From Synechococcus sp. M16CYN (GTDB lineage: Bacteria; Cyanobacteriota; Cyanobacteriia; PCC-6307; Cyanobiaceae): 64,000 nucleotides of DNA. The notes under the pieces were generated by a model. That model did no database searches. It was not told the DNA's origin and saw nothing but the letters and a program-made list of their open reading frames with translations. Both the position numbers and the translations under genes were made by a program. Position 1 is the first letter of the stretch, and the number at the start of each line of letters is the position of its first letter. Location of the stretch: positions 124,001-188,000 of the forward strand of contig NZ_AP029048.1 in the NCBI RefSeq assembly GCF_040371545.1, written 5' to 3'. Below are positions 1 through 64,000 of this stretch, in pieces.

Positions 1-356
1 ACGGTACCTACTTCCGCGAATCCAAATCCGAAGGAATCCCAGATCCCAGCAGCGACGCCGTTCTTGTCAAAGCCCGCCGCTAAGCCGACAGGGTTTGGAA
101 ATCGGCAACCAAATAATATTTGTTCCAAACGGGTATCTTGGCGCTGCAGATTCGCCGCCATGCCATTAAGAACTGACGAAACCCCTGGCCAATAACGTCG
201 CAAGCTGGCCTGTTGGAGAGCAGCTAGGGCCAACCGCGATAATTGCTCAGCATCTATTCTTTCGTTGTGCAAGAGAAATGAACTAAGCAAACGTCGGCAG
301 AAAACTCGACTACCAAACGGATCAACCAAAAAAGATGGCGATACATGGAGCCTCAC
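1..356 (-). CDS. pyrD: Quinone-dependent dihydroorotate dehydrogenase, N-terminal part (runs off the window)
   Basis: This frame encodes the first ~118 residues of class 2 dihydroorotate dehydrogenase, the membrane-associated flavoenzyme that oxidises dihydroorotate to orotate in pyrimidine synthesis. The reverse strand reads [20 protein letters not shown] and then [15 protein letters not shown], the FMN-binding N-terminal core of the family. I placed the start at the GTG at 356-354. It overlaps the rnhA stop codon by two bases (GTGA), so the two genes are probably translationally coupled. The rest of the gene lies outside the window, so activity cannot be judged. No stop codon interrupts the visible frame. 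The identification is firm; the exact start is an inference from the overlap. Confidence 0.85.
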
Positions 357-1096
357 GACTTACCTGAATTTGTATTGCGACGACGCAAACGCCAGTAACC
401 GTTCTGATCAGGAACAATCAACCAATCACGCCATTCCCAGCTTCCATCTTTAGTCACCAGTTGTTTTAAGGGCTCCCCAACCAAGTGCTCCAACTCAGCC
501 GTCGTGATGCTACACCCTCTCTCTGCCACTCGGTCAGCTAGCTCCAGGCGTGTCAGTGACTGATGTAGTTGAGCGGAGACCATATCGAGTTCTGTAGCAA
601 GGGCGGGAACCGTGACTTTGTCATTAAAATTCAGCTTTGGGGCATAGCCATGTGAAAAAGCCACAGCAATGCGGTCTACTCGCTCGTTATCTGGATCACC
701 GCTATGACCTTTCACGTGGGTAAATTGAGCATCGTCGAGACGCGCAGCGTCCAACGCTTTCCACAAATCTTGATTGAGCACAGGACTGCCGGCGGCCGTC
801 CGCCAGCCTTTGCGTTTCCAACCTTTGATCCAAGACCCCAACCCATCAACTAAATACCTACTGTCAGTCCGTAACCTGAGGTCAGGATGGCGCGCGAGTT
901 GTCTGAGACGCTCCAGTAACTTTAGGGCAGCCTGAAGCTCCATCCGGTTGTTTGTAGTGGCAGGGTTATAGCCACCGAACTCTTCAACGCTTCCATCTTC
1001 AAACCGTAACAGTACCCCCCAGCCGCCAGGGCCCGGGTTGCCGCGGCATGCACCATCTGCCGCAGCTGCTACCACTCGACCCCGTACATCAGCCAT
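353..1096 (-). CDS. rnhA: Ribonuclease HI with cyanobacterial C-terminal extension
   Basis: This 247-residue protein is ribonuclease HI, which cleaves the RNA strand of RNA-DNA hybrids during replication and R-loop removal. The catalytic carboxylates are visible: D14 in [16 protein letters not shown]53 in [10 protein letters not shown]78 in [10 protein letters not shown] and D141 in DNERVDRIA. The flexible-loop histidine is H131 in [10 protein letters not shown]. The RNase H fold ends near residue 150. About 95 further residues (rich in [19 protein letters not shown]-type helical sequence) form an extension of unknown role that I recall from picocyanobacterial homologues. The start MADVRGRVV at 1096 was preferred over an upstream in-frame start because the RNase H fold begins directly after it. 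The stop overlaps the pyrD start. Confidence 0.93.
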
Positions 1097-1147
1097 TGGT
1101 TTTCTCCTGCAAAATTCAGTAGAACACAGGTTCTCTCTGAGCCGCGC

Positions 1148-1966
1148 ATGCGGAAAACCTACCCCCAGACTGTTATAGGACTGCTCTTTGTATTCCTGCC
1201 CAGTGAGCTCGCGGCCCAAGGTTTATTTAAGAGCCAGCCCTTGGCTCAAGAACGTTTCGCTGTTTTGGCACAGCCCATTAACAAAACTGGTTGGAAGTTG
1301 TTGGTACTTGAACAGATCAAACGTGAGCCCTTGTGCTGGGAGTTGCGGACAGATGGTCTAATCGAACCTACCCTGAACAATTTTAACTTTACTGGCATTT
1401 GCAGTCGCTATCTCGACAGCAATAACTATTCCCTTCGCAATAAGGGCACTGATCTTGGAACACACTTTCGATTACGCTTAAAACAGAGAGGTTCTACGTT
1501 AAACCTACATGTCATCGACCCAAGTCGGAGAAGACCGACCCTGATTGCCCGAGCTACTGTGCCTCACAGACGCCGCAATGGTCTCGTGCCCCTAAAGCTG
1601 ATCGATGGCTGGCAGCTTGAGCGACGCGTCTATCAAGGGCGAACTCTTAACCATCTTTACTTTTCTAATCCTGGCCCTGTACAGACACTCATGACGAGTT
1701 CTATGCACAGAGGTGAGAGTTTAAGCTTCTTGAAGTCCGGCCTGTCATCAGTTCCAAGTATGCCGCCACCTGTCTTATCGGCTCCGCGTCAGGTAACTGC
1801 TTCTCGACACCATAGTCAATGGCTCGGCTTGTCATCAGTTCCAAGCATGCCGCCACCTGTCTTATCGGCCCCGCGTCAGGTAACTGCTTCTCGACAACGC
1901 AATCAACGTCTTTTTAGCACAGAGCCAATACCCATTGAGGTGATTCCTTACAACCGCCAACGCTGA
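1148..1966 (+). CDS. DUF3747-family probable exported protein with a 29-residue tandem duplication
   Basis: This 272-residue protein begins with a hydrophobic N-terminus (residues ~8-22, [19 protein letters not shown]) that looks like a cleavable signal peptide, so it is probably exported. Residues ~35-175 match my knowledge of the cyanobacterial DUF3747 family: [21 protein letters not shown], then a conserved Cys-Trp, then [20 protein letters not shown] and [10 protein letters not shown]. The function of the family is unknown. The C-terminal part is low complexity and proline/serine rich. It contains two nearly identical 29-residue units ([20 protein letters not shown] core), encoded at 1739-1825 and 1826-1912. 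The gene is divergent from rnhA with only 51 bp between the starts, and a strong terminator follows at 2107-2133. Confidence 0.8.
1739..1912 (+). repeat. Two-copy 87-bp tandem repeat inside the DUF3747 gene
   Basis: Two consecutive 87-bp units (1739-1825 and 1826-1912) differ mainly at silent positions and in the last few codons (HHSQWL versus QRNQRL). The repeat preserves the reading frame and encodes a Pro/Ser-rich linker. The high identity indicates a recent duplication. Confidence 0.9.
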
Positions 1967-2106
1967 TTATTGGCATCGTGCCAGTTGACAGAGAGAACAG
2001 CCAAGGCCAGCTCAACATCTTTGGCAGTCTACCTTTGGCTCGTGTGAGGAGTGCAAATCGCCTTCTAGGGTCGAAACAAGGACAGACTCCTGGAAGCGTT
2101 TCATAC

Positions 2107-2133
2107 AAAGCCTTGCCTTCGGCAGGCTTTTTT
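2107..2133 (+). terminator. Rho-independent terminator of the DUF3747 gene
   Basis: AAAGCC pairs with GGCTTT and TGCC pairs with GGCA around a TTC loop, with a single bulged T, followed by a T tract. It lies 140 bp after the DUF3747 stop and faces the rplL terminator convergently. The 140 bp between the gene and the hairpin shows no recognisable gene. Confidence 0.85.
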
Positions 2134-2154
2134 GTTGAGTGCGGCATTTTGATT

Positions 2155-2181
2155 AAAAAGCGATCATCCATAGACGATCGC
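2155..2181 (-). terminator. Rho-independent terminator of the ribosomal-protein operon
   Basis: On the minus strand GCGATCGTC pairs with GATGATCGC (one G-T wobble) around a TATG loop and is followed by five T residues. It sits about 60 bp beyond the rplL stop, so it should end the secE-nusG-rplKAJL transcription unit. Confidence 0.85.
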
Positions 2182-2239
2182 CTTATCTAACAGGCTAATC
2201 AGGTGCAAGTTAATTGTCGGCTAGCCAGTTCAGCGGGAG

Positions 2240-2629
2240 CTACTTGATAGTTACCTTACCGCCCAGTTCTTGGATAGTACTTTTGAGAGCCTCGGCATCT
2301 TCCTTAGATATGCCTTCTTTAATGGCTTTGGGAGCTGCTTCAACCAAAGCCTTGGCTTCTCCAAGACCCAAACCAGTGGCTTCGCGCACGGCTTTGAGAA
2401 CTTTAATTTTGGCAGAAGTTTCAAAGCCTTCCAGAATCACATCGAACTCGGTTTTTTCCTCAGCAACTTCACCACCACTGCCGGCAACGCCAGGGGCGGC
2501 CATTACAACACCGGGAGAAGCAGCGGCAGAGACATCGAAAGCTTCTTCGATTTGCTTAACAAGTTCGGAAGCCTCAAGCAAAGAAAGTGACTTCAACGAT
2601 TCAAGGATTTCGTCAGTTTTTGTAGACAT
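2240..2629 (-). CDS. rplL: 50S ribosomal protein L7/L12
   Basis: This 129-residue protein is L7/L12, the multicopy stalk protein that recruits translation factors. The N-terminal dimerisation helices ([20 protein letters not shown]) are followed by an Ala/Gly-rich hinge (residues ~33-55). The C-terminal domain carries the factor-binding motif [20 protein letters not shown] and ends GGKVTIK. It is the last gene of the minus-strand ribosomal cluster, 49 bp after rplJ, and a terminator follows. Length and sequence are normal for cyanobacteria. Confidence 0.97.
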
Positions 2630-2678
2630 GATTAAAAATCAACAACAGATCAGTTAATAGAGTGGCGGCGTGGTCAGT

Positions 2679-3206
2679 TCAGCCTCCGTCGCTTTCAGCA
2701 TGTTGTTTGAGAGCCCTTGCCATACCAGAGGGAACTTCGTTGATACCAACGGCGACTCTGGTGGTCACAGTATTTATTGCACTAGCGATCTGAGCCATGA
2801 GTTCCTCCCTAGAGGGAATCTCAGCTATGGCCTTGATCTCGTCTTGAGTAAGAAGCCTGCCCTCGAAAAGGCCGCCCTTAGTCTTGGACTTTTTGAGCTC
2901 GTTTTGAAAGGACTGAACAGCCTTTACACCAGCACCGACATCACCTCTGACAAGGATAAATGCATTAGTACCCGTCAGAAGAGAGTCAAGGTTGGCCCAA
3001 GGACCGTCACTATCAATAGCACGGCGCATCAAAGTATTTTTGGTTACTTTGCAAACGCTGTTAGTGGCTTGCAGACGATCCCGCAAGTCACACATCTCCT
3101 TGATAGACAAGCCTTTAAAATCGATCACTAGTGCCAGCTCCGCCTCGGCGAGGAGTTTTTTGAGCTCTACGACGATCTGTTGCTTGCTCTCCAGAGTGCG
3201 GCCCAT
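2679..3206 (-). CDS. rplJ: 50S ribosomal protein L10
   Basis: This 175-residue protein is L10, which anchors L7/L12 dimers to 23S rRNA at the stalk base. The start [19 protein letters not shown] and the segment [12 protein letters not shown] are typical. The C-terminal helix ([20 protein letters not shown] onward) is the L12-binding part. A 238-bp leader with strong hairpins separates it from rplA. That is the usual location of the L10 autoregulatory leader. Confidence 0.97.
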
Positions 3207-3444
3207 AATGATTGGATGCGGATTGAAGGAACAAGCAGGACATGCGATCGGCTGAGTCTCAAAGTGAGACGAGGCCGCGATTCCGATTCAATCCCGGGGG
3301 GAGAGAAAAACGTTACGCATTTGCCTCGGCAGGAATTACACGATCAGGCAAAATCAACTTTTGCCTGATCGTGGCCTACTGTCTCAGGCCGGGCACGTAC
3401 CCGAATTGGCTTTCGCCAGTTCACGATTGTAAATCAATTTTGTC
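3207..3444 (-). promoter_or_regulatory. Structured rplJ leader (probable L10-leader autoregulatory RNA)
   Basis: The 238-bp gap between rplA and rplJ holds a perfect 14-bp inverted repeat with a 5-nt loop at 3340-3372 (arm ACGATCAGGCAAAA). A second small hairpin, GTCTCA-CTT-TGAGAC, lies nearer the rplJ start, and a GGCC...GGCC hairpin lies upstream. In many bacteria the L10(L12)4 complex binds a leader at this position to repress its own synthesis. I see the hairpins directly; the regulatory role is inferred from position. No T tract follows the big hairpin, so it is not a plain terminator. Confidence 0.6.
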
Positions 3445-4152
3445 TCAACCTTCTCGACCGATATCCTGCAAAGCAGATAAGTCAACCTCCACAGATGGTC
3501 CCATGGTGGACGTGACGTACAAGCTCTTCCAGTAGCGGCCTTTAGCACCACTGGGTTTGTTGCGATCGATAGTCTCCTGCAAAGTCTTGAGGTTGTCCAA
3601 CAGATCTTCGGTGGCGAAACTAGCCTTGCCAAAACGAACATGCACGATACCGGTGCGATCCGCGCGGAATTCGAGTTTGCCAGCCTTGAAATCCTTAATT
3701 GCCGAAACGAGATCTGTGTTGACTGTTCCCGCTTTTGGATTCGGCATTAAACCGCGTGGTCCAAGCACCCGGCCCAGTTTGGCGACCCTGGGCATCATGT
3801 CGGGGGTGGCGATGAGAAGGTCGAAATTTATCTCTCCCTTGCCGATAGCCTCCACCAGATCCTCATCACCTGCTAACTCCGCGCCAGCAGCTTTTGCTTC
3901 TGCCACTTTCTCGCCACGTGTAACCACGGCAATACGCACGTCCTGGCCTGTGCCATGAGGCAGCTTAACCGTGGTGCGCAGTTGCTGGTCGGTGTATTTG
4001 GGATCAATGCCAAGCCGAGCATGGGCTTCTATTGTCTCGTCGAATTTAGCATTGGCGTTGTCTTTGACCAGGGCAATCGCTTCGAATGGCACGTAAACGC
4101 GGTCTTCGATCTTTTTAGCCAAACTGGTCAAGCGCTTAGTTAGTCGAGGCAT
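3445..4152 (-). CDS. rplA: 50S ribosomal protein L1
   Basis: This 235-residue protein is L1, the rRNA-binding protein of the mobile L1 stalk next to the E site. The family signatures [38 protein letters not shown] and the C-terminal [13 protein letters not shown] are present. It lies 75 bp downstream of rplK in the same direction. Length and start ([20 protein letters not shown]) match picocyanobacterial homologues. Confidence 0.97.
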
Positions 4153-4227
4153 AACCTAATCAATTGAGTACGGGCGACATCAACAATGTCTTCCCCGGTA
4201 GAGGTCGAAAACCAAGTTACAGCGGAG

Positions 4228-4653
4228 CTAACTGCTGACGTCCACACCCATATTTCTTGCAGTCCCTTTGATAATCCGCATCGCGGAATCAACGGTGGAA
4301 CAATTGAGGTCGGGAAGTTTAGTCCTTGCAATCTCCTCGAGTTGGGCGCAACTTATGGAGCCGACATTGCCTTTGGCAGATTTACCGGAGCCCTGCTCGA
4401 TACCGGCGGCCTTCGCAATCAGCACAGACGCAGGGGGCGTCTTTAGGACGAAAGTAAAGCTGCGGTCTTCGAAAACCGAAATCTCCACCGGAATCACTAA
4501 TCCGATTTTGTCCTGCGTTCGGGCATTGTACTCTTTGCAGAACATCATGATGTTCACGCCGTGCTGACCGAGAGCAGGGCCTACGGGCGGTGCTGGGTTA
4601 GCTTTGCCGGCCTGGAGGGCCAGCTTAATCACAGCTACAATCTTCTTGGCCAT
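4228..4653 (-). CDS. rplK: 50S ribosomal protein L11
   Basis: This 141-residue protein is L11, which binds the GTPase-associated region of 23S rRNA. The proline-rich N-terminal motif ([20 protein letters not shown]) and the C-terminal RNA-binding domain ending in [12 protein letters not shown] are characteristic. It lies between nusG and rplA, the normal order. A GC-rich hairpin precedes it at 4731-4759. Confidence 0.97.
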
Positions 4654-4730
4654 CGGCTGAGGGGTTTAGGCAGCTGTGGATCATCAAGCCCTTGAGCTAG
4701 ATATCGCGGCGGGATGGAAACTACCCCAAA

Positions 4731-4759
4731 GGCCGCCTGCCCTCCACAGGAAAGCGGCC
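4731..4759 (-). promoter_or_regulatory. GC-rich hairpin between nusG and rplK
   Basis: GGCCGC at 4731-4736 pairs perfectly with GCGGCC at 4754-4759, with inner CCTG/CAGG pairing. On the minus strand it is followed by TTTGGGG, so it could act as a weak terminator or attenuator between the secE-nusG and rplK-rplL parts of the cluster. The function is inference. Confidence 0.35.
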
Positions 4760-4768
4760 ACCACTGTA

Positions 4769-5437
4769 TCAGTTTTGTTTACTGATCTGAGAGAATTCCA
4801 ACTCAACTGGGGTTTCCCGACCGAAAATGGAAAGCAAGGCTTTCAGTTTGTTGCGCTCGCCAGAAACTTCGATTACTTCGCCTTGAAAGTCTTTGAATGG
4901 GCCGGCAGTCACCAAGATTTGATCGCCTTCGGCAAGATCCACTTTGACGACTGTCTTCTTCTCGGCAGCGCGCTTAAAAATACGATTGACTTCTGCACGA
5001 CTTAACGGACGTGGCCTGATATGACCGCGAGCTTTACCTGTAGCACGGCGATCTTCCGCGCCAACGAAATTAATCACGTTAGGAGTGCTACGCACCGCCA
5101 TCATCGTGTCCTCGTCTAGAACCATACGGACGAGCACATATCCAGGAAATACTTTTTCTTCAGTAGACTGACGAGTACCGTCTTTTTTAAGTTTGATGGC
5201 AGGGGTTTGAGGAATTTCAATATCGATAATCCTATTGCTCACTCCTAGCGTGACCGCACGTTGTTCTAGGGTGGCTTTGACTTTTTTCTCACAACTCGAA
5301 GCTACTTGAACTGCGTACCAGCGCGCAACGGCTGTATTAGCTACGAATTCCATGGCAGGGGTTTTGTTTTTCCCATTGTTTGGGGCTGGTAAAGGGAGCG
5401 CTTCAGGGTCGTGCGGTGTAATCAAATCGTTGGACAC
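4769..5437 (-). CDS. nusG: Transcription termination/antitermination factor NusG
   Basis: This 222-residue protein is NusG, the RNA polymerase clamp-binding elongation factor that couples transcription to Rho or the ribosome. The NGN domain starts at ARWYAVQVASSCEKKVKATL. The KOW domain near the C-terminus reads GDQILVTAGPFKDFQGEVIEV in part. The start was set at a GTG (VSNDLITPHDPE) at 5437. The only upstream in-frame alternative is a TTG inside secE, and homologues have a similar short acidic N-terminus. The gap to secE is 19 bp, so the two are co-transcribed. Confidence 0.93.
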   Translation of the reverse strand: MSNDLITPHDPEALPLPAPNNGKNKTPAMEFVANTAVARWYAVQVASSCEKKVKATLEQRAVTLGVSNRIIDIEIPQTPAIKLKKDGTRQSTEEKVFPGYVLVRMVLDEDTMMAVRSTPNVINFVGAEDRRATGKARGHIRPRPLSRAEVNRIFKRAAEKKTVVKVDLAEGDQILVTAGPFKDFQGEVIEVSGERNKLKALLSIFGRETPVELEFSQISKQN

Positions 5438-5456
5438 GGAGCAAGAGAGGAACGAA

Positions 5457-5696
5457 TCAACGAAATACCTGAGATGAAACCCAACCAAAGAAGCGACTTA
5501 CAGCTGCAATGGTAGCCGCCGATAGGCTGACCATCAAAATCACAGCGACGGATTCGCTGAATAGTTGTTGCCGGCTTGGCCAAACCACCAATTTCAACTC
5601 TCGAATCGTGGCCTTGAGCAAACCACCTGGATGGGCAGAATCCCCAGAAGGCTTAGAATCTTTGTCGGTGGTGTGCTCTTGGGTGGGGCTGGTCAC
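5457..5696 (-). CDS. secE: Preprotein translocase subunit SecE
   Basis: This 79-residue protein is SecE, the essential single-span clamp of the SecYEG translocon. The conserved amphipathic segment RELKLVVWPSRQQLFSESVA precedes one transmembrane helix (VILMVSLSAATIAAVSRFF). The GTG at 5696 was chosen (VTSPTQEHTTDKD) because an eight-codon extension would need a TTG start. It lies directly upstream of nusG, the standard arrangement. Confidence 0.92.
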   Translation of the reverse strand: MTSPTQEHTTDKDSKPSGDSAHPGGLLKATIRELKLVVWPSRQQLFSESVAVILMVSLSAATIAAVSRFFGWVSSQVFR

Positions 5697-5766
5697 GAGA
5701 GTGGGACCTAGAATTGACAATGGCGCTACGGAACACTTCTCCGAGCGGATAGCCTACTCGATACTC

Positions 5767-8508
5767 TTACAGACATTGCGGCTCGAATTGTAAGGGTTCG
5801 CTGTCCGAAATTCCAATACCAACCTTGATCCTACTAACTCCACTAAAGCGTTCTTCCAGTAACTGAGTTGCTAAAGGATTCTCCAACTGACGTCGCAGAA
5901 CTCTTTGCAAGGGCCTGGCACCATACTCAGGTTCATGGCCAAGACGGACTAAAGCTTCTGCAACACCCTCACCGATCTCCAGAGTCAAACCCTGTTCGGC
6001 CAAAAGGTTTTGCAAACCCTGGAGTTGTAATTGTGCGATTCGCACAAGATCAGCCACCCGCAGAGGACTGAATCGAATCACCTCATCGATTCGATTCAGG
6101 AACTCTGGTCGGAAATAACCGGCCAAAGCCTCATCCAGCTTGCTTTGAAGCTGATTGCTGTCGGAATCTATCTGACGAGCGTGCTCAAGAATTGCCGGAC
6201 TGGCAAGGTTACTGGTCATCACCACGACTGTATGTCGAAAGTCAACGGTGCGTCCTTGAGAATCCGTGAGACGACCATCGTCAAGCACCTGCAGCAACAG
6301 GTTGAACACATCCGGATGCGCTTTCTCTACCTCATCGAGTAAAAGAACTGCATAAGGACGGCGTCGCACTGCTTCAGTCAGTTGACCACCTTCTTCGTAG
6401 CCCACATACCCCGGAGGAGCACCAATCAAGCGAGCAACGGCGTTGCGCTCCATAAATTCGCTCATATCGAGGCGCACTAGGGCATCCTCTTCATCAAACA
6501 AAGAGGCAGCCAATGCCTTGGCTAATTCTGTTTTCCCTACACCTGTAGGGCCAAGGAATAGGAAGGAACCCACTGGTCGACGTGGATCTTTCATGCCCGC
6601 ACGGGCACGACGAATAGCTGCTGCTACGGCTGTGACAGCTTCTGCTTGTCCAATCACCCGTTTGCCAAGGTGATCTTCCAACGCCAGGAGCTTGCGCCGC
6701 TCTCCAGCCAACAATCTTTGCACGGGTATACCGGTCCATCGGGCTACAAGATCAGCGATGTCTCCCGCCTCAACCCGTTCTCTCAACAACGCTGTGCCGG
6801 CAGCCTGCGCCTTCAACTGACAAGCCTCCAGCTCCTCTCTCCGCTGTTGAACAGTCTGCAGTCGACCATACCGCAAACGCGCTGCCTCCTCCAGGCGACC
6901 TTCACACTCGGCCTCAGCAATAGCGCGGCGAAGATTTTTGTCTTGACGTAGTAGCTGACTGAGTTCCTCAAGCCGATCCCGCTCCTTCTGCCAACGACAA
7001 CGAAGATCATCAAAACGCTCCGCCATAGCCAAACGATTTCGTTGTAACTGAGTTTTTTCAGTATCCGAGGCCTGTTCTGCCGCCAATAGTGCTAACTCTA
7101 CCTGTCTAAGATCTGTTTCGGCTTCCTCAATCACCCGGGGCTTGGATGTGACTTCCATTTTTAGCTGAGCAGCCGCCTCATCGATCAAATCAATAGCTTT
7201 ATCTGGCAAACAACGATCGCTGATATAGCGATCTGCTAATCGGTTAGCCGCTTGAATCGCCTCATCCGTAATGGAGACGCCGTGATGCAGCTCATAGCGT
7301 TCCTTGAGACCACGCAAAATTTCAAGGCTTAAGAGTAAATCAGGTTCGCGAATTAGAACCTGCTGAAAGCGGCGGTTCAAAGCTGGATCCTTCTCTACCG
7401 TACGACGGTAGTCTTCTGGAGTCGTAGCGCCAATGCAACGCAGATCGCCTCGGGCCAAGGCCGGTTTTAACAGGCTGCCAGCATCCGCGGTGCTGCGATC
7501 ACTCCCCACCATAGTGTGCAGTTCATCCATGAAGAGAACTACACCTGAGTGAGATTGGCTTACCTCCTTTAGTACAGAGCGAAGTCGCTCCTCAAATTGG
7601 CCGCGGAATTTGGCTCCCGCAATCAGGGCGCCAAGATCTAGGGCGATCAGTCGCATTCCTTGGAGCGATTCCGGCACTTCACCAGACACAATGCGTTGGG
7701 CCAGTAGTTCTGCTATAGCTGTTTTGCCAACACCTGGGGCTCCAATCAATACCGGATTATTCTTGCTGCGACGCGACAACACCTTGATCAGATTACGGAT
7801 TTCATTATCACGACCAATCACGGGATCGAGACGACCGGCCTCAGCCTCCGTCGTGAGATCACGGCCAAAAGATTGAAGAGCGGTGGGCTCACTCTGAGCA
7901 TTAAGCTCCATACATAAGGGAGTCGCTGTCTGATCCAGTGATTTGACAGCAACCGCTCCAGCTCTGTTGCCAGGCGATAACTGGGTTTCTTGAGAAGGAT
8001 GTGATGCACGAACAATCCGGGAACTACACCTAGATGGTGGCCTGATCGGCGAAGATGGGGCCTGTAGCAGCTCCCCCAAGCGATCGGCTGAGAGCCCTAA
8101 CCCGGCGAATAGCTTGGCCCCTAGACGTGGATCAGTGCTAATCGCCATGAGCAGCTGAGGTATATCAATCTGTTCGCTCTTCCATTGCCGACACACTGCA
8201 TCAGCAGACTCAAGCAATCGCTCTAAGTCCTCACCAATAAAAAGATCCGTCCCTTGCCCTGGAGGCTGATCAGCCAGCATGTTTTCCAGACGATCCAATA
8301 AAGCGTCAGCGTCTAGCGGTAAATCACCCACCCAGTGCCGACAAGTTGGATCTGTAAATAAGACCTGAATCAGGTGTTCAACATCGAGTTGCTCATGGTG
8401 CCAGCGACGGGCAACGTCTTGGGCACTGAGTAGAAGATCCCATGCTGCATGACTAAAGCGATCAGGCTCGTGAGTAAGGCTGCCGTTAAAAGAAGGGGAC
8501 ACAATCAT
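5767..8508 (-). CDS. clpB: ClpB-type AAA+ disaggregase, ClpB2-like paralogue
   Basis: This 913-residue Hsp100 protein has two AAA+ modules and should act with DnaK to resolubilise protein aggregates. The N-terminal Clp domain spans residues ~15-150. Module 1 has Walker A GAPGVGKT (256-263) and Walker B LFMDELHT (~325). A coiled-coil middle domain rich in Glu/Arg/Leu runs ~455-580, which separates ClpB from ClpC. Module 2 has Walker A GPTGVGKT (652-660). The linker between N-domain and module 1 (residues ~150-215) is long and Ser/Pro rich. Cyanobacteria usually carry two ClpB paralogues; this location upstream of secE-nusG matches the less studied ClpB2, though I assign it from memory. It ends 70 bp before secE and may be co-transcribed. 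Confidence 0.9.
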
Positions 8509-8514
8509 CCAAGG

Positions 8515-8913
8515 TCACACGGGGGGTTCAGAGGAGATCTCGATCAACTCAACCTTGTAACCATCAGGATCCTCCACGAAGGCAATCACACTGGTTCCGT
8601 GCTTCATAGGACCTGGTTCACGTACTACACGACCACCCTTTTCCGAAATCCCTGCACAGGTTTTCCGAATATCATCAACCCCAAGAGCAATGTGCCCATA
8701 GGCATCACCAAGTTTGTAAGTGTCTATGTCCCAGTTGTGGGTGAGCTCCAAAACCGTTTGCTCTGTTTCAGGGCCATACCCAACAAAGGCCAGAGTGAAC
8801 CGCCCACCAGGATAATCCTTGCAGCGTAGGAGCTGCATCCCCAACACTTCTGTATAAAAAGCTAGCGAACGCTCTAGATCAGCAACCCGCAGCATAGTGT
8901 GCAGCATCCTCAT
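8515..8913 (-). CDS. gloA: Lactoylglutathione lyase (glyoxalase I)
   Basis: This 132-residue protein is glyoxalase I, which isomerises the methylglyoxal-glutathione hemithioacetal to S-lactoylglutathione. All four metal ligands sit at the positions known from the E. coli enzyme: H5 (RMLHTMLRV), E56 (TVLELTHN), H74 ([10 protein letters not shown]) and E122 (YKVELIE). That indicates an active Ni-type enzyme. It lies six bases upstream of the clpB start on the same strand and is divergent from eno across a 114-bp promoter region. Confidence 0.95.
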
Positions 8914-9012
8914 GGCGTCTAAATCGGGTGCATCAAAGTTCTTGCATTCTGGTCACCGATGTCCTATTCACGACGAGTTTGGAATGGGTGGCCCATAGGA
9001 TCCAATAGTTAA

Positions 9013-10320
<1,308 letters not shown>

Positions 10321-10342
10321 TCCGGGTCCAAGTCTCTAGAAA

Positions 10343-10382
10343 ATCAACGGTTTGAGTTAGGCACTTGCTCCAACCGTTGATC
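10343..10382. terminator. Bidirectional hairpin between eno and the ABC1 kinase gene
   Basis: ATCAACGGTTTGAG (10343-10356) pairs with CTCCAACCGTTGAT (10369-10382) with one mismatch, around an 11-nt loop. On the minus strand it is followed by TTTTC, giving a plausible terminator for the kinase gene; the hairpin overlaps that gene's last codons. On the plus strand there is no T tract, so its effect on eno is uncertain. Confidence 0.5.
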
Positions 10383-12026
10383 GTGGTGCATCCGCATTTT
10401 CATGCGGAGCCAGTCCCATCCTACTAGGACCGTCGCTACAGCAGGCAACGCCGTCCAAACCGGTCGGTTGCTGGCACTAACAATCGCCGTCGCCAGGGCT
10501 AAGCATCCCAATAGAATGGCTTGGCCAATTGCTTGCTGCGCAACGATCATCCGACGGAACTGACGGTCAGAATCTCCCAACCGCACTTGGAGTTGTAAAT
10601 CTCCCTGTTCAAGTCGCTCTAGACTTTCGTCAAGACGCTTGGGAATGCCGACAGCTTTGCTACTCAGAGCACCCACCTGACGGCCCAGTGCATTGAAAAG
10701 GTCATTGGTTCCAGATCCACTAGAAGTCATTAAAGGTAATAAGTAGGGCTTGGCGATCGAGACCAAGCTAAAAGTAGGGTCCAAGCTCCGGCCGACGCCC
10801 TCAAAGGTGGAGAGGGCCCTAATCACAAAGATCAATTCGGCTGGCAAACGGAAGGGCTGACCATAAACGAGATCGTAAAGGTCGCCGGACAGCTTGTCGA
10901 TCATATTGGGACTAAACGGGGGTGTCAGCGCGTCTTGAAGCATCACACGAACAAGACGACGCACCGGACCAACATCAATCCCTGTATCAATTACTCCTGC
11001 CGCCTGCAACTCGTCCACCAACGCCGCTGAATCTCTTATTGCAGCTGCTCTCGCCATGGACCCAAGTCGACGACGTAAACCATCTGACAACAACCCCATC
11101 ATCCCGAAGTCGTAGTAAATCAGGGCGCCATCACTGGCTACCGCAAGATTTCCCGGATGAGGATCGGCATGGAAGAAGCCAAAACGCACTAGCTGCTTGA
11201 GGTAACTGGCTGCACCAATTTCCGCCACGGCAGATGGGTCAATCCCTGCTTTTACGAGCGCTTGACGATCGTTTACTTTAATTCCGGGTAAAAAATCCAG
11301 GCAGAGTACACGTCGCGTACTTAGCTCCCAAATCACGCTAGGGATACGAATCTGATCATCGTCGAGGAACTGTTGTCGGAAACGGGCTGCATATTGGGCT
11401 TCAATATGGAAATCTAACTCACGTAACAACACCCTTCGACACTCCCGAGCCATCGCTGGCCAGTTGCGACCACGTCCCCAGTTTGGGTGACATTGCAGCA
11501 CAGTAGAAACATGCTGCATCACGTCAAGGTCAAGACGAAATCGTTGATCAAGACCAGGCCGTTGCACTTTGAGCACTACTTGCCGACCGCTACGTAAGCT
11601 GGCGCGGTGCACCTGGGCTAAAGAAGCAGCACCTAGCGGCTCAGGGTCAAGATCAATGATCTCCACACAGCGCCGACCCAGCTCTTTTTCCAATACCGTC
11701 TGAACCTGATCAAAATCGAAGGCCGGCACGCTGTCCTGAAGAGCAGCTAACTCAGTGACCCATCCCGCTGGGAGAATGTCTGGCCTAGAAGATAACAGTT
11801 GACCAAGTTTGATAAACGCCGGACCCAGTTGCAAGAGCTGCCGCGTTAGCCACTGGGCTCGCTGCCGCTGCCGTTCGGCACGACGCTGCGGTGTTGTATC
11901 ACCGCGGTACGTCCAAGACTGTCCATCCCACCAGAGCAGTACTAAAAGCGTCAATACTGCATGCCAAATCACAAGCGCACGCAAACCTCTTTGCAGCAGC
12001 AAGGAGGCGACATTAAAGGGGATCAT
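10344..12026 (-). CDS. ABC1/UbiB (AarF-type) atypical kinase family protein
   Basis: This 560-residue protein belongs to the ABC1K/UbiB family, linked in bacteria and plastids to prenylquinone metabolism and photosynthetic stress. The family marker KxGQ motif is present (FIKLGQLLSSRPDILP), followed by the Ala-rich loop LGAASLAQVHRA and the VAIK-like VVLKVQRPG. The catalytic loop is FFHADPHPGNL and the DFG equivalent is YYDFGMMG. A hydrophobic segment lies near the N-terminus (~17-34), and two lie at the C-terminus (~500-540), suggesting membrane association. The start codon overlaps the stop of the upstream small gene (TAATG), so the two form an operon. The substrate cannot be told from sequence. 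Confidence 0.9.
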   Translation of the reverse strand: MIPFNVASLLLQRGLRALVIWHAVLTLLVLLWWDGQSWTYRGDTTPQRRAERQRQRAQWLTRQLLQLGPAFIKLGQLLSSRPDILPAGWVTELAALQDSVPAFDFDQVQTVLEKELGRRCVEIIDLDPEPLGAASLAQVHRASLRSGRQVVLKVQRPGLDQRFRLDLDVMQHVSTVLQCHPNWGRGRNWPAMARECRRVLLRELDFHIEAQYAARFRQQFLDDDQIRIPSVIWELSTRRVLCLDFLPGIKVNDRQALVKAGIDPSAVAEIGAASYLKQLVRFGFFHADPHPGNLAVASDGALIYYDFGMMGLLSDGLRRRLGSMARAAAIRDSAALVDELQAAGVIDTGIDVGPVRRLVRVMLQDALTPPFSPNMIDKLSGDLYDLVYGQPFRLPAELIFVIRALSTFEGVGRSLDPTFSLVSIAKPYLLPLMTSSGSGTNDLFNALGRQVGALSSKAVGIPKRLDESLERLEQGDLQLQVRLGDSDRQFRRMIVAQQAIGQAILLGCLALATAIVSASNRPVWTALPAVATVLVGWDWLRMKMRMHHDQRLEQVPNSNR

Positions 12027-12340
12027 TAGTAACCAGCCTCGATCCGCCGGCTGAGTTCAGCTACACGAGCTCTCAAGCGATCGATTACCTGTTGCGGGGT
12101 ATCACTGGTGGGATTTTGAATCTCAACGCCGTCTGATGCTACCGGTGATGCGTCGCCCCGTTCCAACCGCTCAGCTTCTTTGCGCACCTCCTCTTGAAAC
12201 AAATCCCATTCTTGTCGCAGACGTTCAGGAGCATTTCTTGCCAACATCACTAGTTCGGCAGCTGTATCGGCTAGACCATGACCAATACGGGCTCCGATTC
12301 GATTAACAGTTGCGCGAATCAAGGCGTCCGGAGAGCCCAT
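12026..12340 (-). CDS. Conserved picocyanobacterial hypothetical, operon partner of the ABC1 kinase
   Basis: This 104-residue soluble protein is of unknown function. It is largely helical, with GARIGHGLADTAAELVMLAR in the N-terminal half, an acidic middle (WDLFQEEVRKEAERLERG) and a C-terminal heptad-like helix (VIDRLRARVAELSRRIEAGY) that may form a coiled coil. I recall similar short proteins upstream of ABC1K genes in marine Synechococcus, but I cannot name a family. The stop overlaps the kinase ATG by one base (TAATG), implying translational coupling. In-frame codons continue upstream without an obvious ATG, so the start at 12340 is the best available. Confidence 0.7.
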   Translation of the reverse strand: MGSPDALIRATVNRIGARIGHGLADTAAELVMLARNAPERLRQEWDLFQEEVRKEAERLERGDASPVASDGVEIQNPTSDTPQQVIDRLRARVAELSRRIEAGY

Positions 12341-12393
12341 AAACCATTGGCGTATCCATGGAACTGTGGCAGATCTTAGCTGCGACTGACCAA

Positions 12394-12984
12394 TCAGGGC
12401 TGCATGGGAAGCATTGGTGGTTGCGTCAGCTTAGAGGGCACAAAGACAGGTTTTGGTTTCCGAACTAGAGACTCGGATTCCGTTAATAGTAATGAAGTGT
12501 CGATGGCTGGTACAACGTTCGCTGAGGGAGTGAAAACAATCGCTGCAGAGTTCTGCTGGTTCTCTTGTCCTTGAATCGACTCGACAGAGATATCGTCCTG
12601 CTTAGCATTCCAAGCGGAATCTGACCATGTCGGCACTATTCGATCGGATTCGGTAGGCATTCTTAGTGCGAAGCCTGTTTGTGGAGAAACTACCTTTTGC
12701 CGAACGGTGTCACCACCTGGCACAATCTCCTTCACGGTTGCTAAATCTATTTGTAAGGCGTCATTATTACCCCGATAGACTGGACGTAAGGCCTGACGAG
12801 TATCACTAGGGAATCCAGAGGGAGCAAATGGCTGGGACGGAGGCGGTTCGGTGACGTTCTGCAAAATCAGCACACGATGTGTGATGCCATGCCCTACAGC
12901 GAAACAGCAGCCCGCCAACAGGTGACTAACCCAGAAGTGAGGCCATCGAGCAACTGACGCATCAACGGACTGAGATTGATTCAT
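12394..12984 (-). CDS. Hypothetical single-pass membrane protein
   Basis: This 196-residue protein has no recognised domain. One hydrophobic stretch near residues 15-35 (FWVSHLLAGCCFAVGHGITH) could be a signal anchor. The remainder is polar and rich in Ser, Pro, Gln and Val, which suggests a disordered extracytoplasmic tail. The start MNQSQSVDASVARWP at 12984 was preferred because the longer frame to 13068 adds an unlikely Lys/Phe-rich leader. It lies 53 bp before the ABC1K operon on the same strand. The function is unknown and it could be lineage specific. Confidence 0.55.
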   Translation of the reverse strand: MNQSQSVDASVARWPHFWVSHLLAGCCFAVGHGITHRVLILQNVTEPPPSQPFAPSGFPSDTRQALRPVYRGNNDALQIDLATVKEIVPGGDTVRQKVVSPQTGFALRMPTESDRIVPTWSDSAWNAKQDDISVESIQGQENQQNSAAIVFTPSANVVPAIDTSLLLTESESLVRKPKPVFVPSKLTQPPMLPMQP

Positions 12985-13260
12985 GAAGATAAGCCTCTTC
13001 TTAACAAAGTAACTACTATGACAGAAATCTCTCTTGAATGTTACATCAAGATGCATTAGATTAAACATAACTCAGTTCACATCCTTATGACCGACAACTC
13101 TTTACAAATAAATTTTGGTTGATTTTGTAGCCAAAATAAATATCTGATGTCGTTGGAACAGAGATATAAAAGAACTAAATCGCAATTCCTTGGTTATACT
13201 AAGGAACGGAAATGTGAAAATTTCTACCCAGTCAGCAAAATAAATACCTGGCCATAAAAG

Positions 13261-14475
13261 CTACGTCGTATAATGGGCATTAATATCAACATATTGTTCT
13301 GATAAGTCGCATCCCCAGGCATAACCCTGGCCTACTCCACTTCCCAAGCTGAGGCGGATTTGAACAGTGTCTTGGCGAAGGGCATCACTAGCTGCAGACC
13401 GATCAAACATCAACGGCTGGCCACGATCCATGAGTTGATGTGGTCCGATCCAAAGCTCTAAGGCTTCGGGGTCAAAGGCAACATTTGCTCTACCGACGGC
13501 CGCAACAATACGACCCCAATTAGGGTCGCGACCATGTACCGCTGTTTTCACCAGGGATGAGCCACAAACGGTGCGGGCGACACTTAATGCTGAAGCCTCA
13601 TCAACGGCGCCTTCCACTTGGACCTCCATCAGACATGTTGCCCCTTCACCGTCCCGGGCGATCGCCTTTGCCAGATGCTGCATGACCTGGGTAAGACCTA
13701 ACTCGAGGGTGGCATGGTGCTCTATGGCTAGAGATGAGCCGGCCGCAAAGGCCAGCACCGTATCGTTAGTGCTGGTATCACCATCTACCGTGATTGCATT
13801 GAAAGAGCGCTGGACAGACCGAGCTACCATTGCTCGCCACACGCTAGGATCCACACCGGCGTCGCAACTGAAAAATGCGAGCATGGTGGCCATGTTCGGG
13901 TGAATCATTCCCGAGCCTTTTGCCATGCCTCCGATCCTCACTATTCGTCCACTTAAATTTGCTTGAACAGCAACCTCTTTGTGCACAAGATCTGTAGTAA
14001 GGATGGCGTTAGCAGCGGCGCCTCCGCCGGAGTGAGACAAGGCGGCAACCAGTGGATTCAAACCGGCTAGAAGTGTCTGCATGGGAATCGGCACACCGAT
14101 TACACCGGTCGAGCACATCATTATCGCATCGGCCGACTGTCCCAATTGATGAGCTAGTGCTTGGGTGGCACGTTTACTATCAATCAAGCCACGGTCACCG
14201 GTGCAAGCATTGGCCTGGCCAGAGTTAATCAATACAGCTCGGGTTCTGCCTCCCGTTGCCTGTAAACGCTCTAGACAAAGGTCCACACAGGCCGCCCGCA
14301 CAACAGATGTGGTGAAGGTACCCGCACAGGATGCATGTTCTGGGGCAAGGATTAAGGCTAAATCTGGACGGCCAGATGACTTAAGGCCCGACGCGATCCC
14401 CGAGGCCTGAAACCCCTGCGGTGCCGTAATGCCACCTTCGAGAGGAAACCACATAGAGGCGATGGCTGCAACCAC
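13261..14475 (-). CDS. argJ: Bifunctional glutamate N-acetyltransferase / amino-acid N-acetyltransferase
   Basis: This ~404-residue protein is ArgJ, which transfers acetyl from N-acetylornithine to glutamate in the cyclic arginine pathway and can also use acetyl-CoA. The autoproteolysis site that generates the alpha and beta chains is in HPNMATMLAF, where the threonine becomes the beta-chain nucleophile. Other family motifs are VINSGQANACTG, GDTSTNDT, ARDGEGATCL and HGRDPNWGRIVAAVGRA. A GTG at 14475 was taken as start; an ATG seven codons later (MWFPLEGG) is an alternative. It is divergent from coaE with 38 bp between the starts. Confidence 0.95.
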   Translation of the reverse strand: MVAAIASMWFPLEGGITAPQGFQASGIASGLKSSGRPDLALILAPEHASCAGTFTTSVVRAACVDLCLERLQATGGRTRAVLINSGQANACTGDRGLIDSKRATQALAHQLGQSADAIMMCSTGVIGVPIPMQTLLAGLNPLVAALSHSGGGAAANAILTTDLVHKEVAVQANLSGRIVRIGGMAKGSGMIHPNMATMLAFFSCDAGVDPSVWRAMVARSVQRSFNAITVDGDTSTNDTVLAFAAGSSLAIEHHATLELGLTQVMQHLAKAIARDGEGATCLMEVQVEGAVDEASALSVARTVCGSSLVKTAVHGRDPNWGRIVAAVGRANVAFDPEALELWIGPHQLMDRGQPLMFDRSAASDALRQDTVQIRLSLGSGVGQGYAWGCDLSEQYVDINAHYTT

Positions 14476-14513
14476 ATCGTCGAGAAAGACTTCTCATATT
14501 TTCCTCCGCCGCT

Positions 14514-15113
14514 ATGACATCTAATGGTCAATTACCCCAACGACGTATCGGGCTCACTGGCGGAATTGCTAGCGGAAAAAGTAGCGTGGGGACCTGGCTA
14601 AAACAGCAGGGTATCTCTGTCTTGGATGCTGATCGATATGCTCATGAAGTCCTGGCGCCTAGAACAGACGCAACCCGTGCTGTTATTGAGCGGTATGGGT
14701 TACAGGTTCAAATCGATACGACAGATTGGATCGACCGCGCCGCCTTGGGGCAAATCGTGTTTCACAACCAATCGGAACTGCGTTGGCTCGAGCAACTGAT
14801 CCATCCGCTGGTGCGTCAACGCTTCACCAAAGAACTTGAAGCCCATAAGGATGAGCCACTGGTGGTGCTGATGATTCCTTTGCTATTTGAAAACGGCTTC
14901 GAACAGCTCTGCAACGAAACCTGGGTTGTGAGCTGTCGGCCAGATCAACAGTTGACACGTCTTATTAGGCGCAATAACTTAGACGAAATGGAAGCCAAGG
15001 CAAGAATTTCAGCTCAAATGCCCCTGACGCGTAAATGTGAGCTCGCTGACCACGTCATCGATAATACTCGAGATATAGAAGATTTACCAACGATTTTAGC
15101 GGAGTTGATCTAA
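14514..15113 (+). CDS. coaE: Dephospho-CoA kinase
   Basis: This 199-residue P-loop kinase phosphorylates dephospho-CoA at the 3'-OH of ribose, the last step of CoA synthesis. The Walker A motif is GLTGGIASGKSS at residues ~13-24. The substrate segment VLDADRYAHEVL and IPLLFENG follow, and the lid region is RLIRRNNLDEMEAKARISAQ. Length is normal. The ATG at 14514 directly precedes the P-loop region. It is divergent from argJ. Confidence 0.95.
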   Translation: MTSNGQLPQRRIGLTGGIASGKSSVGTWLKQQGISVLDADRYAHEVLAPRTDATRAVIERYGLQVQIDTTDWIDRAALGQIVFHNQSELRWLEQLIHPLVRQRFTKELEAHKDEPLVVLMIPLLFENGFEQLCNETWVVSCRPDQQLTRLIRRNNLDEMEAKARISAQMPLTRKCELADHVIDNTRDIEDLPTILAELI

Positions 15114-15398
15114 GGGCTAGCCATTGCCACCATACTCGGCCCAAAACTATTTTTTAATCATTTACTTGCCATCAGCTTTTACTGTCATCGCCCCACACAA
15201 CATCTGCTGGTCTGAGCTCTATCGATTCAACAGCTGTCCTAAAGTCGATGCCAATCCTGAAGTTAGGATAAAGCTATGGTCGAAACGTTAACCGTCTAAG
15301 TACACCAGCTGTCATCTTTAACGCTTCATGTAAACCCTTTGCTCTTGGGACCAAACTAATCCACAATCTCTTTATAGGAGTTCGTCTATGTCGTGGCA

Positions 15399-15880
15399 TT
15401 AACCCTGGATTGTCTCAAGGAATTGCAGATCGGCCTTTGGCGAGCTAATAAGGTGATCGATCCTGACTGGTGAGAAACTCTTACCAGTCTTCATTATAGC
15501 CTGGGCAGTTTGTGGTGAGGTTAAGCCGCTCTCCCGGGTGGCGATGGGCGATAGCAACGTCACATCGGTAGCCTTGATCAGCTCTAGCATTTCTAAAAAC
15601 ATTGAAGAGATATGGCCTCAATAAGGTGAGCTAGTGGCGTATTAGTTTGCCAGATAAGGGACTGAATACTGACTGAGGTTTTGTAATCAGGTACCGCTAG
15701 ACTAGTTTGATGGTACGAATTTATTGAATTAGGATTAGTTAAGAGAGGCTGGCCGTTAGACTCACGCGCGAGGGTAATAAGTCGAGGCTTTAGTTCTTTA
15801 TGAACTCGGCAGTAATCACAGTTATCTATCAAGTTCAAGTACGCGAAGCCTGCGGCATAGCAGCGGTGAGGATCATTCAC
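15399..15880 (-). pseudogene. Probable frameshifted gene downstream of gatB (two overlapping frames)
   Basis: Two minus-strand frames appear to be halves of one gene. The first (15880-15593) starts at a GTG that overlaps the gatB stop (GTGAATGA) and reads NDPHRCYAAGFAYLNLI..., ending ISLQCF. The second (15602-15399) continues as FLEMLELIKATDVTLL... and ends FLETIQG. The junction lies at a run of five T residues, a typical slippage point. A single base change would join them into a ~160-residue protein. I do not recognise the family. It could also be two unrelated short frames; the coupling to gatB and the coding-like composition argue for a broken gene. Confidence 0.45.
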
Positions 15881-17357
15881 CCTTGAGCTTCTGGCTAATA
15901 ATCTGATTGGCTAGCTTAGGATCAGCTTTACCTCCAGTCTTTTTCATTACTTGACCTACAAAAAACCCCTGTAGTTTGATCTTTCCACTGCGGAAGGCAG
16001 ACACCTCTTTAGGGTTGGTTGCAAGTAAATCACTAACAATCGTTTCAATAGCGGCCGGATCACTGATCATTCCCAAACCACGCTGATTGATGATCACCCT
16101 AGGCGAACCACCTTTTTCAAGCAGCTCCGGCAGAATCTTTTTGGCGATTTTGCCGCTAATCTCGCCGTCATCAATTAACCGTAACATCTCTGACAGCTGC
16201 TCCGGCTGAAATGACAATTCCGCAAAACCAATCCGATTGCTATTCACATAAGCTGCAATATCGCCGGTGATCCAATTAGCTGCAAGCTTGGCGTTGGCTC
16301 CAGCTGCCACCACTGCTTCGAAGTAATTCGACATTTGCTGCTCATCGGTTAGTACTCGTGCGTCGTACCGAGAGAGTCCCATACTACCAGCGTAACGATG
16401 ACGCTTCGCTGCAGGCAGCTCAGGTAGCTGGGCACGCCATTTATCGAGTTGATCTGCACTCACCTCAATTGGGCCCAGATCAGGATCAGGAAAATAGCGG
16501 TAGTCGCTGGACCCTTCTTTGCTGCGCATACTCTTAGTAAGCTGCTTACTTTCATCCCAAAGGCGAGTTTCCTGAGCAACAGGTTCTCCTGTTTCGTACG
16601 CCTTAACCTGGCGTCTGATTTCATAATCACAAGCCTTCTGAATAGCAGAAAACGAATTCATATTCTTGATCTCGACTTTTGTACCGAAGGGGGCATCCGG
16701 ACCACGACGCACCGAGATGTTGACATCACAACGCAAGGATCCCTCTTGCATGTTTCCATCGCTCACTCCCAAATAACGCATGATTCTTCGGATCTCAGAG
16801 GCATATTCCGCTGCTTCACGACCCGTGCGTAAATCTGGTTTGCTAACAATTTCCGCCAGGGCAACACCGGCACGATTGTAATCCACTAAAGAATGCGTAG
16901 AGCCTGCTAAGCGATCGCTGCCAGCATGCACAAGCTTGCCAGCGTCTTCTTCCATATGCAGACGCTCGATCCCGATGGTTTTGAGATAGGTGTCTTTCCC
17001 TTTCTCAGCTACCTCCACCTCAATCCATCCCTCTTTCGCAATCGGTTCGTCAAACTGAGAAATCTGGTAGTTCTTCGGCAGGTCTGGATAGAAATATTGT
17101 TTACGATCAAATTTGCTGTACTCAGCAATATTTAAATTGAGCGCCATCGCAGCCTTAACCGCGTATTCGAGCACCTTATGATTAAGCACTGGTAGGGTGC
17201 CCGGAAAGCCACACACCACGGGGTCAATATGTGTGTTGGGCTCGTCCCCAAAGGTTGTAGACACAGGAGCAAAGATCTTGCTTTCTGTACCCAACTGAAC
17301 GTGAATCTCCAGGCCGATTACGGCCTCCCATGTCGGTTGGGTTGCTGCGTCGGCCAT
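15873..17357 (-). CDS. gatB: Asp-tRNA(Asn)/Glu-tRNA(Gln) amidotransferase subunit B
   Basis: This 494-residue protein is GatB, the kinase/tRNA-binding subunit of GatCAB, which makes Gln-tRNA(Gln) from Glu-tRNA(Gln) and is essential where glutaminyl-tRNA synthetase is absent. Signatures include EAVIGLEIHVQLGTESKIF, CGFPGTLPVLN, RKQYFYPDLPKNYQISQ, HMEEDAGKLVH and DYNRAGVALAEIVS. The C-terminal GatB/YqeY domain begins near residue 345 and ends at the KANQIISQKL-like segment. Length is normal. The start (MADAATQPTWEAVIGLE) is clear. Confidence 0.97.
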   Translation of the reverse strand: MADAATQPTWEAVIGLEIHVQLGTESKIFAPVSTTFGDEPNTHIDPVVCGFPGTLPVLNHKVLEYAVKAAMALNLNIAEYSKFDRKQYFYPDLPKNYQISQFDEPIAKEGWIEVEVAEKGKDTYLKTIGIERLHMEEDAGKLVHAGSDRLAGSTHSLVDYNRAGVALAEIVSKPDLRTGREAAEYASEIRRIMRYLGVSDGNMQEGSLRCDVNISVRRGPDAPFGTKVEIKNMNSFSAIQKACDYEIRRQVKAYETGEPVAQETRLWDESKQLTKSMRSKEGSSDYRYFPDPDLGPIEVSADQLDKWRAQLPELPAAKRHRYAGSMGLSRYDARVLTDEQQMSNYFEAVVAAGANAKLAANWITGDIAAYVNSNRIGFAELSFQPEQLSEMLRLIDDGEISGKIAKKILPELLEKGGSPRVIINQRGLGMISDPAAIETIVSDLLATNPKEVSAFRSGKIKLQGFFVGQVMKKTGGKADPKLANQIISQKLKGE

Positions 17358-17532
17358 ACGTCCGTTACGTGAAACTACTATCTGAAATCTTATGGAATCA
17401 TTCTCGACTCTATCGGGATAGCATTATTGAATGAACAGTAGGACGCTTAATAACAATATCTGCGTTCTGAACCCACCAGCAGTAAGCACAGCCTGCATCT
17501 GAACAACGATCTTTTGACTCTAAACCCTGGCC

Positions 17533-18660
17533 ATGACCGCCACAAGTCAAACACCACTGATCGTGCTAGGCGGCGGACTGATGGGGCTTGCCATTGCCCA
17601 TCAACTTGCACGCCGAGGCCAGACTGTTCAAGTCATCAGCCGCCGCCGTGGTGAAGCAGCGGGATTTGTAGCTGCCGGTATGCTCGCCCCTCATGCAGAA
17701 GGTCTGAGCAACGCTCTTCTAAAGCTGGGTCAGTTAAGTCTCGAACGCATACCACTTTGGGTGGCTCAGATTGAGATGGATAGCGGACTGAGCTGTGGAC
17801 TTCGTAAAAGTGGAATCGTAGTGCCGTTCCTCACAGCGACCGAAAGAGACGCTTATCCAACTGCTGCCCTTGGCCAAGCGCTAGATCGTCGTCAACTAGA
17901 ACAGGAAATACCAGAGCTTGGGGATACTTGGCAAACGGGGCTTCTGTTTGAACAAGACGGTCAGATCGATAACCGTCGACGACTAATGAAGGCATTGGAG
18001 CGAGCTTGTGTGTTGCTTGGCGTTCAGTTTTTAGAGGGCGTAGAAGTATTGAACCTAGAGTGCGACCATCAGGGTCAACTAGACCGAATCAACTGTGGTG
18101 TCGCAAAAGGCGAAACCAAGCGATTCCTATGTAAACAGGCTGTGCTTTGCAGTGGAGCGTGGAGCCAACAATTGGTACCACAGTTGCAAATATCTCCGGT
18201 CAAAGGACAAATGCTCTCTCTACAGGGACCAAGAGAAGCCCTAAAACGAGTCATTTTCCGACCGGATATCTATCTAGTTCCCAGAGAGGATGGATTAATA
18301 GTAGTAGGAGCCACAAATGAAGCAGAGGTAGGTTTCTCTGAGGGTCTGACACCCGATGGCCAGCGACGTCTTTACAATGGTATCGAGTCCTTGCTGCCAA
18401 TTGCCGTCCAATGGCCACTAATAGAACGCTGGTGGGGATTCCGACCATGTACTCCTGATGAAGGACCTTTGCTAGGCGCCGGACCGATACCAGGTTTATG
18501 GCTTGCCTGTGGCCACCACCGGAATGGTGTTTTGCTCGCAGCAATCACGGCCGAATTAACCGCTGATGTAATCAGTGGAGTAACCCCTGATAGAACAATG
18601 ATTTCCCACTTAAGCGCATTTAGATGGGATCGGTTTACATGCGAACTACCAGTGAAGTAG
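17533..18660 (+). CDS. thiO: Glycine oxidase ThiO (FAD-dependent)
   Basis: This 375-residue FAD-dependent amino-acid oxidase most likely oxidises glycine to iminoglyoxylate for the thiazole moiety of thiamine. The dinucleotide-binding motif is IVLGGGLMGLAIAHQLARRG (residues ~9-28), followed by AAGFVAAGMLAPHAEG. The substrate domain contains PVKGQMLSLQG and YLVPREDGLIVVGATNE, and the C-terminal FAD contact is LWLACGHHRNGVLLA. The gene is divergent from gatB across 175 bp. A D-amino-acid dehydrogenase role is the main alternative. Confidence 0.88.
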   Translation: MTATSQTPLIVLGGGLMGLAIAHQLARRGQTVQVISRRRGEAAGFVAAGMLAPHAEGLSNALLKLGQLSLERIPLWVAQIEMDSGLSCGLRKSGIVVPFLTATERDAYPTAALGQALDRRQLEQEIPELGDTWQTGLLFEQDGQIDNRRRLMKALERACVLLGVQFLEGVEVLNLECDHQGQLDRINCGVAKGETKRFLCKQAVLCSGAWSQQLVPQLQISPVKGQMLSLQGPREALKRVIFRPDIYLVPREDGLIVVGATNEAEVGFSEGLTPDGQRRLYNGIESLLPIAVQWPLIERWWGFRPCTPDEGPLLGAGPIPGLWLACGHHRNGVLLAAITAELTADVISGVTPDRTMISHLSAFRWDRFTCELPVK

Positions 18661-19020
18661 AATCTAGATTAATTTTACTAATTTTATATAAATTATAAAT
18701 ATGCTTGAATTAGTTTAACAATTTTTTCAATAAATATAAATTTATGCTATCAAATAAGTAACTTAAGACATAACAAAAATAAAAACAAAGGCACAGACAA
18801 TTAAGAAACTATTTAATCAAAAATTAATAATAAGTATATAAAATAAATAGAACTGTAATAACTTTACAAATCTATAGAGCAGATTTAGTATAGTTACTAC
18901 TAACACAGAAACAACAGAAATTTTAAATATACTAAGGTTATATAGAATACAAGACTAATATTCTTTGATCTTAATAGATAAAAGTCAAAGCTTAGTATAT
19001 CAGTAATTATCGGAAAAAGA
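18661..19020. other. AT-rich spacer between thiO and ndk, no gene seen
   Basis: These 360 bp are extremely AT rich and broken by stops in all frames. thiO (+) and ndk (-) converge on it, but no clear terminator hairpin with a T tract was found. It begins the compositional zone that runs to 24072. Confidence 0.7.
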
Positions 19021-19443
19021 TCAGATATTTAGCTCAGAAGCTTTAAACCAAAGATTGATTTCAAATTCAGCTGTTTCTACAGCATCAGACCCATGAATTA
19101 CGTTACGACTAATATTAATAGCCAAGTCTCCGCGAATAGTGCCAGGTTCAGCTTCTAAAGGTTTAGTAGCACCAATAATTTTACGAGCACTAGAAATTAT
19201 GCAATCACCCTCCCAAACCATCGCCACAACAGGACCAGAAGTAATTAAATCTACTAAACCAGCAAAAAAAGGGCGCCCTCTATGAACTTTATAATGGTTT
19301 TCCGCTAATTCTCGCGTAGGTATAAGTTGTTTTATGCCAACTAATTTAAAACCCTTACGTTCAAAACGTCCAATAATCTCACCAATTAAGCCCCTTTGAA
19401 CCCCATCAGGTTTAATTGCGATAAATGTGCGTTCAGAAGTCAT
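19021..19443 (-). CDS. ndk: Nucleoside diphosphate kinase, C-terminally short
   Basis: This 140-residue protein is NDK, which transfers gamma-phosphate between nucleoside triphosphates and diphosphates through a phosphohistidine. The active-site motif [20 protein letters not shown] holds the catalytic histidine. [19 protein letters not shown] and the Kpn-loop region [20 protein letters not shown] are intact. It ends WFKASELNI, about ten residues earlier than the usual ~150-residue cyanobacterial protein, so the last C-terminal segment is missing. Codon use is visibly more AT rich than in thiO or gatB. It should still be active because the catalytic core is complete. Confidence 0.95.
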
Positions 19444-20212
19444 TAAAAAGCCTGAACTATATCATTACTCAGGCGTTATCTAGTCTTTAACAAATATTAA
19501 AATTAAGGATTATTACAGAATTGAATCAAATATCATATGAAAGTGTGCGCAATCAAAATATTCAGCTAACCTGTTCAGACACTCTTTTATGATAAAAACT
19601 GAATAGAAAGTCAAGTTATTTAGTAGCTAAAGTTCAACGATTTGATCTTAGCAATTAAACAAAAGTCATCATACATATAGTTAGGTTTTATGATATCTTT
19701 TGGTACATCAAATTTAATTATTCAATAAATTAAACCTTCATAAATTAGTTACGATATAAACTAATTAAATATTTCAAGCTAAGTATAAAAATACACTTAC
19801 TTAACAACAATAAATAAATTTTCAAAGTAAGACACGAATTTTTAACTTTAAAGAATGAAAGTATATAAAGACTATCTGATAATTGAAAAGATACAATAAT
19901 AACTATTTATATATCAACTTTTACAATGTGGTTAAAACATTACTATTTTATTTAAATAAAATTTAACCAATTTTAGAAAAATATTTAGATATTAAGATTA
20001 GTCAACTAATTTTTCTATAAACTAACTATAACTGTACTTATATGTGAAGTAAAATTAATACTATTAAAATAAATATTTGTCTCGCCAGAAGTTAATCATA
20101 TAACTGGTTAACCTTGATTTCCTAGAATCGGATTAACTTGCCTTTAAAATTCGTAATTATGGTCTTAGCTAATTCCAATCTGCTAATAAATAAAATGACA
20201 TCATAAGCAAAG
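19444..20212. other. AT-rich divergent spacer between ndk and speA, no gene seen
   Basis: These 769 bp separate the divergent ndk and speA starts and must hold both promoters. No frame of gene-like composition, repeat array or structured RNA motif stands out. Short AT-rich inverted repeats occur at the frequency expected for such composition. Confidence 0.65.
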
Positions 20213-22147
20213 ATGGCTGATTCACAGTGGAATGCAGAAAAAAGCTCAGAGCTTTATGGACTTGGACGATGGGGAAGTCCTTATTTTTTTATCAATATAC
20301 TTGGTCATGTAAGTGTGCGACCACGCGGAAGACAAGGGGAATGTATCGATTTGGTCAAGCTGGTCAATGAATTACAAGATAGAAATCTTAACCTTCCTCT
20401 TCTCATCCGATTCGATAATATTTTAGAGAGCCAATTGGAAAGTCTGCACACAGCATTTAAACGTGCTATTACTCGCTATAATTATAATGGTCGCTACCAA
20501 GGGGTTTTCCCAGTTAAATGTAATCAACAGCGACATGTCGTAGAAAAACTGATTTGTTGTGGAAGACGATGGAATTTTGGGCTCGAAGCTGGTAGCAAAG
20601 CAGAACTATTAATTGCTCTTTCACTGATAGAAAATCGAGATGCTTTATTAATTTGTAATGGATATAAAGATCGACGATATATCGAAACAGCAATTCTAGC
20701 TAAGCGATTAGGACGGCGATCAATAATTGTGATCGAACAAATAGGTGAGGTTCAACACATTATCGATGCGAGTAACCAACTAGGAACCAAGCCATTAATT
20801 GGGATTAGGGCTCGTTTATCAAGCCGCAGCACTGGTCGGTGGAGAAATTCAGTTGGAGAAAAAGCTAAATTTGGATTATCTGTACCTGAAATTTTATCAA
20901 CACTAAAAATACTTAAAGATGCAAATCTTTTAGAAGAATTGCGATTATTACATTTTCATATAGGAAGTCAAATAAATGATATTGCTATTGTTAAAAATGC
21001 ACTTCAAGAAATATCCCGGATTTATGTGGAGCTTCATAAACTTGGCGCACCAATGGGGTATCTAAATGTTGGAGGTGGTTTGGGTGTCGATTACGATGGA
21101 AGCAAAACAGCGACAGTAGCGTCCACAAATTACTCTCTCCAAAACTATGCTAATGACGTTGTGGCTACAATAAAAGAAGAGTGCGACTCACAATTAGTTG
21201 ATGTTCCTACACTTATCAGCGAAAGTGGCAGAGCAATCGCCAGTCATTTTTCCGTGCTTATATTTAATATCTTAAGAGTAGGTAATTTACCGGAAGCTAT
21301 TCCTTCAGAGGGTGAAAATGAACCACTAGTTATACATAATCTTCGTAACACTCTAAGAGATATTCAAATACTTCCTTACGAAACAGATTTTAATATTAAT
21401 AAACTGCAAGAGGCTTGGAACGATGCACTTAAATTTAAAGATGATGCTTTAGATGCATTCCGCTTAGGCTATCTAAGTCTCACCGATCGAAGTTTATCAG
21501 AACAGCTTACGTGGGCTTGTGCTCGTTTGATTCATGAACGGCTTTCAACAAAGAACGACTTACCAAAAGACTTACAAGATTTATCATCTGTTCTATCTAA
21601 TTCCTATTATGCAAACCTATCAATCTTTCGTTCAGCACCAGACACCTGGGCTATCCAACAGTTATTTCCATTGATGCCACTACAAAGACTACAAGAAAAA
21701 CCTAGCGAATTAGGACATTTTGTTGATCTAACTTGTGATTCTGATGGTCAGATTAACAGATTTATATCAAATGGACAAAGTAAACCATTGTTAGAGTTAC
21801 ACAAGTTTAATCCAAATGAACCATATCTAATTGGTATGTTTTTAGGAGGTGCATATCAGGAAGCAATGGGTAACTTGCATAATCTATTCGGCACAACAGA
21901 TGTTATTCATATTAGAATGATATCAGGTAATAATTATCAGATAAGCCATGTTATAAAAGGTGATACGAATGCAGATGTTCTTCAAGCAATGGGACATGAT
22001 CCAGAACAATTAATTGAACGTCTTCGTATTGCAAGTGAACAATCAATCCGAGATAATAAACTAGATATACTTAGTGCACAGCGATTAATGAATCATTTAG
22101 CAAGTAGCATGCGACAGAGCACTTATCTAGAGAGCAAAAATTCATGA
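20213..22147 (+). CDS. speA: Biosynthetic arginine decarboxylase
   Basis: This 644-residue PLP enzyme decarboxylates arginine to agmatine, the entry to polyamine synthesis. The PLP lysine is in GVFPVKCNQQRHVVEKL (residue ~103). Other family motifs are GLEAGSKAELL, LHFHIGSQI, YLNVGGGLGVDYDGS (glycine-rich phosphate site) and ISESGRAIASHFSVL. The active-site cysteine region is HFVDLTCDSDGQINRF, and the C-terminal dimer segment is MFLGGAYQEAMGNLHNLFG. Length is normal. The gene is intact but markedly more AT rich than alaS or gatB, and it is flanked by AT-rich deserts on both sides. Confidence 0.95.
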   Translation: MADSQWNAEKSSELYGLGRWGSPYFFINILGHVSVRPRGRQGECIDLVKLVNELQDRNLNLPLLIRFDNILESQLESLHTAFKRAITRYNYNGRYQGVFPVKCNQQRHVVEKLICCGRRWNFGLEAGSKAELLIALSLIENRDALLICNGYKDRRYIETAILAKRLGRRSIIVIEQIGEVQHIIDASNQLGTKPLIGIRARLSSRSTGRWRNSVGEKAKFGLSVPEILSTLKILKDANLLEELRLLHFHIGSQINDIAIVKNALQEISRIYVELHKLGAPMGYLNVGGGLGVDYDGSKTATVASTNYSLQNYANDVVATIKEECDSQLVDVPTLISESGRAIASHFSVLIFNILRVGNLPEAIPSEGENEPLVIHNLRNTLRDIQILPYETDFNINKLQEAWNDALKFKDDALDAFRLGYLSLTDRSLSEQLTWACARLIHERLSTKNDLPKDLQDLSSVLSNSYYANLSIFRSAPDTWAIQQLFPLMPLQRLQEKPSELGHFVDLTCDSDGQINRFISNGQSKPLLELHKFNPNEPYLIGMFLGGAYQEAMGNLHNLFGTTDVIHIRMISGNNYQISHVIKGDTNADVLQAMGHDPEQLIERLRIASEQSIRDNKLDILSAQRLMNHLASSMRQSTYLESKNS

Positions 22148-24072
22148 TATTATTTAATATCTACTAGTTAAGACAACATTATTAATGTATATATTAATTT
22201 TATAGTCTTTTATTACAAGAGAAATTGTTGAGTTTATAATGCTTTAGAGAATAACTTACTTAATAAATCTCTATCAATTTTTATTGAACTTCTTTAGATA
22301 GCTAGGAGAATTTAGACAATTAGCTAGGCGACTCTGAAGATACTTACTAATTTTAGTTGGCAGAAATTAATTATTATAACTATCGAAGGTTTACTTAACC
22401 TTATAATAGTTAAAGCTTGACTTAATAGCGATTGATCATTATCACAATACAAGTTTTGTAATAATGATATTATTTTAAGAATTTTAACTACGGTAACTAA
22501 ACTTGTTAAATAGAATACATGTGAAATTTTTATTAGTATTCTCTTAATAACTACTATTAAAGTTAGCTTCATTTGATAGCAAATCTTTAATTTTATACTA
22601 AATCCTATAAATTTTAATCTAGATAATCATGCAAACTTGATAGAATAGTCAAATTTTTTTCTAATAAATGATTGCCTTAGTTTGTCAAATAGAGTTTAGT
22701 TTAATTAGATACTTTAGTTTAATAATTAGAATCTTTTATAAATTTTTATATTTACTAAAATAAGTTAAATTTAAAGTATATAGTATAATTAGGTATTAAT
22801 AACTTAATCAGAAACAGCTGCTTACCTGTTAGACTAAAACTTAGAAAGACATTAACAAATAGAGCTCAATAAATCGATCAGTTTTTATACTGATGAAAAT
22901 CTTAAATGTGGAAATACCTTGTCATGGAAAATTCAAGTATACGGATATATAGAATATATATTCTAAATATAATTATAAAAACTTATACTTACTTAATTGA
23001 AGATAGATTTTAATCATAATTACATAAACTTATCTATAGATTAATGTTTGACTTTTATATAAAAAATCTAAATAGTTTTGCGAATTATAATCTAATTTAA
23101 TCTCAAAAAAGATGTAGGCTGCTTTTTAGTTAAGCTAAGAAATAGATAAAGTATTTTTTAGAGTCAACAAAGTCAAACCGCATTTACAGAAGCATAAATA
23201 ACAAGCCACTAATAAAAACTTTAATAATATTTATCTTTGTTTTTAATGGCCCTTATCTAGTCAAACTATAAAATAAAATCTTAGATAGAAGAAGCTAATA
23301 TTGGCTACATTACATGAATCTAATGTGATAATGAAATATTAAAATAAATTTTTTTGCACTTTAAGCTTGATTTATATAATTAATCTAAGCTACTTGTAGC
23401 TTAGAAATTTTAAAAACTAACCATTGAATCATGTTAGAGCTATAAAAGAAAAGTTTTTAAACTATTTCATGATTATGATGCATTAAAAATAATTATTAGA
23501 TCAAGTTATCTTAAACAGAAATAAGGCGAATAGCAATTAGATAGGTTTATCAAACAGATTATATTGTATTGCTAAAAAGTGAGCTATTTGTAGCGAGTCT
23601 GAGAATAAGAATAAAAGTTCATAATAAATTATGGTAGTGGAGTTAGATATAACCTTAGGGAAGATAGAAATGCTTAGTAAAAACTATTATTTCATATTCA
23701 TTTCTATTAAAGAAATTCTGCATAATTCTCGCTTCTCGAAATACAAGACTTTTATAAGATTCTTCACTACATGACATGATAACAAACTAATCATGCAAAT
23801 TCTTAACTCTCTCTTATCAGCGTTTACTGAATATGCTAGAAATAATCTGATATTGATTAACCCTTTACTGAGGATACAAGTTTTTAGCGATGAAGATTAA
23901 AAAATTGATAATACTTATTAACCTTAAAGTTTAAGAATTAGAAGACTTTAAATACCTTTCGATTTTTGTTTGAAAATTAAATCAGGCCTAGGAATTAACA
24001 GGGGACATATCCTAACCTATCGCAGCAATCATTCTTTTCTTGAAGCGAATTAGACACCGACGCCAGCATGTG
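22148..24072. other. 1.9-kb AT-rich desert between speA and alaS
   Basis: No credible gene is present; the longest open frames are low-complexity Ile/Leu/Lys sequence without coding character (for example 22572-22324 on the minus strand). A 7-bp inverted repeat immediately follows the speA stop (22146-22161) but lacks a T tract. GC rises sharply near 24050, at the 3' end of alaS. From memory, speA and alaS are close neighbours in compact picocyanobacterial genomes, so this looks like retained decayed sequence. Confidence 0.7.
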
Positions 24073-26748
24073 CTAATGGCTTTTTAAGATAAGTTTGGAA
24101 TTTAGCTCTTGGCGTGCTGTATCAAGAGCAGCATCCAAAGCCATCCCATCTCGACCTCCTGCTTGAGCAAGGTGGGGGTGACCGCCGCCACCGCCGTCAC
24201 AAAGTTTTGCAATAGAACCAATGAATTCACCAGCCTGCTGCTGAGCGGCAACCACCTGCCGACCAAAAGCTGCTACTAGGATTACCTTTCCTTGATTTTT
24301 AGAATCCGGCAATCCACCAAGCACTACCGCAGCCCCTTCACCCAATTGTGCAACCAGGTTCTGAGCAGCCCCTTGTAAACCAGCACCGTCCACACCATCT
24401 AGGCGTTCTACCAATACTTGGAAGACGCCAACAACAGTTGCTTTTAAAGCCAACGCCGCAGACTTGGCCACCGCCAGTTCAGCCCGTGCAGTAACCAGCG
24501 CTTTACTCGTATTTCTTAGCTCATCTCGCATGTTTAGCACACGCCCAACAATTTCGTTGGGCTGCGTCTTCAAGCATTCCCCCAACTGCTTGACTACCAA
24601 ATCACGCTCGTTGAAATATGCCAATACCGAGGAACCAGCAACCGCTTCAATCCTGCGGATACCGGCAGCAACACTACTTTCAGCAACAATCTTGAACAAA
24701 CTAATTTCAGCGGTATTCACCACGTGAGTTCCACTGCAAAGTTCCATCGATACACCGGGTACATCGACAACGCGCACAACATCATCGTACTTATCTCCAA
24801 ACATTGCGATTGCACCGGCAGCTTTTGCCTGATCGATCGCCATCTCCTCTACTATCAAGCTATGAGCTTCGGCGATCCAGTCATTGATCAATGTTTCGAT
24901 TCGTTCTAACTGCTTGACTGTTACTGCTTTCGGGGCATGAAAGTCAAACCGCAGCCGATCGAAATCAACTAGAGAGCCGGCCTGGCTGATATCTGGATCC
25001 ACCACTTGCTTAAGGGCCGCTTGGAGCAAGTGCGTGGCAGTGTGATTCGCTTGAATCCGACGGCGACAGACTTGATCAACCTGAGCTCTGACGACGTCAC
25101 CGACCGCTAGTTCACCCCACCTGATCAAGCCAGCATGGACAAACACGTCACGAACGCGACTCACGTACTTAATAGACACGCTCACGTCGGCACCAGACAG
25201 CAGCCCGCGATCACCCACCTGGCCACCGCCCTCGCCATAGAAGGGAGTGGTGTCGAGGATGATTTGCACCTGATCTCCCGCCGATGCAGAAACGGCTGGT
25301 CTTCCATTCACCGCCATTGCTTGCACGCAGCTGGATTGTTCTAGGAGCTGATATCCCTCAAATGCAGTTGCATCTTGATGTTCAACCAACTGGTCGATCG
25401 CGTCTTGCAGCGTAAGGTCGATGTTCGTCGCTGCGGCCTTAGCCCGCTGACGTTGCTGCTCCATCGCCACTGCGAAGCCCGATAGATCAACTGAAAGACC
25501 ACGTTCTTCGGCGATTTCCTGAGTAAGCTCGAGCGGGAAGCCATAAGTATCGTAAAGCTCAAAAGCCTGGTCACCACTGATATGTGCAGGCTTACTATTC
25601 AGCATCTCTGCCAACAGCTTCTCACCACGTTCTAGGGTTTCTAAAAAGCGAGCCTCTTCCCGTTCTAGCTCGGCTAAAATAGCATTTTTCCGTTTAAGGA
25701 TCGATGGATGGACATCCTGAAGAAGTGCGATCGAGGCTTGTCCCATTGTGACCAAGAAAGGCTTGTAAATGCCCAATAGACGACCATGCCGGACCACGCG
25801 ACGCAATAAACGACGTAGGACGTATCCCCGGCCAAAGTTGCTTGCAGTGACGCCATCACAAACCAGCTGAGTGATCGCGCGACTGTGGTCGCCAATCACT
25901 TTTAGGGATGTTTTAGCTGAATTGTCTAGTTGGTAATAGTCAACTCCAGCAATGCTTGCCCCTGCTTTAATTAACGGAAAAATTAGATCTGTTTCATAGT
26001 TATTGGGTACATTTTGCAAGATCTGAGCCATCCGCTCTAGACCCATACCAGTATCAATATTACGGTCCGCTAAAGGCGTAAGAGTCCCCTCCAAGTTCCG
26101 ATTATGCTGTATGAAAACCAAATTATAAAATTCGAGGAAACGGTTGTTATCTTTAAGTTCGATCTCTTCATTACCGAGTTCAGGTTTGAAGTCGTAATAA
26201 ATTTCTGAGCAAGGACCGCAGGGACCAGTCGAACCTGAAGTCCAAAAGTTGTCCGCTTCATCCATACGGATGATTCGCTTTGGATTCATCCCCACCACAT
26301 CGCGCCAAATCTCTTCGGCCTCTTCGTCCTCACGAAAGACACTCACTACCAAATTCTTGGAGTTAATGCCATACACCTCAGTAATCAGTTGCCACGCCCA
26401 CTCAATCGCCTGCTGTTTAAAATAGTCGCCAAAAGAAAAATTGCCCAGCATCTCAAAGAATGTGTGGTGTCGCGTCGTACGGCCAACATTCTCAATGTCG
26501 TTGGTGCGGATGCAATTTTGGCTGCTGGTTACCCGCGGACATGGACGCTCCTGTTGACCAAGGAATATTGGCTTGAATGGCAGCATCCCAGCAATGGTCA
26601 GCAGTACTGTCGGATCTTCTGGAATTAGGGAAGCACTGGTTATCACTTTGTGCCCCCGTTCTTCGTAGAAACGCAGAAAAGCCTTCCGAATCTCTTGACC
26701 CGTGCGGGGTACAGACGCTGCAGAAGATGACGATGCGGCGGCGACCAT
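24073..26748 (-). CDS. alaS: Alanyl-tRNA synthetase
   Basis: This ~891-residue class II synthetase charges tRNA(Ala). The N-terminal catalytic domain carries TIAGMLPFKPIFLGQQERPC, RTTRHHTFFEMLGNFSFGDY and TGMGLERMAQIL. The editing domain has the zinc ligands in HTATHLLQAALKQ and CSGTHV. The C-Ala domain ends with the glycine-rich LCDGGGGGHPHLAQAGG. The start MVAAASSSSAASVPRTGQEI at 26748 fits homologues; an ATG nine codons upstream (26775) is possible. The frame continues open to 27033, but that extension has no family similarity I recognise. It is divergent from the SNF2 gene. Confidence 0.94.
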   Translation of the reverse strand: MVAAASSSSAASVPRTGQEIRKAFLRFYEERGHKVITSASLIPEDPTVLLTIAGMLPFKPIFLGQQERPCPRVTSSQNCIRTNDIENVGRTTRHHTFFEMLGNFSFGDYFKQQAIEWAWQLITEVYGINSKNLVVSVFREDEEAEEIWRDVVGMNPKRIIRMDEADNFWTSGSTGPCGPCSEIYYDFKPELGNEEIELKDNNRFLEFYNLVFIQHNRNLEGTLTPLADRNIDTGMGLERMAQILQNVPNNYETDLIFPLIKAGASIAGVDYYQLDNSAKTSLKVIGDHSRAITQLVCDGVTASNFGRGYVLRRLLRRVVRHGRLLGIYKPFLVTMGQASIALLQDVHPSILKRKNAILAELEREEARFLETLERGEKLLAEMLNSKPAHISGDQAFELYDTYGFPLELTQEIAEERGLSVDLSGFAVAMEQQRQRAKAAATNIDLTLQDAIDQLVEHQDATAFEGYQLLEQSSCVQAMAVNGRPAVSASAGDQVQIILDTTPFYGEGGGQVGDRGLLSGADVSVSIKYVSRVRDVFVHAGLIRWGELAVGDVVRAQVDQVCRRRIQANHTATHLLQAALKQVVDPDISQAGSLVDFDRLRFDFHAPKAVTVKQLERIETLINDWIAEAHSLIVEEMAIDQAKAAGAIAMFGDKYDDVVRVVDVPGVSMELCSGTHVVNTAEISLFKIVAESSVAAGIRRIEAVAGSSVLAYFNERDLVVKQLGECLKTQPNEIVGRVLNMRDELRNTSKALVTARAELAVAKSAALALKATVVGVFQVLVERLDGVDGAGLQGAAQNLVAQLGEGAAVVLGGLPDSKNQGKVILVAAFGRQVVAAQQQAGEFIGSIAKLCDGGGGGHPHLAQAGGRDGMALDAALDTARQELNSKLILKSH

Positions 26749-27018
26749 GACAGGAGGAGTAGGTCCAACAGTCATGATCGCCCCTAAACCGCCAGCGCTC
26801 GTGCCTGTATCGCTTAGCAATACCCAATGTTTGCAAACTGGACCTGTTGTGGGGGCGATTTGCGGTATTCGAAACCTTCTGATGCCATTACCCCTTGACA
26901 ACTGGCAGTCCAATGCTTTGGCATCGTTAGCACAAGGGCTTTTCCAAGCTTGGCTGCCGTCGGTCGGTAGTGCCCTCTCGCTCCACAGCATCCTCCGCTT
27001 CCTACTTGCGTCGCGGCT

Positions 27019-30000
27019 ATGAGCCTGCTGCACGCCACTTGGCTTCCCGCCATCCGTACGTCTAGCAGTTCCGGACAGCCGGCACTGCTCATTTGGGCTG
27101 ACGCGTGGCGTGTAGCAGCACCGGAAAGTCCTGGGCTCACACCGGCTTTACATCCCTTTACTCTTGAGTCCGATGCCCTTAAAGCCTGGCTGAGTGAGCG
27201 GGATCTTATACCTGATAGAAGTATTGAGGCCACCGCCTGCCTTACCCTCCCAAGTCGCATCGTTAAGCCCCGTAAAGGTCGGATCAACGTAAAAGCAACC
27301 GAACCATCATCATCGGACTCGGTTTGGACTGGTCTGCCCATGCAGGCAGGAGAGCCAATTCCAAAACAAACAGAATGGTGGCCTTGGCAGGTGCAGGGCC
27401 TTGCAGTGGAACCGTCCGCTGCCACGGAATGGCTAGCACGTTTACCCTTGTCGGGCCAACATCCGGATCTCGGGGATGAACTGCGTTGGTGGAGTCATTT
27501 ACAACGTTGGTCCCTAAGCCTAGTGGCCCGAGGTCGTTGGATTCCCCAAATGGAATTGAGCAAAGGCGAGGGCTACCCACATCGGGCACGCTGGGTGCCT
27601 CTGCTGAACGGCGAAGAAGATCGGCGCCGACTAGAAGACCTTGCAGCAACACTTCCCCTCGTAGCGACTTGTGCCTTGCCCTGGCGCGAACCTCTAGGTC
27701 GCCGCAGCAACCGCACTACTCGACTGCGTCCGGAAGCCATGCGAGCCGCTAATCCAGTTGCCTGCTACCGCCCTCGGAGCGGGCGCCTACGTGTAGCCAC
27801 GTTACTGGAAGATTTACTAGATGCAGAGCTGCGGAAGAACTTTAAACCCGCTACAGGAGAACTAGATCCACTACTCACCTTGTGGCAGGACGCCCTGGCC
27901 TCGGAAACTGGTGTTGTGAACTTGGGGAATGAAGAAGCAGAGCGCATTACTGCAGCAAGCCTTCATTGGCGGGAGGGAATCACCGGGGGTGTAACCGCTG
28001 CTCGCACCTGTCTGGAACTGAAAACTCCAAACAAAGGAGAAGAACTTTGGGAGTTGAGGTTCAGTTTGCAAGCAGAAGAGGATCCAAGCCTTAAGCTGCC
28101 CGCTGCCTCCGTCTGGGCCTCGGGTATTGACACACTCCAGCTCGGAGAGATCCAAGTCGATCAAGCTAGCGAGGTATTGTTGGAGGGCCTCGGCCGAGCT
28201 CTCACTGTATTTCCCCCGATCGAACGTGGACTGGAGAGCGCCACACCGGAGGCCATGCAACTCACTCCGGCCGAAGCATTCGTCTTAGTGCGCACGGCAA
28301 CCCACCAGCTACGTAATGCTGGTATTGGCGTTGAGCTCCCCCCCAGCCTCTCAGGAGGCTTAGCCAGTCGTCTTGGACTAGCCATCAAAGCAGATCTTCC
28401 AAGTCAATCTAGCGGGTTCACACTCGGTGAATCTCTCAATTGGGGATGGGATCTTATGATTGGTGGCGTCACGCTCACCCTACGGGAACTCGAACATCTC
28501 AGCGGCAAGCGCAGCCCACTGGTCCACCACAAAGGAGCTTGGATTGAACTACGACCCAACGATCTTCGCAATGCCGAACGCTTTTGTGGGACTAATCCAG
28601 AACTGAGTCTTGACGATGCCTTACGACTGACGGCTACAGAAGGGGAACTATTGATGCGCTTACCCGTACATCGCTTTGATGCCGGGCCTCGCCTACAAAG
28701 AGTTCTTGAGCAGTACCACCAGCAAAAAGCACCGGATCCTTTGCCAGCACCGGAGGGCTTCCGCGGACAACTCCGCTCGTATCAAGAACGTGGGCTGGGC
28801 TGGCTGGCATTTCTCCACCGCTTCGACCAAGGGGCATGCCTAGCTGATGATATGGGCTTAGGTAAAACGATTCAGCTGCTGGCCTTTCTGCAACACCTCA
28901 AAGCAGAACAGGAACTCAAGCGTCCTGTATTGTTAGTGGCGCCGACATCGGTCCTCACCAATTGGCGACGTGAAACCGAAGCGTTCACGCCAGAGCTCGC
29001 GGTCAAAGAGCACTACGGCCCGCGCCGGTCTTCTAATCCAGCATCTCTGAAAGAAAACCTTAAGGATGTAGATCTTGTCCTCACCAGTTACGGTCTGATG
29101 CAACGTGACAACGAGCTATTGGGGACTATAGACTGGCAGGGCGTTGTTATCGATGAAGCCCAAGCTATTAAGAACCCCGGTGCGAAACAAAGTCAAGCCG
29201 CTCGTGACTTAGCCCGAGCTGATAGAAGTAGTAGGTTCCGTATCGCGCTCACCGGCACACCTGTGGAGAACCGGGTAAGTGAGCTATGGGCTCTAATGAA
29301 TTTTCTCAACCCGAAAGTATTGGGGGAGGAGGATTTTTTCCACCAGCGCTATCGCATGCCGATTGAGCGCTATGGCGATATGTCATCATTAAGAGACCTT
29401 AAAGCCCGGGTTGGGCCTTTTATCCTGCGCCGCCTCAAAACTGATAAATCGATTATTTCTGACTTGCCAGAGAAAGTAGAATTGAGCGAATGGGTAGGCT
29501 TAAGCAAAGAACAAAAGTCCCTTTACACTAAAACCGTTGAAAATGCGCTCGACGCAATCGCACAAGCACCGCGTGGCCAGCGCCATGGTCAGATACTGGC
29601 ACTATTGACCCGCTTGAAGCAGATTTGCAACCATCCAGCTCTTGCTCTCAGAGAAGGCACCATCAGCGACGGTTTTATAAGCCGTTCCGCCAAACTTCAG
29701 CGGTTAGAGGAAATTCTTGAAGAAGTGATGGAAGCGGGAGATCGCGCTTTACTTTTCACCCAATTCGCTGAATGGGGACACCTCCTACAGGCTTGGATGC
29801 AACAACGCTGGAAATTCGAGGTTCCATTTCTACACGGCGGAACTCGCAAGAGTGACCGCCAAGCCATGGTAGATCGGTTTCAGGAAGACCACCGTGGGCC
29901 TCGACTCTTTCTACTGTCGCTCAAGGCTGGTGGCGTTGGCCTCAACCTGACTCGTGCTAGCCATGTCTTCCATATCGACCGCTGGTGGAATCCAGCGGCG

Positions 30001-30216
30001 GAAAACCAAGCCACCGATAGGGCCTATAGAATTGGTCAGACCAACAGGGTGATGGTACATAAGTTCATCACTAGTGGATCGGTCGAAGAAAAAATCGACC
30101 GAATGATTCGTGAAAAAGCCCGCCTAGCAGAGGACGTGATTGGCTCCGGTGAAGACTGGCTGGGAAGCCTTGGTGGCGATCAGCTGCGCAATCTCGTCGC
30201 TTTGGAGGACATTTGA
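27019..30216 (+). CDS. SNF2-family ATPase with DUF3670-type N-terminal region
   Basis: This 1065-residue protein is a Swi2/Snf2 superfamily 2 ATPase, probably a DNA translocase. Residues 1-560 form a long N-terminal region of the SNF2-associated (DUF3670-like) type, with PKQTEWWPWQVQGLAVEP and LTPAEAFVLVRTA. The ATPase core has Q/Walker A LADDMGLGKTIQLLAFL (~608-624), the DEAQ box VVIDEAQAIKN (~710) and LTGTPVENR. The second RecA lobe contains LHGGTRKSDRQAMVDRF and the arginine-finger motif QATDRAYRIGQT (~1000). Bacterial relatives occur widely in cyanobacteria, but the cellular role is unsettled; repair or chromosome remodelling are guesses. The next gene encodes a SWIM zinc finger and starts two bases after its stop. 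Confidence 0.9.
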   Translation: MSLLHATWLPAIRTSSSSGQPALLIWADAWRVAAPESPGLTPALHPFTLESDALKAWLSERDLIPDRSIEATACLTLPSRIVKPRKGRINVKATEPSSSDSVWTGLPMQAGEPIPKQTEWWPWQVQGLAVEPSAATEWLARLPLSGQHPDLGDELRWWSHLQRWSLSLVARGRWIPQMELSKGEGYPHRARWVPLLNGEEDRRRLEDLAATLPLVATCALPWREPLGRRSNRTTRLRPEAMRAANPVACYRPRSGRLRVATLLEDLLDAELRKNFKPATGELDPLLTLWQDALASETGVVNLGNEEAERITAASLHWREGITGGVTAARTCLELKTPNKGEELWELRFSLQAEEDPSLKLPAASVWASGIDTLQLGEIQVDQASEVLLEGLGRALTVFPPIERGLESATPEAMQLTPAEAFVLVRTATHQLRNAGIGVELPPSLSGGLASRLGLAIKADLPSQSSGFTLGESLNWGWDLMIGGVTLTLRELEHLSGKRSPLVHHKGAWIELRPNDLRNAERFCGTNPELSLDDALRLTATEGELLMRLPVHRFDAGPRLQRVLEQYHQQKAPDPLPAPEGFRGQLRSYQERGLGWLAFLHRFDQGACLADDMGLGKTIQLLAFLQHLKAEQELKRPVLLVAPTSVLTNWRRETEAFTPELAVKEHYGPRRSSNPASLKENLKDVDLVLTSYGLMQRDNELLGTIDWQGVVIDEAQAIKNPGAKQSQAARDLARADRSSRFRIALTGTPVENRVSELWALMNFLNPKVLGEEDFFHQRYRMPIERYGDMSSLRDLKARVGPFILRRLKTDKSIISDLPEKVELSEWVGLSKEQKSLYTKTVENALDAIAQAPRGQRHGQILALLTRLKQICNHPALALREGTISDGFISRSAKLQRLEEILEEVMEAGDRALLFTQFAEWGHLLQAWMQQRWKFEVPFLHGGTRKSDRQAMVDRFQEDHRGPRLFLLSLKAGGVGLNLTRASHVFHIDRWWNPAAENQATDRAYRIGQTNRVMVHKFITSGSVEEKIDRMIREKARLAEDVIGSGEDWLGSLGGDQLRNLVALEDI

Positions 30217-30218
30217 CC

Positions 30219-31148
30219 ATGACGGTGGTTGATAACACCAGTATCACCGCCATTGGTAGCCAAGGATTGAACCAGCAACCTTGGTGGGTTGAGCGATGGA
30301 TGGAGCTAATCAATGGGTATCGCTTCAAAAAACGACTTGAACGCGCTTGGGGTTATGCCCGTGAAGGCAACGTCACTTCAATCCGGTTTGAGGGAAGACG
30401 GGTGCATGCGCGCGTTCAAGGCACTGAAGAAGAACCGTATAAAGTGAAGCTCTGGCTTGATGTGCTGAATGACGAAGACTGGAATTACGTATTGGAAGCT
30501 CTTACCCAGAAAGCCCGTTGGTCGGCTCAGCTGTTGGCGGGGATTATGCCCTCAGATATCGAACGGGCCTTCGCCGCCAGCGGCAAGCGCCTATTTCCAT
30601 TTAGACTTCAAGAGGTGCGTAGCGAGTGCAGCTGTCCAGATAAAGCTAACCCTTGCAAGCATGTCAGCGCAGTTTATTTTTTAATGGGAGACCGCTTCAG
30701 CGAAGATCCTTTTGTATTGTTCCAGCTTAGAGGCCGCAATCGGACCAAACTGCTGAGGGACCTAGGTGAACAGCGTCGGAAAGCTCTAGCGGCTCTTGTG
30801 AAAACTAAGGCGATCGGCAAGCAAAAAGTCACCTTCGTCTCTGGCCAAGCCAACGAAGAGACCGCAACGCCCCCCCCTCATCCCGCTGTCCTAGATCCAG
30901 CTCTCTGGTGGCACTATAACCGTAGTCTCGATAGTGATTTAGTGGTGGTGACGGCAGCTCTTGAGGGAGAAACTGGCTTGGATGTCGCCGGCGAGCTGCC
31001 CTTGGCAGAGGATCCGCGCTTTCCAAACGCTCGCACCAAGTTCCTGAGCAGTCTGAAAGCCCATGGCCAGGCCAGTGCTCAACGCGCAGTGTTGCAAGCT
31101 ATGGCAGCAGGTAGCCAGTCTACATCTTCAGGTATAACAACCGGTTGA
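30219..31148 (+). CDS. SWIM zinc-finger domain protein paired with the SNF2 ATPase
   Basis: This 309-residue protein contains one SWIM zinc finger, CSCPDKANPCKHVSAVYF (residues ~136-153), with the CxCx(n)CxH ligand pattern that often binds nucleic acid or protein partners. The N-terminal half (GYRFKKRLERAWGYAREGNV, VHARVQGTEEEPYKVKLWLD) matches the body seen in bacterial SWIM proteins linked to SNF2 ATPases. The C-terminal half is less conserved. A GGAGG at 30204-30208 precedes the ATG at 30219, which lies two bases after the SNF2 stop. The tight spacing argues that the two proteins act together. A 16-bp perfect palindrome (31147-31162) follows at the stop codon. Confidence 0.85.
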   Translation: MTVVDNTSITAIGSQGLNQQPWWVERWMELINGYRFKKRLERAWGYAREGNVTSIRFEGRRVHARVQGTEEEPYKVKLWLDVLNDEDWNYVLEALTQKARWSAQLLAGIMPSDIERAFAASGKRLFPFRLQEVRSECSCPDKANPCKHVSAVYFLMGDRFSEDPFVLFQLRGRNRTKLLRDLGEQRRKALAALVKTKAIGKQKVTFVSGQANEETATPPPHPAVLDPALWWHYNRSLDSDLVVVTAALEGETGLDVAGELPLAEDPRFPNARTKFLSSLKAHGQASAQRAVLQAMAAGSQSTSSGITTG

Positions 31149-31162
31149 GCCCTTAAGGGCTC
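31147..31162 (+). repeat. 16-bp perfect palindrome at the SWIM gene stop
   Basis: GAGCCCTTAAGGGCTC begins on the last two bases of the stop codon. It can form an 8-bp hairpin but has no T tract, so terminator function is doubtful. It could stabilise the 3' end of the SNF2-SWIM mRNA. Confidence 0.6.
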
Positions 31163-31538
31163 AGGCATAAGACCCGTCAGGGCTCCTAGTTCGTACCTGT
31201 GCGGCGGACTGGGAAGCGCTGCTTCTCTAGGAAGTGCTGCTGAGGTAATTCATATAGGTAAGCAGTCCCACCACACCTAGTCTCGCTATTCCAACACACA
31301 GAACGCGCCGAATATGCAAGCGTCTTCGGCAGTGAACAACGGTTCATAATTTCAGCGCGTGGCCAAGTTAGATCGGTTCGGTTTTAGCTCCAACCAAGAC
31401 GAAACAACCGAACTTTATCGTGCATACCGAATCAAAAAAAGCGGTTTTTACACTCCTTATTCTTGTTCAGATTATGCAGATTGCTGTGGCGGACAATTAA
31501 TCAAGTCCGCAGATGTTCACCTCTTTAAATCAACAACC

Positions 31539-31931
31539 ATGCTGACCACCCGTCGATCACCTTTCGAACTGTTTGAACGTCTTGAACAACAACTTATCAC
31601 CACTGCATGGGTTCCCCCTGCTGAGATTCTCGATGCCGAATCGGCCTATACCGTGCGACTCGAACTTCCAGGAGTGGATCACGAATCAATCAACATCAAA
31701 GCCACAGATCACAACCTCGTAATCAGCGCTAAACGTCCTGATACAACCAATTACGATTCAGTATCCCCTGTGCTGAGTGAATTTCGTAGTGGCGCATGGA
31801 GCCGCAGTTTTTGCTTTCCTCACAATCTTGATCGTGAGCAGCTAAAAGCAACTTATCGCAATGGAATACTAGAAGTCATAGCAGGCAAAGCTATCATGCA
31901 TACCAGCGTTACAGTGAAAATTGAAGATTGA
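31539..31931 (+). CDS. Hsp20/alpha-crystallin small heat-shock protein
   Basis: This 130-residue small heat-shock protein is an ATP-independent holdase that binds unfolding proteins. The alpha-crystallin domain spans ~28-118: PAEILDAESAYTVRLELPGV, INIKATDHNLVISAKR, FRSGAWSRSFCFP and the conserved A-x-x-x-NGILEV equivalent ATYRNGILEVIAG. The C-terminal tail TSVTVKIED is short and the IxI motif is not clear. The start MLTTRRSPFELFERLEQQL at 31539 matches cyanobacterial homologues. The frame is open for 60 codons further upstream, but that stretch has no domain. A strong terminator follows. Confidence 0.92.
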   Translation: MLTTRRSPFELFERLEQQLITTAWVPPAEILDAESAYTVRLELPGVDHESINIKATDHNLVISAKRPDTTNYDSVSPVLSEFRSGAWSRSFCFPHNLDREQLKATYRNGILEVIAGKAIMHTSVTVKIED

Positions 31932-31995
31932 AAGTGAACTTCACTGTTTAATCATCACTTTCTTAGAACAAGCGCCGCATTGCAGATGTAACCTA

Positions 31996-32018
31996 CCCCC
32001 GCTCCTACGGGGGTTTTA
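31996..32018 (+). terminator. Rho-independent terminator of hsp20
   Basis: CCCCCG (31996-32001) pairs with CGGGGG (32008-32013) around CTCCTA, followed by TTTTAT. It lies 65 bp after the hsp20 stop. Confidence 0.9.
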
Positions 32019-32704
32019 TACAGTCGGTTAGTTAGTCGCCAAAGCCCAAAACGTTATTACTTATAGGAAATAAGCTGAAGTCACTCAGAGCATAAAGCTG
32101 GCAATGAGAGATCCAGTCATATTGTTAGGGTATTGAACAACACATCCAAGAAGACCGCTGGGATAATTATCCCAGCCGCGCATCCATCCCCCTTTTGCGC
32201 AAACAATACATCATTACAAATAAGAATTCCGTCACTCGTATTGCGATATCCTGAACACCAGGCTTAATGAAAAGCCCACAATAGTCATTATGATAATTAT
32301 GACTCAAATCGAAGCCAGACTATACCTTGACAGGACAAAAGCTATACACTTTCTCCTAGGCTAGGTATTCCGGATCAATATCAAGGAAATTAGAAGTACA
32401 ACTATTCATTAGAATGTAAGAACTAAGGCCTAATTTAGACCTAAGCTGGGGCCAAGTATCTCATCAGCTGAACTATCACCAAAAGTTTGAATAACCATCA
32501 AGTTTTTTGTAATAGCTAAGCCAAATAGTTCAATACATCTGTTGCATGTGACCCATCATTAGACCAATCCTATGCAACAGGATTTTCGCTCCAATGTTCT
32601 AACACAGCGCCAATAACACCATAAGAAATAAGCAAGTTTTACTGTTCTGCACGTCGTTGAAACAAACATTTTCTGTAAGATTGTGTTTTGTCACGGTCGA
32701 TTTC
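32019..32704. other. Non-coding spacer upstream of flv3
   Basis: This ~690-bp stretch separates the hsp20 terminator from flv3. No gene is evident. It contains a 20-bp perfect palindrome at 32157-32176 and presumably the flv3 promoter, but I could not fix a -35/-10 pair with confidence. Confidence 0.6.
32157..32176. repeat. 20-bp perfect palindrome upstream of flv3
   Basis: GCTGGGATAATTATCCCAGC is its own reverse complement across 20 bases. It lies ~530 bp upstream of flv3 and could be a dimeric regulator site or the relic of a hairpin. No second copy was noticed in the window. Confidence 0.6.
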
Positions 32705-34453
32705 ATGGTTGTTGCCCCCACCGCCCCTCACCTGAGCCTGCAGTGCAAAACTATTGCCTCGGACACAACTGCTATTCGGTCTTTGGACTGGGAACGCAAC
32801 CGCTTTGACATCGAATTCGGTTTACGCAATGGCACTACTTACAACTCCTTCCTTGTAAGAGGTGAGCGCACAGCCCTCATTGACAGCACTCATACTAAAT
32901 TTAGAGACAGCTGGGTTCCATTACTAAAGGGGATAATCAATCCTCTCAAGATTGATATACTAATTGTGAGTCATACTGAACCCGATCACTCCGGTCTCAT
33001 TGGAGATCTAATAGATCTCAATCCTAAAATTGAAATCGTGGGATCAAAAATAGCTATTCAGTTTCTTCAAAACCAGGTGCACCGGCCATTCAGATCCCAC
33101 ATTGTGAAAAGTGGTGAGAAACTGGACATGGGTATCAATCCAAATAGCGGTATCCAGCACTGTTTTGAATTTCTCAGCGCTCCAAACCTACACTGGCCAG
33201 ATACTATTTTCTCCTTCGATTACGGCACCGGTGTGCTTTACACCTGTGACGCCTTCGGCCTTCACTATTGCTCTGAGGAACTATTCGACAGCGATCCTGA
33301 CGTTATCGCTCCTGACTTTCGATTTTATTACGACTGCTTGATGGGTCCCAATGCTCGCAGTGTTTTGCAGGCTCTCAAACGTATGGATGCTTTGCCAGAA
33401 ATTAATACGGTCGCCGTTGGCCATGGTCCCTTATTACGCTACCATCTCAGTCACTGGCTTAACAGCTACCGCGAGTGGAGCAATCAGCGCAGCAAAGGCG
33501 AGAGTTGCGCCGTTATTTGTTACATCAGTCAATATGGCTTTTCAGATCGAGTTAGCCAAGCCATCGCTCATGGCATCAGCAATGCTGGCGCTCAAGTACA
33601 ACTGGTGGATCTACGGGCTACTGACCCTCAGGAGATCACTGCGCTAATTGGCGATGCTAAAGCCGTGGTTGTGCCCACATGGTCTGAACAACCCGATGCC
33701 AGTGTGCGGACTGCTATCGGTACCCTTTTGGCGGCATTGCACTCCAAACAACTAGTAGGGGTATACGACGCTTTTGGTACCAACGATAAACCAATTGATG
33801 CTGTAGCAGAACAATTACTTAGCCAAGGTCAAAAACAGGCTTTTGCACCATTACGCATCCATCAAGTGCCTCGAGGAAGTGATTACCAGCGCTGCGAAGA
33901 ATCGGGCACCGACTTGGGTCAACTGCTGACCAAAGAGAAAACCATTGCGGCAATGAAAAACCTCGACGGTGACCTTGACAAAGCCCTTGGACGCATCAGT
34001 AGCGGTCTTTATGTAGTTACAGCTAGTCAGGGATCGGAAGGCTCTTTGCGTCGCAGCGCCATGGTAGCTAGCTGGGTAAGCCAAGCCAGCTTTCATCCTC
34101 CAGGCATCACAGTTGCGGTTGCGAAAGACAGGGCAATTGAGGCTCTCATGCAAGTGGGAGATTACTTTGTGCTCAATGTGCTGCGTAAAAACAATCACCA
34201 GCCACTACTGCGCCATTTTCTTAAACGCTTCCCTCCCGGTGCCGATCGTTTTGCAGGCGTCGCGCTGCTGGATGGCATGGCAGAGGGTGGACCTGTACTT
34301 AGCGATGCTTTGGCTTTCCTAGACTGCTGCGTGGAACAACGGATGGAAGGACCCGACCACTGGATCGTCTACGCCACAGTAAAGCAGGGCAACGTAGCCG
34401 ATGTTAACGGGAACACTGCTGTCCATCACCGCAAAGTGGGTAACCATTACTGA
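32705..34453 (+). CDS. flv3: Flavodiiron protein, Flv3-type (canonical diiron ligands)
   Basis: This 582-residue class C flavodiiron protein should, with Flv1, use NAD(P)H or reduced ferredoxin to reduce O2 to water, protecting photosystem I under fluctuating light. The metallo-beta-lactamase domain keeps the canonical diiron ligands: HTEPDH at 90-95, His in NLHWPDT, Asp in YTCDAFG and His in VGHGPLL. The flavodoxin domain begins at AVICYISQYGFSDRVSQAIA. The C-terminal flavin-reductase domain starts at KALGRISSGLYVVTASQ. Canonical ligands place it with Flv3 rather than Flv1. The ATG at 32705 (MVVAPTAPHLSLQCKTI) was preferred over an upstream in-frame start. Confidence 0.9.
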   Translation: MVVAPTAPHLSLQCKTIASDTTAIRSLDWERNRFDIEFGLRNGTTYNSFLVRGERTALIDSTHTKFRDSWVPLLKGIINPLKIDILIVSHTEPDHSGLIGDLIDLNPKIEIVGSKIAIQFLQNQVHRPFRSHIVKSGEKLDMGINPNSGIQHCFEFLSAPNLHWPDTIFSFDYGTGVLYTCDAFGLHYCSEELFDSDPDVIAPDFRFYYDCLMGPNARSVLQALKRMDALPEINTVAVGHGPLLRYHLSHWLNSYREWSNQRSKGESCAVICYISQYGFSDRVSQAIAHGISNAGAQVQLVDLRATDPQEITALIGDAKAVVVPTWSEQPDASVRTAIGTLLAALHSKQLVGVYDAFGTNDKPIDAVAEQLLSQGQKQAFAPLRIHQVPRGSDYQRCEESGTDLGQLLTKEKTIAAMKNLDGDLDKALGRISSGLYVVTASQGSEGSLRRSAMVASWVSQASFHPPGITVAVAKDRAIEALMQVGDYFVLNVLRKNNHQPLLRHFLKRFPPGADRFAGVALLDGMAEGGPVLSDALAFLDCCVEQRMEGPDHWIVYATVKQGNVADVNGNTAVHHRKVGNHY

Positions 34454-36902
34454 TGCCCGCTTTTCGATTTAACCATTGAGATCAACTGATATCACTTGAT
34501 ACGTTAGTCTCGACGCCCAATGAAATTTGGGTTGAGGTTACTTTTAAAGGCCCTGATCAGAATGGAACGCCTTGTATTGACGGTTGAAAATAGTAAGTAC
34601 ATCAGATCTTAAGGTTACAGACATAGTTAAAGATCCTCCTGCAGGGTCTGCAGGGAAGAAGCACTAAGGAGAAAGTAATTGTGCTACAAGCAGCGCTGCT
34701 TGGCATACTAAATCAAAGGCATTCTTTATATGATTCCTGAGGTTAGCAGGACCTCAAAAAAATAAGGTGATTAAGAATATTTATATTTATTAATGTCATG
34801 AGCAAAAACCACTGCAGAGAAGTAGATAGAGAGAGTAGAAAGTCTCTTATTCACAGTTATAGATAATTTTCAGACCAAAAAGTGAAGATATAAGTACCAC
34901 GTTAGAATAATTAATTATTTAAACGCTATGTACTCTAAATACGAAATTAAAAGAAATTTATGAATATGAAAGAGAATTGTTCTTTACCCTAAATAATCTC
35001 TCTAGTGATAAAGCGGTATTGAGTGTAACAACAAGAAATATTTATGGCACTTTTCAGGGGCGTTAAAGGAAAACCTGCTTCCAGAAAGATACTAAAGTAA
35101 TTCACTACCTTCCAAAAGAGAAGGTGGTGATGGCAATTTTGAATAGAAAGATTTTATTTATAGTACGGGGTTATATCTATCCCCCAAATCTTTTAAATTA
35201 CCATTACAAGGTACAAAGCAAAATTATTGCCACTACCATACACATGAATTTATTTTCGATGCTCATTACTACCTGCTTCTAGGCAAGGTTACTCTCCGGA
35301 ATCGTGATGACTACGACTATACCATAAAAATGCTATGTAGCAGTACAAAGAGAAGTTATTACGTAAATCCCGATGGATCAAGATCAGTAGATATTCAACC
35401 CAATAGAATGGGTAAATGTCTATTCAGAAATAAATCAATTGATCTTGCCAATATCTATAAGTATTTGCAAACACTATTGAAAAGACCTGACTTAATCTAT
35501 CCTATCAACTATCTGGCGGTAATAGAGTATTCATACCGGTAATGAATACCTACCTTGAAATCCTGAGTCAAATGAAATGGCAAAAACTTTCGAAAAAACA
35601 AAAAAAGAATCTAAATCAACAAAACATGTTGCAGAACCTGCTCCTGTTATTATAAACTCTTTTACTGGAAATAATAAATTTGACGTACTAGAGACAAAAC
35701 AGATCATCAAAGACTGCTCGACCTTAATTTTGTAGTTAAAACAAAGAGCTCGATTCAAGCAAGAGAATACCTTGAGGGGGATGCTTGGATTATCTGAAGA
35801 ATTCTCTTGATAAAATTTGAAAAATGTGACTTTCAGAAATAACAATTAACAAGCATAAATGTCTCCTCAGAAAAATTCTGCAGAAAACCCTTGAGTTCAA
35901 GGGATTGACTTCTATATGCGTCTGTTCTGTCCATACATGCCCCAGAGTGGTCTCTATTTCTGAGACACTTTTCAATAGAACTCAGGGTAGTATTATGTAT
36001 CCATAAAGTATTGAATCCCTTGCGATAGACTAAAAAATAGCATCGCATTATATATGCATTGACACTATATTAAGTGCCGCCATACTCAATCGGAATGCTA
36101 CTCTATCTGTATTCGTAACGATTATAATTATCGTTAAATGTAATGCGGCCGCGAGTGCCAAATAATCCGATTTATAAAAACGCAACTGCAGGTAACGGAC
36201 CAATTCTAAATCCATCGATTTCAAAATAGATTGCTTTGAAGCCCACTGCAAACAGCGGCAAACTATAAAAACACAATTCAATTGCATCATGTGAGGATTT
36301 ATCTAGTTATTGAGGTATCAGATCAGAATCTTAGCCATTTTTAAAATGAGCAGTATAGGTTCATTTATCAGCGGCAGGGCTTAAGCGACTAATGTGCAGC
36401 GATTTGTAAACAGAACATCAAAACTAACATTATAAAACACAATATAATCATATGTGAGATTTGCCTAATTGTTTTAATAATATAACTAAAAATTTTCATA
36501 TCACAATGTAAATATTTACATATAAACAAGAAAGATATAAGAATTCTAATTTTGCTCTACAAAAAATAGTTTTTTAGCTGTAGAAATAATGTGGATAAAT
36601 CTTACTGCTTGAGGAAAACCAAAATAATAGTCCAAAAATATTGCATAATCTATTGATTAATTTTATCATGATTGGTCTTGTTACGATAGGATTAGAAATT
36701 CTTCATCATTAACATTGAAGATACATAAATAAGTGATTATATAAAGCGCTGCATCTATCTAAAATGAAACATTGACACTCAACTATGAGATCCTTTGGTT
36801 AAGGCGTTTAGCAGAGTTTAACAAAACAACAGCAATCATTGCAGCGTAGATGCTTCAAGCAATCGTCATACTTACATTCAATAGATATGAAGGAAGCGAG
36901 CG
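34454..36902. other. 2.4-kb low-coding region splitting flv3 and flv1
   Basis: This region is AT rich but less uniformly so than the other deserts and includes patches of near-normal GC. Several short frames occur on both strands (see the start-less open frame at 35147-35542), none with a recognisable domain. Small inverted repeats are present: CCTGCAG-GGT-CTGCAGG at 34637-34653 and CCCTTGA-GT-TCAAGGG at 35888-35903. In related genomes, as I recall, the two flavodiiron genes are adjacent. I read this as a lost gene or genes between them in decay. Confidence 0.55.
35147..35542 (+). pseudogene. Open frame of 131 codons without a proper start (possible gene remnant)
   Basis: From the TAG at 35144-35146 to the TAA at 35540-35542 the frame is open for 131 codons, long for this base composition. 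The first ATG is only at 35330. The translation is not low complexity: it includes HTHEFIFDAHYYLLLGKVTL, YYVNPDGSRSVDIQPNRMGK and KYLQTLLKRPDLIYPINYLA. I do not recognise a family. It may be the C-terminal half of a decayed gene, or a chance frame. Confidence 0.3.
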
Positions 36903-38696
36903 GTGACCACTGCTGCAAAACGTCGCACTATACAGTTGCCCATCGACACCGATGTGCTTTGCTTCAGAGGATTGAGTCCAGAGCGCCATCGGTTTGAGTC
37001 GGAGTACGCTTTGGAGCGTGGGAGTACGGTTAACAGCGTTCTGTTTAAAGCTGGGAATGGAATCCCTGCGGTGCTCATACACCCTCCGGGAGCAGCCTAT
37101 AAAAGCGTCTTTTTGCCAGAACTCATCAACGTTCTTGGCGGCCAAGATAAGCCTCTTTTGGTGGTGGTGGGTCATGTGAACCCGAATCGGGTCGCTCTGC
37201 TCCGCAGCCTCGCTGAGATTTATTGCAGACTTGAGCTTGTTGCTTCCAATCCTGGCGCAAAGCTCCTGAAGGAGCTTTGGAGCAGGCGTAAACCTGCCCC
37301 TACCGGCCAGGAACCCGAGCAATCCTTACCCCCACCGCTGCCGCCACTTCGGATTATTCGTAAAGAGCAAACCCTCGCTTTGAGCAGCAGCCGTAAATTA
37401 CTGTTACTGCCAGCTCCAACACCACGCTGGCCTGGTGGTCTCTTGGCATTCGAGGAGAGCCTTGGCTTATTGATGAGTGGCAAACTTTTTAGTGCTCATT
37501 TATGTACAAAGACCTGGGCGGAAACAAGTCGCAACAGTACGGAGGAAGAACGTCGCCATTTTTACGATTGCTTAATAGCTCCGATGGCCCTTCAGGTAGA
37601 CAGTATCATCGAACGCCTGGAAGAATTGGATATCCGCACGCTAATTCCCGGTCATGGTCCAGCAATTGAGTCGAGCTGGCGCAGCTTGTTGAATGACTAC
37701 CGACGCTGGGGCGAAGGCCAACGCAGTGCCGACTTCAGGGTGGCTCTGCTTTTTGCGAGTGCTTACGGGCACACCGCAGCCATTGCAGATGCTCTGGCCC
37801 AGGGAGTTAACCGCACCGGCATTCGCGTGAATAGCCTCAATTGTGAGTTCACCTCTGCCGATGAACTAGTGAAAACTATCCAAGGAGCTGATGCAATCCT
37901 GATCGGTTCCCCTACGCTTGGAGGCCATGCACCTACCCCAATAGTGTCAGCTCTTGGCACGCTGCTGGCAGAGGGGGATCGCAGCAAACCGGTTGGTGTT
38001 TTTGGAAGCTACGGCTGGAGTGGCGAAGCAGTAGATCTTCTAGAAAGCAAACTTCGCGATGGTGGTTTCAACTTTGGATTCGATCCGATTCGAATCAAAT
38101 TCAGTCCCGATAAAGCAAAAGTCAGGGAGTTAGAGGAAACCGGCACTCGGTTTGGTCGACAGTTACTTCAAGCGCAAAATCGCTCTCAACGACGCAGTAC
38201 CGGAGGCCTTAGCGAAAGCCGCAGCGACCCTGCGATACTTGCTCTCGGACGCGTTCTCGGATCACTGTGCGTGCTGACCACAAAAAAAGATGGTCTCAGT
38301 GGGGCCATGGTCGCCAGTTGGGTCAGTCAAGCCAGCTTTACACCGCCGGGAATCACCGTAGCAGTAGCTAAAGATCGAGCCGTAGAATCGATGCTGCATA
38401 GAGAGGATTGTTTCGCGCTTAATGTACTGGCAGAGGGTCGAGAAATCGGCTTGATAAAGCAGTTCTTGCAACCGTTTAAGCCTGGTGCGGATCGATTCGC
38501 GGGCTTGAAGCTCAAGATTAGCCCTAGCGGACAGCCCTTACTACCAGACGCTTTGGCTTGGCTAGAGGTTTGCGTAAAACAACGTATGGAATGTGGAGAC
38601 CATTGGCTCATTTACGCCGAAGCCCTGCATGGTGGCCTGTTCGATGCCAAGGGCAGCACAGCCATTCATCAACGACGCAGCGGAGCTAATTACTAG
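36903..38696 (+). CDS. flv1: Flavodiiron protein, Flv1-type (diiron ligands substituted)
   Basis: This 597-residue protein is the Flv1-type partner of Flv3 in O2 photoreduction. Domain order is the same: beta-lactamase-like (1-~270), flavodoxin-like (from ALLFASAYGHTAAIADALAQ) and flavin reductase (from LGRVLGSLCVLTTKKDG). The diiron site is degenerate, as is typical for Flv1. HVNPNR (91-96) replaces HxExDH, TPRWPGG has Arg in place of a ligand His, and the aspartate position falls in LLMSGKL. Only GHGP is kept. An Arg/Pro-rich insert follows residue ~130. The start is a GTG at 36903 preceded by GAAGGAAG. It should be inactive alone and work as a heteromer with flv3. Confidence 0.9.
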   Translation: MTTAAKRRTIQLPIDTDVLCFRGLSPERHRFESEYALERGSTVNSVLFKAGNGIPAVLIHPPGAAYKSVFLPELINVLGGQDKPLLVVVGHVNPNRVALLRSLAEIYCRLELVASNPGAKLLKELWSRRKPAPTGQEPEQSLPPPLPPLRIIRKEQTLALSSSRKLLLLPAPTPRWPGGLLAFEESLGLLMSGKLFSAHLCTKTWAETSRNSTEEERRHFYDCLIAPMALQVDSIIERLEELDIRTLIPGHGPAIESSWRSLLNDYRRWGEGQRSADFRVALLFASAYGHTAAIADALAQGVNRTGIRVNSLNCEFTSADELVKTIQGADAILIGSPTLGGHAPTPIVSALGTLLAEGDRSKPVGVFGSYGWSGEAVDLLESKLRDGGFNFGFDPIRIKFSPDKAKVRELEETGTRFGRQLLQAQNRSQRRSTGGLSESRSDPAILALGRVLGSLCVLTTKKDGLSGAMVASWVSQASFTPPGITVAVAKDRAVESMLHREDCFALNVLAEGREIGLIKQFLQPFKPGADRFAGLKLKISPSGQPLLPDALAWLEVCVKQRMECGDHWLIYAEALHGGLFDAKGSTAIHQRRSGANY

Positions 38697-39088
38697 CCTC
38701 AGGGGTTAGTCAATCCGAAAGAACATACTCATAGCGAGAGTGATTTCAGCCCAATCAAGAAAGACACACAAAAACTGTTAATCTCTTCCAGCTTAGTCTA
38801 GAAGATATTAGAGAGTTATCTCACAGTGGAGGTTTTGGGCTTCTTTTATCCACTCGACGACATTATTTTGAGAACCACAGGGTTGACCCTCAAAGATGAG
38901 ACCATGGCGCTAAACCTAAACTAAATTCAAATTAAGTCATTGTTACTTCGATTCGTGGTCTTCCCACTTGACAAATTTATCGGGCAGTAAGCAGTCTAAC
39001 CTTCATCAACTAGATTAACTTTTGAGAGAATTAAGTTAAGTGATTTGCTTTTTGATGTGAAATCCACTCTCTTAAAGAAGGCGACCAA
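38697..39088. other. Convergent spacer between flv1 and gcvP
   Basis: These 392 bp hold no gene. The two flanking genes converge here, but no hairpin with a clear T tract was found for either. Confidence 0.6.
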
Positions 39089-41968
39089 TTATACAGCGGT
39101 TGCAATCGCTTCCACAGGAGGACAAGTACACACTAGGTTTCTGTCGCCAAAAGCGTTATCAATGCGGGCGACCACCGGCCAGACCTTATTTTGCGCTTGA
39201 TTTGGCAAGGGGAATGCCGCCTGTTGCCGGCTGTAGGGACGCTCCCAAACCTCTACCATTAGAGCAGTCATCGTATGCGGAGATTGCTTGAGGGGGTTAT
39301 TTAGCGCATCGATTTCACCTGTCTCAATAGTCCTTATTTCTTCACGTATAGCTATCAATGCATCTACGAAACGATTTAATTCTGACAAGCTCTCACTTTC
39401 CGTAGGCTCCACCATAAGGGTACCAGCTACGGGCCAGCTCACCGTTGGAGCATGGAAGCCATAATCCATCAGACGCTTTGCTATATCATCAACATCAATT
39501 CCAGCATCGCGTTTTATTGGACGCAGATCAAGGATGCATTCATGGGCCACTCGACCAGTAGAGCCACGGAACAACACCGGAAAGTGGTCATCGAGGCGAC
39601 AGGCCAAGTAATTAGCCGATAGAAGCGCTACGGAACTGGCTTGACGGAGTGCATCCGCACCCATCATTCGCAAATACATCCAGCTAATTGGCAGAATGCT
39701 GGCGTTGCCCAGAACGGCTGCAGAGACCGGACCAATGGCCAAAGCAACTTGGTCTTGGAACGGATGGCCCGGTAGGAAGGGTGCTAGGTGAGCCGCCACG
39801 CCTATCGGACCCACCCCTGGACCACCTCCACCATGAGGGATGCAGAAGGTCTTGTGTAGATTTATATGGCACACATCAGCTCCAAAGGCCCCTGGTCGGG
39901 AGAGGCCCACCTGGGCGTTGAGATTGGCACCATCGAGATACACTTGGCCCCCATGGTTATGGATTACTTCACAGATATTGCGGATGCCGGTTTCAAAAAC
40001 ACCGTGGGTTGATGGATATGTTACCATTAAGGCGGCTAGACGGTCGGTGTGCTTCATCGCAAGAGCCACTAGGTTTTCTTGATCAATATTCCCTTCGGCA
40101 TCGCAGGCTACCGCGACCACTTTGAGCCCAGCCATTACGGCACTGGCGGGATTTGTGCCGTGGGCACTCGTCGGAATTAAGCAGATATCACGCCGGTCTT
40201 CCCCACAAAAGCGGTGCCAAGCACGGATTACCAATAGACCAGCGTATTCACCTTGAGAACCGGCATTAGGCTGCAGCGAGACGGCAGAGAAACCCGTTAG
40301 GGCTGCCAGCCAGCGCTCTAAGTCATCAACCAATTGAAGATAACCCGATGCCTGATCTAAAGGGGCAAAAGGGTGCAGACAAGCGAAAGCCGGCCAACTA
40401 ACAGGAAATAATTCCGCTGCAGCATTCAACTTCATCGTGCAACTTCCCAGCGGGATCATCCCATGCACCAGCGATAGATCACGACTAACTAAGCGCTGGA
40501 TGTATCGCATCAGTTCAGTTTCACTGCGATAGCAATGGAACACACTCTGCGTCAGCCAAGGGCGAGTCCGCGATGGAAGCGATTGCAACGTAGTGTTGGT
40601 TGGAGTTGTAGTGGGCAAAGCTGGAGCCGGCTTATTAGTGACATGGGCAATAACTTCCAAAAGTTGGTTTACTTCTTTTTCATCACTCAACTCGTCCAGG
40701 GTGATGCCAAATCCAGTGGCCTGGGCGACAGGTGCGCCGTTGGGGAGGACCCGTAGGTTGAAGCCAGCCGCCAGTGCTGCAGCATGTACAGCTGGGGCGT
40801 AAGAGGTGGTGACGGTGACCGTGTCAAAGCGTTCTCCCGGATCTAACGGGAAGTTCAGACTTTGTAAACCGTTCTCCAAACGAAGACGCAGTGCAACGAG
40901 CCGACGGGCAATGTCATGAAGACCATCAGGTCCGTGATACACGGCATAAAACGACGCGATAACCGCTAGGAGGACCTGAGCAGTACAAATATTGCTTGTA
41001 GCTTTATCCCGACGAATATGTTGTTCTCGAGTTTGCAGAGCTAAACGTAGCGCGGGATTTCCTTCTACATCCTTCGACTCACCTACCAAACGTCCAGGAA
41101 TTTGGCGCTTATAGATTTCCCTTGTGGCAAAAAACGCAGCATGAGGCCCCCCAAATCCCATCGGGACACCGAACCGTTGAGCACTACCAACGGCGATATC
41201 AGCTCCAAAGTCAGCCACTGGAGCAAAAAGGGTCTGCGCTAATGGATCAACTGCTACCGTAACAAGTGCGTTCGCCCTATGCGCTTTCTCGATTGTAGCA
41301 GTGGGGTTCCAAACTATTCCATCAACACCGGGCAGCTGTAACAGAATCCCAAAGACGTTGGCATCAAACGTCACATGTTCAGGATCAGTCCATTTAAGCT
41401 CAATGCCTAGCGGCTCAGCCCGGGTTTGCAGCACGGCCCAAGTTTGCGGTAACACCTTGTGATCAACGAGGAAGAACTTGGCGTTTGGCCGAGAACGGAC
41501 GCCAAAACTTAAGCCCATTGCTTCAGCGGCTGCAGTAGCCTCGTCTAGTAGCGAGGCGTTCGCGATTGGCAAGCCGGTGAGTTCGCTGATAAGCGTCTGA
41601 AAATTTAATAACGCCTCAAGGCGCCCTTGCGCGATTTCGGCCTGGTAAGGAGTATAGGCAGTGTACCAGGCAGGATTCTCAAATACGTGACGCTGGATCA
41701 ATGCTGGCATTGCGGTGCCATGATACCCAAGGCCAATCAATGATCGTTGCACCTGGTTCTTTGCAGCGATTCTGCCGAGATCCGCTAAGGCCTCTGTCTC
41801 CCCACAACCAGTAGGAAGAATGTCGCGAGGTGGAATCGCATCAAGAATGTCTTTAGGAACTACATCAGAGATGAAATCCTCCATGCACTGATAGCCCAGT
41901 ACCCGCAGCATTTGATCTTGCTCCACGTCACTTGGACCTAAATGCCGCTGCAGGAAAGGAGAGGTCAC
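39089..41968 (-). CDS. gcvP: Glycine dehydrogenase (decarboxylating), P-protein
   Basis: This 959-residue PLP enzyme is the P-protein of the glycine cleavage system. It decarboxylates glycine and passes the aminomethyl group to lipoyl-GcvH, which in cyanobacteria serves photorespiration and one-carbon supply. The PLP lysine lies in [20 protein letters not shown]. Other motifs are [40 protein letters not shown] and [10 protein letters not shown]. Length is normal for the fused single-chain form. The start is a GTG ([14 protein letters not shown]). It lies 54 bp downstream of gcvH on the same strand. Confidence 0.97.
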
Positions 41969-42022
41969 AGATTGCAGGGGCGAAAGCTGTCGATCGTAAA
42001 TAAAGCTGACTGCTTTTTGATG

Positions 42023-42412
42023 TCAGTTCGCGTTTATTCTGGCGGAATAGGTTGAAGAATCTAACAAGTTCTCCAGCTGGGTCGGATTACTTGGGCGCAC
42101 CAAGAGCAGCCATCCCTCGCCATGGGGGTCATTCTGAAGTTCTTCAGGGCTGACTAATACAGCTTCATTCCGCTGGACTACCTCCCCATCAACTGGAGCA
42201 TACATTTCCTCGACGGCTTTTACCGATTCCACAGAACCGAAGCTAGAGCCCCTATCAAGAGTAGAGCCAACTTGAGGTAGATCAACAAAAACAATGTCAC
42301 CGAGCTGATCAACAGCGAAAGCACTGATACCAACCTTCATCAGCTCCCCATCAAAATGAGCGTACTCATGGCTATCGGCGAAGCGATAAGAGGCGGGAAA
42401 TTCAAACGCCAT
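42023..42412 (-). CDS. gcvH: Glycine cleavage system H-protein
   Basis: This 129-residue protein is the lipoyl carrier of the glycine cleavage system. The lipoylated lysine is K65 in GSVESVKAVEEMYAPVDGEV. VGISAFAVDQLGDIVFVDLP is also typical. It starts 20 bp after the PLP-enzyme gene and is followed by gcvP, forming one operon. No glycine riboswitch was recognised upstream. Confidence 0.97.
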   Translation of the reverse strand: MAFEFPASYRFADSHEYAHFDGELMKVGISAFAVDQLGDIVFVDLPQVGSTLDRGSSFGSVESVKAVEEMYAPVDGEVVQRNEAVLVSPEELQNDPHGEGWLLLVRPSNPTQLENLLDSSTYSARINAN

Positions 42413-42432
42413 TAATCTAAATAAAAGTGAAT

Positions 42433-43704
42433 TTAGATGCTTTCAATTTGTAGGAGATTAATCAGACCTGCTCCATCAAGCGCGGTTAGGGCTTCACCCA
42501 GAGCCAAGCGTATATGGCTGCGGTGGGTACCTCCCTGTACAAATAGGTTAAATGGTTCTCTTAACGGCGCATCTGCTGAGAATTCGCTAGTCGATCCATT
42601 AATAAATGTGCCACCTGCCATCACCAAATCGCTAGCGTAACCGGGCATTGCAGCTGGGATAGGATTGAGGTATGACCCCACTGGGGAGCAGGCCTGGAAC
42701 GCCCGGCACACTTCTTGCAAAGCTTCTGGACTACCCAGACAGACAGCCTGAATGAGATCGCTTCGTGCGGTATTTGGCCGAGGTTGTACAGAGAAACCTA
42801 GCCGTTCAAACACGCCAGCTACAAGATTTGCACCAATTAAAGACTCAGTCACCATTTGAGGTGCCAAGAACAATCCCTGCAAGACTAAGCGCTGGAGGTT
42901 AAAATTTGCGCCGCCCTCGCGACCAATGCCAGGTGCCGTCAACCGACAGCAAGCCTGCTCAACCAGATCAGCTCTGCCCGCGACGTAACCACCGGTAGGC
43001 GTGATCGTACCCCCAAGATTTTTAATCAAAGAACCAGCTACTAAATCGGCCCCCACCTCCGGCGGCTCACAGTCTTGAACCAGCTCGCCATAGCAGTTGT
43101 CGACAAAACAAATGCAATCAGGCTGGCGGGTATGAATGAGCTCACAAAGATCACCGATTTCCTTTACTGGCAAGGACGGACGCCAACTGTATCCGCAACT
43201 ACGCTGAATCAATACCACCCGGCAAGGCGAAGCCAAAGCCCAACTAAGGCCGTTTCGATCGACAGTTCCGTCTGCTGTCAACGCTACTTCGTCGTACTCA
43301 ACCCCGAAATCAGCTAGCGAGCCTTGGCCACATCCTCTTAAGCCAATTACTTCCTCGAGTGTGTCATAAGGACGCCCCGTAATCGAAAGCAAGCGATCAC
43401 CAGGTCGCAATACACCAAACAGCGCAGCTGTAATGGCATGGGTGCCACTTACGAACTGCATTCGTACCGCTGCCGCTTCAGCACCGAGAACCCTTGCAAA
43501 CACACGATCAACTACATCCCGGCTCTGATCGCCATGGCCATATCCAGTGAAGGAGGTGAAATGGTGGGCTCCCACTCGCTCCGCAATAAAAGCCCCAAGA
43601 ACACGCTGAAATTTTTCTTCGACAGCAGCCGTACGTGCAGCAGCCCACGATGCCTGCTGCTGCACCACAGAGTCAATCAGCTGCTTTGCAATTGCACTAG
43701 TCAC
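42433..43704 (-). CDS. Methionine gamma-lyase family (aluminium-resistance-type) PLP enzyme
   Basis: This 423-residue protein belongs to the fold-type I PLP family annotated as methionine gamma-lyase-like or aluminium resistance protein; its substrate is not established. Motifs are FTGYGHGDQSRDVVDRVFAR, QFVSGTHAITAALFGVLRPG and FVDNCYGE, with the PLP lysine in SLIKNLGGTITPTGGYVAG. The GTG at 43704 was chosen because AAGGGGGA lies a few bases upstream. A longer frame to 43770 needs a TTG start. It is the first gene of a cluster with gcvH and gcvP, which hints at a link to amino-acid or one-carbon metabolism. Confidence 0.88.
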   Translation of the reverse strand: MTSAIAKQLIDSVVQQQASWAAARTAAVEEKFQRVLGAFIAERVGAHHFTSFTGYGHGDQSRDVVDRVFARVLGAEAAAVRMQFVSGTHAITAALFGVLRPGDRLLSITGRPYDTLEEVIGLRGCGQGSLADFGVEYDEVALTADGTVDRNGLSWALASPCRVVLIQRSCGYSWRPSLPVKEIGDLCELIHTRQPDCICFVDNCYGELVQDCEPPEVGADLVAGSLIKNLGGTITPTGGYVAGRADLVEQACCRLTAPGIGREGGANFNLQRLVLQGLFLAPQMVTESLIGANLVAGVFERLGFSVQPRPNTARSDLIQAVCLGSPEALQEVCRAFQACSPVGSYLNPIPAAMPGYASDLVMAGGTFINGSTSEFSADAPLREPFNLFVQGGTHRSHIRLALGEALTALDGAGLINLLQIESI

Positions 43705-43758
43705 CAAATCCCCCTTGCTTTTAAACCGTTTTGGGACTCCACGCTGATTCTCTACTCT

Positions 43759-44775
43759 ATGGATAATCAACCGCCGCGAGTCAAAAACTCCTTTAGATTT
43801 CCGTTATCAACGGCACCATCCGCTCCCTGGTTTTCCTTTTTGAGCGGTACCGTCAATTCCAGGAGATTCCGATTGGTTCCCTCGCAAACAGCTGGCAACC
43901 GCGACCTTCGTCTACGGGCGGCGGTAACCGCTCCCCGCGAGCCGCTCCCCGCACGTCAGCGGCGCGTGAAAACGGGGACAGCCGGTTTCATGCTGGTTAA
44001 TCATATTTTGGCAACCGTGGCGCTACTGCCCCAGTTCTGGAGCTGGCAAGCCATCGTCGCCTTCGGCATTCTCTACTGGATGACGGTTCTCGGCGTTACC
44101 CTCGGTTTGCACCGTTTAGTCGCTCACCGCAGTCTTGTGGTGCCCGTATGGCTTGAGCGCGTTTTAGTTGTCATGGGAACTTTGGCATGCCAAAGCGGAC
44201 CTATCGAATGGGTGGGACTTCACCGCCATCACCATCGGTTTTCAGACCAACCAGCTGATCACCACGATGCCGGGCGCGGTTTGTGGTGGAGTCATAGCGA
44301 GTGGATGCTACATGATATCCCCGCTCTTAAGGAGTTGGATCGGTATGCTGGAGACCTCCAGTGTGATCCCTTCTATCGTTGGCTTGACCGCTGGTTTTTA
44401 TTGTTACAAATCCCCTTAGGACTTTGCTTATATTGGTACGGAGAAACTGCTCTTGTGCATGGTGGCGGTCTAGGTCTGGTCCTCTGGGGAATTCCGCTTC
44501 GTCTGGTGGTTGTGTACCACGTCACGTGGTTGGTGAATTCTGCAACGCATGCATTCGGTTATCGCAACTTTGACTGCCCGGATCTTTCGCGTAATTGTTG
44601 GTGGGTGGCTATCCTATCTTTTGGGGAAGGTTGGCACAATAATCACCATGCGCATCCTGCCAGCGCACGCCATGGTCTTCGCTGGTTCGAATTCGATATG
44701 ACTTGGCAACACGTTCGTTTTTTAAAGCATCTTGGCCTTGCTAAATGTATACGCGAAGCCAGATATAGGCTCTAA
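43759..44775 (+). CDS. Acyl-lipid desaturase, DesC-type (delta-9)
   Basis: This ~338-residue membrane desaturase should insert a double bond into membrane-lipid acyl chains. The three histidine boxes are present: HRLVAHR, HRHHHRFSDQPADHH and GWHNNHHAHPASARH. Hydrophobic spans flank them (VNHILATVALLPQFWSWQAI, VVAFGILYWMTVLGVTLG, LLLQIPLGLCLYWYG). The catalytic region begins near residue 80; before it lies a basic, poorly conserved N-terminal stretch, so the true start may be downstream of 43759 (for example a TTG near 43873). Upstream codons to 43438 are antisense to the PLP-enzyme gene and were excluded. Confidence 0.85.
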   Translation: MDNQPPRVKNSFRFPLSTAPSAPWFSFLSGTVNSRRFRLVPSQTAGNRDLRLRAAVTAPREPLPARQRRVKTGTAGFMLVNHILATVALLPQFWSWQAIVAFGILYWMTVLGVTLGLHRLVAHRSLVVPVWLERVLVVMGTLACQSGPIEWVGLHRHHHRFSDQPADHHDAGRGLWWSHSEWMLHDIPALKELDRYAGDLQCDPFYRWLDRWFLLLQIPLGLCLYWYGETALVHGGGLGLVLWGIPLRLVVVYHVTWLVNSATHAFGYRNFDCPDLSRNCWWVAILSFGEGWHNNHHAHPASARHGLRWFEFDMTWQHVRFLKHLGLAKCIREARYRL

Positions 44776-45738
44776 CTATTTTGCTCAAGGATACTTAAGA
44801 CCTTGGTTAGAATCAAATTCCTAACTCTAGTCACTCATTTATATTCAATGCTTCATGCTGATTTAGAGAATCAATAGATTCGTCGTAACTTTACGATAAC
44901 AGCCGATTTAAAAGGTATAATAATTAAAACATATATTCTGCCAAAGCCGAAAAGTTAACCCTATAAAGTCATCCCTTCGCAGACAACTTTATAGCAAAGA
45001 TAGCTTTTTCATCGAGAAATTTTATTGAATATAAATCATGAAAGGTGATTGATCGCAATAATACTCAACGTGAACACGGTAGATATTACGTTTGCCGAGC
45101 TGGCCGATTGTATCCTACAAGATCTCAGAAGCATTTCTCACTCTATATTCAAGATAAGGACAAGGAAAAATCTACAACTTAAGTTTTAGTCAAAACTGAT
45201 ATTATGATCGTGTGATGCTTGACTTATGTTACCTATTCGTTTTTATTGTTACAAATTTCTAAAGTTGCTCTGATAATACCATTATGATATAGGAGTTTCC
45301 AAATATTTATTTTTTAGGAAAAATCCATGAGTTAGGTATTAAAATTTTGTCATGAATGAGATTTCAGCTGAGTGTTACCTTCAAGAGCGATTTCTGTGGC
45401 GCTTTTGGTTTAATCGATATAAATTAGTTATGAAAACATTTACTTTCGATCAATCATCCGATTAGGCTGCTGAGTATTTATAATTTAACAAATCTATGAA
45501 ACTTTCATTTCGTCAGTTTATTTGAATAAGTGGAACCCTATTTAAAAAAATAATGTTAACGTTCACCTTACAAAATTTTTTAACTATACTTCTGCAGGCG
45601 ATTTTAATCAGATGAGAGATTTGTTTTGCCAGTGGCTTATGCCGTCCGCTATAGCCGCAATTGTCTAATTCCTCTGATCAGTTAGGCTAGGGCCATAGTA
45701 TCGCTGATCGCACCGTTGTTGTTTTTAGTCGAATTCTC
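44776..45738. other. AT-rich spacer between the desaturase and rplI
   Basis: These 963 bp are AT rich up to about 45600 and then rise towards normal composition at the rplI promoter. No gene or structured RNA was recognised. Confidence 0.6.
45661..45688 (+). promoter_or_regulatory. Candidate promoter of rplI-dnaB
   Basis: TTGTCT (45661-45666) and TAGGCT (45683-45688) are separated by 16 bp and lie ~50 bp before the rplI ATG. Spacing and position fit a sigma-70-type promoter, but the match is moderate. Confidence 0.3.
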
Positions 45739-46197
45739 ATGACTAAGCGTGTACAAATCGTTTTGAGCGAGGACATTCTGAGTCTCGGCAGGACTGGAGA
45801 TCTGGTGGATGTTGCCCCCGGTTATGCCCGCAACTTCTTACTGCCTTTCGGCAAGGCTACTCCGGTCACTCCTGCAGTGATGAAACAGGTGGAGCATCGC
45901 CGTGCCAAGGAGATAGAGCGTCAAGTCACCATCAAGCAAGAAGCCTTGGACTTCAAGATAGCTCTCAACACCATTGGCCGCTTCACCGTAAAAAAGCAAA
46001 CCGGTGAAGATAATGTGTTGTTTGGCACGGTCACCAACGGCGACGTAGCCCAGGTAATCGAAAAGTCCACCAAGAAGGAAATTGATCGTCGAAATATTCT
46101 GGTTCCTGAGATCCATCGTACCGGTAAGTACACTGTACAAATCAAACTGCACAGTGAAGTAACCGCAGAGATCAATCTCGAAGTTGTGAGCTACTGA
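45739..46197 (+). CDS. rplI: 50S ribosomal protein L9
   Basis: This 152-residue protein is L9, which binds 23S rRNA domain V and limits frameshifting. The N-domain reads [20 protein letters not shown] and [16 protein letters not shown], typical of the family, followed by a long charged connecting helix and the C-domain with [18 protein letters not shown]. It is followed 61 bp later by dnaB, a widely conserved pairing. Confidence 0.97.
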
Positions 46198-46258
46198 TTT
46201 GCAGCACAACGATTTGATTCAGTCAGAGTGTGAAACCGAATAGCTATACCCCGTCGCC

Positions 46259-47674
46259 ATGGTGAGTGTCCCCCTTCCAGGCAACGGCGATCAAGCTGAA
46301 GGGGGGCGGCCTGGCTATGCTCGAGGACGCCGAAATCAAGAGCCCGGTTTCGAAATACTGCCTGATTCCATTCCACCTCAGAACTTGGAAGCAGAGGAGG
46401 CGGTACTGGGAGGAATTCTATTGGACCCGGACGCGATCAGTCGTGTCGCCGACGTGCTACAGCCGGAAGCCTTTTATCTCAATGCCCACCAAGAAATCTT
46501 TCGCACCGCCTTGATGCTCTATAGCCAAGGAAAGCCCACCGATCTCACCTCGATAGCAGCCTGGCTAGCAGACACGGGTTCCTTAGACAGGGTCGGCGGA
46601 AACGGACGCTTAATTGAACTTGTGGAACGGGTAAGCTCTACAGCATCGATCGAGCAGGTGGCGCGGCTTGTGATGGACAAGTTTTTGCGTCGCCGGTTGA
46701 TTCGTTCTGGCAACGAAGTGATCAAGCTTGGCTTTGATCAGAATCTGTCACTGGAACAGGTACTAGATCAAGCCGAACAAACAATCTTTGCAATTAGCCA
46801 GGAAAAGCCATCCAAGGGTCTTACCCCTACAGCAGAAATACTGACTCAAACTTTTGAAGAGATTGAAAGTCGCTCTCTTGGGACGTCAGTGGCTGGCATC
46901 CCGGTGAACTTTTACGATCTCGATGCGATGACTCAGGGACTCCAACGCAGTGATCTAATCATTGTGGCTGGACGGCCTGCTATGGGGAAAACCTCAATTG
47001 TGCTCAACCTGGCAAAAAATGTAGCCCAATTGCACAACTTACCGGTTTGTGTATTCAGCTTAGAAATGAGCAAAAAACAACTTACCTATCGATTGTTGTC
47101 AATGGAGGTAGGAATTGAAGCCGGACGTTTACGCACCGGCCGATTGCATCAGGAGGAATGGCCACTACTGGGACAGGGCATCAATAGCTTGGGACAATTG
47201 CCAATCTACATCGACGACAAGCCAAGCTCTGGCGTACTGGAAATGCGCTCTCTTTGTAGGCGACTGATGGCTGAACAAGGCAAAGAGTTAGGACTTGTAG
47301 TGATTGATTATCTGCAATTAATGGAAGGTTCTAGCTCGGATAATCGGGTACAGGAGATCTCACGCATTACAAGAGCTCTTAAGGCGATGGCACGAGAACT
47401 GAATGTACCAGTGATTGCGCTTTCTCAGCTAAGTCGTGGCGTGGAATCGCGGACCAACAAACGGCCGATGCTGAGCGATCTTCGAGAATCAGGTTCAATT
47501 GAACAAGATGCTGACCTTGTATTAATGGTCTATCGCGATGAATACTATAATCCTGAAACGCTTGATCGTGGTATTACCGAAATCATTTTAACCAAACACC
47601 GCAATGGCCCGGTTGGCATGGTAAAACTACTATTCGAACCTCAGTTCACTCGGTTTCGTAACCTGGCGATGTAA
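46259..47674 (+). CDS. dnaB: Replicative DNA helicase DnaB
   Basis: This 471-residue protein is the hexameric 5'-3' replication-fork helicase. The N-terminal collar domain begins at PPQNLEAEEAVLGGILLDPD. The RecA-like domain has Walker A AGRPAMGKTSIVLNLA, Walker B LVVIDYLQLM, and the DnaB motif SQLSRGVESRTNKRPMLSDL. There is no intein, unlike some cyanobacterial dnaB genes. Length is normal. It closes the gene-dense block before the next desert. Confidence 0.97.
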   Translation: MVSVPLPGNGDQAEGGRPGYARGRRNQEPGFEILPDSIPPQNLEAEEAVLGGILLDPDAISRVADVLQPEAFYLNAHQEIFRTALMLYSQGKPTDLTSIAAWLADTGSLDRVGGNGRLIELVERVSSTASIEQVARLVMDKFLRRRLIRSGNEVIKLGFDQNLSLEQVLDQAEQTIFAISQEKPSKGLTPTAEILTQTFEEIESRSLGTSVAGIPVNFYDLDAMTQGLQRSDLIIVAGRPAMGKTSIVLNLAKNVAQLHNLPVCVFSLEMSKKQLTYRLLSMEVGIEAGRLRTGRLHQEEWPLLGQGINSLGQLPIYIDDKPSSGVLEMRSLCRRLMAEQGKELGLVVIDYLQLMEGSSSDNRVQEISRITRALKAMARELNVPVIALSQLSRGVESRTNKRPMLSDLRESGSIEQDADLVLMVYRDEYYNPETLDRGITEIILTKHRNGPVGMVKLLFEPQFTRFRNLAM

Positions 47675-50186
47675 CCAATGAAATATTAAACAAGGCTACT
47701 GGAGACAGAATACTTGAAATTCTATATATGACCAACAATTATCGCAAATTAATCACACACCTCTCTAAATCGAAAAGCATTTCAAAACAAGAGATAAACT
47801 TAGAGTATGATAAGTAATCGAATTACTAGTTGTTTTTACTTCTATAACAACGATTAATACAATTGTATATATTACTAACAGATTAATTAATTGACTCATA
47901 ACTAAGTATGATGCTTTCGCTATCAATGACAACTAGCTTCTGTCGTTAAGATCAATTAACTAGTGGCCTTAATAGTGACATTATATAGCTCTAATTAGGA
48001 GTAAAAAGAAATGCAATTTACTTAGAATAAACTGTTAATGTAGGAATACTAAGTTTTAGAATAGAAATTTAACCATTCACTTTTTTTACTTTCTTACAAA
48101 GATAATCTTAAATATTTAATAAGTCGCTACAGATTTTAATAACGCGCTGTCATTATTAAGCATAGTGCTAATACAAATTAACTAAACCCCCATCGATAAT
48201 AGCAATAAAGTATTGATCTTTCAGGATTTTTTAATAGCTATTTTTAAATAATTACCATAATCATCAGAATTTTAACTAAATTTGACATTATTAAGAGGTT
48301 AAAAGTAACGGATATATAGAAAAAATAGAAATCACATGAGTCTAGGCTTTTAAAGACGACTAATCATCCAGTTCAATAATTTTATATTAGAGATTTGTAC
48401 GGTTACTCACAATTTATTGAAGTAAAATGTGATGATCTTATCTACAAGATAACTATAATAGTTTTCTTAATTATAACGAGCAGTATCGATAGATTAATAG
48501 ATTTCTAATCGTCAGTTATACTATAGACATCAATTATAAACTTAATGAAATTAAACTCATAACGGATATAATTAAAGCAATGATAATCTATATCATAAAA
48601 TTATTTACAATACACTATCAATAATAAATATTACAAAATTTACTAGAATTAAATCACAAGGTACGAATAATCAAAAAAATAATTCACAATTAGCAATTGT
48701 CAATAGAGCAGAAATAATTATAGTTTTTATTATTATTATTATTTTAGTTATTAATTTTAGTACCAATTATTTTTTATTTTCTAATAAGGTAATAAAATTA
48801 ACCACTACTTGAGCTTTATTAACTTTATTACCACCACAAATTTAGATCATATAAAACTTAATTACTTTCAACTTTATATTTTTAGTAATTAGATCACACT
48901 TTGAAATAAAGCTTTCAATAAGATAATAACTAATTAACTATAAATTCTAATAAAATAGTTTTGTTGATAACTATCATATCTGTAGCAGAATTAATGCTAT
49001 CGATAAAAGTTTATTTAGCAGAAAATTAATAAAAACTTTTTAGTTATTTTATAACTACTTAAATAAACCTAATATTCTTATATTAATATAACAGTAATAA
49101 TTGTTTTTGCCGTTAGTAAACTCTCTAACTATAAGTATATTCAAATCCATATTTTATATCAGAGCTAATAATAGCAAAAATACGTAAAATATAGATCTCA
49201 TAATGGAAATCATTAATATTAATAAGTCAGGATTTAGTTTAGTTCTAATTTTAGTAGAGAAGGTCAATCAAAATGTTGAAAACAATAATACCTAAAATTT
49301 TGGTATAAATATGTTCTTAGCAGTTTTATATTTATTCTAGAATTGATATCTAATTAAGTTAATATTCTAGTTATTTAGAGGTTTTGATTATATATAGTAC
49401 TATGTCAGATTTTTTTAATTAATATAATAATTGATTGAAAATATAAACGTAATTTTAGTCAAAAAACTATTAAACTGACTTGTTACTTAATAACAAATTA
49501 ATAAAAAAATTAAAAAGTTTAATTAATTATTATTAACTTAGCTAATTTTAAAGATATAAAAAATAGACATTTAAGTTTGCATAAAAGCATTAAATTTTTT
49601 CACTTTTAAAAGATTAAGATCATTTTTTTGAAATAAAAATCATTATTTAACGTATGTTTTTATAACTAAAAGATTATAATAACCTAATTAATAGAATCAG
49701 TTCAAATGCTTTTGCATGTAATTTTAATCATATATAAAATAGTATTTCAGCTTTGAAGAGATAAAAGATTACTACATTTCATATGTTTTAGGATAGTTAC
49801 AGGAACTTATATTTTATAGAAATTAATAATAGAAAACTATAATAGAATATATAATAAGATTAGATCATATTTTTAACTAATAAAATCATCAGGATTTGAA
49901 GACTATAATTGTTAAACAAATAATTAACTTTTGTAAATTATTCTATGTCAAATTTTATCGAAGAATAAATCTCAAAACTATTTAGGATAAATCTAATTAG
50001 ATATAATTATAAATATCGATTCATTAACATATGTTTGAAATTAATTGACTAGCCAATTTATATTCTTGATTGAGTAGAAAAAGTTCCTACATTGATATGC
50101 TTATCTTTTTGGTCAGAGTTTTAACGCAGAGAATTTAAGTAAAATGCACTTTTACTATATCCAGTTGGATAGTTGATAATGAATCT
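47675..50186. other. 2.5-kb AT-rich desert between dnaB and mnmG
   Basis: The region is extremely AT rich with frequent stops in all frames and no plausible gene. It contains short simple repeats, such as a TTA run near 48729-48745, and long A/T tracts. It gives way abruptly to normal-GC coding sequence at the mnmG ATG. Confidence 0.75.
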
Positions 50187-52121
50187 ATGAGCTCTACTAT
50201 CGTTCCCACTGAATCCTTCGATGTGATCGTCGTCGGGGCTGGACATGCCGGTTGTGAAGCAGCTATCACTACAGGGCGGCTTGGACTCAACACAGCGTTG
50301 TTTACCCTCAACCTTGATCGTGTCGCATGGCAACCCTGTAACCCATCGGTCGGTGGTCCAGCCAAAAGTCAGCTGGTGCACGAGGTCGATGCTCTTGGTG
50401 GCGTGATTGGCCGCCTTGCTGATGCCACCGCCATCCAAAAGCGCATTCTTAACGCCAGTCGCGGCCCAGCCGTTTGGGCATTACGCGCTCAAACTGATAA
50501 ACGCCTGTATTCCCATCAAATGCTGCAATTGCTGCAGCGCACTCCGAATCTTGCTCTGCGTGAAGCGATGATCACTGGCCTTGAAATCCAGAGCACAGGT
50601 GATCGGCTACGTGTTTCCGGCGTCCACACCTATTTCGGCAGTGTTTATAAAGCCGAAGCCGTAGTCCTCACCGCAGGCACATTCCTCGGTGGTCGCATCT
50701 GGGTAGGCCACCAATCCATGTCTGCAGGTCGTGCGGGAGAACAAGCAGCAGAAGGTTTAACAACGGCCCTACAACAGCTGGGCTTCCACACCGACCGGCT
50801 CAAAACTGGTACCCCAGCTCGTGTTGACCACCGTAGCATCGCCTTCGATCGGCTAGAAGAACAGGCCAGCGATGCCGCCGACCGTTTCTTCTCCTTCGAT
50901 CCGGCTGCCTGGGTAAGTGGCAAGCAAACAAGATGCCATATTACCCACACCACAGAAGCAACTCATCAGCTTATCCGCGATAATTTGCACCTCACTGCTA
51001 TCTATGGAGGTGTAATCGACAGCAAGGGGCCGCGTTACTGCCCCTCGATCGAAGACAAGATCGTGCGCTTTGCCGCTAAGGATAGCCATCAAATCTTCTT
51101 GGAACCAGAGGGCCGCGATACCCCGGAGATCTATGTACAGGGCCTTTCGACCGGCCTGCCGGAACCGATCCAACTGCAGTTGCTACGTACCCTTCCGGGG
51201 TTAGAGCAATGTGTGATGCTTAGACCGGGCTATTCTGTTGATTATGATTACTTACCTGCCACCCAACTCAAGCCATCTTTAGAAACCAAACGGGTGCGGG
51301 GGTTATTCAGCGCGGGCCAACTTAATGGCACTACTGGCTATGAGGAAGCTGCAGCTCAAGGACTCGTGGCCGGCATCAACTCTGCCCGCCTGATCGGCGG
51401 TGAGGAACCAGTGCATTTCCCTCGCGAGAGTAGTTACATCGGCACCATGATAGACGATCTCGTGAACCAAGACCTACGCGAGCCCTATCGGGTACTTACC
51501 AGTCGTAGTGAATACCGATTAACCTTGCGTGGAGACAATGCTGACCGTCGTCTCACTCCTTTAGGCAATAGATTAGGTCTGATTGACGACCGACGCTGGC
51601 AGTTGTTTAAAAACAAGCTGCAAGCTATAGAGGCTGAAAAGCAACGGCTTGCAACGACGCGGCTCAAGGTAAGTGATCAAGCAGCGTCGGCTGTGGAGCA
51701 GGAAACGGGCGCCTCAATCAAAGGTTCAGTTACTCTAGCGGATCTTTTACGCCGACCGGGTGTCCATGCTGCCGATCTTGTGCGCCATGGTTTGGCTGAC
51801 GCAAATCTATCTCTTCCCATAAGAGAAGGTGCCGAAATCGACATCAAGTACAGCGGTTATCTACGACGCCAACAACAACAAATTGAACGGGTACAACGCC
51901 AAAGTCAACGTAAACTTCCTACTGATTTAGACTACGAAAATATCAGCACTCTATCCCGCGAAGCACGGGAAAAACTTGCTTGCATTCAGCCTAGCACCCT
52001 GGGACAAGCATCGCATATTCCAGGAGTCAGCCAGGCTGACATCACAGCTCTGTTGATGTGGCTAGAGCTTCAGAAACGCCGGACCCTTGCCCCCACTGCA
52101 CATTTCGATAGCGTTGCTTAG
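50187..52121 (+). CDS. mnmG: tRNA uridine-5-carboxymethylaminomethyl modification enzyme MnmG (GidA)
   Basis: This 644-residue FAD protein works with MnmE to modify U34 in the wobble position of several tRNAs. The FAD site is [20 protein letters not shown] (residues ~9-28). Further motifs are [53 protein letters not shown] and [20 protein letters not shown]. Length is normal. The ATG at 50187 sits right at a sharp compositional edge; its promoter must lie in the AT-rich desert upstream. Confidence 0.96.
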
Positions 52122-52756
52122 CATTGCGTGAGGAACAAATGGTCATGGGTTGCGTTTCCAGTAATGAGCAAATGGAATCAAGTCACTACATGGCGAAAAC
52201 CAGCCGCTCTATACCGATTGGGTTGACGGCGGGCAGATCTAGCCCAGCAACAGCGACGCAACTGGGGTCAGAAATATTCGCTTATGAAATTCCCTAGCCA
52301 ATGCCTTTTATGAAACAGCTAACACTCCCTCATAATACTGCTTTATGACGGCAGTAGAACCTGATGCTTTCCAAGTAAACGAGCTTAACTCCAAAACCGA
52401 TTCTGTTCTTTTTGTCAACAGTGTGCACCGGGCGATTTGAACATTTCATACCGTCGAGGTTAAGACTATTCCATCAATAGCCATAGAGACTTTATTGGTT
52501 GAAAAGACATCATCTTGGCCCCAGGATATAGAGATGCTTCCAGCTCAACCGCATCATTCAAAGATTCAGACAAACAACTCAACAAAGTAATTCTAAAAAT
52601 CGACCGGACTTTATGTTTCCGCTAGCACGAACAAAAGCTTTGAGAAAAGTCGAAAACTGTAAACTCACCGAGGAATCCAATGCCGCTACCCGCTAAAACG
52701 ACCAGCGTTTTGCTTCAGCTCACTGGGGGAGTATTCTGAGTAGAATATCTAAGTTA
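52122..52756. other. Spacer with gene debris between mnmG and the chorismate lyase
   Basis: This 635-bp region has near-normal GC but no intact gene. Its first ~190 bp hold a stop-interrupted frame (separate entry). The rest carries only short frames, for example a 30-codon frame near 52345 that I could not identify. Confidence 0.5.
52128..52313 (+). pseudogene. Small gene interrupted by an in-frame TGA
   Basis: A GTG seven bases past the mnmG stop opens a frame reading RNKWSWVAFPVMSKWN and then WRKPAALYRLG. A TGA follows at 52224-52226, and the same frame resumes as RRADLAQQQRRNWGQKYS up to a TGA at 52311. The Trp/Arg-rich composition on both sides of the stop looks like one small basic protein of ~61 residues. 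A shorter ATG frame overlaps in another phase but looks less protein-like. It is probably a recently inactivated small conserved gene. Confidence 0.4.
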
Positions 52757-53338
52757 TTGCTCTCGCCCCGTCCTCTTTGGCAGGCTTCCACAGCAACGTT
52801 ATTAGACGCTAGTGGGCCGCGGCAACTGCCGGGAGGTTGGCGGCTCATGTTACTGGGGGATGGCAGCCCAACGCGTCATCTCCGTCTTCTCACAGGTCAA
52901 CCGGTCACCGTTGATCTGATTGCCATGGAAACAGAGCAAAATGGTCATCCTTATACTCCCGTTGAGGTGCATGAATTACAGGCCCCTTTATTGCGCCGCC
53001 AGGTGTGGCTTGTTTGCGGAGGAATACCACTGGCTTGGGCTGAAAGCTGGTGGAATCAAACTGAAGCAGAATTGCACTTGCAAGACCGTAACCAACCAAT
53101 TTGGTCAAATCTCACCCGAGGAAGATCAGAACTGTTTCGCCAAGTAGATGGACTTGCTCTTGTGGAAGCGGATTGGCTACAACAGACGTTTGGCCGCTGC
53201 GGTCCATTTTGGAGTCGCCACTATCGCTTCTTTCGAAGCGGAGTAGCCCTCACGGTAATCCGTGAGGTTTTTAGTCCACAACTAGAAAACTGGCTAGGCT
53301 CAACCTTAGCCCTTCGCCAAAAGCTGGCTACAAAGTAA
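52757..53338 (+). CDS. Chorismate lyase-family protein (cyanobacterial type)
   Basis: This 193-residue protein resembles the cyanobacterial chorismate lyase family (DUF98-type), which makes 4-hydroxybenzoate from chorismate for plastoquinone. Supporting segments are GGWRLMLLGDGSPTRHLRLL, a central VWLVCGGIPLAWAESWW and DGLALVEADWLQQTFGRCGP, with the conserved Arg/Glu pattern of the fold. The start is a TTG at 52757 (LLSPRPLWQAS); no in-frame ATG or GTG lies nearby. The gene is intact and of normal GC although it faces a 3.5-kb desert. Confidence 0.8.
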   Translation: MLSPRPLWQASTATLLDASGPRQLPGGWRLMLLGDGSPTRHLRLLTGQPVTVDLIAMETEQNGHPYTPVEVHELQAPLLRRQVWLVCGGIPLAWAESWWNQTEAELHLQDRNQPIWSNLTRGRSELFRQVDGLALVEADWLQQTFGRCGPFWSRHYRFFRSGVALTVIREVFSPQLENWLGSTLALRQKLATK

Positions 53339-56300
53339 TTAATTTATTAATAAATCCTCAGCCATGTAAAATAGCTTTTGACAGTCTATATTAGCTTAAA
53401 AAGATATTAAAAACATTTTTTATTTGCAATTTATGCAGGCGAACTTCCTTCAAACTTCCTTTATTTCTAATTCATAAAAGCAAATGACTAAAAGGCTACA
53501 CAGATATCTTGAATCATTGACTCACTGTGATCGATAATTACACAATGACTACAGATAGCTGCAACTGATTGTCTTTCGAGATCTACAACAATGACAAGAA
53601 TAGAATCGCGATCTAGTCATCGGAATCGACAGCAAATTTTAGCTAGTAAAATTAACCAAATCTAGTGAGGCACTGATCTAGGAATTACGGCGCAGGCAAG
53701 TGACTAACTATTCAAATACGAGGATAATTATAGAGACGAATTAGGGTAGACTAGGAATATCTTGAAAGATAGTTAGTAAATAAAAATAATCTCAGAGTAG
53801 ATCTATCCATAATTTTATTAAATCTTTTATCTTTTCTCTAGAGACAAGAAAGAAAAGCCCAATTACCTTGGGATTATTTATTTTAGGTATCTTGGCAAAG
53901 ATACTATAAATAAAGTCAGCGCAAATTTAGAATAAAGATAAAGTACGAAGTTTTCAGATAAAGTCTGGAACTAAAATTTTTCCTAAAAATTAAACAAGGG
54001 AAGAAACTTTATAAAACACTATGAACAAACTTTTAGATGTTGACTAAATTATATCAAGCAAACTTAAATATATAATCTTTTGCAATTTTGATAAGTTCTG
54101 GATATATAAACTAAACCAGTAATTAAAAGAATCGATCGATAAAGTAAGAGCCTTAACTTTAGGAAATAAGACTTTAGATTTTAGTTTCTTATACCTAGAA
54201 AATGAACATTTTATATTTAAAAATAATGTTATCTACATTACGAAGGATTGAAAATAAAATAATTAAAATGTATAATAATTTTGCTCGGCAAAAAAGACAA
54301 AAAATCTAATTAAAGATCTATATCATAGTATATAATTTTATTATTTTAGAAAGTACAAGTTTTTCCCTAAAAATTTCTTAACTCTCTCCCATATAAATGC
54401 TGACCTGAAAAAAACTTGTACAACTTGATTCTAAATTTATTTGAATAAATAGGATTTTTAAAAATAACATTAAGCAGTATAAATACTCTAGTATTTTGTA
54501 TTTTAATAGCGATTTTTTGGTAAAATTAAAAAATATTAGATTAATTAAATAAGTACCGAATTATAATTTAAAGTCTCCAAGAAAAGTGATTTGAGATAAC
54601 TAAATGATATTAGAGGTCTTATTTCTAGAAGGCTCATAAATAATAACAAATAATATGGGCTAAAAACTTGCTATAAAGGTTAAATAAATATTCTTGAAAT
54701 AAGAGGACTAATGCTAATAAAATAATCTCTAACAAAGATAAGTACAATTAAAGATACTTAGCAGATTAGTTGTAACCAAACATAATTCCGTGAATTACTA
54801 AATTTTTAGTCTAACTTATATTAGTGGAAACTTTTTTCCTAACCTATTGAGAAATGAAGTATTTAAAAGTGATTTTATTCTCAATATTGTCTGAAAAATT
54901 AAAGGAAAAGCAAGCAAAATTAGTTGGAAGTACATCACTTTTACAAATAATCTGATTTAGTAGAATAGAGATTACAATTCTTGTAATTAGACTCATTAAA
55001 ATAGTCCTAATTTTTGATAAAAAACTTACAATTAATGAAGAGTTAAATAATGTATAAATGGATAACCAAGTCTCCCAATTCCATTTGAGCTAACCCTGCT
55101 TTTAAGTAATCTTAATCAAAATATTAGGCACAAAGATACATTATCTGCTAACTAAAACAATCTAGATATAATTAGTATTAATTTAACTTATCGAACAAAA
55201 AATAAAATGCAGGAAGAACTTAGCATAAGTAACTTAGGTTAAACTCGATCTGCACATTCTAACATTCTCTGGAATAACTAATTCTAATGTCTATTAGTTT
55301 GAATTTATGTATGGTAAACCAAGAATCTATGGATACGCTAGATCTGTAGAGTAAATATAATACCAATATTTTAGATCAAAAGCCTTTCAAGCTATAGGAA
55401 TTTTGAGAGAAAATGAGAGAAGAAAAGTACTTTTCTTTAGTCATTTGACTTCAATTAAGTTACTGTATTAAAAAGTCAAAAGGTAATTTACATCAAAAGA
55501 GATACCTAACTTATTCAAAGTAGTTATAAAAAAACTAGTACTAGTAAGCTGCATCAAAATAAAACTTAATTATTAAGACATCCTTTTCCAGATTAAGGCT
55601 AAAAGGAATTAAGTTTTTGTGCTTATCAAGGATGATAGCTTTAGCAAATTTTTCAATATCATAATATTTTTGCTCCTTTATTCTAGATTTTTTTCAGCAT
55701 CTGTAGCTCAATATAATGTAAATATGCAGTAATATGTTTGTGGCAATGTTTCTATGCTTTGAATCTTCTTTAGGATCATACTTCGTTAAAAAATAGAGAT
55801 ATTGAAATATTTACTTCCTTTGAGTTCAGCTAAAGTATCAAATAAATACTTCCGCTAATATTCTGAACAAGTAATTGCTATTATCTCAGCCTCACAATCT
55901 TCCCTTTGAAAAAATTGCTATTGAAACTATCAAATGCCATAAGGTTAAAATCCGTTTGCCTACTTAAGCATCATAAAATTTCTTTAGATTTTCAGGAAAT
56001 AAGTTAATGCATTAAATATCTACACTTTTCTATTCTAACATTGCTTTGAACTTCTTGGGCAATAACTATCTAAATAGCAGATTTATTATCTTCTAACTAT
56101 TTAGCTTTTCTAACAGAATTTCTGTAACTAGATGACTATAAAACTGCCCTATTGTGAGATACAACACCTCATTATTATTAATACCTTAAAATAAGCAAAT
56201 GCTTTTGATTTTTTGATGAAATAGTCTGAATTCTTATAACTTATTCATTTAAGCTGATTTTTTAGATCAGCTATATCTTTGACTATTTGACTTTCATTAG

Positions 56301-56892
56301 TTTTACTATTATTCAATTTCAAGTCGATGAATTCCAGTGATTTATCTCTTCCTGAAATCACTTCTAAATCAAGTTATTTACATTACTATTGACAACCTTA
56401 GTGTATTTAATCTCATCCGTTTTCATCAAACTATTTGATATTTATCAATCAATTCTCCTTATTATATTATGTTCATCTATATCTCGTTAAATAGTAAGGC
56501 ATCTATTTAGTATTGATTTGAATGATTTTTAATCCACCGGGTGGTCTAAATGAACGCTGGCATTATTTATATGACTTCTGAGTAAAATAGAGCTAATCAC
56601 TTAGAATTGCTAAAAAATTTGCTTTCAACATGCTTGGACTAAAATGATTAATACATCACAAAACTTTATTAAAAGAGCCATTACTTATCGATACACTCAC
56701 CTTTGCAGCCTCTCTCCCTACCTTATTTTTTGATCATGCTAACTGCTAGCAAAATAAAATTTGACTCATCATATCGATTTAGCATAGGTTTCCAATAATT
56801 TCTATGTTCTCTAGATTACAGTTAGATAAGGAAGGATGTGATCTATAGTAATAGCATTACTTAAGAACGAATGTTTCTAGACGTATATCTAG
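53339..56892. other. 3.55-kb AT-rich desert downstream of the chorismate lyase
   Basis: This is the largest non-coding block. No plausible gene exists on either strand. Local structure includes a decayed terminator-like hairpin at 53858-53872, the 18-bp perfect palindrome AAGAAAAGTACTTTTCTT at 55420-55437, and a small GC-richer patch near 56533-56560 with CCACC/GGTGG pairing. The patch may be a gene relic. No tRNA or known cyanobacterial small RNA was recognised. Confidence 0.75.
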
Positions 56893-57138
56893 TTGAGAAA
56901 TGAACCAACGCGACTCTGGCTCCTCCTCAAATACCCGCTCCAAACTGCTGTTATGAATATTATTGTCAGTATTTTAGCATCAGAAACACTGATGCTGTTT
57001 TTGTATTCAGCCTTAATCCAGCCAATTACTGCTGATATTTCCTCAACGTCTATACAAACTCTTGTTCGATTAGCATTACTCTATCTCTACTTGGCTTGGT
57101 ATTTAATCCACCACTTGATAGCTTTCATGGCATCCTAA
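56893..57138 (+). CDS. Small hypothetical membrane protein
   Basis: This 81-residue frame encodes a protein with two clear hydrophobic helices: ~20-44 (VMNIIVSILASETLMLFLYS) and ~58-79 (LVRLALLYLYLAWYLIHHLI). The composition is richer in GC than the desert before it. The frame begins with a TTG directly after a stop codon. An ATG at codon 21 (56953) is an alternative start, but it would remove the conserved-looking LWLLLKYPLQTAV segment. No family is recognised. A hairpin with a short T tract follows at 57191-57215. It is likely a real gene, possibly close to decay. Confidence 0.5.
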   Translation: MRNEPTRLWLLLKYPLQTAVMNIIVSILASETLMLFLYSALIQPITADISSTSIQTLVRLALLYLYLAWYLIHHLIAFMAS

Positions 57139-57190
57139 TTCAAACTTTTGGTGATTACTAGATCACGGTTATCCAATCAAACATAATGCC

Positions 57191-57215
57191 GAGCTAAATC
57201 AATTAGCTCTGTTTT
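57191..57215 (+). terminator. Hairpin after the small membrane-protein gene
   Basis: GAGCTAA (57191-57197) pairs with TTAGCTC (57203-57209) around ATCAA, followed by TGTTTT. It lies 52 bp after the stop and looks like a weak intrinsic terminator. Confidence 0.5.
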
Positions 57216-57717
57216 GCGTAAGTTCATATTTAGCAATAGGGGAAACGGAAACAGTGCTTAGGTCTGGTATTGTGCTAGATCAGCCAGCGTCTATTTGATA
57301 TTTTCTCTATTAAGAAACTATTCTTGGATACTCCTGACGAGCATCTTAATTACTATAGTGGCTAACGCTTAACCCTTCTCGATGGTTAAATCAATTAGAT
57401 GCTACTTGAAAACTGCAATTTGTGTAGACTCCGTTAACCCCTCATGCCACATCTAGTTTACAAAAGATTTAACCTCAACTGTTGTTTAGATAATTACCCA
57501 CAATGCTGCGCCACTTGATGGATACGAATGATTTTATGCTGATAAATGCCTTTAATCACCTGATTAAAGGCATTTATCAGCTCTGGATTTCTGTTTTCCC
57601 ACTAGCAACTGGTACCTCGACAAGCTCTACCCAAACTGCTCTTGTTTTACGACTGTTTTAAATCCTCTCTAGAAATAGTTAAGGCTTTTACTCTAGCAAC
57701 GAAATCTAGGAGATATG
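57216..57717. other. Spacer with a large palindrome between two convergent small genes
   Basis: These ~500 bp carry no gene. The notable element is the 44-bp palindrome at 57538-57581 (separate entry). Confidence 0.6.
57538..57581. repeat. 44-bp palindrome with perfect 21-bp arms
   Basis: Positions 57538-57558 are the exact reverse complement of 57561-57581, with only CC between them. The arm begins GCTGATAAATGCC. There is no flanking T tract on either strand and no second copy was noticed. A perfect repeat this long is far beyond chance in neutral decaying DNA. Confidence 0.9.
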
Positions 57718-58206
57718 TTAAGTAGAGCGGCGGCTAGACCGAGGTAAGCCCCGCTGAAAGAAAGGTGGGAGGACTTGAGACTTCACACCAGAAGGCGATC
57801 GTTGACCTAATGCACGCTGTTGACGCTGCAACCTAAAGAGTTCTTCATCGGGCCAGTCGTCAAATGACAATGACGTTGATGGTGCCAGTAGGACCGAGGA
57901 ATCCGATTTTCGTCGTTGAGATCGACGAGAGATGGCCTGGAGCGGGCGTTTCGCTCTGCTAAGTGGTCGCGGCGAAGCCTCTTGCCAAGGTTCACGCCAA
58001 CCGTCCTCTTCTTCTAATAGCCAATCAACCTTGCCCCCAACCCACCGGCCAAAAGAGTCGAGATTCAATCTCGGGCGTCGTTGCCCTGGACGCCGACCGG
58101 CAAATCCATCGATTAATTGACGGCCTGTCCCTAACCAGCGATGCAAAAAACGATCTCTAAGATCATGGGGTCGTTCTGGACGGTATCGTTCGTATCGTTC
58201 CTCCAT
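57718..58206 (-). CDS. Conserved picocyanobacterial hypothetical, Arg-rich
   Basis: This 162-residue protein is very basic and soluble. Recognisable blocks are RDRFLHRWLGTGRQLIDGF near the N-terminus and FGRWVGGKVDWLLEEEDGW in the middle, which I recall as conserved in marine Synechococcus proteins of unknown function. A long Arg/Ser-rich segment follows (KRPLQAISRRSQRRK) and the tail is basic. It may bind nucleic acid or anionic membrane, but this is only inferred from charge. The ATG at 58206 is clear. Confidence 0.7.
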   Translation of the reverse strand: MEERYERYRPERPHDLRDRFLHRWLGTGRQLIDGFAGRRPGQRRPRLNLDSFGRWVGGKVDWLLEEEDGWREPWQEASPRPLSRAKRPLQAISRRSQRRKSDSSVLLAPSTSLSFDDWPDEELFRLQRQQRALGQRSPSGVKSQVLPPFFQRGLPRSSRRST

Positions 58207-58727
58207 TTGAAGAGGCTCTGTTTTAGAATAAAATTAGGAATACTAGCTAGGTATGACGGCTCCACAGAGCTAGGATAATGACCAAAGAGCTTAGACACCG
58301 AAGTCCCCACAGTAGGTGTTTAATTGCGACAAAAGCAGTGACTGATCACATCGCGAGTGCGATGGCAGCAAGGGGACCGTTGTTTGCACAATATTGAGTC
58401 CGGTTGTCCGGGATGTAGATGGAACGCTGCGGCCTTGCGTATCGTCATCATAATAAATCCGCCTAAGCTACAGACCGTAACGATTCCGATATTGATCGAC
58501 TTTGCCGTTACAATTCTTACTCGGCGAAAACCGGATGGTACTCAATTCATCCGTTGTGCTCTTCACCCCAACGTAACTATACGTTACAGACTAAACCTAT
58601 GTACGGCGTTATGAACGATTCGCCTAATGAAGCAGTGACAGTAAGGACCGCAAGAGCTCACGAGAAAGGTAAATTCACGGCGCCCTATGGCGGTCAGGCA
58701 GACTCGTCCATGCTCTGAAAGCTGGTG
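58207..58727. other. Spacer with possible gene debris upstream of the DUF4864-like gene
   Basis: The GC content here is near that of the genes, unlike the AT-rich deserts, yet there is no full gene. Short frames include one at 58278 of 36 codons (MTKELRHRSPHSRCL...), one of 85 codons at 58357-58614 starting with GTG, and one ending just before the next gene (58601-58719, MYGVMNDSPNEAV...). None has a known domain. This looks like recently inactivated coding sequence. Confidence 0.4.
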
Positions 58728-61376
<2,649 letters not shown>

Positions 61377-61700
61377 ACGATTTAACCAGGTGATGGGTTT
61401 CAATCAGATTCAAAAATGGACATAGCCAACAAAAGGATTGGTTACAGCATCGAGCGGTTTGTATTCACATCGGGAATACTCTCAACTCAGATTTCACTAT
61501 GAAATTAACGGCGTCACTGAAACCATGGTTCAGCTCAAGATACATCATTGGATCAAAACCGACTGCGGTCGTGCCAAACTGGCTGAACTTCAGCGACGCC
61601 GAGGCGCCGGTGCTCGATTTCACCTGATTTGGTTTATCCTGATTGCGTCAGCTAGGGATTGGTCTCTTCCCAGTCCGAATCGCTTCCCCTAACGGGTTAG
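61377..61700. other. Spacer downstream of ligA with one uncertain frame
   Basis: A plus-strand frame (61438-61692, TTG start) encodes ~84 residues with near-normal GC, including MVQLKIHHWIKTDCGRAKLA. I cannot identify it and treat it as a possible remnant. CTAAC/GTTAG pairing at 61689-61700 borders the stop of the TVP38-type gene but lacks a T tract. Confidence 0.35.
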
Positions 61701-62321
61701 TTAGAGATCAACCTCCTCGTTAATTAATGCTTTCTGAGCCGCTCGACCCACAAGCCAGACTGCTGTTACTGTGGCCATTACCCCCACAATTCTGAAAGTC
61801 CACGCCCACGCTGACACTTCTGGGGCCAGCATCTCGCTAGGGCTGGTTCTTCCTCCTGTCAAGGCGCCTAAAGTGCAAAACATCACCGTGCTAGGTAAAA
61901 TTGCTACTAAGCTCAGGTTGTAGTCACGTAGGCTGACATTACTAAGGCCATAAGCTAGGTTTAGCAAAGAGAAGGAAAATGCTGGCGACAATCGCGTTAG
62001 CACGACGAGCCTGAGTCCTTCGCTACTTACCGCTTTTTCGACAGCTTGTAACTTGGGAAAATGCTTCAAACGTTCATTTGCCCAACCTTTCAACCAACAG
62101 CGACTTAAAAAGAAGGAGGCCTCAGCCCCTAAGCAGGCGCCGATAAACACAATTAGACTACCCCACCAGGTGCCATAAAGCACTCCCGCAAGTATAGAGG
62201 CCCAGACCCCTGGTAGGAGTAGTGTTACCCACAAGGCGTAGAGTGGAATGAATATGGCCACTCCTAAGGGAGAATGTAGAAACGGTAAGGCTGCGTCAAG
62301 CCAATGGGACCAATCAAGCAT
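61701..62321 (-). CDS. TVP38/TMEM64-family membrane protein
   Basis: This 206-residue polytopic protein belongs to the TVP38/TMEM64 (SNARE-associated, DedA-like) family, thought to act in lipid scrambling or membrane homeostasis. Family motifs include LLPGVWASILAGVLYGTWWG, GAEASFFLSRCWLKGW and LVVLTRLSPAFSFSLLNLAY. About five transmembrane spans are visible. The ATG at 62321 directly follows the stop of the upstream permease gene (TGAGATG). A longer frame needs a TTG start inside that gene. It may be co-transcribed with the ABC permeases. Confidence 0.85.
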   Translation of the reverse strand: MLDWSHWLDAALPFLHSPLGVAIFIPLYALWVTLLLPGVWASILAGVLYGTWWGSLIVFIGACLGAEASFFLSRCWLKGWANERLKHFPKLQAVEKAVSSEGLRLVVLTRLSPAFSFSLLNLAYGLSNVSLRDYNLSLVAILPSTVMFCTLGALTGGRTSPSEMLAPEVSAWAWTFRIVGVMATVTAVWLVGRAAQKALINEEVDL

Positions 62322-62322
62322 C

Positions 62323-63114
62323 TCAGCTGGAAGCAGAAGTGTAATGGCGCAAAGCAAACAGCCAGAACGCTCGCGTTGAAAGGAAAAAGATACAAGCTAG
62401 GGCCAAACTTAGTAGCAGCATCGGTGTTGCTACAACGCGACCGAGTAGCACCTCCGCTGGCACCGTGGTAAGAAAAGCCACCGGCAGCACAAACGTAAAC
62501 AGCAAACGTAGTGAAACCGGATACGCACTAATTGGGTAACGCCCAGACGCCAAGAGCGTCCTTAGAACTTCAGTAGCATTCCACATTTTTACAAACCAAA
62601 TGCTGGTGGCCGCAACTAAAAACCAAATTGAGTACAGTATTGTCGTGCCAGATAACAGCATCAGGACTACAGTTAGCAACTCCTGTACCGACGCTTCTGC
62701 GCCTGACTGGAGTCCGCCCCAGCCGACTAATAACAAGCCTAAGGCAATTTCAGGAAACCCGCTAAGTGCCATCAAACGGAGAGATAGCCACAGCTGGCTA
62801 TCAACTGGCTTCAATAAAACAAAATCTAGTGTACCTTCCCTTACATAAGTGACAATTGAACCGAGGTTGGGACGTAACCAGGCGTTTGCTATACCATCAA
62901 GGGTTGTGTAGAAACCCTGCACCACCAGTGCTTCGGACCAATTCCAACCGCCTAGAGAATACCCAGGTCCAAAAAACAGCGACAACGTAAACAAGCTGCC
63001 CCCAAGGCTCAGGGCAATCGCCACAAGCTCAATCAACAGATTAACCTGATATTCTGCTTGCATCGCTAAAGCTGTACCCCAGAAACAAATTAGCGTTTGC
63101 CAATAACGCCTCAT
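62323..63114 (-). CDS. ABC-2 family permease (second of a pair)
   Basis: This 263-residue permease belongs to the PF06182-like ABC-2 family. Six hydrophobic spans are visible, with the characteristic GSIVTYVREGTLDFVLLKPV followed by QLWLSLRLMALSGFPEIALG. The substrate is unknown; relatives are annotated as multidrug or export systems. The ATG at 63114 (MRRYWQTLICFWGTALAMQA) overlaps the stop of the upstream permease gene by one base (TAATG), which fixes the start over a longer frame. Confidence 0.88.
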   Translation of the reverse strand: MRRYWQTLICFWGTALAMQAEYQVNLLIELVAIALSLGGSLFTLSLFFGPGYSLGGWNWSEALVVQGFYTTLDGIANAWLRPNLGSIVTYVREGTLDFVLLKPVDSQLWLSLRLMALSGFPEIALGLLLVGWGGLQSGAEASVQELLTVVLMLLSGTTILYSIWFLVAATSIWFVKMWNATEVLRTLLASGRYPISAYPVSLRLLFTFVLPVAFLTTVPAEVLLGRVVATPMLLLSLALACIFFLSTRAFWLFALRHYTSASS

Positions 63115-63911
63115 TACGCCCCCATCGCGCTGTAGCGGCGCACACCAGCCCGCCAAAGGCATAACGCCAACGGTAGGAGTAGTGTAATCCAAATCAGCTG
63201 AGCACAAAATCCGGCCATCCAATCCACTGGTCGCTGAGCCAAAACACGCGCTGGAAAGTCGATCAGATAGGGGAATGGCGTCCACCGCGCTACTGCTTGC
63301 ATTGCAGGGGGGAAAGCGGTCAATGGCGTTAATAAGCCTGATAGAAACACAAACGGAATAAACAACAGCCGCTCTAGAGCACTAGCTTTCTCGCTCCAGA
63401 AACAAAGTGCCGCAATCAGGCTCTGCAGCAGAAAAGCAATTGCAAAAGCCATCCATGTTGCCAACCAGGCGAGAAGAAGTGTTCCTGGTCCAGGCAGCCA
63501 TAATACTTTTGGCTGAATTAATAAGAACAACGCAGCAATTGCTGCCGCAAATGGTAATCTAGTGAACTGCTCACTAAGATGAGCTGCCACATAACGCCAA
63601 AGCGGATGTAAGGGTTGCAAAAGATAGGGCGATAAGCGTCCTAATAAGACATCCTCTTCAAAGGCGTAAACCACCCAAACAACGGAAAACTGGCGTACCA
63701 AAAAAGCACTGAGAAAATATCGATCTAGGGCTACGTCATTCATATCAAGTGTGGTGCGGATGCCACTGCTACTCCAAACGCTGAGCATGATCAATGGCAA
63801 TACACCAGATAGCGACCACAACGCAATCTCAGCGCGATACTCGAGCATGTGAGCATACTGTGATCCCAGTATTGCCGCTACAATTCGACAGTTGAGGCCA
63901 AACAAACGCAT
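63114..63911 (-). CDS. ABC-2 family permease (first of a pair)
   Basis: This 265-residue protein is the companion permease, with about six transmembrane helices. Typical segments are EYRAEIALWSLSGVLPLIML, FEEDVLLGRLSPYLLQPLHP and FVFLSGLLTPLTAFPPAMQA. The two permeases probably form a heterodimer driven by the ATPase encoded just upstream. Its ATG overlaps the ATPase stop by one base (TAATG), so the three genes form a tightly coupled operon. Confidence 0.88.
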   Translation of the reverse strand: MRLFGLNCRIVAAILGSQYAHMLEYRAEIALWSLSGVLPLIMLSVWSSSGIRTTLDMNDVALDRYFLSAFLVRQFSVVWVVYAFEEDVLLGRLSPYLLQPLHPLWRYVAAHLSEQFTRLPFAAAIAALFLLIQPKVLWLPGPGTLLLAWLATWMAFAIAFLLQSLIAALCFWSEKASALERLLFIPFVFLSGLLTPLTAFPPAMQAVARWTPFPYLIDFPARVLAQRPVDWMAGFCAQLIWITLLLPLALCLWRAGVRRYSAMGA

Positions 63912-64000
63912 TACAGCTTCCCTTGGCGGAACAGTTTGCCAATTAAGGTTTCAATCGGCGGATCGTGGACCTCCAGATCAAGAACGGGGAGGCGTTCCAG
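63911..64000 (-). CDS. ABC transporter ATP-binding subunit, C-terminal end (runs off the window)
   Basis: The last 29 codons read LERLPVLDLEVHDPPIETLI and end LFRQGKL, then a TAA that overlaps the ATG of the first permease. This matches the C-terminus of ABC ATPases that serve paired ABC-2 permeases (VxDPPIExxI is typical). The nucleotide-binding motifs lie outside the window. Confidence 0.75.
   Translation of the reverse strand: MERLPVLDLEVHDPPIETLIGKLFRQGKL

What the first reader, a model, noticed from the sequence alone, without database searches (positions are those of the whole stretch)
57538..57581. 44-bp palindrome with perfect 21-bp arms and a 2-nt centre
Arms are identical over 21 bases in a spacer between two convergent small genes. 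No T tract is present, so it is not a standard terminator. Such a palindrome would be lost quickly without selection or recent origin. Possibilities: bidirectional terminator, cruciform, protein site, or the footprint of a mobile element.
Basis: seen in the sequence. Interest (0 to 1): 0.55.

Follow-up and report, generated by a model that had tools for sequence, protein, structure and literature searches.

The report
Copying-slip palindrome in a reduced symbiont
This perfect 44-base mirror sequence is probably not a control element but a scar left when DNA copying briefly switched templates, one of a set of such scars in a shrinking cyanobacterial symbiont genome that also lacks two DNA-trimming enzymes found in its relatives.

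Summary
The palindrome is real: 21-bp perfect arms and a 2-nt centre at 57538-57581, far beyond chance. No second palindromic copy was found in its genome or in 33 other congeneric genomes; it has no T tract and no Rfam match. It lies in 4.4 kb of AT-rich spacer between chorismate lyase (+) and a small conserved gene (-). The genome (1.94 Mb plus 17 kb) fits, by size, CregCyn, the cyanobacterial symbiont of the dinoflagellate Citharistes regius. It is one of a class: 644 kb sampled holds 12 perfect palindromes with arms of 17 bp or more, all different, against 0 in 800 kb of seven congeners. Some lie inside conserved genes; 10 could be aligned with relatives, none shows an indel, and in the clearest (proB, guanylate kinase) one arm looks overwritten by the reverse complement of the other, the signature of quasipalindrome template switching. 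That asymmetry test leans on proB (p 0.003 with it, 0.07 without). xseA (ExoVII) and recJ are missing here but present in all 18 other high-quality congeners. Best reading: a replication template-switch scar, probably neutral, made frequent by loss of single-strand exonucleases. For this very palindrome, and for the cause, the evidence is by class and correlation only.

The parts
57538..57558 (+). left arm of the perfect palindrome (21 bp)
57559..57560 (.). 2-nt centre (CC)
57561..57581 (-). right arm of the perfect palindrome (21 bp)
   Evidence: 94-nt stretches of either strand fold with one long hairpin, -35.7 (+) and -33.5 (-) kcal/mol, z -7.9 and -6.4
53339..57717. 4.4 kb AT-rich spacer that holds the palindrome, without an ORF of 90 codons by the rule; about 0.6 to 1.1 kb with small genes in sister genomes
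57718..58206 (-). conserved gene of unknown function (162 aa), 137 nt right of the palindrome, convergent
   Evidence: no Pfam or NCBIfam match
52757..53338 (+). chorismate lyase, nearest supported gene on the left
6068..6099 (.). another perfect palindrome, inside a conserved gene (12-bp arms, 8-nt loop); no arm asymmetry (9 and 10 of 12)
3339..3373. another perfect palindrome (15-bp arms, 5-nt loop), noncoding by the rule

Best explanation
The palindrome is a mutational scar. During replication a nascent 3' end folded back (or crossed to the sister strand), copied one arm of an imperfect inverted repeat as template for the other, and returned, leaving a perfect palindrome in one step (quasipalindrome template switching). 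It persists because the spacer looks like decayed, unselected DNA of a symbiont undergoing genome reduction. Such scars are frequent in this lineage, probably because it has lost the single-strand exonucleases ExoVII (xseA) and RecJ that would trim misfolded ends. Shown: the palindrome; the class excess; lineage specificity of the aligned coding members; absence of indels in them; absence of xseA and recJ by profile search. Suggested, with proB and guanylate kinase as the clearest cases: overwriting of one arm. Inferred: that this noncoding palindrome arose in the same way, and that the exonuclease loss is the cause.
For: (1) Class of different sequences: 644 kb of this genome holds 12 perfect inverted repeats with arms >=17 (loop <=12) against 0 in 800 kb of seven congeners (p 6e-5 by length share) and 0 in 517 kb of 34 named relatives' loci. 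(2) In ORFs: arms >=15, 6 in 453 kb against 0 in 712 kb (p 0.003). (3) Alignment of 10 of 16 coding cases (6 had no orthologue held): 0 of 10 has an indel; summed arm asymmetry exceeds random placements (p 0.0045, 0.0035). Clearest: guanylate kinase, arms 9/15 and 14/15 identical to the closest sister; proB, 14/20 and 4/20. (4) Perfection bias: noncoding 18-bp arms with 0, 1, 2, 3 mismatches: 8, 3, 5, 5 observed against 0, 0, 1.0, 1.7 expected. (5) xseA and recJ not found here, found in 18 of 18 other high-quality congeners; at the recJ position a colinear remnant lies between conserved neighbours. (6) Literature: mutations at quasipalindromes universally perfect the palindrome, one arm templating the other (PMC6357072, Discussion read); 3'-5' single-strand exonucleases are credited with preventing them in E. 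coli (PMC3820800, passage).
Against: No homologous sequence was found for this spacer, so the earlier state of this very palindrome cannot be shown. The asymmetry test rests heavily on proB: without it p is 0.07 for 9 cases, and 0.10 for the 4 others with arms >=15; 4 of 10 cases differ by at most one position between arms. The better arm, too, matches relatives a little less than the better arm of random placements (0.74 against 0.79). In guanylate kinase 1 of 9 sisters favours the other arm, by one position. Short-armed cases could be ordinary point mutations. The noncoding excess is modest once the amount of noncoding DNA is allowed for (arms >=15: 13 in 191 kb against 1 in 88 kb, p 0.04), and noncoding DNA here is AT-richer (G+C 0.37 against 0.54 in the first 20 control stretches). 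Relatives show some too (3 with arms >=15 in 517 kb). RecJ is a 5'-3' enzyme (recalled), so its link is indirect; a RecB-like protein, another suppressor in E. coli, is still present. SbcD was not found in this genome, but nor in the four congeners listed, so it does not explain the difference.
Confidence: 0.66

Rival explanations
1. A functional bidirectional transcription terminator or 3'-end stabiliser between convergent genes.
For: It lies between convergent genes, 137 nt downstream of the 57718-58206 gene, and folds strongly as RNA on both strands.
Against: No T tract on either side; 4.2 kb from the left gene. In the 11 sister stretches no perfect arm exceeds 11, and the two of 11 lie outside this spacer. 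Both noncoding palindromes with arms >=13 in 800 kb of congeners carry T tracts, whereas 5 of 20 do here.
Confidence: 0.17
2. A mobile-element footprint or a protein-binding operator.
For: Perfect inverted symmetry.
Against: The 18-bp arm core with up to 3 mismatches occurs 5 times in the genome: 2 are the palindrome itself, 3 are single arms with 3 mismatches. In 33 other congeners, 1 single-arm hit with 2 mismatches. Class members are all different. Flanking direct repeats were not sought specifically.
Confidence: 0.05
3. An amplification or assembly artefact: if the genome is CregCyn, its DNA was amplified from one host cell (PMC11150560, sections 5 and 15 read).
For: Whole-genome amplification can make inverted chimeras (recalled).
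Against: Gene order is kept on both sides, whereas a chimera would be expected to join distant or inverted flanks; 10 of 10 aligned coding cases have no indel. That the ORFs are open is by construction of the ORF rule and is no evidence. Reads were not available.
Confidence: 0.08

Closest known systems
Quasipalindrome-associated template-switch mutation (E. coli thyA hotspot; Discussion of PMC6357072 read)
   Same: One arm templates the other; the result is a perfected palindrome.
   Different: Here the events would be fixed, many, and spread over a natural genome, some in conserved genes; arms reach 25 bp in the sample.
Long intergenic palindromes of Blochmannia ant symbionts (PMC3017870, section 12 and passages read)
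   Same: Reduced symbiont genomes with unusually long palindromes, nearly all at least partly intergenic.
   Different: Those are 62-136 bp and were sought with up to 3 mismatches; the authors wrote that they would likely decay without selection. No arm-overwriting test appears in what I read.
Coding palindromes of nematomorph mitochondrial genes (PMC6649704, passages read)
   Same: Perfect inverted repeats inside conserved coding sequence; template switching proposed.
   Different: Mitochondrial, arms up to 142 bp.
Intrinsic terminators
   Same: Hairpin between convergent genes.
   Different: No T tract; the 21-bp stem is long and not G+C-rich.

Membership tests
quasipalindrome template-switch mutation | Product is a perfect or perfected inverted repeat with a short spacer | tested here: met
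   21-bp perfect arms, 2-nt centre; perfection bias across the class
quasipalindrome template-switch mutation | Derived state: relatives lack the palindrome at the same place | tested here: inconclusive
   Met for the 10 aligned coding members. For this palindrome no homologous spacer was found, so its absence from 33 congeners does not show that it is derived at this place
quasipalindrome template-switch mutation | One arm ancestral, the other overwritten by its reverse complement | tested here: inconclusive
   Not testable for this palindrome. For the class: asymmetry p 0.0035 over 10 coding cases, 0.07 without proB; clear in proB and guanylate kinase, differences of at most one in 4 of 10
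quasipalindrome template-switch mutation | Suppressor nucleases weakened (supporting, not defining) | tested here: met
   xseA and recJ not found, found in 18 of 18 other high-quality congeners; recB-like present; mismatch repair not tested
intrinsic terminator | T tract directly after the stem | tested here: not met
   not listed by the terminator scan
MITE or other repeat family | Several related copies in the genome | tested here: not met
   (18-bp core, up to 3 mismatches); window only
Rfam RNA family | Match to a covariance model | tested here: not met
   0 matches up to E 1 in 50000-64000

The most novel reading that the evidence does not exclude
This symbiont is a natural template-switch mutator: losing RecJ and ExoVII lets fold-back copying go uncorrected, so palindromes accumulate over the whole genome and even rewrite short stretches of conserved proteins. 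The same process would explain the long palindromes of other reduced symbionts such as Blochmannia without selection.
Probability: 0.37. Interest if true: 0.7.

Novelty: new member of a known kind. Interest (0 to 1): 0.5.

Why it matters
The mechanism is known from laboratory reporters, but a natural genome in which its products seem to have piled up, with relatives in which both nucleases are present, gives a way to see its long-term effect. It offers a testable mutational explanation for long palindromes in reduced symbionts that were thought to need selection, and candidate cases in which several bases of a conserved gene changed in one event.

Tried and rejected
Rfam: one match in the whole window at the gathering score, Cyano-1 at 2038-2105, unrelated. 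SbcD loss as the distinguishing factor: rejected. Remnants of the small gene that sisters carry in this spacer: tblastn of the longest ORFs of five sister spacers (up to E 5) found none (in two of the five, L024 and L026, the longest ORF was not that gene). The test that sister sites are more self-complementary than random places (0 of 20000 draws for arms >=11) is biased, because the sites were chosen for being palindromic here and relatives share most bases; I do not lean on it. Coding and noncoding were split by a crude longest-ORF rule (90 codons), not by annotation. Of 17 cases counted as coding, 16 lie wholly in one ORF and entered. In one search the sister with the highest protein identity was used, so proB is scored against another sister (11 and 1 of 20) than the closest genome (14 and 4). 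The seven control congeners are unnamed; that they are free-living is presumed from genome size. OmCyn, the other dinoflagellate symbiont, was not identified among the held genomes. Taxonomy look-ups found no entry for CregCyn or OmCyn; the identification rests on chromosome and plasmid size against PMC11150560 (abstract, sections 5, 8, 10, 15 and passages read) and is not confirmed by name. That G006 is Synechococcus sp. CC9902 is recalled from its genome size.

No paper on palindromes in this symbiont came up in the listings; the genome paper uses palindrom-, hairpin, intergenic and pseudogene 0 times in its main text, and 'inverted repeat' twice, for the rRNA repeat.

Full report
Observation. 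The palindrome is as described: arms 57538-57558 and 57561-57581, 21 bp, perfect, with a 2-nt centre. The next longest perfect arm in the window is 15 bp (loops up to 12), and 30 Markov resamples of the window never gave more than 12. As RNA either strand makes one long hairpin. No T tract follows on either side, the terminator scan does not list it, and no Rfam family matches in 50000-64000 up to E 1.

Setting. The window is bases 124001-188000 of a 1,940,073-base contig; the assembly has 1,957,399 bases in two contigs, so the second has about 17 kb. This fits CregCyn, the symbiont of Citharistes regius: a circular chromosome of 1.94 Mb and a plasmid of about 17 kb, closely related to clade IV Synechococcus, with a protein repertoire a quarter to a third smaller than closely related free-living strains (PMC11150560, sections read). 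The identification is by size, not by name. The gene order mnmG, chorismate lyase, small gene (-), small gene (+), ligA is kept in 10 of the 11 sister stretches fetched (the eleventh, L032, gave no match). In sisters the spacer between chorismate lyase and the (-) gene is about 0.6 to 1.1 kb by match ends and, by inspection, carries one or two small genes; here it is 4.4 kb, mostly AT-rich, without an ORF of 90 codons, and no trace of the sister gene was found. The palindrome sits 137 nt from the (-) gene and 4.2 kb from chorismate lyase.

Not a repeat family. The 18-bp core of the arm with up to 3 mismatches occurs 5 times in the genome: the two arms, and three single arms with 3 mismatches. 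In 34 congeneric genomes, this one included, with up to 2 mismatches, one other genome has a single arm.

A genome-wide class. Scanning 644 kb of this genome (window plus 29 stretches of 20 kb) for perfect inverted repeats with loops up to 12 gave 28 with arms of 13 or more, 19 with 15 or more and 12 with 17 or more, up to 25 bp; all 28 differ and no two share an 11-mer in their arms. In 800 kb of seven unnamed congeners (40 stretches) the numbers are 5, 1 and 0; in 517 kb from 34 named loci around the same gene they are 7, 3 and 0; and in the 11 sister stretches (190 kb) no arm exceeds 11. For arms of 17 or more the difference has p 6e-5 against the 800 kb, by share of length. Split by crude ORF calling, arms of 15 or more number 13 in 191 kb noncoding against 1 in 88 kb (p 0.04) and 6 in 453 kb coding against 0 in 712 kb (p 0.003); for coding arms of 13 or more it is 8 against 3 (p 0.02). 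The noncoding difference is therefore modest once the amount of noncoding DNA is allowed for, although five Markov resamples of each of this genome's noncoding segments of 100 bases or more gave none above 13. Both noncoding cases in the congeners carry T tracts and look like terminators; 5 of 20 do here, by a lenient rule.

Perfection. In this genome's noncoding segments, places with 18-bp arms and 0, 1, 2, 3, 4, 5 mismatches number 8, 3, 5, 5, 54, 199, against 0, 0, 1.0, 1.7, 27.7, 146.3 in resamples. The excess is greatest at zero mismatches, as expected if palindromes are made perfect in one step and then decay, or are re-perfected.

How they arise. Palindromes inside genes can be aligned with relatives. 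Of 16 coding cases with arms of 11 or more, 10 had an orthologue among the sequences held. None of the 10 shows an indel. Against the closest sister (L116, L125, L134, L142, L098 from G006): guanylate kinase, 14 of 15 identical in one arm and 9 of 15 in the other; proB, 14 and 4 of 20; threonine dehydratase, 11 and 7 of 15; TamB, 10 and 6 of 17; RNB-domain protein, 9 and 8 of 16 (families, proB by its AA-kinase and PUA domains). Over all sisters aligned, the same arm is the better one in 8 of 9 for guanylate kinase (the ninth is reversed by one position), 9 of 9 for threonine dehydratase, 8 of 8 for proB, 9 of 9 for the RNB protein (11-12 against 8-10 of 16 outside the closest sister) and 1 of 1 for TamB; sisters are related to each other, so these are not independent. 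Summed over the 10 cases, one sister each, the asymmetry exceeds random placements in the same genes (p 0.0045, 0.0035 on repeating it; for the 5 with arms of 15 or more 0.0026 and 0.0035). But the result rests heavily on proB: without it p is 0.07 for 9 cases and 0.10 for the 4 long-armed ones; leaving out any other single case keeps p at 0.016 or less. Four of 10 cases differ by at most one position. The better arm matches relatives at 0.74, near the gene average of 0.72 but below the better arm of random placements (0.79); the worse arm at 0.50 against 0.65. This is the direction that copying one arm from the other predicts, whereas gradual substitution or selection for pairing should change both arms; with so few cases I take it as support, not proof.

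Why here. The models for ExoVII large subunit (xseA) and RecJ find nothing in this genome at E 0.001, but both are found in 18 of 18 other genomes of the genus that are at least 90% complete and at most 5% contaminated (30 of 34 overall for each; the other misses are genomes 53-83% complete). At the recJ position, between conserved neighbours, 2.0 kb of DNA remains with colinear weak matches to RecJ (best E 2e-6 against that 2-kb stretch alone), which I read as a pseudogene. The xseA position was not located. A RecB-like protein is found in 32 of 34 genomes of the genus, this one included, below the model's cut-off in all. SbcD is above cut-off in 15 of 121 family members; there is no match in this genome or in the four congeners listed (30 genomes without a match were not listed). 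In E. coli, 3'-5' single-strand exonucleases and mismatch repair are credited with limiting quasipalindrome mutations (PMC3820800, passages), and recB mutants have very high template-switch rates (PMC6357072, Discussion). The particular parts of ExoI, ExoVII and RecJ are recalled; of ExoI I saw only the title of a cited paper.

Known parallels. Blochmannia genomes hold 6 to 20 long palindromes, all but two at least partly intergenic, which the authors thought would decay without selection (PMC3017870, section 12). Nematomorph mitochondria hold perfect palindromes in conserved genes, with template switching proposed (PMC6649704, passages). RNA gene histories contain mutation patterns consistent with template switching making and keeping stems (PMC8794818, abstract).

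Verdict. The palindrome itself is most likely a neutral template-switch scar. Its own origin cannot be shown directly because no homologous spacer was found; the claim rests on its class. A role in transcript ends remains possible as a by-product. The wider observation, a reduced symbiont with a load of such palindromes and two nucleases missing, is the part worth following.

Noticed in passing
G000:C1:1267250-1269230 (L173:7250-9230): Probable recJ pseudogene: 2.0 kb between conserved neighbours with colinear weak matches to RecJ.
   Followed up: yes
L091:11350-11393, L081:11334-11372, L079:2998-3033, L088:10404-10442, L084:19843-19876, L087:7593-7623: Perfect palindromes with 15-20 bp arms inside proB, tamB, a glycosyltransferase-like gene, an RNB-domain gene, guanylate kinase and threonine dehydratase. 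The L079 gene was not aligned, and its name is by eye.
   Followed up: partly
window 18001-24000, 35001-37000, 48001-50000, 53001-57000: Blocks of low G+C (about 19-39%) in a window otherwise near 50%; 47933-50120 holds no ORF of 40 codons. The first two blocks were not examined for genes.
   Followed up: no
L066:8632-8661 and L068:8638-8667: Two metagenome-assembled relatives share a palindrome with 15-bp arms and a paired difference near the centre (G-C against A-T), possibly a maintained or repeatedly perfected site.
   Followed up: no
L037:6525-6550 and L038:5363-5388: The same 11-bp-arm hairpin with the same flanks occurs twice in opposite orientation, a probable repeated element of this genome.
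   Followed up: no
window 2038-2105: Cyano-1 RNA (Rfam RF01701) above the gathering score.
   Followed up: no
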